This document shows, in pieces, positions 1 to 40,108 of a stretch of DNA of 40,108 bases; position 1 is the first letter of the stretch, and each line of letters opens with the position of its first letter. The notes under the pieces were generated by a model. It was not told the origin of the DNA. It worked only from the letters and a program-made list of their open reading frames with translations, and made no database searches. The translations under genes were made by a program, and so were the position numbers. The stretch lies in assembly GCA_029239235.1 (NCBI GenBank), contig JAQZBD010000005.1:1-40108 (forward strand), in the 5' to 3' direction. Origin of the DNA: Herbinix sp. GTDB taxonomy: Bacteria > Bacillota > Clostridia > Lachnospirales > Lachnospiraceae.

Positions 1-38
1 TCCAACAATAACCAAAACAACTACTGCCAAACAAAAAT

Positions 39-76
39 ACCGCAGTATATTAAGGGGTTCCTCAGTATACTGCGGT
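39..76. terminator. Bidirectional intrinsic terminator
   Basis: Perfect 11-bp inverted repeat (accgcagtata / tatactgcggt) with a 16-nt loop. It is followed by a T-run on the + strand and, read on the minus strand, also by TATTTTTG. It lies about 50 nt beyond the stop of the flavoprotein gene at 124, so it probably ends that transcript and perhaps a gene entering from the left. Confidence 0.8.
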
Positions 77-123
77 GTTTTTGATATTCGTTAAAGATTA
101 TCTGTAAATTGGAATTGCATTGT

Positions 124-1524
124 TTACGCTTCTAATATGACATCTTGTTCGAGAAGTGTTTTTCTAAGCTCAGAATAATCCAGTTCTCGTGTATCACAGC
201 CTTTGATACTACACATCGCTGCAGCTACACCGGCTGCCTGCCCCATAATCATGCAGCTGACGGTGTTTCTTGTGGACATATGCGCTTCAATATCTACGGT
301 TACGCATCGTCCTGCCATATATAGATTTGAACATTTTTTTGGCAGGAGCATTTTATAAGGCATTCCATAAAAGCCTGGCTCTCTCACCAGGCATTCTGGT
401 CTCCTTGGACTCAGGTCATGAAATCCATATAAACCAATTTCATCCTCAAAGCGTGTCGCCTCCAATATCTCCTGCTGCGTCAGGATTCTATCACAGATGG
501 TGATTTTGCTGGCACGTATGCCAAGCTGTATCGACGCCCATGAAATATAAGAGTTTTCAAAGCCTGGTACGCTTTCCTTAAATACTCTTGCCATCTTCAT
601 TATTTTGATGCGCATCTGCATTTCCGCATGACTTAAATTTTCTGCTTTACTGGCATCGGTCATGACCCCTTTGGAGTTGTTAATATACGTAGCTTCATTT
701 GGATGAATGGACTGAAACGATGTGAAAAAATTAATATCAAGCTCCTCTACTTTTTTATATTTTCCGGGAACAGCCGTATGAGCAAAAGCAAATCGTTGAA
801 TTGGAAGCTTGCCATCTCGGGCAGGTATCGTTGTTCCTAAGGGAAAAGCCGCCTCGGGATTCTCCGCAATTACACGGTCAAAATCAATTCCATTCATGCC
901 AAACACAAGCCCGGTAGGACCGCCGCAAACCTGATCATAGTTCTGCCAGTTTTCAACCTGTTCCAGACCTGCGTGTTTTGCAATATCCCCGTCTCCGGAA
1001 GCATCAATATATTGTTTTGCAATAACAGCTCTACGACCATCCTTATTTTCAATAAATGCTGCCATAATTCGCTCTTCTTCCATAGCAACACCGCAAAACA
1101 TAGTTTGCAGGAATACGGTAACACCGGCTTCTATTAGCATCTCAGAAATGACTCCCTTGTAAATTTCATGGTCAGCCATAAATCGATAAGGGCTATGGTA
1201 ATGGTCATTCGCTGTCGGAACAAAGCCGGTTGCACCTCCTGCAGCTTCCAGACGCTGCGCCAGTTCAAAGGCAATACCCCCAACAATTCGCTTGGCACGC
1301 TCCGGATTTGTTTCCGCGGCATAAAAGCTATAAGTTCCAATTCCCCCATTTGTATATGTCCCCCCTGGGACGGGCAACTTTTCCACCAATACTACTTTTG
1401 CCCCTGTACGAGCTGCTGCGATCGCTGCGATGCAGCCCGATGTTCCGGCTCCGGCTATGAATACATCCGTTTCTATCTGCGGAATTTGTTTACTTGGCTC
1501 GCAATAATACTTTTCTGTTTTCAT
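124..1524 (-). CDS. FAD-dependent oxidoreductase (FAD_oxidored family)
   Basis: A 466-residue cytosolic flavoprotein of the FAD_oxidored (PF12831) type. The N-terminal Rossmann loop GAGTSG (residues 25-30) and the VEKLPVPGG segment bind FAD. The C-terminal block AGRCVTVDIEAHMSTRNTV followed by GQAAGVAAAM is the family's second flavin-binding signature. Family members oxidise or reduce small organic substrates, often sugar-derived, but the substrate cannot be read from sequence. It is transcribed away from the IclR gene, and the shared intergenic region has a candidate promoter and a palindrome, so IclR control is plausible. The fragment of a 2-hydroxyacid dehydrogenase just upstream suggests an older operon partner was lost. 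The family call is firm; the function is open. Confidence 0.85.
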   Translation of the reverse strand: MKTEKYYCEPSKQIPQIETDVFIAGAGTSGCIAAIAAARTGAKVVLVEKLPVPGGTYTNGGIGTYSFYAAETNPERAKRIVGGIAFELAQRLEAAGGATGFVPTANDHYHSPYRFMADHEIYKGVISEMLIEAGVTVFLQTMFCGVAMEEERIMAAFIENKDGRRAVIAKQYIDASGDGDIAKHAGLEQVENWQNYDQVCGGPTGLVFGMNGIDFDRVIAENPEAAFPLGTTIPARDGKLPIQRFAFAHTAVPGKYKKVEELDINFFTSFQSIHPNEATYINNSKGVMTDASKAENLSHAEMQMRIKIMKMARVFKESVPGFENSYISWASIQLGIRASKITICDRILTQQEILEATRFEDEIGLYGFHDLSPRRPECLVREPGFYGMPYKMLLPKKCSNLYMAGRCVTVDIEAHMSTRNTVSCMIMGQAAGVAAAMCSIKGCDTRELDYSELRKTLLEQDVILEA

Positions 1525-1548
1525 TTACTACCTTCTCCCTCTGTAGAC

Positions 1549-1686
1549 TTATTGATTTACTACATTGACAGGCTCCCCAGGTAAAAACGCGCGAAGGTTC
1601 TCTACTGCGATATCCATGAGTCGCTGCCTGCTTTCTTTGTGGTTATCTCCTATTTCAACATCACATTCATTTCTTAACCACTCCAT
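1549..1686 (-). pseudogene. Remnant of a D-2-hydroxyacid dehydrogenase C-terminus
   Basis: A 45-codon open frame too short for the ORF track. It reads ...ESRQRLMDIAVENLRAFLPG then EPVNVVNQ and a stop. The ending AVENLRAFLxGEPVNVV is the typical C-terminal helix and tail of D-isomer-specific 2-hydroxyacid dehydrogenases. No nucleotide-binding or catalytic part remains upstream, so this is a 3' gene fragment. It ends 24 nt before the start of the flavoprotein gene, in the same direction, as if the two were once co-transcribed. The assignment rests on recognising the tail motif. Confidence 0.6.
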
Positions 1687-1765
1687 TCTGTATCATTTTT
1701 AAAATTGCAAACCCATTCAATTTCAATTATTAAAATCTCATTATTATATTTAAATTCACATAAAA

Positions 1766-1795
1766 ATAATACCATATATATTGCCACTATTTCAA
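1766..1795 (-). promoter_or_regulatory. Candidate promoter of the FAD oxidoreductase gene
   Basis: On the minus strand TTGAAA (1795-1790) and TATTAT (1771-1766) are separated by 18 nt. The site is about 240 nt upstream of the start at 1524, with the dehydrogenase remnant lying between. Inferred from consensus similarity only. Confidence 0.4.
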
Positions 1796-1807
1796 CCAAC
1801 ACTTATA

Positions 1808-1820
1808 CCAACAATGTTGG
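1808..1820. promoter_or_regulatory. Palindrome, candidate IclR operator
   Basis: Perfect 13-bp palindrome CCAACA-A-TGTTGG between the divergent flavoprotein and IclR genes, just upstream of the flavoprotein gene's candidate -35 box. IclR proteins bind short palindromes of this size as dimers. A second perfect palindrome, AATTGCAATT (1883-1892), overlaps the IclR gene's own -35 box and could serve autoregulation. Confidence 0.4.
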
Positions 1821-1884
1821 CTAAATTATTGCTTACATAGATGTAATCCGATTAGAATACGCTTTCATGTTATTCATAATTAAA

Positions 1885-1913
1885 TTGCAATTATTGAAAC
1901 CAGATGCTATAGT
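1885..1913 (+). promoter_or_regulatory. Candidate promoter of the iclR-araC pair
   Basis: TTGCAA (1885-1890), 17-nt spacer, TATAGT (1908-1913), about 48 nt before the chosen IclR start. The spacing is ideal for the housekeeping sigma factor. Confidence 0.5.
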
Positions 1914-1960
1914 ATATCTAAGTTATTTACCCAAATGATTCTGGAGGAATGGAGATTACC

Positions 1961-2749
1961 ATGAACGATATAATTGCTTCACCGTTTCAAGCGAATCAGT
2001 CTTCTGATAAATTACTTACAATTCTTGAGTTTTTGGCAGAACAGCCAGAACCGGTTCGTTTACAAGACCTGGCTGAATTGTGCAGTATGTATCCAAGCAC
2101 AGCATTACGGTTTTTGACTACGCTTCGTAACCGGGGCTATGTTGCTCAGGAAACAGAATCCGGAAAATATTATTTAACATTGAAGATATGCAGCCTTGCC
2201 CAGAGGAGGTCTGCACAGATTGATGTGCGTAACATTGCATTCCCTTTTATGCGCAGTATTGCAAATCTGTTTACTGAAAGCTGCAATTTAGCTGTTCAAA
2301 AGGATCTGACCGTAATATATATTGAAGTGGCCAATGTTGCCAATAAAGCTTTGATGAGCACTCAGCGCATAGGAAGTGCTGCTCCTATGCATTGTACCGG
2401 CATTGGAAAACTTTTTTTATCGGAATATACCTCCGCCGAACTTGATGCCTACTGCCAGGTCAAGGGTCTGGACAAGTATACTGAATATACACTTACTAAT
2501 AAAAGTACACTTCTTCAAGATCTTGAAGAGATACAATCGCTTGGATATGCCTTTGACAATCAAGAATGTGAGCTTGGCGTACGATGTATTGCGGTACCGA
2601 TTCGGGATTTTACCGGCCGAATTATTGCCGGGCTAAGTATAAGCGGTCCCAATGTCCGAATGACAAACGAACATATATACAGCCACTTACAAAATCTGCT
2701 TGATGCAGGAAATCAAATTTCAATTTATATGGGATATCAGCGGCTTTGA
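1961..2749 (+). CDS. IclR-family transcriptional regulator
   Basis: About 262 residues, the usual IclR size. The N-terminal winged helix (roughly residues 12-75) includes LQDLAELCSMYPSTALRFL, the helix-turn-helix. The C-terminal ligand-binding domain carries the family signatures GSAAPMHCTGIGKLF and ELGVRCIAVPIRDFTG. The ATG at 1961 is preferred to 1949: GGAG at 1951-1954 sits 6 nt before 1961, whereas the upstream GGAGG almost touches the 1949 codon. IclR proteins typically sense small aromatic or hydroxy/keto acids, which fits the sugar-acid genes around it. It is followed closely by an AraC gene and faces the flavoprotein gene divergently. The actual targets are inferred, not shown. Confidence 0.9.
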   Translation: MNDIIASPFQANQSSDKLLTILEFLAEQPEPVRLQDLAELCSMYPSTALRFLTTLRNRGYVAQETESGKYYLTLKICSLAQRRSAQIDVRNIAFPFMRSIANLFTESCNLAVQKDLTVIYIEVANVANKALMSTQRIGSAAPMHCTGIGKLFLSEYTSAELDAYCQVKGLDKYTEYTLTNKSTLLQDLEEIQSLGYAFDNQECELGVRCIAVPIRDFTGRIIAGLSISGPNVRMTNEHIYSHLQNLLDAGNQISIYMGYQRL

Positions 2750-2789
2750 TCTATGAATGATTTATCTGATAATGATTGGAGGGATGTCA

Positions 2790-4010
2790 GTGATTGGAAA
2801 AGAAGAGCGACTGGAAGTCTTTCAACAGCTGACTGCTTGTTGTTATAATATCTGGAACTGGAAATATGATACGCAATTTAACGTGATTGAGAGCAATTGT
2901 CCTCACGAATTATTATTTGATCAACTCTTTCTGTCGGAGGGACGCCGCAAGACAATTGATGAGCATATGCGTAAGTGCCATGTACCGATTGTCTATACAG
3001 CTTCAGCAATATTATCTTGGATTATAGCGTTCGAGAGATTAGAAGACAGCGTTACAGCCATCTATGTGAAAGGTCCATTTTTTAAAGGATTTAACGATGA
3101 AAAGAGTTATTCAGACATTCTTAAACCGCTTTGTCTGGATAAGGAAGCTGAATCCACTCTACGCTCCGATTTTCAGTCATTACCAATGTTGACTTCCTCC
3201 AGTATTATTCAGTTTGCAATAATGCTCCATTATAGCCTGAATGCTGAAACAATTTCAGCTTCGGAAGTATTGCCCTACAGTACAAAAGAATCGAAGCATA
3301 AAAAGCCCGGCAAGATATTAGTAGATCAGTTTGAGGGAACCAACGGCTATTGGAATACAGAACAAGAGCTGCTTTACAAAGTACGAAATGGAGATCTGAA
3401 TTATCGTGATATAATCGAACGTGCTTCTGTACTCTCTAATTGGAAGTATGATGGTGATAAAATGAATGTGGATTACTACAGACAGCACCTTCATGTTCTT
3501 TTAACATTGGTTTCTCGAGCTGCAGTGGAAGGCAGCCTCCCACGAAAAATATCATTTTCTTTGTGCTCCGAATACAGAAGAATGCTCAACCGGTGCTATA
3601 CTATTAGTGGTTTACATCAGATAAGTGATGTTATGTTATCAGACTATATCCAACGCGTTCATGAAATGAAGGAACTTTCTACCTGCCCCAGCCCAATACG
3701 CATGTGCTGTGCGTATATTGATACACATCCCGGGGAAAAATTGACATTAGAGTTTCTAGCAAAGAAAGTTGGCTATTCCGTGTATTATTTATCTAGAAAA
3801 TTTGAGCAGGAAGTAGGCATATCAATAACAGACTATATCTGCAATAAACGTCTTGAAAAAGCCAAATATATGCTGACTAGTACTAATTTAAGGATTGAAA
3901 AAATCAGCGAGGTATTAGGATTCGGTTCAAGAAGTTATTTTACATCTATATTCAGCAAGAATATGGGCATGACACCAAGTGCTTACCGCAGAAGCACTGA
4001 TACGATATAG
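2790..4010 (+). CDS. AraC-family transcriptional regulator
   Basis: About 406 residues. The C-terminus has two helix-turn-helix units typical of AraC (LTLEFLAKKVGYSVYYLSRK and ISEVLGFGSRSYFTSIFSK, ending in MTPSAYRR). The long N-terminal part (about 300 residues) should be the sensor; I do not recognise its family with confidence, though the first 110 residues look like a small-ligand sensory module. The track begins at 2757, but GGAGGG at 2778-2783 fits the GTG at 2790 (7-nt spacing) better than any ATG. It lies about 40 nt after IclR and is probably co-transcribed. It converges on the gluconate operon, a plausible target. Confidence 0.85.
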   Translation: MIGKEERLEVFQQLTACCYNIWNWKYDTQFNVIESNCPHELLFDQLFLSEGRRKTIDEHMRKCHVPIVYTASAILSWIIAFERLEDSVTAIYVKGPFFKGFNDEKSYSDILKPLCLDKEAESTLRSDFQSLPMLTSSSIIQFAIMLHYSLNAETISASEVLPYSTKESKHKKPGKILVDQFEGTNGYWNTEQELLYKVRNGDLNYRDIIERASVLSNWKYDGDKMNVDYYRQHLHVLLTLVSRAAVEGSLPRKISFSLCSEYRRMLNRCYTISGLHQISDVMLSDYIQRVHEMKELSTCPSPIRMCCAYIDTHPGEKLTLEFLAKKVGYSVYYLSRKFEQEVGISITDYICNKRLEKAKYMLTSTNLRIEKISEVLGFGSRSYFTSIFSKNMGMTPSAYRRSTDTI

Positions 4011-4037
4011 AATACTTTCTAAATTAACGTGAAGTGT

Positions 4038-4093
4038 AAAAGCCATTTATAGTAAGATCCTCTTCCTTTGGACTCTTATCACAAATGGCTTTT
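4038..4093. terminator. Intrinsic terminator between convergent genes
   Basis: AAAAGCCATTT (4038-4048) pairs with AAATGGCTTTT (4083-4093), followed by more T residues on the + strand. On the minus strand the stem is followed by a weaker TTTTACACTT. It probably ends the iclR-araC transcript and may also serve the convergent operon. Confidence 0.65.
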
Positions 4094-4145
4094 TTTCTGT
4101 GCCCGGCATTCCTCAGGGTTCATTTTCGAGTTATAATTACTTGCT

Positions 4146-5426
4146 TTATATGAACTTACTTCTGTCTGCCCACAATCCTAAAGCCGGATTACTTATATAA
4201 AAAATCTCTTCGCCATTTTCCAAGGTATTAAAACCGTCCTTAAGCTTATCAGGATTGTAACGCTTAATCGCATCATCCAAGGGCATATAGTTGAAATTTA
4301 CTCCTTCCATTTCCTCTTTTGATAGTTTTTCTACTGCATAGGTGATAGAAAACCTATTGTCTGAAGATCCGTGAATAAGATGGGCAGCTACAGATAAGTT
4401 ACTTTGAAGATCCTCATGTTCCTTAATCAGCTCAAGAACCTTCTCTCTGCCTACATAACCATATTTTCTTATTAGTTCATCATTTCTGTCATCTTCGCCA
4501 AACTTTCTTACACCCGGCGCCAACACAATTAAGTCTCCACCATCAGCTATAGCCATTCTTGTCCTATAAACGGCCTTATTGCCCAACCATGTACTCTTAA
4601 ATTCCTTTCCATCCAAATAAACTATTACCTTTTTCAAAGGCTTATCAATAAAGTTAAGATTCTTTTGCTGGCTTTGCTTTACCGCTGACTCAAAAAGCTC
4701 TCTCTCCCTTCCTATGTAAAGTCCATGAATAGCTACTTTTCCTTCTTTGGCTGTGGTGACAGTTAGAACATACATTAAGGGAACCTCTGTAATGAAATTC
4801 TGTTCAGCAAAATCAAAAACCTTTCTTACTGGAGTTCCATCCTTGCCCATGATTCTCTCCATACCATAGAATGCCCCCAGCATATGAGACTTGTTAATCA
4901 TGCTGCTTCCTCCACAGCCAACAAATATATTTTTACTATAGTTTGCCATGCCAACAACCTCGTGAGGAACCACCTGACCTATGGAAATGATTAGATCATA
5001 AGACTTATCTATTATACGTTTGTTTACTTCTACATCTATTGCTTCGTTTACAAGGTCTTCAGATATGCTACTTACATATTCTTTAGGAACCTCTCCTATC
5101 TTTACAACATCATATCTCCAGTTGTGAACCACCATACATTCAAAAGGAACATCCGCACCAAAGAATTCCTCCCACTCGCCGCGACTCATTGGCTCATGTG
5201 TTCCTAACGCAGGCATTATATCCACTTGACAGGTACTTTTCAGCATGTTGTAGTATATGTTAGTGATTTTTCCTGCCCCTGAATGCATTCTTGTAAAATC
5301 AGGAGGCAGAAGAAGTACCTTCTGAAGTCGCGGCATTATTTCACGAACTGCCTGTTCCAATGACTTTGCTAACTCTTCATCGGCTATGCCATTCTCTCTA
5401 TTTTCTGTCACTATAATCTTCTGCAT
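4146..5426 (-). CDS. LarA-family nickel-pincer racemase/epimerase, probable D-gluconate 2-epimerase
   Basis: A 426-residue DUF2088/LarA protein. LarA enzymes use a nickel pincer nucleotide to racemise or epimerise 2-hydroxyacids by hydride transfer. Expected residues are visible: the His of PALGTHEPM, the His of GQVVPHEVVG, the cofactor-binding Lys of NYSKNIFVG and the His of NKSHMLG. The track's longer ORF is wrong: GGAGG lies just before the ATG at 5426, and the extra N-terminus overlaps gnd. It is third in an operon after gluconokinase and gnd, 22 nt after gnd. A gluconate 2-epimerase (GntE) subgroup of this superfamily is known, and this context points there, converting D-mannonate to D-gluconate. 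Lactate racemase is less likely. LarBCE cofactor genes are not in the window. Confidence 0.8.
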   Translation of the reverse strand: MQKIIVTENRENGIADEELAKSLEQAVREIMPRLQKVLLLPPDFTRMHSGAGKITNIYYNMLKSTCQVDIMPALGTHEPMSRGEWEEFFGADVPFECMVVHNWRYDVVKIGEVPKEYVSSISEDLVNEAIDVEVNKRIIDKSYDLIISIGQVVPHEVVGMANYSKNIFVGCGGSSMINKSHMLGAFYGMERIMGKDGTPVRKVFDFAEQNFITEVPLMYVLTVTTAKEGKVAIHGLYIGRERELFESAVKQSQQKNLNFIDKPLKKVIVYLDGKEFKSTWLGNKAVYRTRMAIADGGDLIVLAPGVRKFGEDDRNDELIRKYGYVGREKVLELIKEHEDLQSNLSVAAHLIHGSSDNRFSITYAVEKLSKEEMEGVNFNYMPLDDAIKRYNPDKLKDGFNTLENGEEIFYISNPALGLWADRSKFI

Positions 5427-5448
5427 CGCACCCTCCACCTTCCTTTCT

Positions 5449-6855
5449 TTAAAACCACTGGTAATGAAACACCCCTTCTTTATCGCTTCTCTCAAACGTA
5501 TGAGCGCCAAAATAGTCTCTTTGTGCTTGAAGCAGATTTGCCGGGAGCACTTTGCTTCTATAGCTATCAAAGTAAGCCAATGCACTTGAAAACGCCGGGG
5601 TTGGAACTCCATACTTAACAGCTGTGCAAATCACCTCTCTCCACGCATCCTGATAGCTCTCCAGTATGTTTTGGAAGTATGGATCAAGCATAAGGTTTGT
5701 CAGCTCTGGATTATTGTCATATGCTTCTTTTATTCTGTGAAGAAATTGTGCTCTAATAATACAGCCACCTCTAAATATCATTGCTATATTTCCGTAATTT
5801 AAATTCCAGCCATATTCCTTAGCGGCAGCTTTCATTAATGCAAAGCCTTGAGCATAAGAACAGATTTTACTTGCATAAAGAGCTTTTCTAACAGCCTCTA
5901 TCAGTGCCTTCTTATCACCAGCAAATTCCGGTAACGAAGGACCCCTAAGTATTTTACTTGCTGCCACACGCTCATCCTTTATTGCTGAAATACACCTAGC
6001 AAAAACAGCCTCAGTTATGGTTGGCGTTGATACTCCGAGATCTAACGCATTTTGGCTGGTCCATTTTCCTGTACCCTTCTGCCCGGCAGTATCAAGAATT
6101 ATGTCAATCATTGGCCTTCCTGTATCAAGGTCATACTTTGTAAATATTTCTTTTGTAATGTCTATTAAAAAGCTGTCTAATTCTCCTTCATTCCAATCTG
6201 CAAATACCTCATGAAGCTCCTTCTCATCAAGATGTATCACCTCTTTTAATACGGCATAAGCTTCACAGATTAATTGCATGTCACCGTACTCTATCCCGTT
6301 GTGAATCATCTTTACATAATGTCCGGCTCCATCCGTACCAATATAGGTGCAGCATGGTGCCCCTTCCACCTTTGCCGAAATTGCTTCTAATATAGGTTCA
6401 ACCAATCTGTAGGCATCTTCCTGTCCTCCAGGCATTATAGCCGGTCCCTTTAGAGCCCCTTCTTCTCCGCCGGAGATCCCTGTACCTATGTATCTATAGC
6501 CTTCCTTTTCTAGCTCCATATTTCTTCTCATCGTATCATCAAAGTAAGAATTCCCTCCATCTATCAGGATGTCACCTTTTTCAATGTAAGGCTTAAGCTG
6601 CTCTATTGTATCGTCAACAGCCTTTCCAGCCTTAATCATTATTATTATTTTTCTAGGCTTCTCCAGTGAGTTAACGAACTCGTCGATTGCGTAGGTCCCT
6701 AATACATTTTTTCCTTGAGCTTCATGAATCAGTTCATCTGTTTTTTCACGTGATCGATTGTAGACAGAAATACTATAACCTCTGCTTTCAATATTTAGTG
6801 CAAGATTTTTGCCCATTACTGCAAGTCCAATTACTCCTATTTGCTGTTTGCTCAT
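5449..6855 (-). CDS. gnd: 6-phosphogluconate dehydrogenase, decarboxylating
   Basis: A 468-residue enzyme of the long homodimeric class. It oxidises 6-phosphogluconate to ribulose 5-phosphate and CO2 in the cytosol. The dinucleotide-binding loop [12 protein letters not shown] is at residues 10-21, [14 protein letters not shown] is the family signature, and [19 protein letters not shown] carries the catalytic Lys and substrate-binding His/Asn. The C-terminal segment with [11 protein letters not shown] is also typical. A strong AAAGGAGG precedes the ATG at 6855. It sits between gluconokinase (60 nt upstream) and the LarA homologue (22 nt downstream), which makes a gluconate-to-pentose-phosphate operon. 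Nothing appears missing. Confidence 0.95.
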
Positions 6856-6915
6856 TTTTGACCTCCTTTTATTTTTGCCCGTTATTATTCAACACGGTTC
6901 TTATATTTAAATCGC

Positions 6916-8442
6916 TTATTTTTGAAAATCTGCTAATTGCTCTAGTATTGGTGTTAACTTTTCAATGGATTGTTTATAGAGAGCATATAAAATTTTATAT
7001 GTGTCCTTAGTTTCTTTCATCGGCTTAAGTACTTGGCTTACGTTAATCAAATAGCTGCACTGCTCCAGCCTTTCTACCTCACCGACTGCTAGCATGCCAA
7101 GCATAATCGCCCCAATGCAGGAACTCTCGTAGTTGTCAGAAATGAAAACATCTAAATTGAAAACATTACAGAGCATTTGAACCCAGATTAATGAACGAAC
7201 AAAGCCACCATTGGCATAAATGCATTTTACATCTCCCACCAACTCGTTCAGAGCATCAAGTACATCATTCATATCGTAGCAAATACCTTCCAGTAATGCC
7301 CTTGCAAAATGACTTTTACTATGGCGGTCTGAAATACCAATGTATGCTCCTCTAAGATTTGTATTCCAGTATGGCGCTCTTTCCCCTGTTAAGAAAGGTA
7401 AGAATAGCAGCCCCTCACTCCCTGGCTTCGTGTCTTCAACCCTTCTATTTATTAACTCATAAGGATCAATATTTCGTTTTTTCGCCTGTTCCTTTTCGAC
7501 TTCTCCAAATTCATCTCTGAACCATCGATATACGATTCCGCCATTATTAATTGCTCCGCCTACAACATACTTGTTCTCGGAAAGATAATAACAAAAGCAC
7601 CTCTCTTTTTCGTCTGTTATAGGTTTATTAGCAACTACTCTCACAGCACCGCTTGTACCGATTGTCGCTGCTGCCACGCCAGGTTCAATTGCGTTAGAGC
7701 CAAGATTCGCAAGACACCCATCGCTAGCACCAACTACAAAGCGAGTTTTCTTCGTCAATCCTGTTTTTGCACAAATTTCAGGATCCAGGTTACTCATTAT
7801 ATGGGTCGTTGGAACTAGTCTTGATAGCTTATGCTCACCCAGCCGGAGTGTTTCAAGAATATCCTTATCCCACCGAAGGTCAAATATATTAAACATTCCT
7901 GTAGCAGAGGCAATGGAATAATCTACCACATATTCATGAAATAACTTATAAAAAATATATTCTTTTACTGAAATAAATTTATATGCTTTCTGATATAGGT
8001 CAGGCTCATTGTCCTTTAACCACATCAATTTATAAAGTGGAGACATAGAATGTGTCGGAGTTCCTGTTTTAATATAAAACTCTCTTCCTTTTCCATTTCT
8101 TTTGTACTCTTCAGCATATGGAGCACTCCTATTATCATTCCATATAATACAACGTGTTAATGGGTCTCCATTTTCATCCACTGCAATGATGCTGTGCATC
8201 ATAGAACTAAAGGATATAAATGCTATGTTTTCAGGATCTATATTGGCTCGTTCCATGCTATCCTTTAATGTTAAAATAACAGCAGCAAGCATCTCTTCGG
8301 GTTCTTGTTCTTTGAAATCCTTCCTTGGTGAATAAATTGGATATTCTTTCGTTGATTTAGACACTATTTTCCCATCTTTTGCAAAAACAATGGATTTCGT
8401 ACTAGTAGTACCGATATCGATTCCTAAATAATATTGTCCCAT
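6916..8442 (-). CDS. gntK: Gluconokinase (FGGY family)
   Basis: About 508 residues of the FGGY carbohydrate kinase fold. It probably phosphorylates D-gluconate to 6-phosphogluconate with ATP. The N-terminal phosphate-binding loop is YLGIDIGTTSTKSIVF, and the middle region has GASDGCLANLGSNAI and TIGTSGAVRV. LEGICYDMNDVLDAL and YANGGFVRSLIWVQML belong to the C-terminal ATPase lobe. The track's start is a TTG; the ATG at 8442 is preferred because GGAGG sits 5 nt before it. Gluconate specificity rests on the adjacent gnd; FGGY members also include xylulokinases, so a related sugar acid or ketose is possible. It is first gene of the operon, behind a long leader shared with the FdrA operon. Confidence 0.85.
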   Translation of the reverse strand: MGQYYLGIDIGTTSTKSIVFAKDGKIVSKSTKEYPIYSPRKDFKEQEPEEMLAAVILTLKDSMERANIDPENIAFISFSSMMHSIIAVDENGDPLTRCIIWNDNRSAPYAEEYKRNGKGREFYIKTGTPTHSMSPLYKLMWLKDNEPDLYQKAYKFISVKEYIFYKLFHEYVVDYSIASATGMFNIFDLRWDKDILETLRLGEHKLSRLVPTTHIMSNLDPEICAKTGLTKKTRFVVGASDGCLANLGSNAIEPGVAAATIGTSGAVRVVANKPITDEKERCFCYYLSENKYVVGGAINNGGIVYRWFRDEFGEVEKEQAKKRNIDPYELINRRVEDTKPGSEGLLFLPFLTGERAPYWNTNLRGAYIGISDRHSKSHFARALLEGICYDMNDVLDALNELVGDVKCIYANGGFVRSLIWVQMLCNVFNLDVFISDNYESSCIGAIMLGMLAVGEVERLEQCSYLINVSQVLKPMKETKDTYKILYALYKQSIEKLTPILEQLADFQK

Positions 8443-8821
8443 AGCTTCCTCCAATACTTATTATAACTACAACTTTGTTATTCAAGTTATTTGCAAATCT
8501 AAACTATTCTTCAATATTTTATTGTTCGTATTTTTAATCTAGTGTCATGATTTTATAAAGTTATAGCAGGCTCAATTGATAGTTTTTTAATCCTTTCACA
8601 TTGATAAAGCCCTTCCTTATAACAACAAACAATTTATGTATGTTTGGATAAATTGTTTGTAAAATATATTGTAAAGTATTCCGAAATCAAATAACAACCA
8701 ATATCTTGCTTCCAAAGCAAAAATATTGCCTTGCTTTATAATAAATCAATAATTTTATTCTTTCTCAAAAATACAATCTTTCTATATTACAATACAAAGT
8801 TAACTGTGCTTTCGCTCATTG
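8443..8821 (-). promoter_or_regulatory. Leader of the gluconate operon, containing a duplicated regulatory block
   Basis: A 379-nt gene-free stretch. From about 8583 to 8795 it aligns with 18443-18665, the leader of the FdrA operon. Conserved blocks include TCCTTTCACATTG, TTTGGATAAA, TTGTAAAGTATTCCGAAAT and TAACAACCAATATCTTG. On the minus strand a candidate promoter, TTTACA (8675-8670), 17 nt, TTTATC (8652-8647), is conserved at the same spacing in both copies. The part nearest gntK (8443-8582) has no counterpart in the other copy. Confidence 0.7.
8625..8660. promoter_or_regulatory. Perfect inverted repeat, candidate operator
   Basis: Two perfect 13-nt arms, ACAAACAATTTAT (8625-8637) and ATAAATTGTTTGT (8648-8660), with a 10-nt spacer. 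The right arm overlaps the candidate -10 box of the leader. The FdrA leader keeps a weaker 9-nt version (18490-18498 / 18513-18521, one mismatch, 14-nt spacer). No T-run follows, so an operator is more likely than a terminator. Confidence 0.5.
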
Positions 8822-10603
8822 TTACAGAGGTTTTTCTTTCTCAATATCAATGTTATCTTCTGCTAATTTAAATTTATTCACCAAATTTTTCAGCTCCAGC
8901 GCTAAAGCATCCACTTCTATGCACACTTGGTTTATATTTGTCATAGCGGCAAGGACTTCTTCCGTAGTTGCTGATGATTCCTCCGTGCTGGCAGCGTATT
9001 CTTCGGAAACGGCAGATACATTGCTTCCAAAATCTGCTACACCCCTGCGGCTCTGTTCCATATTAAAGGAAATCGTTTCTAGTTCTCCAATATCTCGGTT
9101 AATATCATCCAGAGCGCCTACAATAGCAATATATTTATCCTTTGTTTCATTTACGATATCCGCTTGTAGCTTTACTACGTACTTCACAACTTTACTTTCA
9201 CTGCAGGCAGTATTAATGCCAGATGTAATTTCATTTAATATCTCGTCTATAATCATCGTAGATTTTTTTGACTCCTCAGATAGTTTACTAATCTCATTTG
9301 CTACTACCGCGAATCCTTTTCCTGCTTCGCCGGCACTAGCTGCTTCGATGGAAGCATTCAGAGCCAATAGTTTTGTTTTTTTAGATATATCTGTTATTAT
9401 AGTGCTTGCCTCACCGATTCTACTTGCTTTTGAACTGGTCGCATCAATAATATTAAAGATTGTCAGGAAAGCATCTTCACTCTTTCTTGTTATTTTCTCC
9501 AATTTATTTACAGTCTCCAAACCCAACTCGGTGGCTCCCATAATATTTTGGCTGGCTGCCGATAACCCTTTCACATTTTCGGTGCTATGCGAAATTGCCC
9601 TTCCAAGATCAGTAATTTCTACTACTAATTGCTGAGCATCCTCAGCTTGGTGGAAAGCTCCCTCTGCTATATCACTGATTGTTTTTACTATTTCGTTCAT
9701 TGACCCAGTTACTTCACTTGTATTAACACGAAGTAAATTTGACGCGGTTGACAATTGCTCTGAGGTTTTGATTACCTGCGTAATGATTCCACGGAGTGAT
9801 ACGATCAGTTTGCCGATGGACTTTGACAATACTCCCAGTTCATCCTTACTGTTCATATCATATCCTCCGATTGATAGATTGTTATCTGCCAGCGACTCCA
9901 TATTACCCGTTAATTTCTTTATATTATCTCTTATATATCGGATTATGAAAATCGCAGCTATCATAGTTATTATGATAATAGCTAACATCCCTGACGATAC
10001 TGCAATAATTTCACCTAGCATCTCCTCATTAAGCTTCTCATCTGCCTGAGTGACGTAGGAATCCAGGGTAATTGTCATATGATCAAGAACTGTTCTAATT
10101 TGTTCAGCAAGCTCCTGCTTCTCCTTCCGTAGTTCAACAGAGCCATTACTCGTCATTATTTCATAAGAATCCCATTGGTCGTATAAGGTCATATACTGAT
10201 CCCTGAGTTCCAAAAGGCTTAGCTTAATTTCACTATCTTTAAACTCCAAATAAACTTCTTCCTTATTCTGAAGATTGTTCATTGCTTCATTGACCTGATC
10301 AAACACCAGTTTTTTTTTATCGGTATAATTGCTGCTTACTTGCTTGATTGTATCTCTATCTAACGAATTGCCATTGAGCAATACTTCCATCTCTAACATT
10401 GAGGTTTGATAAAAATCCCGCTTTGCATCATTTAATAAAGATGCATTATGATATATTACATCGTAATAAAGCCCACTTGCTTCCATGTTAGAATCATGAG
10501 CCAAAATGCTAAGCCTGGTTACAGCTCCGATAGACATTAACAATGTCGGCAATAACACCATCCATAATTTAAATGCTACTTTTGTATTTCTTATTAAGTT
10601 CAT
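8822..10603 (-). CDS. Methyl-accepting chemotaxis protein
   Basis: A 593-residue transmembrane chemoreceptor. The first helix is at about residues 11-33 and the second at about 190-222 ([20 protein letters not shown]); between them is an extracytoplasmic helical domain of 4HB_MCP type that should sense the attractant. A HAMP linker follows (about 223-275), then a long methylation and signalling region. The hairpin tip contains [20 protein letters not shown] and [19 protein letters not shown], which contact CheA/CheW. The protein ends ...EKEKPL with no CheR-binding pentapeptide. GGAAG precedes the ATG. It stands alone between the gluconate and glycerate gene sets, so a sugar-acid ligand is only a guess. 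Confidence 0.92.
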
Positions 10604-10926
10604 TCGTATCTTCCTTTCACGAAAACTTTATCGTATTTATCTAACAGTTTATTCTATCCGAGCCAAAATAAAATTCTGGAATATTTTCAAAAGGTTTCTA
10701 CAGCTCCATCATGATTATCATCTTGATTTCTTTGTCTACAAGAGCTTCCATTACCAGTGGTCTTAATCCTGAAACCAGTATTAATTATGCAGAATCTAAT
10801 ACTAAAAACTAAAGTCTGCACCGATGTGAAACAACAGGATGATGGAATTAAATCAATTTATTTTATTGATGATAGAATGGGTCTCCTCATAAGGAGACCC
10901 ATTCTATCATTCTTACATTCCCATAA
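10604..10926. other. Intergenic region without a recognisable gene
   Basis: A 323-nt gap between the chemoreceptor gene (transcribed leftward) and the secreted-protein gene. The track's small + strand ORFs here have no plausible ribosome site or recognisable motif. The only clear structure is the long perfect hairpin at 10870-10909. The chemoreceptor promoter must lie here, but I could not assign boxes confidently. Confidence 0.5.
10870..10909. terminator. Perfect 18-bp hairpin, probable terminator of the secreted-protein gene
   Basis: TGATAGAATGGGTCTCCT (10870-10887), loop CATA, then its exact reverse complement (10892-10909). It begins 17 nt beyond the stop codon of the minus-strand gene at 10927. 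The stem is exceptionally long and perfect, but a clear T-run is absent on both strands, so termination is likely rather than certain. Confidence 0.6.
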
Positions 10927-11577
10927 TTACTTAACTGTTACTGTTTTTGTTTTACTTTGAACATTATCCACTTTTAAACTTACAGAAATTTTAGTACCTT
11001 TCTTTAAGGCAGGTACTTTAACTGAATATTTTCCGGAGGATGTGGTTTTATCCGTATATGTCTTACTTCCTACTTTTACATACACAACTGTGTTTTTTAA
11101 GCAGGCGCCACTGATTGTAGTTGTTCCAGCCTTATATGCGGTAATGGTTGGTGTATAGTTCTTTACCTTATCAGAGGACGCTGCAGATGATACTTCCTTT
11201 TTGCCGGCCTGCTTTTCAAAATCTAAAACTGCTTCTTTGAAGAATTTATTGTCTGTATCAACAGCCGAACCATCATTCTTTTCTACCATCTCCTTACAAA
11301 AACCAGCAAATTCATCGTACTGCGCCTTTAATTCAGGCTTTTTATCCACGTAAGCATCTAAGCTTGTACCATTCATAAACATATGCATTGACGCAGATTT
11401 AATCTTTCCATCGGATACAACTGTTTCTAACTGATACTCGAAGTCTCCTGCTGATTTTCCAGTATATGTACCATCCTTATAAGTATAAGACTTCGCTGCT
11501 GCGAATACTGTTGACGTGCTGCTGATAACCATAATTGCAATTAACATTGTTACTATAATCTTCTTGATATTTTTCAT
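10927..11577 (-). CDS. Secreted protein with FMN-binding-like and Big_6-like domains
   Basis: A 216-residue exported protein. The N-terminus is a Sec signal peptide with a basic start, a hydrophobic core and a likely cut after TSTVFAAA (about residue 28). Residues 30-70 (YTYKDGTYTGKSAGDFEYQL then DGKIKSASM) resemble the start of FMN-binding domains, which can carry covalent flavin. Residues 140-216 (TPTITAYKAGTTTISGACL, SSGKYSVKVPALKKGT) match the bacterial Ig-like Big_6 pattern, often involved in adhesion or spacing. GGGAGG precedes the ATG. No anchor or sorting motif is visible. The gene stands alone and its function is unknown. The FMN-binding part looks incomplete, so that label is tentative. 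Confidence 0.7.
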   Translation of the reverse strand: MKNIKKIIVTMLIAIMVISSTSTVFAAAKSYTYKDGTYTGKSAGDFEYQLETVVSDGKIKSASMHMFMNGTSLDAYVDKKPELKAQYDEFAGFCKEMVEKNDGSAVDTDNKFFKEAVLDFEKQAGKKEVSSAASSDKVKNYTPTITAYKAGTTTISGACLKNTVVYVKVGSKTYTDKTTSSGKYSVKVPALKKGTKISVSLKVDNVQSKTKTVTVK

Positions 11578-11905
11578 AATAAAATTCCTCCCATAATTTA
11601 ATTAAATACCCTTAGATTTTCTGGAAATATCCAGAATTTGATACTTTAACAATCTTGCTTTCAAAATGTAATAACCATCTTATCCTACCCCGAACATAAC
11701 TTTGACGGATAACTAGTTACTGCATACTGCATAAAACTTAATTTTTCTTCATTACACCATTCCTCCCACAAAACATTATATTAATTAAAATTTAGCTTCG
11801 CTCATATAATCAGTGCACCACTAAATTGTTAATATCGGTGCTAAACCCCATCTGCATTGAATCTATTATTAAACCAGTTCATAAATTTCACTTCACAAAC
11901 CTGAG
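11578..11905. other. AT-rich intergenic region
   Basis: A 328-nt gap holding the promoter of the secreted-protein gene and the 3' end of the glycerate kinase transcript. The one structure seen is a short inverted repeat, TTCTGGA-AATA-TCCAGAA (11619-11636), about 42 nt upstream of the secreted-protein start. It could be an operator. No coding remnant was recognised. Confidence 0.4.
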
Positions 11906-13042
11906 TTATTTATTGTCGAAACCTCGTATGAGTCGAAGTACATCAATCAGTGTCAATCGATAGTCTTTGGCACTACGGCTTGAAGATTCAGAAAAAGGTA
12001 ATGCCGCACGGTCAATGCTGAACATAGCTGTAATTCCGAGTTCATATGCTGCACTTGCACTGTCGTCAATGCATCCAACAATAGCAACAAGCGGTATATC
12101 ATGAGGTTTTGTTCTATTGGCAATTCCTGAAATAACCTTACCGTTGATACTCTGATTGTCTATTTTTCCTTCACCGGTTATGACAAGGTCTGCACCCTCT
12201 AGATGACTATCAAAATTCAGCATATCAAGAATTGCTTCGATTCCGGATTTTAATTCTGCGCCCAAGAAGGCCAGACATCCTGCACCCATGGCACCAGCCG
12301 CACCGGCTCCCGGAATCTCTGCAACATTAATTTGTAGCTGACTTTGCAGCAGATCTGACAGATGTCTAAGATTATCATCCAGTTGCTGTACCATTACAGC
12401 ATCGGCACCTTTCTGGGGTGCAAAAACATATGCTGCACCCTTAGGTCCATACATAGGGTTATCTACATCACACATAATTGTGATGCGAACATTCTTCAGA
12501 CGTTCAGACATTGCATCATTACATATTCTAGTGATTTGATCCAAGGTACCGCCGGTTGGAATAAACGAATCATTCTTCTGATTATAGAAAATGGTGCCAA
12601 GCGCCGCTGCGCATCCACAACCACCATCATTGGTAGCACTCCCACCGAGCCCAAGCAGTATTTCGGTACAGCCCTGCTCCAGTGCATGGGCAATGAGCTG
12701 ACCAACACCATAGGTTGTGGTCGCAGCGGGATTTTTTCGAGTTCCCACCAACGGAAGTCCGGAAACCGAAGCCATTTCAATGACTGCAGTATTTCCAAAG
12801 CGACCATAGATTGCCTCAATGGTTTCTTCCGGATATGGTCCGACAACAGTAAGTGATACCGACTCTCCCTGTAAGGTCTCCAAAAAGCATTCGACAGTAC
12901 CTTCTCCACCATCGGCGACCGGAAATGTAAGAACCTCACAGTCTGGGAAGATCTCAGGAACCGTTGTCTTGGCAATCCTTGCGATTTCCGAACTGGAAAG
13001 CGTACCCTTAAAAGAATCCGATATAATTATACATTTTTTCAT
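11906..13042 (-). CDS. glxK: Glycerate 2-kinase (GarK/GlxK family)
   Basis: A 378-residue enzyme, the standard length for the GarK/GlxK glycerate kinase family. It converts D-glycerate and ATP to 2-phosphoglycerate. Visible signatures are DSFKGTLSSSEIA near the N-terminus, FPVADGGEGTVECF, LGLGGSATNDGGCGCAAALG and DLVITGEGKIDNQSINGK. A GGAGG lies before the ATG at 13042. With the tartronate-semialdehyde reductase at 18768 it forms the lower glycerate pathway used for glyoxylate or glucarate breakdown. It follows the FdrA operon but is separated from it by a hairpin at 13121-13161, so it may have its own promoter or be partly read through. Family assignment is secure; GlxK versus GarK naming is arbitrary. 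Confidence 0.93.
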   Translation of the reverse strand: MKKCIIISDSFKGTLSSSEIARIAKTTVPEIFPDCEVLTFPVADGGEGTVECFLETLQGESVSLTVVGPYPEETIEAIYGRFGNTAVIEMASVSGLPLVGTRKNPAATTTYGVGQLIAHALEQGCTEILLGLGGSATNDGGCGCAAALGTIFYNQKNDSFIPTGGTLDQITRICNDAMSERLKNVRITIMCDVDNPMYGPKGAAYVFAPQKGADAVMVQQLDDNLRHLSDLLQSQLQINVAEIPGAGAAGAMGAGCLAFLGAELKSGIEAILDMLNFDSHLEGADLVITGEGKIDNQSINGKVISGIANRTKPHDIPLVAIVGCIDDSASAAYELGITAMFSIDRAALPFSESSSRSAKDYRLTLIDVLRLIRGFDNK

Positions 13043-13120
13043 AAAACCTCCATCTCTCGATTAACAATTGCTTTGTAACTATCAATGGTATCAATCTAAA
13101 ATATCATTTATAACAAAATA

Positions 13121-13161
13121 AGAGACAGCCTAAACGGTTGTACTCCACTTAAGCTGTCTCT
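13121..13161 (-). terminator. Terminator after the FdrA-type operon
   Basis: AGAGACAGCCTAA (13121-13133) pairs with TTAAGCTGTCTCT with one G-U, forming a 13-bp stem. On the minus strand it is followed by TATTTTGTTATAAA, a loose U-rich tail. It lies between DUF2877 and glycerate kinase and would separate the two transcripts. Confidence 0.65.
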
Positions 13162-13245
13162 CATGCTTCTAGCTAATAAGCTGCATGAACTCCTTAAACT
13201 GGTGGAAATACCGCCGGATTAGGTAACTCAACATCAGTATTAATA

Positions 13246-14196
13246 TTAAAAAAGTAGTAATTTACTCAGTTCCCTGTAAGCAATCTCCATACCAAACAGC
13301 ATATCCCGACCGGAGCTTTCACCCACCAAAGAAACGGCATAGATATAAGGTCTTAAATCTTCCTCCTTATCGGAAAAAACAGCCTTTACTAACTCTATGA
13401 TTACGTCGGAAAAACGCTCCTCCTGAGAACAGCACAAATACTTTAATGAAACATCGGTGGTTCGGTTGAACAATAATCTGTTAAAAGGGGTAAGGCTCCC
13501 AATATCTATCAGTTCTATCCACGCTTTTAAGTTTTGATTCGTTATACCAGCTGTGCTCTTGGCATAAAGTCTTGCCCCGGTATACACTGCGATTATTCCA
13601 ATCAATGCATCATCACAGGATGGTGTCAACCCGATACCTCGCCCTGTTAATTTCAATAAAATTGATTCCATTTTTGTATAATCTTTTTCCAGCCATGCTT
13701 TCGAAAAGCACTGCAGATCTTCAACCATTCTCATTCGCTGTTCTGAGCTTAAAACTGAGTCCTTATCATTAAAATAAGATTCCGTAAAATGATTTTTCAG
13801 TTCTATTAAATAACTTGTCAAATTAGGCAACCCAACCGAATCATTTGACATATTATTAATTACGATAGTACTTTGCCGAAGGCATTGTATATTTCCTTTC
13901 AGCACCTCAAAAATGGAATCAAAATAAAATTCATAATTTTTGCATAAAACCTTGGAGCCTATTGGCAGAAACATAAGCTGAGCAAAATATTTCTCTGTTA
14001 CGGTTATGCTATCCGGAATTCCTTTTGTACCAGAGGTAATCACTGTAATTAACCTAGTACCGCCTCCCGGCATCCTGAAAAGTATATTAAGTGCAGTACG
14101 AAACTTTGAGTGAATTACACCATATATTTCTGCCGAAGCATTAAAATCCTCCGTTAAGCGAGCTTCCATAATTTGTGACACGAATTTAACCTTCAA
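13246..14196 (-). CDS. DUF2877 protein (AllH/YlbF-like), putative acyltransferase subunit
   Basis: About 311-316 residues of the DUF2877 family. In E. coli the family member YlbF (AllH) works with FdrA (AllF) and YlbE (AllG) as oxamate carbamoyltransferase. The diagnostic motif is GIGLTPSCDDALIGI near residue 195; the family usually has GLTPSGDD, so the Ser-Cys-Asp-Asp here is a variant at a conserved spot. The start is unclear: the track's start at 14196 is a TTG, and a GTG at 14181 has a weak GAAGG 8 nt upstream. It follows the acetate-kinase homologue by 13 nt or so and is last in the operon. The role as a complex subunit is inferred from the family and neighbours. Confidence 0.75.
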   Translation of the reverse strand: MKVKFVSQIMEARLTEDFNASAEIYGVIHSKFRTALNILFRMPGGGTRLITVITSGTKGIPDSITVTEKYFAQLMFLPIGSKVLCKNYEFYFDSIFEVLKGNIQCLRQSTIVINNMSNDSVGLPNLTSYLIELKNHFTESYFNDKDSVLSSEQRMRMVEDLQCFSKAWLEKDYTKMESILLKLTGRGIGLTPSCDDALIGIIAVYTGARLYAKSTAGITNQNLKAWIELIDIGSLTPFNRLLFNRTTDVSLKYLCCSQEERFSDVIIELVKAVFSDKEEDLRPYIYAVSLVGESSGRDMLFGMEIAYRELSKLLLF

Positions 14197-14209
14197 CGCT
14201 TCAATTTTA

Positions 14210-15391
14210 TTATTCAGCGCTCTCTATTAATTTTTTAACTTGTCTGGCAACCATAAGTTCTTCGTTGGTCTCAAGTACCCATACAGATACCTTGCTCACC
14301 TCTGTATTGATTCTTTCCTCGCTGGCCTTAAGGTTTTTATTGCTGTCGATTTGCAGTGATAACCAACCCAACTCATTGCATACCATATCTCGGATTACCG
14401 CACTATGCTGTCCTATTCCACCTGTAAATACGATAGAATCCAGTCCGCCGAGGTATGACGTAAACATTCCGATATAACCTACAATGGAATCCACAAAGGC
14501 TCTCACAGCTAAATCAGCTCTCTGATTCCCCTCTTCTCGTGCTTGAAGAACCTCTCGAAGGTCATTGCTAACTCCACTGATACCTAAGAACCCGCCTTTT
14601 GTTGATAACTGCTTAAACACCTCATCATAATCACCATTGTATCTTTTGATCAAGTCAGGGATGCAAAAGGCATCGAAATCACCGACACGATTATTATGGA
14701 ATAATCCCGATTGAGTTGTTGCTCCCATGCTTTCTGCAATACTGATTCCATCTTTAATCGCACACAGAGAAGAAGAACCTCCCAGGTGAATTGAAACGAT
14801 TCGTTTCGCTGCCGGTTCCAATTCATTAAGCTTCCATGCTATGTAACTGTGACTGGAGCCATGAAAACCATATCTGCGGATTCCGTAGTCAGCGCACCAT
14901 TCGTATGGTACTCCGTATACCGCACGATACTCAGGCATAGTAGCGTGAAATGAAGTTTCAAAATAGGCAACCTGCTTTAAATGAGGATATTTATTCTGCA
15001 AGGAACGCATGGTACTTAGATAAATAGGATTATGTGCCGGTACAAAGGAGGAGAAATCGTCCATAACCTTCATCAAAACATTATCCACGAATTTTGCTCC
15101 GGTTATACTTCCACCATGAACAGCTTTATAGCCTGTTGCATCCACATCTCCTATGGTCTTAATCACATTGTTCTTTATCAATGTATCAACACACAGATCC
15201 ATAGCATCACCATGAATAGCGCAAGTACATTCCCCTTTTACAACGACTCCAGGCAACTTTATACTGTAGGCACCTTTCGGGCTTCCAATACTCTCTACTC
15301 CACCTGATGCCAATACCTTTTCTTCTGTACTAAAATCAAATAACTTAAATTTAAAACTCGTCGAACCCAAATTAAGAACCAGAATTTTCAT
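14210..15391 (-). CDS. Divergent acetate-kinase-family kinase in an FdrA operon
   Basis: About 393 residues with the full acetate kinase (AckA) fold: VLNLGSTSFKFKLFDF at the N-terminus, RYGFHGSSH, GGFLGISGVSNDLR, FTGGIGQHS and the C-terminal TNEELMVAR. Against my memory of the Methanosarcina enzyme, active-site positions differ: GHRVVHGGE reads GYKAVHGGS (Arg91 to Lys, Glu97 to Ser), FDTAFH reads FETSFH (Asp148 to Glu), and SMGMTPLEG-type reads SMGATTQSG (Pro232 to Thr). The phosphate-site His180 and Arg241 equivalents and Glu384 remain. It sits where related operons carry a carbamate kinase. It likely makes ATP from an acyl or carbamoyl phosphate released by the FdrA complex. The ATG at 15391 is preferred over 15412 because AAAGGGG precedes it. 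Confidence 0.8.
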   Translation of the reverse strand: MKILVLNLGSTSFKFKLFDFSTEEKVLASGGVESIGSPKGAYSIKLPGVVVKGECTCAIHGDAMDLCVDTLIKNNVIKTIGDVDATGYKAVHGGSITGAKFVDNVLMKVMDDFSSFVPAHNPIYLSTMRSLQNKYPHLKQVAYFETSFHATMPEYRAVYGVPYEWCADYGIRRYGFHGSSHSYIAWKLNELEPAAKRIVSIHLGGSSSLCAIKDGISIAESMGATTQSGLFHNNRVGDFDAFCIPDLIKRYNGDYDEVFKQLSTKGGFLGISGVSNDLREVLQAREEGNQRADLAVRAFVDSIVGYIGMFTSYLGGLDSIVFTGGIGQHSAVIRDMVCNELGWLSLQIDSNKNLKASEERINTEVSKVSVWVLETNEELMVARQVKKLIESAE

Positions 15392-15453
15392 ACAATATAA
15401 TACCCCTTTCATTTTTATATCTTCTATTGATATGTTTTCTGCTTATATGCCTC

Positions 15454-15633
15454 TTATATACCACCTAAAGCCTCTAATATTGCAATCATTTCCTTGTCTC
15501 CACCGGCCAGAGGCTTCCAGTCCACTTGAATAACCTCTGCTCCCTGCTTTCTTACTGCATCACCGAACATTTTGGGGCCAATATTAACAACTACTAATTC
15601 ACTTTTAAAAAGCTCATCTATTTTATTTTGCAT
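15454..15633 (-). CDS. 59-residue FdrA-type small protein
   Basis: Too short for the ORF track. The ATG at 15633 follows a strong GAGGAGGG 7-8 nt upstream and starts 2 nt after the FdrA stop, so translation is coupled. The peptide contains ELVVVNIGPKMFGDAVRKQG and VIQVDWKPLAGGDKEM. Small proteins with this VDWKPxAGG pattern are annotated in databases as FdrA domain proteins, as far as I recall. The same motif recurs near the N-terminus of the DUF1116 protein here (TWVDVKPAGE). It has no signal peptide or membrane segment. It is probably a small subunit of the FdrA complex. Its 62-nt distance to the kinase start leaves room for a separate ribosome site. Confidence 0.8.
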   Translation of the reverse strand: MQNKIDELFKSELVVVNIGPKMFGDAVRKQGAEVIQVDWKPLAGGDKEMIAILEALGGI

Positions 15634-15635
15634 AC

Positions 15636-17183
15636 TTAAGCCCTCCTCATTTTGCTCTTGATCATTTTTCCAGCAAGTAAAGCCGCCTGATAATTATCGT
15701 GGCAAACTATTACGCCTGCCTCTCTAAGCATTTCTTGTTGAAGGGAACGTTTCTGTGGATCAGCCTCGGTACCGCATACTGATGCAACGACTGCTAGTTT
15801 GCCACCGCGGTCACTTACGATTTTCATGGCTTCTTTTATATTGTTAATGACTGAACCAACGGGATCACTATTGACTGCAGGACCCAAAACGAAGTCAAGT
15901 AACATTACTGCCGTTTCAGGATCATTTGCTTCACGTATAATACCCATTGCTCTTGGTTCAGTGTCAATAACAGGGTGAGGACGGCTCATGGTAAACTCTT
16001 CATCACCGTAATCAACCACAGAGTTTTTATAGCTAACGGTAGCTTTCCCAAGCTTGAATTCCTCGCTCAAAGGAGCGTTGGAATAGATATCTCCAATATC
16101 TTCTCTCATAGCAACCATTGCTTCTTCAACAAAAGTTCCTCCACAGAAAAGTCCTCGTACATATTTTTGTTCCTTGGACATAGCTGTTGCATGCGCATCT
16201 GCTAACTCTTGGACTTTTTCCGGATCAGCTTCCTCCAGGACTATTCCTGCAAGACTTAATGCCTTCCGTGCTGCGGCCTCCAGATTATGAGCATATACAG
16301 CTCCCGACTTAAGAATCTCTTCCTTTTCACATCCCATGAAACAAATAATTACTGGTTTAACACATTTGGCCACCCTGTCTAATACGCTTTCAAGAGATTT
16401 ACTTTCCGGTTTTCGGGATATGAGAACAATTACTTTAGTTTCCTCATCTTTTTCCAGCGCATCAATACCAGAAAGCATAGTAAGTCCTCCGACTTTATCC
16501 TTTAAGTCCTTACCTCCGGTACCAATACCCTGTGAAATACCGCTTCCTGCTTCATGTACCAGTACTGAAACCTCCTGAAGTCCCACTCCTGATGCTGCAC
16601 AGATACCAATTGGTCCTTTTCTTACGATACTGCCCACTAAGAAGGATTTGCCATTAATATTAGCTACTCCGCAGTCAGGTCCCATGCAAAGAAGACCTTT
16701 TTCCTGCGCAAGAAGTTTTATTTCTCTCTCATCCTCAAGCGGTACATTATCACTGAATATCAATGTATGCAGACCCGAATTCAGTGCTTTAATTGCCTCT
16801 GCCTTCGCATATTCTCCAGGCACAGAGATTATGCAAAGGTTGGCTTTATTATTTGCCTGCACAGCAGATTTCACACTGGAATATGACGTTTTATCTTCGA
16901 CTGCAGCGCCCTCAGCTTTTAACAAGGCCTGAGCTTCCTCAATCGCTTGATCGCAGGTCGCTTGGTCTAGCGCACTAACGCCGATAATCATATCATTTGG
17001 ACCAGCTTCCCCTACAGATTTACTGTTCATACCGATATCTATAAAAATTTCCTTATTCGCTTGTGTACCCATTGCTACTAAAACAGTTGTAATTCCCTGT
17101 TTTTTCTTTAATGCAGAAGTGATAAACATCAACTGCACCGAGTCATAATATTGATTTGGATATACCTTAATTACAGATTCCAT
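15636..17183 (-). CDS. fdrA: FdrA-family protein (AllF-like acyltransferase subunit)
   Basis: About 515 residues, close to E. coli FdrA/AllF. The family resembles the alpha subunit of succinyl-CoA synthetase. The N-terminal domain (residues about 1-120) includes VAMGTQANKEIF, the middle CoA-ligase-like Rossmann part has GPIGICAASGVGLQEVSVLV and GSGISQGIGTGGKDL, and the C-terminal part has VRGLFCGGTFVEEAM and MLLDFVLGPAVNSDPVGS. In E. coli AllFGH phosphorolyses oxalurate to oxamate and carbamoyl phosphate. The ATG at 17183 is chosen: GGGGG precedes it and it lies 4 nt after the DUF1116 stop; the track's longer form overlaps that gene. It is followed at once by the 59-residue peptide. The substrate here may differ, given the acetate-kinase partner. 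Confidence 0.85.
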   Translation of the reverse strand: MESVIKVYPNQYYDSVQLMFITSALKKKQGITTVLVAMGTQANKEIFIDIGMNSKSVGEAGPNDMIIGVSALDQATCDQAIEEAQALLKAEGAAVEDKTSYSSVKSAVQANNKANLCIISVPGEYAKAEAIKALNSGLHTLIFSDNVPLEDEREIKLLAQEKGLLCMGPDCGVANINGKSFLVGSIVRKGPIGICAASGVGLQEVSVLVHEAGSGISQGIGTGGKDLKDKVGGLTMLSGIDALEKDEETKVIVLISRKPESKSLESVLDRVAKCVKPVIICFMGCEKEEILKSGAVYAHNLEAAARKALSLAGIVLEEADPEKVQELADAHATAMSKEQKYVRGLFCGGTFVEEAMVAMREDIGDIYSNAPLSEEFKLGKATVSYKNSVVDYGDEEFTMSRPHPVIDTEPRAMGIIREANDPETAVMLLDFVLGPAVNSDPVGSVINNIKEAMKIVSDRGGKLAVVASVCGTEADPQKRSLQQEMLREAGVIVCHDNYQAALLAGKMIKSKMRRA

Positions 17184-17187
17184 TTCA

Positions 17188-18441
17188 TTACCCCCTAACC
17201 AATTCATAAAAAGCTCTGAGTCCCTGTTTAAAACAATCCATTGGGACGAGCATTGAGCCTGCTCCGCCTTGCCCACCTACTAATCTAGCTGACCCTCCAT
17301 GGCTAGTCGGCGTAATATTTGTGGCAACTACCTTACGCATGTCAATTCCCACCGGGAAGCCACGGTAATCATCCCAAGGTATCGGTGCAAACAGATGCTC
17401 TCCCAGAGACACTTCTCTTGCATCCTCTGTTCTCTTTTTGGCATCTGCGAAGGATCCTCCTGTGAGTCTTACAAATGCCGGAGATGCTATGGCGGAAAAG
17501 CCTCCCAAGCCATAGATTTCCGTCACACAGCTGTCACCAAGATATCCTGCCAGATCCGCTTCTGTCCAGGATGGGTTTAACAGCTGCCCCAGTATCTTAG
17601 GTGCTGGTACAGAAAACCATTGCTTTCCGGTTCCTGCGAACTGCAGCCCAAACTCTGTTCCATTTCCACCCATGGCTACCATTACAGTGGACATTGGTAC
17701 GTTTCTAGCTGTTTCCAGAATTCCCATGGTACCTGCCATCATAACATGCAGGAAGGATCTATCATTAGCGGCAAATGCTCGAATTACGTCATCACGCTGT
17801 TCAATTTTAAGCTCCAGCAATGCAGGTATCAATTCTAATATCAGAGCCGAGGAGGAAGCTGGCTGGCGCACGTGGTTCTCATCTCCCATACCTGCAGTAC
17901 GTGCTAAAATCGTCTTCATGTTGATTCCACCCATACTTCTGACCGCTTCCCCAAGTGCGGGACCAAATACATCTCGAAACCAGGAAAGATCCTTTTCAAC
18001 ATCTTCATCATAAAACCCCCAACGGAGACATTTCGGGTTCGGCCCCGGATGAATAGAAGCATAGCCCACACCTCCGAAGACTGTATCCTTACCTACGATA
18101 ACAGGCATGGAGGCACTGATTACCGTAACAGCAGCACAGGACGCATTATAATCCTGAGCAGGTTTTATTGCTACCTCACCTGTTTTAATCATTTCCCAAG
18201 CTGCATCCATCGTGCTTGCTAAGCCTTCATGTATAATCGAACCACAGAGGGAGGTTCTTAATGTAGGCACAATATCATTCACATCCTCGAAGGGAGGACC
18301 TGGATGAAGCAGCATATTTTTTTCAAAGCCAGGAATAATCTCCCCTGCTGGTTTAACATCCACCCAGGTCGGTTGGCTGTTTAGAAGGATATCAATGACT
18401 TTTTCATTGGCTTTTTCTATTTGTTCTCTAATTGCATTCAT
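17188..18441 (-). CDS. DUF1116 protein (AllG/YlbE-like acyltransferase subunit)
   Basis: A 417-residue DUF1116 protein, matching the length of E. coli YlbE (AllG). The N-terminus TWVDVKPAGEIIPGFEK is typical of the family and echoes the VDWKPLAGG motif of the 59-residue peptide. Other family-like segments are LLHPGPPFEDVNDIVPTLR, HEGLASTMDAAWEM, ASIHPGPNPKCLRWGFYDED and LARTAGMGDENHVRQPASSS. It is the first gene of the operon and begins 10 nt after AAAGGA. Its leader is shared with the gluconate operon. In E. coli this subunit works with FdrA and DUF2877 in oxalurate phosphorolysis. Family identity is clear; substrate is not. Confidence 0.85.
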   Translation of the reverse strand: MNAIREQIEKANEKVIDILLNSQPTWVDVKPAGEIIPGFEKNMLLHPGPPFEDVNDIVPTLRTSLCGSIIHEGLASTMDAAWEMIKTGEVAIKPAQDYNASCAAVTVISASMPVIVGKDTVFGGVGYASIHPGPNPKCLRWGFYDEDVEKDLSWFRDVFGPALGEAVRSMGGINMKTILARTAGMGDENHVRQPASSSALILELIPALLELKIEQRDDVIRAFAANDRSFLHVMMAGTMGILETARNVPMSTVMVAMGGNGTEFGLQFAGTGKQWFSVPAPKILGQLLNPSWTEADLAGYLGDSCVTEIYGLGGFSAIASPAFVRLTGGSFADAKKRTEDAREVSLGEHLFAPIPWDDYRGFPVGIDMRKVVATNITPTSHGGSARLVGGQGGAGSMLVPMDCFKQGLRAFYELVRG

Positions 18442-18767
18442 TGTTTTTCAGTCCTTTCACATTGTTAAAGTATTTCCTTATAACAATCGACAATTTATTT
18501 CTGTACCTTTGGATAAACTGTATGTAGCATTCATTGTAAAGTATTCCGAAATTAATTAACAACCAATATCTTGTTGTCAGGAAAAAAATATTGCTCCATT
18601 TTTTTTACAAAACAATAATATGATTATTTTCACAAAAATACGATCTTTTAATATGTTTTGCAAGATACAAAAATTTCAGAGCTTCCGCTTGTTGCTGCAG
18701 AAGCTCTGTTACTGCCGTCGGCGACACAGCTACTATATGTTGCATAAAATATACAATACTCCTGTAA
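18442..18767 (-). promoter_or_regulatory. Leader of the FdrA operon with the second copy of the regulatory block
   Basis: A 326-nt gap. The stretch 18443-18665 aligns with the gluconate-operon leader at 8583-8795. The candidate promoter TTTACA (18540-18535), 17 nt, TTTATC (18517-18512) on the minus strand is conserved between copies. The shared block ends in the AAAGGA ribosome site of DUF1116. The rest contains the terminator of the preceding reductase gene. Confidence 0.7.
18677..18708 (-). terminator. Terminator of the tartronate-semialdehyde reductase gene
   Basis: CAGAGCTTC (18677-18685) pairs with GAAGCTCTG (18700-18708) across a 14-nt loop. On the minus strand it is followed by AAATTTTTGT. 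It is about 60 nt beyond the reductase stop and so separates that gene from the FdrA operon. Confidence 0.75.
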
Positions 18768-19649
18768 TTAATATATTGTATCACCGGCCATTTTTTCGTA
18801 GAACTTAGCTATGGCGCTATGATCAGACTGCCCCAAGCCATCCTTATGAAGGTTCTGCAGCATTTCCATAACCATAACGCTAAGCGGTATTGGTGCCCCG
18901 GTGGCATGAGCAGTTTCAATTGCGTTATTCAAATCTTTTATGTGAAGATCAATCTTGAAACCAGGTTGAGTGTTATTGGCAAGCATCATAGTACCTTTCG
19001 CATTCATGACTGTGCTTCCAGCCAGTCCGCCTTTAATAGCTTCATATACTTTGTTCGGATCCACACCAGCCCTTTTAGCTAGCATAAAAGCTTCAGATAC
19101 TGCGGCGATATTGACGGCAACAATAACCTGATTAGCCAGTTTGGTGGTATTACCCGCACCCGCTTCTCCGCAATATACAATGTCGGATCCCATACAGTTG
19201 AGGACAGGTACACATTCCTCGAACAGTTTTTGGTCACCACCGCACATAATTGAAAGTGTCCCGTCTATGGCTTTTGGTTCACCACCACTTACTGGTGCCT
19301 CCAACATTCTGACCCCTTTTATTGCACATTCCCTTGAAATCTCCTGGGATGCCAAGGGTGCTATGGAACTCATATCAATCAGTACCAGCCCTTCTTTGGC
19401 TGCGGAAAGTATTCCATTTACACCACAGACAACCTCTTTTACGTTGGGTGAATTCGGTAACATAGTGATAATGATATCATTGTTGCGAGCAAGTTCTGCA
19501 CCACTTGCAGCCGTTTTTGCGCCTTCATTAACAAGCATCGCTATATTTTCTTTATTCATATCGTTTACTGTAAGTTCATGTCCTGCCTGGATAAGGTTTT
19601 TTGCCATTGGCTTCCCCATAATTCCAAGTCCTATAAATCCTATTTTCAT
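18768..19649 (-). CDS. garR: 2-hydroxy-3-oxopropionate (tartronate semialdehyde) reductase
   Basis: A 293-residue beta-hydroxyacid dehydrogenase. It probably reduces tartronate semialdehyde to D-glycerate with NAD(P)H. The N-terminal GFIGLGIMGKPMAKNLI binds the cofactor, DMSSIAP and LEAPVSGGEPKAIDGTL bind substrate, and GNTTKLANQ holds the catalytic Lys. GLAGSTVMNAKG and GFKIDLHIKDLNNA are typical of the GarR/GlxR group. 3-hydroxyisobutyrate dehydrogenase is the main alternative. Pairing with glycerate kinase in the same region favours the glycerate role. The ribosome site is weak (GGGTG), and a small hairpin lies upstream. The gene precedes the FdrA operon but ends in its own terminator. Confidence 0.85.
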   Translation of the reverse strand: MKIGFIGLGIMGKPMAKNLIQAGHELTVNDMNKENIAMLVNEGAKTAASGAELARNNDIIITMLPNSPNVKEVVCGVNGILSAAKEGLVLIDMSSIAPLASQEISRECAIKGVRMLEAPVSGGEPKAIDGTLSIMCGGDQKLFEECVPVLNCMGSDIVYCGEAGAGNTTKLANQVIVAVNIAAVSEAFMLAKRAGVDPNKVYEAIKGGLAGSTVMNAKGTMMLANNTQPGFKIDLHIKDLNNAIETAHATGAPIPLSVMVMEMLQNLHKDGLGQSDHSAIAKFYEKMAGDTIY

Positions 19650-19666
19650 ATTTTACACCCATTGTA

Positions 19667-19688
19667 TATCGCAGGCTTGTCTGCGATA
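19667..19688. promoter_or_regulatory. Inverted repeat upstream of garR
   Basis: TATCGCAG (19667-19674) and CTGCGATA (19681-19688) are perfect arms with a 6-nt spacer, about 18 nt before the start codon of the reductase. With no T-run it could be an operator or an mRNA hairpin near the weak ribosome site. Confidence 0.35.
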
Positions 19689-19790
19689 CCGCCACTAATA
19701 AAAATGAGTAAAAGAATCTCTTCGTGGCGTCCTTTCTTTGTTTTTATTTTCTTTCACTCTTATCTTTTTTCAGATGTATTAATGATTTGA

Positions 19791-21794
19791 TTAAAATAAT
19801 ACATTGATAGCTTCTATCTCACCAAGCCTGTCAATTCGAAAATGAACATAACCCTCTTTCCATATAAAAGGAATACTTTTCTTGGTTACTAGTGACTTAA
19901 GTTCAGATGGCTCCTTATTCAAAGCAACTCTAAGATTGATATCCCGAACTTCAACCGGTTCAAAAAATGAACATCCAAAATGTCCCGTTCCATTGATAAG
20001 ATGTATCATTGCATGTGTTCCGCTCATATCATAACCGCGCGTTACCTCAATCATCGGAGTGAATGCAGTATCCTCTGCCGTCTCCAAACCTGCAAAATTC
20101 TTCATAAGATCCTTCATAAAAAAGAATGTATTATCATATCCTTCGAGATGATATACCTTACCGGGTAACCACGGGATATGTATTGCCTTCCCTTTTCCAT
20201 ATGAATTAACTGTAAAGCCTGGCAGATCTGTAACCTGTGTATAATAGCACTGTTCAGGAGGTCCAAACATATGAGGCGGAATCAGTCGCAAATACTTCTC
20301 TGCTTTTTCGTCATACTGCACATAGATATACTCATCTCCAAAATATATAACTTTTGTTTCAGGAAGAGAAGGGAACTTCTGCTGCTCTGAATTTCTCAAT
20401 TCAAACATGGCTGATTTCATATCGTTCCTGTAATAAATGATTTTTTTAGCACCAATGCTTTCAAATGCTATATTACTGCGCTCATTGCCCTCTTCATCGT
20501 AACGGCCTGTCTGTCCGGTTATTATTAAACAGCCACCGTTTCTAACGTATTCATCCATAATCATTTTGAGTTCATTTGAAATTGTTTGCATATCTGCGAA
20601 AATCACGGTTTTAAACCTTTCAATGTCCGCTAGCGAGGTTATATGATCAGGGTCAGACTCCTCGAATAGGATATGACTTTCTGTAAGAGCACGAATCCAT
20701 CCGCACGCTTCAAAGGAAGAGATATATCTTGCACATCTTATCAGAAGTGCATCACCGCTAATCTGCATGTTTTTATAGATATCGTTATTTTCAGACATGT
20801 ATTTAAAAGCTCTTTGTACACGTACATACCCACTCTTATCTTGATGATTATCAAGCCGTCCCATCACATAATAATCAAGACCTATATAATTCGCCACATC
20901 CTGCCACATTCGAAGAGACTGCATATTGGGACTTACCGCCACATGCCTATAATAAAATCCAATAAATTCTGTCGCTGCATTGCTGCATACCTTGAAAGGC
21001 TTAAGTGATTTCTCACATCTGGCCACGGAAGAAGAGTTATACATCCACTGTGGCTCCTTACGCGGATACTCGGTTCCGGACTCGATTCTGGAGAAATCAA
21101 TTCCGTCTACAGCGATCTGCGAATTAATCGATTTAAGCATGTCATACATTCGCCTCTGAATTGACTTTGTAATGACCTTTTGGAAGATTTTATACTTTCT
21201 ATATACGATGTCATTCATATCTTCCTTATCAGGGAGCTCCAGCCCAAATTGTTCCTTGAAAAGTTTCTTACAATTATCACAATGGCAGATATCATAATAA
21301 TTATAGCTATAGTCCATCTGCCGAAATCCTCCCATATTCATGAAGACACCGTCAATTGGCAGCCTGTTTGCTGCTTCTTTCATAATCTCAAATACCATTT
21401 CCTGAAGATATCCTCCGCAAGGACACATATGGACATTGCCATTATAGTCTATAATCTCGCCCTTCATCGATCGATATGCCCAATCAGGATGCTTCTCATA
21501 TACCGGTCTTCTCACCTTGGAGAAATCCATTCTTGCAATTATCTTAATGTCAGCTTTATGACATTCATCCATAATCTTCTCAAGTGAATCCCCGGTAAGA
21601 TGCTCACTGATTGTATGATCTTCAATGTCCGAAGGATAGCTTGCCAGAATTCCTCCGGTGTTGATCATCACTACTGTTGCACCAAAATCCTTTAGTTGCT
21701 TAATATACTGTCCTGCATCAATATCGATCATATCGATTTCTCTCAAGTTTGTCTGTATCAGCCTCCATGGCCTTTCATTCCACCAATTACCCAT
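19791..21794 (-). CDS. Putative glycoside hydrolase, GHL6-like, copy 1
   Basis: A 667-residue cytosolic protein (no signal peptide). Residues about 10-330 look like a TIM barrel of the hypothetical glycosyl hydrolase GHL6 type (PF14871): VVMINTGGILASYPSD, IKIIARMDFSKVRRPVYEKH and LPIDGVFMNMGGF. A Cys cluster, ICHCDNCKKLF, follows at about residue 175. Residues about 365-480 resemble the amidotransferase-like domain of beta-galactosidase trimerisation regions (VIFADMQTISNELKM, GGCLIITGQTG). A beta-rich tail ends the protein. It is last in an importer and YesM/YesN operon, so it probably acts on the imported oligosaccharide. A paralogue is at 38013. The catalytic residues and the substrate are unknown. 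Confidence 0.7.
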   Translation of the reverse strand: MGNWWNERPWRLIQTNLREIDMIDIDAGQYIKQLKDFGATVVMINTGGILASYPSDIEDHTISEHLTGDSLEKIMDECHKADIKIIARMDFSKVRRPVYEKHPDWAYRSMKGEIIDYNGNVHMCPCGGYLQEMVFEIMKEAANRLPIDGVFMNMGGFRQMDYSYNYYDICHCDNCKKLFKEQFGLELPDKEDMNDIVYRKYKIFQKVITKSIQRRMYDMLKSINSQIAVDGIDFSRIESGTEYPRKEPQWMYNSSSVARCEKSLKPFKVCSNAATEFIGFYYRHVAVSPNMQSLRMWQDVANYIGLDYYVMGRLDNHQDKSGYVRVQRAFKYMSENNDIYKNMQISGDALLIRCARYISSFEACGWIRALTESHILFEESDPDHITSLADIERFKTVIFADMQTISNELKMIMDEYVRNGGCLIITGQTGRYDEEGNERSNIAFESIGAKKIIYYRNDMKSAMFELRNSEQQKFPSLPETKVIYFGDEYIYVQYDEKAEKYLRLIPPHMFGPPEQCYYTQVTDLPGFTVNSYGKGKAIHIPWLPGKVYHLEGYDNTFFFMKDLMKNFAGLETAEDTAFTPMIEVTRGYDMSGTHAMIHLINGTGHFGCSFFEPVEVRDINLRVALNKEPSELKSLVTKKSIPFIWKEGYVHFRIDRLGEIEAINVLF

Positions 21795-21837
21795 ATTTTA
21801 TTAAACCTTCTTTCCGCCACATGGCATATAATACCCC

Positions 21838-23424
21838 TTACAATACCGAGCGATGATTATTCCTTTTATACTCACTGGGTTTTACACCCATACGTCTTTC
21901 AAACATCTTATTAAAATGGTTGGGGTCAGAATATCCAACCATTTCACAGATTTCATAAATATTCAAGTTGGTTTCTTCAAGAAGCCTCATGGCCCGGCTG
22001 ATCCGTAAACCGGTAATATAGCTATGATATGTTTCTCCGGTTTTCCTTTTAAAGAGCTGACTGAAATAATAAGGATTAATATAAAAACGTTCCGATATAT
22101 CATTAAGACTTATTTTTTTATTAAAGTTTTTATCTATATATTCCTTCGCTTTTGTCACCACGTCTTGTTTTTCCGGTATGTTTTCCTTCAGCATCAACTC
22201 ATTCATGCTCTTTATCGTATTGATAATCCAATTCTTTAATTGTTCAATGGTTTGAAATTTAGCAATACTCTCCAGTGATAGTATGTTCCTTCCCAGGTAT
22301 TCATTTAACTGGAACTGCATAAACGGCATTTTTCTAATTCCCGTTAGGACAAGATTCAGACTTAATAGCTGTAGATCTCCCGGAGTCAAGTCCTTTTCCT
22401 TTTCAACTTTATAGAATATCTCTTCAATTATCTGACGACAGCCTTTATCATCCATCCTATCAATGCAGGCTTCCAGCTTCTTCACATCCTCAGATTCTAT
22501 CAGTTTGGGGGCGGCCGTAATTCTCCTTATTTCCTCATAGCTGATGATGCAGTCCGGACCTTTAATCACCTTATAGTTTAAGGCACACCTGGCCTCCTCA
22601 AAAGATTCTCTGATTTCTTCTATTTTATGGTGTGTCAGACCTGCGCCTCCGCTCACTGAAACTCCGATTTTCTCTGCCAGCTCCAGCCGAAACCTACCCG
22701 CAGCATTTAACAAATGCCTGTAATCCGCTTCTTTATCAAAAGCCAGTATAACAACCGCCATGGAACCAGAATAAGGAATTACAATTCTTGATTTACTGAA
22801 ATAGAAATACTTGTCTGCCAATTCTACAATATTTTGGTGAAAATTTTTTTCTGTTTCCTGCTGACCCGCTCTGCTATATTCCAGAACAATGCAGTTGTAC
22901 CATTGACACATGACCGGAAATCCCAAATTCCCAAGGCGGCTTTTCTTTTTCTCAATTTCCGACCCTGACAATTCCAGAATATCTTTCAGCATATACTCTT
23001 TCATAGAATGTTCCATTTCCAAAGCCAGCTCACTCTTTTTCCTAGATTCCAAAATGGAATTACAGGATTTCCTGAGTACGGAACATAACTCATCTTCCTC
23101 CACGGGCTTCGTAATGTAATCTTCTACCCCTAGCACCATGGCACTTCTGGCGTATTTAAATTCTGCATATCCGCTTAGTATAATAAACCGAGCCGGATTG
23201 CCGGCTTCTTTTAACCTGCGTATCATTTCGATTCCATCGCATTCCGGCATACGTATATCGGTTAGTACAATGTGTGGAGTCAGTTCCATTGCCTTTTTAT
23301 ATCCCTGTAATCCATCAAAAGCCAGATCTACCACCCGGCACTCCGGCACCATCCGCTCGATCAGAAATTTAAGTCCCTCTGCAATTAAAGATTCATCATC
23401 CACCACCAATACCTCATATATCAT
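21838..23424 (-). CDS. YesN-type response regulator (REC + AraC HTH)
   Basis: A 528-residue response regulator. The receiver domain (residues 1-120) has VLVVDDESLIAEGL, the phosphoacceptor Asp56 in VLTDIRMPECDG, and LSGYAEFKYAR and DYITKPVEEDEL. A long central region (about 130-420) is typical of YesN proteins. The C-terminal AraC domain (about 425-525) has ISLNDISERFYINPYYFSQL and IYEICEMVGYSDPNHFNKMF, ending GVKPSEYKR. GGGAGG precedes the ATG. It follows the YesM kinase by 32 nt and precedes the glycosidase by 43 nt. It most likely activates the importer promoter and others that share its upstream sequence. Confidence 0.93.
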   Translation of the reverse strand: MIYEVLVVDDESLIAEGLKFLIERMVPECRVVDLAFDGLQGYKKAMELTPHIVLTDIRMPECDGIEMIRRLKEAGNPARFIILSGYAEFKYARSAMVLGVEDYITKPVEEDELCSVLRKSCNSILESRKKSELALEMEHSMKEYMLKDILELSGSEIEKKKSRLGNLGFPVMCQWYNCIVLEYSRAGQQETEKNFHQNIVELADKYFYFSKSRIVIPYSGSMAVVILAFDKEADYRHLLNAAGRFRLELAEKIGVSVSGGAGLTHHKIEEIRESFEEARCALNYKVIKGPDCIISYEEIRRITAAPKLIESEDVKKLEACIDRMDDKGCRQIIEEIFYKVEKEKDLTPGDLQLLSLNLVLTGIRKMPFMQFQLNEYLGRNILSLESIAKFQTIEQLKNWIINTIKSMNELMLKENIPEKQDVVTKAKEYIDKNFNKKISLNDISERFYINPYYFSQLFKRKTGETYHSYITGLRISRAMRLLEETNLNIYEICEMVGYSDPNHFNKMFERRMGVKPSEYKRNNHRSVL

Positions 23425-23456
23425 ACTAATCCTCCCATTTCACAAGCATCTTTCCT

Positions 23457-25247
23457 TTACCCCGGTATTAAGATTTCTATCACGGTACCTTTCTCTGTAC
23501 TGTCTGCTATTCTTAAATAAGATCCGCTACCATAATGGAGTTTAATCCGCTCTGCGATATTCTTCAAACCAATGCTTGTTTCCCGTTCTTCCTGCACCAC
23601 CTCCACTGATAACCAATCAGAATCTGCCATAATAATCAAGTTGTTGATTTCTTTCACCCGCTCTGGAAGCATACCCTTCCCATCATCACTGATTTGGAGA
23701 AGTATATTCTGTTCCTGTGTTACAGTTCCTTTTAAAGCAATATGAAGTGGTGTATTATATCCTTTGAACCCATGCTCAATGCTATTCTCAATAACAGGCT
23801 GCAGTACCATCGAAATAATCGAGGAGTTCAAAATCCGTTCTTCTAAATCCACACTGAAGGAAAACATATTATAAAAACGCATATTCTGCAGTTTTACATA
23901 ATTCTCTACATAACCGACCTCATCTTTTATCAAATTGGGGGTGGTCTGTTTACTGAGAGCATTTCGAAACATTTTCGCAAGAATTTTAATCATTTCTGCA
24001 ACTTCATCATCCCCATTTACCAGTGCCTTCATTCGAATAGAGTCCAGTGTGTTATAAAGCATATGAGGATTAATCTGGGTCTGAAGGGCTAAAAATTTTG
24101 CATTTTTTTGCTTGATTTCAGCTATATAGACATCCTCAATCAATGTTTTAATTTTCATAACCATGTGGTTATAGCTAGTTACCAGATTGCCAATTTCATC
24201 ATTTGACTCTTTTTGAAGCAATACCTTATATTGGCCTTGCTCTACCTGCTTCATTCGCTGCTGCATCTTTCTGATAGGCTTTGTTATCGTCCGGCTGAAC
24301 AAGGAAGAGATTATCACAACAATTACAATACATACCAGTAGGGCAAAGACTGTTGCATAACCGATTTTATTGATCTTAAACAAAAGGTCACTCCGTGGAA
24401 TCACAGCATTGATTTTTAATCCTCCCCGCTTTGTTTCATTGGTCAAGATCAGATAATCATCGGCTTTCTTATGAAACAGGAAAGGATTCTCCAAACTCTG
24501 TGCCTCTTCCCATGTAATCCTTCCACTTGCTACATCAGAGTCATACAAGATGCTGTTGTAAGCATCCGTAATGCTGATTTTTATATTATAATTATTTCGA
24601 GCCAGAAGAAAACCGTCACTTAAGGAAATCAAACTAGAAGGCTCTAAATCAATTAAAAGAACGCCTACATAAGCACCTCCATTGTTAAAAATTTGTCTTC
24701 CTACCGTTAACGTGATTCCATCTGAATTTCTGTCATAATAAGATCTGTCATGTATTGAAGTAATTGTCAGATTATCCTTTGCCTTCATGATTCTATCCAG
24801 CCAAACCTGGTCCTTCAAACTTTGAACATCCACATTTGCCCCATCAGTATTAAAGTGATAAAGACGATCCTGTTTCGTTAAGAAAATGATCCCCTTAATT
24901 TCCGGTTTCAGAGTCGTCAGACGTAACATGATCTTTCGCAAAATAAGCTGTCTATTCACTTGATCTAATACAGAAGAATCCATGTTGTCACCTAGCTCGT
25001 AAATGATATCATTATCCACGAGTATCGATTTTGTTACCTTATCATATTCCTCAATAAAATCATCAATATTTGTAACGATTTGAGAACTGAAGGCTGAAGC
25101 AAATTCCAATGAAGACTCTTCAAGGTTATCAGCCGATACCTTATAGATAATCAGACTCATTGCCAAAAGGGGGACAAGACATGCCAAAAGATAGCTCAAT
25201 ATTAGTTTTTTGCCTATTTTCATGTCCCTGAATACTCCTTTTCTCAT
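23457..25247 (-). CDS. YesM-type sensor histidine kinase
   Basis: About 588-596 residues in the membrane. The first membrane helix is LILSYLLACLVPLLAMSLII (near residue 15), then an extracellular sensor of about 260 residues, a second helix (YATVFALLVCIVIVVIISSLF, about 300), and a HAMP domain. The His_kinase domain has the phosphoacceptor in TQINPHMLYNTLDSIRM; most family members have INPHFLYN. The ATPase domain has VLQPVIENSIEHGFKG, DDGKGM and GIGLKNIAERI. Two starts are possible: 25247 after GGGAGGG, or 25223 after GGAG; I keep the track start. It sits between the binding protein and YesN, and should sense the imported sugar or its binding protein. Confidence 0.92.
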   Translation of the reverse strand: MRKGVFRDMKIGKKLILSYLLACLVPLLAMSLIIYKVSADNLEESSLEFASAFSSQIVTNIDDFIEEYDKVTKSILVDNDIIYELGDNMDSSVLDQVNRQLILRKIMLRLTTLKPEIKGIIFLTKQDRLYHFNTDGANVDVQSLKDQVWLDRIMKAKDNLTITSIHDRSYYDRNSDGITLTVGRQIFNNGGAYVGVLLIDLEPSSLISLSDGFLLARNNYNIKISITDAYNSILYDSDVASGRITWEEAQSLENPFLFHKKADDYLILTNETKRGGLKINAVIPRSDLLFKINKIGYATVFALLVCIVIVVIISSLFSRTITKPIRKMQQRMKQVEQGQYKVLLQKESNDEIGNLVTSYNHMVMKIKTLIEDVYIAEIKQKNAKFLALQTQINPHMLYNTLDSIRMKALVNGDDEVAEMIKILAKMFRNALSKQTTPNLIKDEVGYVENYVKLQNMRFYNMFSFSVDLEERILNSSIISMVLQPVIENSIEHGFKGYNTPLHIALKGTVTQEQNILLQISDDGKGMLPERVKEINNLIIMADSDWLSVEVVQEERETSIGLKNIAERIKLHYGSGSYLRIADSTEKGTVIEILIPG

Positions 25248-25326
25248 CTTGCCCTCCCTTATAAAGCATATTTATAATAAATCCAAGCAGCAAGGAATTG
25301 CTCCCCGCTGCCCGGATGACATCTTA

Positions 25327-26916
25327 TTATTGTTGCGTTTTCGCATACCATTCTCTGGCTGCCTTTGTCACCTCTTCTCCGCCGGAAGCATTCCATTTTT
25401 CTACGAATTCATCAAATTTATCAATGGAATATTCTCCAGTAATGATTCTAGATGCGTATTCCACATACAGAGTCCTATTCATTATGTCAGGATGCCCTTC
25501 ATAAACACTGCTTGGTATACCATTACCAGCAATCAATTTGCCATATTCAGGCATTTTCGCCAAATTGGCGACGCTCATATCGACAGACCATGAAGTATCA
25601 TCCGTTCTAATGTTTTCTAATAGCTGAGTAACGCTTTCTACTGTGGATATGTCAGTTCCCGGCTGTAAAAGCAGATTTTCCATGGTTTTTTTATCATCCG
25701 GAAGTCTTCTAAGCTTTCCGTCTACCATTTCGGAATGCATCCCTTCTACACCAAGGAAGAATTTCTGCCATAAATCCTTATTGCCATATGCATCAAGCAC
25801 TTTCATACAAGCATCAATTTTTTCCTGGTCATCGGTATTCTTAACGACCCACTGGATACCCTTGCTCTTTTGCTCTGTGTAAAATCCTTCATACCCCGGT
25901 GCACTGATGGGTGGCATCACTACCAAGTTTGGCTTCGCGCCTGTTGCATTATAGATTGATTCTGCCTTTTGATTTGTTGTTTGTGCCCAATGATAGTATA
26001 CCCCAACCTGATTCGAAGCAATCTTACCTTCCCAGCCAGCTTTATCATTTAACAGTGTTTCCTGATCCATAAGCCCTTCCTTGTATAACTCACTCATAAA
26101 CTGAAGAGCATCTTTCATATTTTTAGTCACAGCAGAATAGGTCAGTTCTCCGTCATAAATATCCCACTGTGGATTTCCTTCCCACATAGCAATTCCATAC
26201 ATGGAAAATAAATGATCCATCCATCTAGCTTCCTGACGTCCGCCGGTAGGAATTTCATCTGCTTGTCCATTCCCATTTGGATCTTGGGTTTTAAACGCCC
26301 TCAGTACATTTACAAACTCTTCCTGTGTCTTGGGCATGGGTAATCCCAGCTTATCAAGCCAATCCTGTCGGATAATACCGCCGCTCACCGGATAATCAAC
26401 CACATTGGGAATCATATAGATTCTGCCTTTTCCGCTTGGATCGTAGGAACGGATTACATCCCAGGCCTCCTTCGGAATTGATTCCCATAAATGGGGAGCC
26501 TTTTCCGGTAAGAGATCTGTTAAATCAAGAAGTGCTCCGTTCTTAACCAGATCAACTTCCATACCATTGACAGGAAGAAAGATATCAGGCATTTCCCCAG
26601 AGACAATTTTCAAATTTAACTGCTCCTGATAAGTAGTTCCACCATTCCATTCCACATAAGGAGAAACGATTCCCACACCAGTCAGATCCTTATAAAAATT
26701 GTACAAGGCTCCACCTTTTTTCACTTCTAAGAATCCTTCGTTAATGTACCACATTTCTAAATCCACTGTCTTTTCCGCCTCGGCACCACTTTCCTCTGTC
26801 TTACCTGTAGATCCTGGCTCTGATGTTTCCTTCCCCGTTCCCTTTGAACATCCTGTCAAAGCTGACAGTGTCATCACACCAACCAGAACCAGCGCAATTA
26901 GTTTGTTCCGTTTCAT
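25327..26916 (-). CDS. Lipoprotein sugar-binding protein of an LplA-type ABC importer, copy 1
   Basis: A 529-residue extracellular solute-binding protein. The signal peptide ends in a lipobox LTGC with the lipidated Cys at residue 23, followed by an acidic, Gly/Ser-rich linker. The mature part has the LplA/YtcQ-like features of family 1 binding proteins: MPDIFLPVNGMEVDL, DPNGNGQADEIPTGG and RWMDHLFSMYGIAMW. GGGAGG precedes the ATG. It follows the two permease genes (72 nt) and precedes YesM. The ligand should be an oligosaccharide. Near-identical to the protein at 35880, which differs mainly near the N-terminus and in scattered substitutions, for example YYHWAQTTNQ versus YFHNAFTINQ. Confidence 0.93.
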   Translation of the reverse strand: MKRNKLIALVLVGVMTLSALTGCSKGTGKETSEPGSTGKTEESGAEAEKTVDLEMWYINEGFLEVKKGGALYNFYKDLTGVGIVSPYVEWNGGTTYQEQLNLKIVSGEMPDIFLPVNGMEVDLVKNGALLDLTDLLPEKAPHLWESIPKEAWDVIRSYDPSGKGRIYMIPNVVDYPVSGGIIRQDWLDKLGLPMPKTQEEFVNVLRAFKTQDPNGNGQADEIPTGGRQEARWMDHLFSMYGIAMWEGNPQWDIYDGELTYSAVTKNMKDALQFMSELYKEGLMDQETLLNDKAGWEGKIASNQVGVYYHWAQTTNQKAESIYNATGAKPNLVVMPPISAPGYEGFYTEQKSKGIQWVVKNTDDQEKIDACMKVLDAYGNKDLWQKFFLGVEGMHSEMVDGKLRRLPDDKKTMENLLLQPGTDISTVESVTQLLENIRTDDTSWSVDMSVANLAKMPEYGKLIAGNGIPSSVYEGHPDIMNRTLYVEYASRIITGEYSIDKFDEFVEKWNASGGEEVTKAAREWYAKTQQ

Positions 26917-26988
26917 TTCATAAACCTCCCTTGATTTATTATATCATTATCTTTGATACCCTACACTATATTTTACCATCTTGCGATT

Positions 26989-27855
26989 TTATCCTTTTAC
27001 AGATCCCAGCATGGCCCCCTTGGCAAAATACTTAAGAAGCCATGGATAAACTGCTATAATAGGAATAATGGCAAATACTACCGTCGCTGCGCTTAATGTA
27101 TTTTCCGTATAGTTTACATTGTTCACTGCCACTATATTAGCAAACTCACTTCCTCCGTTGATTAATTGCCTTATCTTTAATTGCAGTGGAAACAGATCCG
27201 TTTTCTGTATAAACATGACTGGAGTCTGAAACTGATTCCATATTGTCACTGCATAAAACAATCCTACGGTTGCAAGAACCGCCTTAGAGGACGGGAGAAC
27301 AATCTTATAAAGAATTTGGAAACACCCACAACCATCAATCATGGCTGCTTCCTCTACTTCCACCGGAAACTGTTTAAAAAAGGTTCTCATGATAGCAAGA
27401 TTATAAGCACTCAAAATATGAGGTAAAATTAGCACCAGCGGATTATTAAGCAAACCCATTCCCTTAACGGTTAAGAAATATGGAACGACAGGAGCTTTAA
27501 AAATCATGGTGATTATGACCATAACCATTAAAAACCGACCTAATTTGAAATCCGCTTTCGATAGAGGATACGCCATCAAAGCCGTAACCATCAGACCAAG
27601 CATTGTACCGATAACCGTAGTGACGAGACTGATGAAAAACGCTCTCCAAAGCCCTAGATCTGATAATATGTACTTCCATGAATCAAATGTAAAACCAACA
27701 GGCAGCAAATTTATAATATTCATATCTGAAGCCACCTTAGAACTGAGGGATCTAGCAAGTACCGTAAGAAAAGGGATTAGTGCAATCATTCCCAAGATAC
27801 CAAGAATCAAGGTTATAACCCCTTGAAAAACCCGGTCTTTTATTGATTCTTTCAT
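26989..27855 (-). CDS. Carbohydrate ABC transporter permease, LplC/YtcP-like
   Basis: About 288 residues with six predicted membrane helices. The inner-membrane permease has the EAA loop EEAAMIDGCGCFQILYKIVL, which contacts the ATPase, and begins with VTLILGILGMIALIPFL. The ending KYFAKGAMLGSVKG is characteristic of this family. The start at 27855 (ATG overlapping the previous stop as TAATG) is preferred to 27861 because GGAGG is 9 nt upstream of it but only 3 nt from the other. It is the second gene of the operon. No ATPase gene is in the locus, so a shared MsmK-type ATPase elsewhere is expected. Confidence 0.92.
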   Translation of the reverse strand: MKESIKDRVFQGVITLILGILGMIALIPFLTVLARSLSSKVASDMNIINLLPVGFTFDSWKYILSDLGLWRAFFISLVTTVIGTMLGLMVTALMAYPLSKADFKLGRFLMVMVIITMIFKAPVVPYFLTVKGMGLLNNPLVLILPHILSAYNLAIMRTFFKQFPVEVEEAAMIDGCGCFQILYKIVLPSSKAVLATVGLFYAVTIWNQFQTPVMFIQKTDLFPLQLKIRQLINGGSEFANIVAVNNVNYTENTLSAATVVFAIIPIIAVYPWLLKYFAKGAMLGSVKG

Positions 27856-28811
27856 TACCATAATCCTCCGTCATCTGAATATTTTTTAGCTAGTTTATTA
27901 AATGTCAATACAAGAATTAGACCGATGGTTGACTGGAATAATCCTACTGCTGTTGTAAAGCTGTATCGTGCCTGCTGGATTCCAACACGATAAACATAGG
28001 TATCGAATATATCCCCAACACTGTAAGTCATCGGTGTCAAAAGGTTATAAACCTGTTCAAATCCCAGTTCAAGAAAACTTCCGATGCTAAGAAGGAATAA
28101 AGTTAGGACTGCCGGAATGATAAGCGGAAAAGTAATATGTTTCATTCTTGCAAATCTCGAAGCACCATCAATTGCAGACGATTCATAGAGCGATGGATCA
28201 ATTCCACTGATGGCGGCCAAATAAACTACAGTTCCCCAGCCTGCTTCCTTCCAAATAGAAGATATTATATAAATGGGGCGAAACCAAGATTCTTTCTGCA
28301 TCGCCAACAGAGTATCAAGACCAAAGAAATTTCGTATATTGTTAAAAAGACCACCCACTCCAAATATATCAAATACCAGTCCCCCGACAATTACCCAAGA
28401 GAGAAAGTATGGAACATATACCGCCGTCTGTATTATCTTTTTCACTTTTAGGTTTTTTACCTCATTCAACATTAAAGACAATATCACCGGTATGGGAAAT
28501 ATTAAAACTGTCTTACATAATCCCAGTACCAGTGTGTTGGTAAAAATCCGAATAAAATCAGGATATGTAATCAATGCCTTAAAATTCTTTAAACCAACCC
28601 AGTCACTGCCGACGAAACCTTTAAAAACGGAGTAATCCTGGAATGCAATCATGCTTCCCAGCATGGGAATGTATTTGAACCCTAAAAAGAATATGACACC
28701 TGGGAGTACCATTACATAATAAGGCCAGTATTTCTTCATATTGCTGATTAGACTAGTTTTTTTCTTAGGCGGCGGCGCTGAAGCTACCGCTGCTACTTTT
28801 CCTTTTGTCAT
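27855..28811 (-). CDS. Carbohydrate ABC transporter permease, LplB/YteP-like
   Basis: About 318 residues, six membrane helices, partner of the next permease. Features are WPYYVMVLPGVIFFLGFKYI near the N-terminus, MIAFQDYSVFKGFVGSDWVG, and the EAA loop YESSAIDGASRFARMKHITF. The ending FNKLAKKYSDDGGLW is typical of the family. The ATG at 28811 is chosen over the track's 28826 because GGAGG lies 8 nt upstream. First gene of the importer operon, 40-50 nt below a strong promoter. Its stop overlaps the next start. Confidence 0.93.
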   Translation of the reverse strand: MTKGKVAAVASAPPPKKKTSLISNMKKYWPYYVMVLPGVIFFLGFKYIPMLGSMIAFQDYSVFKGFVGSDWVGLKNFKALITYPDFIRIFTNTLVLGLCKTVLIFPIPVILSLMLNEVKNLKVKKIIQTAVYVPYFLSWVIVGGLVFDIFGVGGLFNNIRNFFGLDTLLAMQKESWFRPIYIISSIWKEAGWGTVVYLAAISGIDPSLYESSAIDGASRFARMKHITFPLIIPAVLTLFLLSIGSFLELGFEQVYNLLTPMTYSVGDIFDTYVYRVGIQQARYSFTTAVGLFQSTIGLILVLTFNKLAKKYSDDGGLW

Positions 28812-28861
28812 CTTAAAAACCTCCAACTCTTAATTTAAAATCTCTGCAACTCTTTACATTC

Positions 28862-28889
28862 ATTATCTCATTTTCATACTGAATCTCAA
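28862..28889 (-). promoter_or_regulatory. Promoter of the importer-YesMN-GHL operon
   Basis: Minus strand TTGAGA (28889-28884), 16-nt spacer, GATAAT (28867-28862). The upstream flank (28890-28925) reads AAAAAAAGACATGGAAATAT then ATAAAAAC. The same boxes and flank occur upstream of the second binding protein (37637-37700) and, less exactly, of the GH43 gene (31839-31905), suggesting a common activator site, probably for YesN. Confidence 0.65.
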
Positions 28890-28961
28890 TGGAGTGTTTT
28901 TATATATTTCCATGTCTTTTTTTAGATATCTTATTGATCAGAATGAATTTATAGCCATTCA

Positions 28962-29654
28962 TCAATGTAGAGATGATAACATCGGGAATACAACAGCAGT
29001 AACTATACCGGCAACCACCAGCGATAAGCTACTAACCGCACCAGCCAGTTGACTCTGCTCAGATGCTTTTGCAGTTCCAATGACATGAGAAGCTGTTCCA
29101 AAGGCAACTCCATAAGCAATCGGATGATTGATCTTCAATAATTTACAGATTGATGTACCTAATAAGCTTCCCAATATACCCGTAACAATGATGGCGGCGG
29201 TGGTCACCCCTGCGATACCTCCGCTACTTTCACTCAAAGCCAACCCCATTGCCGTTGTTATACTTTTAGGTAGCAATGATACATAAAGTGTATGGTCTAA
29301 TTTGAAAAGAACAGCCAGCAAAACAATAACACCTAGGCTTGTTGCGGTTCCGCATAAAACTCCCGCTAAAATACCGACCATATCCCGTTTTAGTATTTTT
29401 AATTGATCATATAGGGGAACTGCCAGACAGACTGTAGCCGGAGTTAAAAAATATTCTAAATAACCTGCACCGTTTTGATAATTCTCATTCGAAATTCCAA
29501 CCAGTTTAGTTATAATAATGACCTGCACAACAGCAAGCAGAATTGGATTACAAAGAGGCGAATCCCATTTTCGCTTCAATAATAATGCTGTCTCATAAGA
29601 AAATATCGTAAGCATAACAGCAAAGAAGTTACTTTCTTGCAATATCTCGCTCAT
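28962..29654 (-). CDS. lrgB: LrgB/CidB-family membrane protein
   Basis: A 230-residue integral membrane protein of the LrgB family. It has multiple hydrophobic helices and the signatures YFLTPATVCLAVPLYDQLK, LLPKSITTAMGLALSESSGG and GTASHVIGTAKASEQSQLAG. LrgAB homologues affect murein hydrolase export and, in several Firmicutes, transport of pyruvate or glycolate-like acids. Its start lies inside lrgA (26-nt overlap), so the two are translationally coupled. Its stop is only 72 nt from the importer promoter. The overflow or organic-acid role is the more tempting one here but is inference. Confidence 0.9.
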   Translation of the reverse strand: MSEILQESNFFAVMLTIFSYETALLLKRKWDSPLCNPILLAVVQVIIITKLVGISNENYQNGAGYLEYFLTPATVCLAVPLYDQLKILKRDMVGILAGVLCGTATSLGVIVLLAVLFKLDHTLYVSLLPKSITTAMGLALSESSGGIAGVTTAAIIVTGILGSLLGTSICKLLKINHPIAYGVAFGTASHVIGTAKASEQSQLAGAVSSLSLVVAGIVTAVVFPMLSSLH

Positions 29655-30015
29655 TCCTATTCTTCCTCCTCTCTCTATAGCGTATTATGACCTGTGTTAC
29701 TGTACCCGATACAGCGAAGGTTCCCAATGTGGTCGTAACAATTAAAAGTGTAATTTGTCCAAGGTTTGGCGTTATTCCCCCCCAATAGTCTACTAAATTT
29801 ACAGCAGGAGCCACAAACATTACTGGCATGATAACGATAAAAAAATCACATATTTCTCTCACACTATCCCGGTGAAGGATCCTAGTACATAATGCAATAA
29901 AAAGCAGCAGTAATCCGTAAATTGCTGCCGGTACCGGTAGTGGAACCACGTGATGAATCATCTCTCCTGCAAAAGAAAAAAACAGGAGTATGCAAAACTG
30001 TTTTAAATATTTCAT
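29629..30015 (-). CDS. lrgA: LrgA/CidA-family membrane protein
   Basis: About 128 residues with four predicted membrane helices, a holin-like CidA/LrgA protein. Typical segments are VVPLPVPAAIYGLLLLFIAL and VMFVAPAVNLVDYWGGI, and the tail is basic. It pairs with LrgB in the membrane. The ATG at 30015 is preferred over the track's start at 30042 because GAAGGAGG lies 7 nt upstream. Homologues respond to acid, acetate or pyruvate overflow through a LytSR system; no LytSR genes are in the window. Confidence 0.88.
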   Translation of the reverse strand: MKYLKQFCILLFFSFAGEMIHHVVPLPVPAAIYGLLLLFIALCTRILHRDSVREICDFFIVIMPVMFVAPAVNLVDYWGGITPNLGQITLLIVTTTLGTFAVSGTVTQVIIRYRERRKNRNERDIARK

Positions 30016-30118
30016 AAATAAACCTCCTTCGGCAGAAGTCAAACTAAAATGAAGCTATAACTCCAGTCTCACAGTCACTATTCAGATCTGATCCATAATG
30101 CTAGCATGGATAAAAAGG

Positions 30119-30154
30119 GGGAGACTTAATCAACTATTTTCAATTAAGTCTCCC
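30119..30154 (-). terminator. Terminator of the GH43 gene
   Basis: GGGAGACTTAAT (30119-30130) pairs perfectly with ATTAAGTCTCCC (30143-30154) over a 12-nt loop. On the minus strand it is followed by CCTTTTTATCC. It lies about 110 nt beyond the GH43 stop. Confidence 0.8.
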
Positions 30155-30261
30155 TCTCAATTTTCTGCTGCCATTTTTTTATTTACTTGTAAATACTAGC
30201 CTTTCGTCATTGTGATTGCAGAATGTGACCTGCCATGCTCTGTTCCTAGTTATCTTCTTCG

Positions 30262-31764
30262 CTATTTAAATTCAAAATTGAGAAAATCTAAACTTCCATC
30301 CCCTTCATATTTAAAAAACAACCCCTGTACTCCATCTGGAACCTCTGCTTTTACGGTGTAAGTATTCCATATTTTCAGATTACTGTTTTCCTGCGTGACA
30401 GCAACTTCAACGCAAATCTTTCCGCAAGGTTCTGTTGTTATTAAGAATTTACCATGTGCATTTCCTCGTACACATATCGTTACTTCTTTTAGTCCGGAAA
30501 ACATAAAATATTTAAATCCGCAGACTGCTCCATCCCTGATATTTGCAATGTACTGATTCGGATGATCTTCTCTGTCCGGCCCGTCTTGTGTAAAATAGGG
30601 ATAATCACTTTCTGCATCCTTTTTCCGTAAGAACGCCACACCGTTCTTCCCCCATAAATTGCAGGCGATTCGTGCTTCATAAATGCCTTTTCCACGAAGA
30701 GGTCCGCCGTTTAGTCCACAGGATGTAATTTCCACCTGCGGTATCGTACCATCGGGAAGTATCCTAATCTCTTCAGCACACCCCTGTCTGCTGTATTGTG
30801 TATGATTTGTCTGACGGTGATAAAATATATACCACTTACCATTGATATACTCAATTCCTCCATGCGTATTTCCGGGAAAATTCGTCTTATAGTTCCTTCC
30901 AGCAATCCCGTTATCACAGATGTCTATCAACACTCCGCCGAACTGATATCCGGAATCCGGATGCTCGCTTACTGCATAACATAAGGAAGAACTATTCACA
31001 TCCGAATATACAAAATAATAACATTTACCAATCTTTCTGACAGAACTTGCTTCAAAAAATTCATGTCCCTCATATCCTGTTCCCGTACTGTTCAAAATAG
31101 AAGGAATTAAGGGTACCGGACCTTCTTCTATTGTAAGCATATCTGCCATCAATTTCATAACCTGTGAAGACTTTTTCTCTGTATTCTGAGCATCTTCCAT
31201 ACGCTTTGGTGCATTTCCTGAATATAAATAGATACTTCTATCACTATCGATAAAAATACCAGGATCAAATTGAATATAATCTCCTTCTTTCCTACCCAAT
31301 ATACTTCCGTCAGAATATCGTACCAAACCTAAATATTCATATTTACCGGCAGGAGTATCACATACGGCTACACCAATCTCCGGTAGTACATCCAAACAGT
31401 AATACAGATAATACCTTCCATCTAACCCTTTTGCTACATCCGGTGCCCATAAGCAATAACTTCCGTCCGCATTTCTAGGATCTTGATTTTTCATATAGAT
31501 AACACCCTCATATCTCCATGCCGATAGATCCGTAACGGAAGCAGAATAGCATACATAATCATTCATGCAATATAAGTCCCCGTCAAAGGAATCATGGCTG
31601 CCATAAATATAAACCCTGTCTCCAAATACATGTGGTTCTCCATCAGGTATATATTCATTGGAAGGAAGATAAGGATTAAAAGCCTGCGGTGTTTCATCAG
31701 TCTCAATTATATAATTGTCTTCTCTTCCTTCTAATACTTCCTGTAAACAGTTATTTTTAACCAT
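30262..31764 (-). CDS. Glycoside hydrolase family 43 enzyme
   Basis: About 500 residues, no signal peptide, so probably intracellular. The five-bladed propeller of GH43 spans about residues 35-340. The likely catalytic set is Asp41 (IPDGEPHVFG, general base), Asp167 (QFDPGIFIDSD, pKa modulator) and Glu238 (HEFFEASSVRK, general acid). WAPDVAKGLDGRYYLYY is a conserved family motif. The C-terminal 140 residues form a beta-rich domain resembling a CBM6-type module. Family members are arabinofuranosidases, xylosidases or arabinanases; specificity is not readable. The start is the ATG at 31764 with GGAGAAGG upstream; the track begins at a TTG. Its promoter resembles the importer's, which ties it to the same glycan response. 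Confidence 0.9.
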   Translation of the reverse strand: MVKNNCLQEVLEGREDNYIIETDETPQAFNPYLPSNEYIPDGEPHVFGDRVYIYGSHDSFDGDLYCMNDYVCYSASVTDLSAWRYEGVIYMKNQDPRNADGSYCLWAPDVAKGLDGRYYLYYCLDVLPEIGVAVCDTPAGKYEYLGLVRYSDGSILGRKEGDYIQFDPGIFIDSDRSIYLYSGNAPKRMEDAQNTEKKSSQVMKLMADMLTIEEGPVPLIPSILNSTGTGYEGHEFFEASSVRKIGKCYYFVYSDVNSSSLCYAVSEHPDSGYQFGGVLIDICDNGIAGRNYKTNFPGNTHGGIEYINGKWYIFYHRQTNHTQYSRQGCAEEIRILPDGTIPQVEITSCGLNGGPLRGKGIYEARIACNLWGKNGVAFLRKKDAESDYPYFTQDGPDREDHPNQYIANIRDGAVCGFKYFMFSGLKEVTICVRGNAHGKFLITTEPCGKICVEVAVTQENSNLKIWNTYTVKAEVPDGVQGLFFKYEGDGSLDFLNFEFK

Positions 31765-31838
31765 CAAGCCTTCTCCTTTGCAATTAATTCTGGCCGTGCT
31801 CTAACATGTATTTCAATCCTCTTTTATTGATTTCCTCA

Positions 31839-31867
31839 ATTATCTTATATTTGAATTTGCATCACAA
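31839..31867 (-). promoter_or_regulatory. GH43 promoter
   Basis: Minus strand TTGTGA (31867-31862), 17-nt spacer, GATAAT (31844-31839). The upstream A-rich flank (TTAAAAATTGCATAGAAAAA then TATAAA) resembles that of the importer promoter at 28862-28925. Confidence 0.6.
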
Positions 31868-31964
31868 TAGGCTATCTTTATATTTTTCTATGCAATTTTT
31901 AAGAACTACTTTTCATTCTGTTTTGCTATTTAGGTTCTCCCTATGGTAAAAAATCATAAGGTAA

Positions 31965-32096
31965 ATGCGGTTGCTGTGCCGCCAGCGCTCCGTGTTGATG
32001 AATGATATTACATGCTACAAAAAACGTCTGACCGCACTTTTGGATCAGGTCTTTTCCGGCTATGACAAAGTGTTTTCTGATGTGGGTGGAGTTTAG
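31965..32096 (+). pseudogene. IS110-family transposase fragment
   Basis: A 43-codon open stretch with stops on both sides, too short for the ORF track. It reads LLCRQRSVLMNDITCYKKRL followed by TALLDQVFSGYDKVFSDVGG. This pattern (LCRQR...L...YK..L..LLDQVFP.YD.VFSDVFG) is the mid-region of IS110-type (DEDD) transposases. The frame stops where the intact protein would continue. No terminal repeats are recognisable. It marks past transposition at the edge of the ABC cassette. Confidence 0.65.
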
Positions 32097-32104
32097 AGAT
32101 ACGA

Positions 32105-32132
32105 TTGCTGTACTTGTATTTAGTAGTATAAT
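32105..32132 (+). promoter_or_regulatory. Candidate promoter of the ABC cassette
   Basis: TTGCTG (32105-32110), 16-nt spacer, perfect TATAAT (32127-32132), about 118 nt upstream of the XRE-ABC start. The long untranslated leader leaves room for self-regulation by the fused XRE domain. Confidence 0.5.
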
Positions 32133-32250
32133 TATCTTATACTTTGCAAATTTACAGAAAATCTCTAACTTTTAAGCCAACTCTACTACTGGTAGGTGTA
32201 CATTTTTTGCTTATATTATATGATTAAATTCAATAGGAGGTCTTAATTAC

Positions 32251-33330
32251 ATGAACCAAATAAAAATAGGAAATTTCATTGCAACACGCCGGAAGGCCCA
32301 TGGCATGACGCAAAGTCAATTAGCCGAGAAATTAGGCATTACAGATAAAGCTGTATCAAAATGGGAAACAGGAAAATCTATGCCCGACCTATCATTATTT
32401 ACTCCACTATGTGACCTCTTGGAAATCACCTTAAATGAACTTCTCTTAGGTGAATTTATTACTGATGATAACTTGAGAGAAAAATCAAATCAGGTTCTTT
32501 TTGAGGTCATTACAAGTTGGTTGGGTAAAGATCAATGGGAGTATCATACACAATTCGATGCCCCTCATATTGTCTTGAAATTACAAAACCTTAAGAAAAT
32601 ATACAATACGGAAAATACATCGACTTTAGCTGTGAATAATGTTAGCTTAGAGGTATCAAAAGGGAGCTTCGTTGGGATTATGGGAGCTTCCGGATCTGGA
32701 AAATCTACATTATTAAATATGATAGCTACCATAGATAAGGCGACAAGTGGGATAATCGAAATTAGCGGACAAAATATCGCTAAATTATCAGAGAAAGATT
32801 TATCTGCTTTTCGTCGAGAACATTTAGGCTTTATTTTTCAAGAATACAATTTACTTGATACATTGACAATATATGAGAATATTACTTTAGCGTTGACAAT
32901 TAAGCAAACGCCTAAAGAAAGTGTGAAACACATCATTTATGAATTAGCTGAAAAACTTGAAATATCTGACATATTGAGTAAGTTCCCCTATGAAGTGTCG
33001 GGGGGTCAACGCCAACGCTGTGCTTGTGCAAGAGCGATTGCCGTTAATCCCAGTCTTATTTTGGCAGACGAGCCTACCGGCGCATTGGATAGCCATTCCG
33101 CAAAGCAATTGTTGGAAACGCTAGTTATGTTCCGACGGGATTACTCCGCTACAATTTTAATGGTTGCACATGATGCTTTTTCGGCAAGCTATTGCGACAA
33201 GATATTGTTTATGCAGGACGGAGATATTAAGGCGGTATTAGACAGGGGAGAAGAAAATAAGCATACTTTTTTTGCTAATATCTTGGATGTGATGGCAAGG
33301 CTTACAGAGGGAGGGAGCTATGTATACTAA
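32251..33330 (+). CDS. XRE helix-turn-helix fused to a BceA-type ABC ATPase
   Basis: A 359-residue two-domain protein. Residues 1-66 are an XRE/Cro-type helix-turn-helix (RRKAHGMTQSQLAEKLGITD then KAVSKWETGKSMPDL). Residues 67-108 form a linker. Residues 109-345 are a complete ATPase of the MacB/BceA (LolD) type: Walker A GASGSGKS at 145-152, Q-loop FIFQEYN, signature VSGGQRQR at 249-256, Walker B LILADEPTGALD at 269-280 and H-loop VAHD. There is no stop or frameshift between domains in the given sequence. GGAGG precedes the ATG by 10 nt. It overlaps the permease start by 11 nt. BceA proteins remove peptide antibiotics from lipid II complexes; the fused domain probably makes the system self-regulating. 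Regulation is inferred. Confidence 0.9.
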   Translation: MNQIKIGNFIATRRKAHGMTQSQLAEKLGITDKAVSKWETGKSMPDLSLFTPLCDLLEITLNELLLGEFITDDNLREKSNQVLFEVITSWLGKDQWEYHTQFDAPHIVLKLQNLKKIYNTENTSTLAVNNVSLEVSKGSFVGIMGASGSGKSTLLNMIATIDKATSGIIEISGQNIAKLSEKDLSAFRREHLGFIFQEYNLLDTLTIYENITLALTIKQTPKESVKHIIYELAEKLEISDILSKFPYEVSGGQRQRCACARAIAVNPSLILADEPTGALDSHSAKQLLETLVMFRRDYSATILMVAHDAFSASYCDKILFMQDGDIKAVLDRGEENKHTFFANILDVMARLTEGGSYVY

Positions 33331-34642
33331 ATTAGCCTTACGCAATGCAAAACGCTCCATTTTCAACTACTTGCTTTACATTACTACCATGACAATTCTT
33401 ATTGCGGTTATGTACGTATCTAATGGTATTGCAATCTTTGGAAATATACAGGCAGGGTTCCAAACCGCATCATTACCGCTGCTTATTATTGTAATTATGG
33501 TTGCGTTAGTAAACTATATAAACACTTTTATGGTGAAGCAAAGAGCTAAAGAATTTGCCACCTATCTATTGCTTGGAATGGAAAAGAGCAAATTATCCCA
33601 AATGTTTCTCTTGGAATTTTGCGTCTTTGGAATTGTGTGTTTTATCTTGGGGGGACTAATAGGGTCAACCACTTATCTCACTTTTTTGTCTAATGAACTT
33701 CACGGCGCTGAAATTCAGCTAATACTTTCAATACAAACTATTTTGCAAACATTTTTCTTCTTTTGTATCGTAGAAATTTTGTCTGCTATTCGTATGCGCA
33801 GAAAAATATATAAATTGCAGATTTGTGAGTTGATGAATGATAATCGCCGTAACCAATCATTAGGAGGAAAGAAGCAAAAATTATGGGGGATTTTGTTTTG
33901 TATCAGTTTTTTTAGCATTATTCTCCTGCTGTGTGGAATCGTGTTTTGTACCGAAAATGTCGCAGACATTATAATTTCATTTATCTCAATACCTTTGATC
34001 GCTTGCATATTTACATTCTATAAATGGATATACGCGTATTTCTCATTCAAACGCCTAGCACAATCAGAAGATTTATATCAAGGTAATAGACTTTATAGCA
34101 TCGCAGAAGTAACAACAGGAACTAAAACGAGCTCATTAATGAGTTCTATTTTTTGCATCTGCCTACTTTTTGCAATACTATCGTTTGTATTTGGAACGCT
34201 CCTATTTAATAAAGAACTGGATATTTTGAACCCTGCAAGTCAGCAATGGATGGGCTTTTTGCAGATTAGTATCTCTATCATATTTATTACTATATATTTT
34301 TCTATTCTCTCTTTACAGCAAATCATTGAGTTAAAGCGGCAATCAAAAAATATTCGTGTACTGTATTATATGGGCAAAAGCCAATCACAAATTAAGTATT
34401 TAATAAAAATGCAAGTAATGCTAAAACTAGTTATTCCAACATTGATGTGCTTTGTTTTGTTATTGACTGGCACACCCTTCATAAATTATAAAATGAATAT
34501 GGTATTGCCCGACACAATGAATAATTTCTTGATAAATGCAGTAGGAGGGTTTTTAGCTTGCTTTGTTATACTGTACATTTGCTATTTTGAAGTAGTTTAC
34601 ATTACCAGCATACGTTATGTTAAAACAGCCATTCAGTTTTAG
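33320..34642 (+). CDS. BceB-like ABC permease lacking the large extracellular domain
   Basis: A 440-residue membrane protein with about ten predicted helices (near residues 14-39, 47-72, 92-120, 131-156, 186-210, 213-240, 272-295, 308-333, 363-387 and 402-428). The FtsX-like cytoplasmic segment FMVKQRAKEFATYLLLGMEK after helix 2 is characteristic of BceB-type permeases. Typical BceB proteins are about 620-670 residues, with an extracellular domain of roughly 200 residues between helices 7 and 8. Here that loop is only about 12-15 residues (FNKELDILNPASQQW). GGAGGG precedes the ATG inside the ATPase gene. It forms the transporter with the XRE-ATPase fusion. The substrate is unknown. Confidence 0.85.
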   Translation: MYTKLALRNAKRSIFNYLLYITTMTILIAVMYVSNGIAIFGNIQAGFQTASLPLLIIVIMVALVNYINTFMVKQRAKEFATYLLLGMEKSKLSQMFLLEFCVFGIVCFILGGLIGSTTYLTFLSNELHGAEIQLILSIQTILQTFFFFCIVEILSAIRMRRKIYKLQICELMNDNRRNQSLGGKKQKLWGILFCISFFSIILLLCGIVFCTENVADIIISFISIPLIACIFTFYKWIYAYFSFKRLAQSEDLYQGNRLYSIAEVTTGTKTSSLMSSIFCICLLFAILSFVFGTLLFNKELDILNPASQQWMGFLQISISIIFITIYFSILSLQQIIELKRQSKNIRVLYYMGKSQSQIKYLIKMQVMLKLVIPTLMCFVLLLTGTPFINYKMNMVLPDTMNNFLINAVGGFLACFVILYICYFEVVYITSIRYVKTAIQF

Positions 34643-34728
34643 TTTCAAACATATAATCGCGATCCAACGAAATAAAAAAAACGTTGTTCCAGCGATGGAG
34701 TTGTCATGCTCCCACAAATTAAGTAGCT

Positions 34729-34766
34729 AAGCGGCGGTTTTGAAATCAACTTCAAAGCCGCTGCTT
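34729..34766. terminator. Hairpin between the ABC cassette and the dehydrogenase
   Basis: AAGCGGCGGTTTTGAA (34729-34744) pairs with TTCAAAGCCGCTGCTT (34751-34766) with two G-U-type mismatches and a 6-nt loop. It lies between convergent genes and could end both transcripts, although no strong T-run follows on either side. Confidence 0.5.
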
Positions 34767-34786
34767 CCCTACTTCAGTTGATAAAG

Positions 34787-35776
34787 CTATTTGCCAAAAA
34801 TGTCACACTTGCACAATTGATTTAGCATGGGTTTATCTTCTTTGTATCTCCTGATATTTTCAGTTATGATTTCAAGTGAACGCCCCGTCCTGTCAGGTAC
34901 TTGAGGTGTGACATGTGGTGTTATAATAGTATTCGGCGCATCCCATAATGGATTGTCTGCCAACAGCGGTTCCTGTTCAAAAGTGTCTAGTCCTGCTCCT
35001 GCAATCCAGCCATTCTTAAGTGCATTTATTAATGCTCTTTCCTCTATGACGGCCCCTCTTGCTATATTGATCAGATAAGCAGATGATTTCATTAATTTCA
35101 ACTCACGTTCCGATATTAAATGGTAAGATTCATTCGAAAGTGGCAATGCCAATACAACGAAATCGCTAAGTTTAAGAAGTTCATCGATAGAATCACCTGA
35201 ATCCTTGTAATACAGCTTATCAACACCTGCTGGTATTTCGTTCCTATGTCGTTTGTAACCGAGGACATTCATACCAAGAGCCTTTGCCCGTACAGCAAGG
35301 TCCCTACCGGTATTGCCCATTCCGACTATGCCTATTGTCCTTCCAAAAAGACATCTTAGGGAATCACGTAATTCATAATCGGTAACGTAGTTATGTTCCA
35401 GCTGTGCTTTATAAAATAAAGGAAATGAAAAAGTAAAGGATAACATAAAATAAAGCGCATGCTCTGCAAGTGCTGGGGCTGACCGTCCGGCGGAACCTGT
35501 TATAATCAGATCTTTATCTAACACTTCCTGCCTTGCAATCCTGTTTAAGCCTGCATGGTCATAATGTATCCATTTTATATTGGGCGCATTTAGAACCCGT
35601 TCATCCCGGTCGGTACCCAAAACCGCTACATCAACACTCTTTAATGCTTCTGCGATACCTTCCATATCATCAACCCTAAGATGAATAAATTCAGCCGGTT
35701 CAAAAATTTCCTTAAGTTTTTTTACATGTTCTTCATCATATAAAACCGTTGACAAAACTTTTTCAATTTTAGCCAT
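34787..35776 (-). CDS. D-isomer-specific 2-hydroxyacid dehydrogenase
   Basis: About 329 residues, NAD(P)-dependent, reducing a 2-keto acid or oxidising a D-2-hydroxyacid in the cytosol. The nucleotide-binding loop is GIVGMGNTGRDLAVRAKALG. The catalytic triad is visible: Arg in NIARGAVIEE, Glu in DTFEQEPL, His in TPHVTPQ. The N-terminal substrate domain is shorter and diverges from phosphoglycerate dehydrogenase, so hydroxypyruvate/glyoxylate reductase-type activity is possible. The ATG at 35776 is preferred over the track's GTG because AAGGAG is 7 nt upstream. It lies downstream of the decayed importer locus, 31 nt after the GHL remnant, and may be co-transcribed with the second binding-protein gene. 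Confidence 0.88.
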   Translation of the reverse strand: MAKIEKVLSTVLYDEEHVKKLKEIFEPAEFIHLRVDDMEGIAEALKSVDVAVLGTDRDERVLNAPNIKWIHYDHAGLNRIARQEVLDKDLIITGSAGRSAPALAEHALYFMLSFTFSFPLFYKAQLEHNYVTDYELRDSLRCLFGRTIGIVGMGNTGRDLAVRAKALGMNVLGYKRHRNEIPAGVDKLYYKDSGDSIDELLKLSDFVVLALPLSNESYHLISERELKLMKSSAYLINIARGAVIEERALINALKNGWIAGAGLDTFEQEPLLADNPLWDAPNTIITPHVTPQVPDRTGRSLEIITENIRRYKEDKPMLNQLCKCDIFGK

Positions 35777-35806
35777 TTTTTTCACTCCTTGTAGATACTT
35801 TATCTT

Positions 35807-35879
35807 TTATGTGGGTATTTTCCAATCTCTGTCAATTCGAAAATGAGTATGATCTTCTTTCGATTCAAAAGGAATACTC
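35807..35879 (-). pseudogene. 3' remnant of a GHL6-like gene fused to the end of the second binding-protein gene
   Basis: Immediately after the binding-protein stop the minus strand reads KSIPFESKEDHTHFRIDR then DWKIPT and a stop. The intact GHL protein at 19791 ends KSIPFIWKEGYVHFRIDR followed by LGEIEAINVLF. The DNA is also clearly similar (shared GTCAATTCGAAAATGA and AAAAGGAATACT). So a binding-protein, YesM, YesN, GHL block once stood here, and a deletion joined the binding-protein stop to the GHL 3' end. The frame has no start and is not a functional gene. Confidence 0.85.
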
Positions 35880-37469
35880 TTATTGTTGCGTTTTCGCATA
35901 CCATTCTCTGGCTGCTTTTGTCACCGCTTCTCCGCCGGAAGCATACCACTTTTCTACGAATTCATCGAATTTATCAATGGTATATTCTCCTGTAATGATC
36001 TTAGACGCGTATTCCACATACAGGGTTCTGTTCATAATATCAGGATATCCTTCATAAACACTATTCGGTATACCATCTCCAGCAATTACCCTTCCATATT
36101 CAGGCATTTTAGACAAATTTTCAACTGCCATATCAACAGACCACGCCGTCTCATCCGTTCTAACAGCTTCCAATAGCTGGGTAACACCTTCTACTGTTGA
36201 AATATCCTTCGCAGGCAATAATAACAGATTTTCCATGGTCTTCTTATCTTCCGGTAGAAGCTTTAACTCTCCGTCCACCATTTCGGAGTGCATTCCTTCT
36301 ACACCAAGGAAGAACTTCAGCCATAAATCCTTATTTCCATATGCGTCAAGTACTTTCATACAGGCGTCAATTCTTTCCTGATCATCGGTATTCTTAACAA
36401 TCCATTGGATACCTTTGCTCTTTTTCTCTGTATAAAATCCTTCATATCCCGGTGCACTGATGGGCGGCACTACTACCAAGTTTGGTTTCACTCCTGTTGC
36501 ATTAAATATTGCGTCTGCTTTTTGATTAATTGTAAATGCATTATGGAAGTACTCTCCAACCTGATTTGAAGAAAGCTTTCCTTCCCAAGCCGATTTATCA
36601 TTTAACAGAGTTTCCTGATCCATAAGCCCTTCCTTGTATATCTCGCTCATAAACTGAAGTGCATCTTTCATATTCTGAGTCACCCCTGAATAGGTCAGTT
36701 CCCCGTTGTAAATATCCCACTGGGGATTTCCTTCCCACATAGCAATTCCATACATGGAAAATAAATGATCCATCCATCTGGCCTCCTGGCGTCCACCGGT
36801 AGGAATTTCATCTGCCTGACCGTTCCCATTTGGATCCTTTGTTTTAAATGCACGAAGAACATTTACATACTCTTCCTGAGTCTTTGGCATGGACAATCCC
36901 AGGTTATCTAGCCAATCCTGTCGTATAATCCCGCCACTCATCGGATAATCAACCACAGTGGGAATCATATAGATTCTGCCTTCTCCACTTGGATCGTAGG
37001 AACGGATTACATCCCAGACCTCCTCCGGAATTGCTTCCCATAAATGGGGAGCCTTTTCCGGCAAGAGATCTGTTAAATCAAGAAGCGCATCGTTCTTAAT
37101 CAGATCTGTTTCCATACCATTAACCGGAAGAAAGATATCAGGCATTTCCCCAGAGACAATTCTTAAATTTAACTGCTCCTGATATGTAGTTCCACCATTC
37201 CATTCCACATAGGGAGAAAAGAGTCCCACTCCGATTATATCCTTATAAAAGTTGTACAAAGCTCCACCCTTTTTCACTTCCAGAAAGCCATCATTAACAT
37301 TCCAGATTTCCAAATCCACTGTCTCTGCAGTGGCAGAACCACCTTCCGTAGTTTTACTTGTAGGTTCTGTTCCTGATGTTTCCTTGCCCGCTCCTTTTGA
37401 ACATCCTGCTAATGTGGATAAAGTCATCACACCAACAAGCACAAGAGCAATTATTTTGTTCCATTTCAT
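35880..37469 (-). CDS. Lipoprotein sugar-binding protein, copy 2 (without permease genes)
   Basis: A 529-residue close paralogue of the binding protein at 25327, the same length, with lipobox LAGC and the lipidated Cys at residue 23. Most of the mature protein is identical in long stretches (MPDIFLPVNGMETDL, DPNGNGQADEIPTGG, RWMDHLFSMYGIAMW). Differences cluster near the N-terminal linker and at positions such as YFHNAFTINQKADAIFNATG. The gene is intact with GGGAGG before the ATG. No permeases adjoin it; the importer promoter lies directly upstream and a GHL remnant directly downstream. It probably delivers a related sugar to the permeases at 26989-28811, which is inference. Confidence 0.92.
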   Translation of the reverse strand: MKWNKIIALVLVGVMTLSTLAGCSKGAGKETSGTEPTSKTTEGGSATAETVDLEIWNVNDGFLEVKKGGALYNFYKDIIGVGLFSPYVEWNGGTTYQEQLNLRIVSGEMPDIFLPVNGMETDLIKNDALLDLTDLLPEKAPHLWEAIPEEVWDVIRSYDPSGEGRIYMIPTVVDYPMSGGIIRQDWLDNLGLSMPKTQEEYVNVLRAFKTKDPNGNGQADEIPTGGRQEARWMDHLFSMYGIAMWEGNPQWDIYNGELTYSGVTQNMKDALQFMSEIYKEGLMDQETLLNDKSAWEGKLSSNQVGEYFHNAFTINQKADAIFNATGVKPNLVVVPPISAPGYEGFYTEKKSKGIQWIVKNTDDQERIDACMKVLDAYGNKDLWLKFFLGVEGMHSEMVDGELKLLPEDKKTMENLLLLPAKDISTVEGVTQLLEAVRTDETAWSVDMAVENLSKMPEYGRVIAGDGIPNSVYEGYPDIMNRTLYVEYASKIITGEYTIDKFDEFVEKWYASGGEAVTKAAREWYAKTQQ

Positions 37470-37636
37470 TTCGTAAACCTCCCTTGATTTTTTATATCAT
37501 TTTTTTGATACCCTCCACTATATTTTTCCGCTTCCCACTTGTTTTCAAAACCTGCTAGGTAGTCGTCTGCATTCACTATAAGAAAGCTGTTTCCCTTCCA
37601 ACTCTTACCTTTAAAACTTTACAACTTTTTACACTT

Positions 37637-37664
37637 ATTATCTCATTTTTATACTTAATCACAA
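37637..37664 (-). promoter_or_regulatory. Promoter of the second binding-protein gene
   Basis: Minus strand TTGTGA (37664-37659), 16-nt spacer, GATAAT (37642-37637). The upstream flank AAAAAAGCCATTGAAATATA then TAAAAAAG matches that of the importer promoter at 28862-28925. Confidence 0.65.
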
Positions 37665-37841
37665 TGGGGTCTTTTTTATATATTTCAATGGCTTTTTTTA
37701 GATTGTGTTATTTATCAGAAAGATTATTAAATATGTTCAAAGGTACATGCATGCAAATACCCCCATGCCAAAATAGCAGAAAAATTAAATGTAAACTGAA
37801 GTTACTTACTGGTCCAAAGATCACGCCGTAATAAGCAAAAT

Positions 37842-37881
37842 AAGCAACATCACCTGGATTAAAATTGAGGTAATGTTGCTT
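37842..37881. terminator. Terminator downstream of the second GHL gene
   Basis: AAGCAACATCACCT (37842-37855) pairs with AGGTAATGTTGCTT (37868-37881), one mismatch, 12-nt loop. On the + strand it runs into TTTTT; on the minus strand it is followed by ATTTTGC. It lies about 130 nt past the stop of the minus-strand GHL gene. Confidence 0.65.
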
Positions 37882-38012
37882 TTTACTTGATAAACTAAAT
37901 GATAGGACTTTTATTTATTTGGAAAAGCTATCCAGATACAATTAATTGAATACTTTGTATTATTACATTGTTCTATACTGGAAAAATACATTATAAATTA
38001 ACAACTCCTCCC

Positions 38013-40055
38013 TTACGATGCCGATTCTGGTAGTATTTTGATTGCCTCGAATAAACCGAGCTGCCCGATTTTGACTGTCACATAACCGTTGTTTACTTCG
38101 TAACTGCAGTTCTTACCAGTGACCAGACTGGTAACAGATTCCGGAAATCCTCCATAGGAAACCTCTATTTCAATATCATGCATTGTAATAGGGGCAAAGT
38201 ACGAGTTTCCCGTATAACCTGAGCTATTTATCAAATGTACATATATGGCTGATTGATCTTTCTTTTCCATAACAGTTACTTCTACCATTGGAGAAAGCTC
38301 TCCTCCAATCGGTTTTATTTCCAATTCTGTTTCTAAAAAGTCAGCAATAAAATTAGTCAGGTTCAAAAATCCATTTTCAGAAAATTCCTTGCCGGGTTCC
38401 CAAGGGATATATACTCCCCTCCCTTTGCCGTAAGCATTTACGGTAAAGCCCGGGTAATCTGACACAGTTTTATAATAAGCTCTCTCCGGAGGGGCATACA
38501 TATGTGGTTCAATTAAATTCAAATGCATCTCTACATCCTTTTCATAGTCTACATAGATATAACTGCCGCGAACATAAACCAGTTCCGTATTAGTTAATCT
38601 GGGATATTTATCTCTATCCGCAATTTTTATATAGGATGAACGCATATCAGAACATATTCTATCGATCTTTTTGATACCCAGTGATTTGATAATCGGTTTA
38701 TCCAGCAATTCCTCAGAACGATCATATAAACCAGTACTTCCTACAGAAATTACTGTCCCTCCCTCTTTCACAAAAGCATCAATCTGAGTGGCAAATTCTT
38801 CACTTATATATTTGATGTCCGGAAGTATTATGACCTTATATTTATTTAATTGAAGGGATTCTGTGGATTTTACAATAAGTGAATCAAACACAAAATGATT
38901 TTCCACTAAAAAATTGTACCATCCACGGTACTCCGATTTTTTTCTAAGAAGTTGAAGAGGAGCGTTTATCTGGATTAAAGCAATATCCGCAGTGGAAACC
39001 AGATTCCGGTACTCCTCTTCATTTTGTGCGTGATATTGATAAATCCTTTTTACCGGCTCATGTCCCGATTTATCAGCATGCGTATCCAGCCTCCCTATTA
39101 CGAAATAGTCAATGGAACCACCATTAGCCAGACTCTGTGATAAACGCAGCTCTTGTTGATATGGTGAAACAGCAACGTGACGATATGGTGTGTCAATAAA
39201 ATCTACGGAAGCAATATCTATGACATCCGCCATGCCGGAACCTACCGCCGTCTTCGCAAGTGCCGAAGCATTGTATTGCCAATTCGGCATCATCTCATTG
39301 AAAGAAGTATTAGCCTCGATTCTCATAAAATTTTGTTTATCGATGAAGATATCCGGTTTAACTGCTCCTATAGAATCCATCATTCTTGAATGGTACTCTC
39401 TCAAGGTTCTTTCTTGGAATAATGCATATTTCTGATATGCTTCATCCTTATTATCCGGATTCTTTGGTAATTCCATGCCGTACATCTCCATAAACCTCTG
39501 TCTGCAGCCCTCGCATTGGCATATTCCCTGCCAGCCGTTGGCATAATCCATACCGGACATATAACCTCCCATGTTCAGATAAATGCCGTCAATATCAAGC
39601 TCCCTGATTGTTTCCTTTATTATCTCAAATGCATATTCCTGTTGATATTTACTGTTAAAGCACACGTGTGTATCGCCATTGCAGTTAATGGTTTTGCCTT
39701 TAGGACTTATATACGCCCATTCAGGATTCTTATCATAGATTGGTTTACGAACTTTTGTAAAATCCATTCTTCCAATAACTTTTATGTTGGCATTATGACA
39801 TGCAGCTACAATATCTTTAAGGCTATCCCCTTTCAAATAAGGGCTTTGGAAATGATAAGGCAGTTTGGTATCATAGCTTGCTATGATACCGGATGTGTTG
39901 ATCATTACAACATCAGCTTTGAATTTTTTAAGTTCATCAACGTAGCTGTCAGCTTTTATGTCAAGCATATCTGTTTCCCGCAAACAGGTTTGAATCATAC
40001 GTAACGTTTTATTTTGCCACCATTTCTTGCTTTTAATAATTATATCGTTGTCCAT
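38013..40055 (-). CDS. Putative glycoside hydrolase, GHL6-like, copy 2
   Basis: A 680-residue paralogue of the protein at 19791, same architecture, no signal peptide. The barrel part has VVMINTSGIIASYDTK, IKVIGRMDFTKVRKPIYDKN and LDIDGIYLNMGGYMSGMD. The Cys cluster is ICQCEGCRQRF. A long shared segment, HVAVSPYQQELRLSQSL with GRLDTHADKSGHEPVKR, follows in the barrel. The amidotransferase-like domain has VIILPDIKYISEEFATQ and GGTVISVGSTG, and the C-terminal beta part ends KIGQLGLFEAIKIL. GGAGG precedes the ATG. It differs from copy 1 along the whole length, so it is an older paralogue with perhaps a different substrate. It is probably the last gene of an operon entering from the right. Confidence 0.72.
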   Translation of the reverse strand: MDNDIIIKSKKWWQNKTLRMIQTCLRETDMLDIKADSYVDELKKFKADVVMINTSGIIASYDTKLPYHFQSPYLKGDSLKDIVAACHNANIKVIGRMDFTKVRKPIYDKNPEWAYISPKGKTINCNGDTHVCFNSKYQQEYAFEIIKETIRELDIDGIYLNMGGYMSGMDYANGWQGICQCEGCRQRFMEMYGMELPKNPDNKDEAYQKYALFQERTLREYHSRMMDSIGAVKPDIFIDKQNFMRIEANTSFNEMMPNWQYNASALAKTAVGSGMADVIDIASVDFIDTPYRHVAVSPYQQELRLSQSLANGGSIDYFVIGRLDTHADKSGHEPVKRIYQYHAQNEEEYRNLVSTADIALIQINAPLQLLRKKSEYRGWYNFLVENHFVFDSLIVKSTESLQLNKYKVIILPDIKYISEEFATQIDAFVKEGGTVISVGSTGLYDRSEELLDKPIIKSLGIKKIDRICSDMRSSYIKIADRDKYPRLTNTELVYVRGSYIYVDYEKDVEMHLNLIEPHMYAPPERAYYKTVSDYPGFTVNAYGKGRGVYIPWEPGKEFSENGFLNLTNFIADFLETELEIKPIGGELSPMVEVTVMEKKDQSAIYVHLINSSGYTGNSYFAPITMHDIEIEVSYGGFPESVTSLVTGKNCSYEVNNGYVTVKIGQLGLFEAIKILPESAS

Positions 40056-40108
40056 TTGACAACCTCCAATCTACTACAATTAGTTTTATAGGGTATGGTA
40101 CATGACAT

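Follow-up and report, generated by a model that had tools for sequence, protein, structure and literature searches.

A duplicated upstream region, probably carrying a promoter, precedes a gluconate/hexonate operon and an FdrA operon in Herbinix sp.

We found two copies of a single upstream region in front of two operons of Herbinix sp. (contig JAQZBD010000005.1; we call the window the whole stretch of 40,108 nucleotides that was analysed). The most probable explanation, to which we give a probability of roughly 70%, is an intragenomic promoter duplication from a donor resembling copy B, which would put the gntK-gnd-larA operon under the promoter of the FdrA operon. The allG-fdrA intergenic region, with its terminator, promoter, 5'UTR, Shine-Dalgarno sequence and start codon, would have been copied to the front of gntK-gnd-larA; alternatively, a single promoter of this kind would be the ancestor of both copies. 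The copied promoter would give gntK an upstream transcription start, and one DNA-level signal would then drive both the gluconate/hexonate operon and the FdrA operon. We infer the direction of copying, the activity of the promoter, the action of one activator or repressor on both copies and the joint induction of the two pathways.

The two copies are the following:
8575-8828, minus strand: copy A, located before the gluconate/hexonate operon (local alignment to 18436-18701; E 6.7e-42 in the genome)
18436-18701, minus strand: copy B, duplicated upstream region before allG-fdrA, the likely donor-like copy (same alignment; ends at the allG Shine-Dalgarno and ATG)

They align over 250 ungapped columns with 81.2% identity, plus several short indels. 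The alignment score (194.5) is far above those of 500 dinucleotide-preserving shuffles (mean 23.2, sd 2.8, maximum 41.5), so the resemblance is not AT-rich chance similarity. The E-value given for the pair comes from a BLAST search of the whole 4.97 Mb genome, where the next-best match was a 32 nt AT-rich sequence (E 5.7e-4). No third site was found in the genome for the core 20-mer GATTTCGGAATACTTTACAA, even when up to 3 mismatches were allowed. The genome-wide motif search proposed in an earlier, sequence-only reading of this DNA thus returned only these two copies, i.e., the region is present exactly twice, at sites 10 kb apart. That reading had described a leader of about 210 bp duplicated before two operons (8583-8795 and 18443-18665). 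The duplication is borne out, with an alignment that reaches slightly past these limits, and the three blocks quoted as identical were all found, identical in both segments. The similarity had also been placed outside genes, which is correct for most of the unit but not at two of its ends: in copy B it extends a few bases beyond the allG start codon, and is therefore not strictly intergenic there, and the far end of copy A overlaps the final codons of the MCP gene (8822-8828).

Both copies do lie upstream of minus-strand operons, as had been proposed. The operon after copy A (gntK-gnd-larA-like) runs from 8442 down to 4146, and the one after copy B (allG-fdrA-kinase-allH-glycerate kinase) from 18441 down to 11906. 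Their annotated genes include:
6916-8442, minus strand: gntK-like FGGY kinase opening the operon after copy A, its ATG (8442) preceded by GGAGG (TIGR01314, 600 bits vs a cut-off of 649)
5449-6855, minus strand: gnd, decarboxylating 6-phosphogluconate dehydrogenase (NCBIfam equivalog above cut-off)
4146-5612, minus strand: LarA-like nickel-pincer putative hexonate epimerase, group 18 (NF052594, 661.7 bits, above cut-off)
17188-18441, minus strand: allG homologue, first gene after copy B (PF06545, E 4.8e-61)
15636-17276, minus strand: fdrA/allF homologue (PRK06091 FdrA, 415 bits vs a cut-off of 433)
14210-15412, minus strand: acetate-kinase-family kinase in the fdrA operon (PF00871, E 1.1e-96)
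13246-14196, minus strand: allH homologue (PF11392, E 9.3e-20)

The first genes of the two operons are not homologous (FGGY kinase vs AllG), and self-comparison of the window revealed no coding match between the operons. Gluconokinase is the nearest family of the FGGY kinase, and LarA proteins of group 18 were proposed to epimerise a hexonate (PMC7583248). Judging from these assignments, the label "gluconate use" seems fair for the operon after copy A, which possibly starts from another hexonate. A tartronate semialdehyde reductase gene lies directly upstream of the copy B leader. Elsewhere between the two leaders, a 42-base near-perfect palindrome (95%, 10869-10910) lies between the MCP gene and a TIG-domain gene, or close to where the upstream region of the latter begins, and is probably a terminator.

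Followed from upstream to downstream, the shared unit comprises the end of the preceding gene or its terminator, an AT-rich stretch, a sigma-A-like promoter, a 5'UTR, a Shine-Dalgarno sequence and a start codon. As delimited by the alignment, the homologous unit is the whole intergenic region. Its elements are:
8668-8697, minus strand: putative sigma-A promoter of copy A, TTGTTA (8692-8697), 18 nt, TACAAT (8668-8673) (consensus scan)
18533-18562, minus strand: putative sigma-A promoter of copy B, TTGTTA (18557-18562), 18 nt, TACAAT (18533-18538) (consensus scan)
8591-8596, minus strand: orphan Shine-Dalgarno AAAGGA of copy A (homologous to the allG Shine-Dalgarno in the alignment)
18452-18457, minus strand: allG Shine-Dalgarno AAAGGA of copy B, with the start codon at 18441 (sequence and alignment)
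18677-18708, minus strand: intrinsic terminator of copy B, at its upstream end and following the gene for tartronate semialdehyde reductase (good hairpin)

The -35 and -10 hexamers and their 18-nt spacing are identical and in register between the two copies. The would-be 5'UTR, of about 85-90 nt, ends in the Shine-Dalgarno AAAGGA and the start codon. The best evidence on the direction of copying is found at this end: copy B leads into a live gene start, whereas in copy A the Shine-Dalgarno is an orphan and the triplet homologous to the allG start codon reads ATC, not ATG, which argues that copy A came from a B-like region. The start of gntK, with its own GGAGG, lies about 140 nt downstream of the orphan Shine-Dalgarno, and self-comparison of the window revealed no allG remnant between copy A and gntK. 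The copy A counterpart of the copy B terminator is degenerate in the alignment. Both leaders also keep an ATG-TGA start-stop pair with AAGGAA upstream, directly before AAAGGA (minus strand, 8596-8601 and 18457-18462).

The conservation between the copies peaks over the promoter, and a candidate site adjoins it:
8668-8708, minus strand: gap-free block of highest conservation, matching 18533-18573 at 39 of 41 positions (alignment)
8699-8728, minus strand: candidate activator site adjoining the -35 of copy A, CAATATTTTT-N10-CAAGATATTG (alignment)
18564-18593, minus strand: the same candidate activator site in copy B (alignment)

The block contrasts with its flanks, which are 77% (distal part) and 80% (UTR) identical (Fisher p 0.014, in a test chosen post hoc). 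The clustering of matches across the two copies is only mildly non-random (p from 0.03 to 0.42 with three measures), and in a consensus scan promoter-like sites were no more frequent in copy A than in shuffles. That selection has kept the promoter is a reasonable, but not proven, reading of this pattern. Conservation of noncoding DNA is here a weaker argument than it looks, because no strong selection is needed for fairly recent duplicates to be 81% identical.

A second duplication lies in the right half of the window. A transporter operon (28946 to 25327) recurs incompletely at 37723 to 35829. This partial copy keeps the upstream region (28822-28946 vs 37597-37723, 83% over 127 bases) and the gene of the solute-binding protein (25327-26977 vs 35880-37529, 85% at the DNA level) but has lost the permease and two-component genes. 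It also retains 57 bases that match the 3' part of a GHL6 gene (19828-19884 vs 35829-35885). GHL6-type proteins are encoded twice in the window (19791-21794 and 38013-40055) and share 40% identity. Copy A could plausibly have arisen in this way too, by duplication and subsequent deletion. We discarded the transporter duplication as a clock, since the leaders differ less (JC 0.22) than its 4-fold sites (JC 0.43), and the ages need not match. The leader duplication may be a separate event.

This second, decayed duplication would also suit a neutral remnant of a segmental duplication, where the region before gntK is unused and decaying. The 81% identity with weakly clustered matches, the orphan Shine-Dalgarno and the degenerate terminator of copy A are all compatible with such decay. 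Yet the promoter hexamers and the block with 39 of 41 identical positions stand out from flanks at 77-80%, and the stretch upstream of gntK has no other match in the window, as if only the regulatory unit had been kept; we regard a mere remnant as unlikely. A mobile or repeated element of the MITE type, inserted twice, would account for two discrete copies with definable ends. One of these ends is a start codon, however, and the alignment ends show neither terminal inverted repeats nor target duplications. The 4.97 Mb genome has just the two copies, and the relatives, plasmids and viral contigs searched have none, making such an element extremely improbable.

The sequence-only reading had also suggested a structured leader RNA, i.e., a riboswitch, a T-box-like or a protein-binding element common to both operons. 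Part of the conserved sequence is indeed 5'UTR, and a hairpin or palindrome was found at its start in copy A:
8624-8660, minus strand: hairpin or palindrome with a stem of 13 bp and a loop of 10 nt, where the 5'UTR begins (folds)

In copy B, 9 bp of this stem (one of them G-U) persist around a loop enlarged from 10 to 14 nt, a change that an RNA hairpin would tolerate better than a DNA operator, but this version does not exceed chance (z 0.01). The fold z-scores of the UTRs are -1.85 in copy A, mildly better than shuffles, and 0.01 in copy B, no better. No Rfam family matched the window at gathering scores, and a search of 8400-8900 by E-value gave only a weak sRNA match (E 0.82), far below its gathering score. 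None of the 48 pairs of the consensus structure is compensatory, in a comparison limited to two sequences. Finally, the best-conserved block sits upstream of the expected transcription start, and a promoter-level explanation is therefore preferred. The suggestion of a structured RNA was not upheld, and we consider it very unlikely. Promoter duplication draws on homology well above shuffles, the uniqueness of the pair, the inclusion of the full intergenic unit up to the allG start, the identical hexamers and the local precedent of duplication. Against it count the lack of a close relative with either copy, the weak clustering, the post hoc character of the block test and a frequency of promoter-like sites at copy A that is not above shuffles.

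A shared regulator had been proposed as well. The duplicated promoter region, with its block of 39 identical positions out of 41, makes shared control the default expectation, since the promoter itself is shared, but no regulator binding site was established. In the candidate site adjoining the -35, the arms are identical in both copies, the spacing is constant and the centre has diverged. An inverted repeat beside the -35 with this pattern would fit a dimer site, but it is only a lead because an equally good shared repeat arises in about 23% of column shuffles, and we do not claim it as an operator. A sigma-54 promoter in copy A (GGCAATATTTTTGC) was rejected, as copy B does not conserve its -24 and -12 dinucleotides. 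PucR was considered as the regulator, on the grounds of a possible purine-type operon and of TTGGTT, which forms part of the PucR box; the genome encodes seven HTH_30 proteins, with nothing tying them to this site. Adjacent to each other on the plus strand, beside the gluconate operon, are genes for an IclR-family (KdgR/BhcR-like, 1949-2749) and an AraC-family regulator (2757-4010), together spanning 1949-4010. They are the nearest candidates for the control of the gluconate operon. The AraC protein was not retained as a partner: it is 34% identical, over its C-terminal 162 residues, to an AraC protein encoded beside the fdrA operon of another genus, and orthology was not established.

We searched for the leader beyond this genome. 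It was absent from about 145 relatives, which gave only short chance-like matches, from 392 genomes of the order and from plasmids, and the core 20-mer was absent from viral contigs. Another genus of the family and Oscillospiraceae MAGs encode AllG homologues with 54-61% identity, and other families of the class encode gluconokinase homologues with 50-56% identity. A nhmmer profile of copies A and B found no leader upstream of the allG/gntK homologues in 99 loci, and the arrangement therefore looks lineage-specific. A misbinned contig was discarded as an explanation, as the tetranucleotide profile of the window fits the contigs of its own genome (r 0.88) better than relatives (0.75-0.81).

AllG-FdrA was found together with an acetate-kinase-family gene in three lineages, i.e., in the window (11906-21794) and in two others (L105:4870-16267 and L044:3103-10729). 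Its companions there are a GHL6-type protein (37% identical between the window and L105), tartronate semialdehyde reductase and a glycerate kinase (window and L105, from two unrelated families) or an alpha/beta hydrolase (L105 and L044). These recurring neighbours suggest that the AllG/FdrA homologues of these lineages may act in an acyl-phosphate-releasing sugar-acid pathway and not in allantoin breakdown. A further, doubtful possibility is that both operons form one regulon for an undescribed sugar-acid pathway, where AllG/FdrA/AllH would release an acyl phosphate for the acetate-kinase-type enzyme, and the captured promoter would coordinate this with the route of the nickel-dependent hexonate epimerase and gluconate kinase. 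In Escherichia coli, AllFGH is an oxamic transcarbamylase working with the carbamate kinase AllK (PMC11326118), and regulation by AllS and ArcA is the subject of PMC12535856. The Herbinix operon resembles it in uniting homologues of AllF/FdrA, AllG and AllH with an ATP-yielding kinase. However, its kinase is of the acetate kinase family instead of a carbamate kinase, and its neighbours encode tartronate semialdehyde reductase, glycerate kinase and a GHL6 protein.

The two leaders provide a clear natural case of a complete promoter unit seemingly copied within one chromosome to the front of a second operon, with a fingerprint of the direction left behind in the orphan Shine-Dalgarno and the dead start codon. 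The duplicated promoter probably ties both operons to one signal. If active, it would join two catabolic routes under that signal without a change of regulator. It would also offer a functional clue that the FdrA/AllG system, still poorly understood, works alongside sugar-acid catabolism when paired with an acetate-kinase-type enzyme, and not only in allantoin breakdown. The pair is a nice but ordinary example of a known phenomenon, promoter reuse. Promoter propagation, or reuse, in prokaryotes was reportedly described by Matus-Garcia, Nijveen and van Passel in 2012, in work cited by PMC9208149. The likeness lies in a promoter-bearing noncoding region that is multi-copy in one genome, before non-homologous genes; the Herbinix case differs in having two copies only, 10 kb apart and 81% alike, without a mobile element. 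Horizontal regulatory transfer, or regulatory switching, in which intergenic regions are replaced by recombination, is attributed to Oren et al. 2014 in PMC5890482. As outlined there, it shares with our case an intergenic region gained independently of the genes under its control, whereas in Herbinix one chromosome carries both copies, and the original upstream sequence is still present behind the copy.
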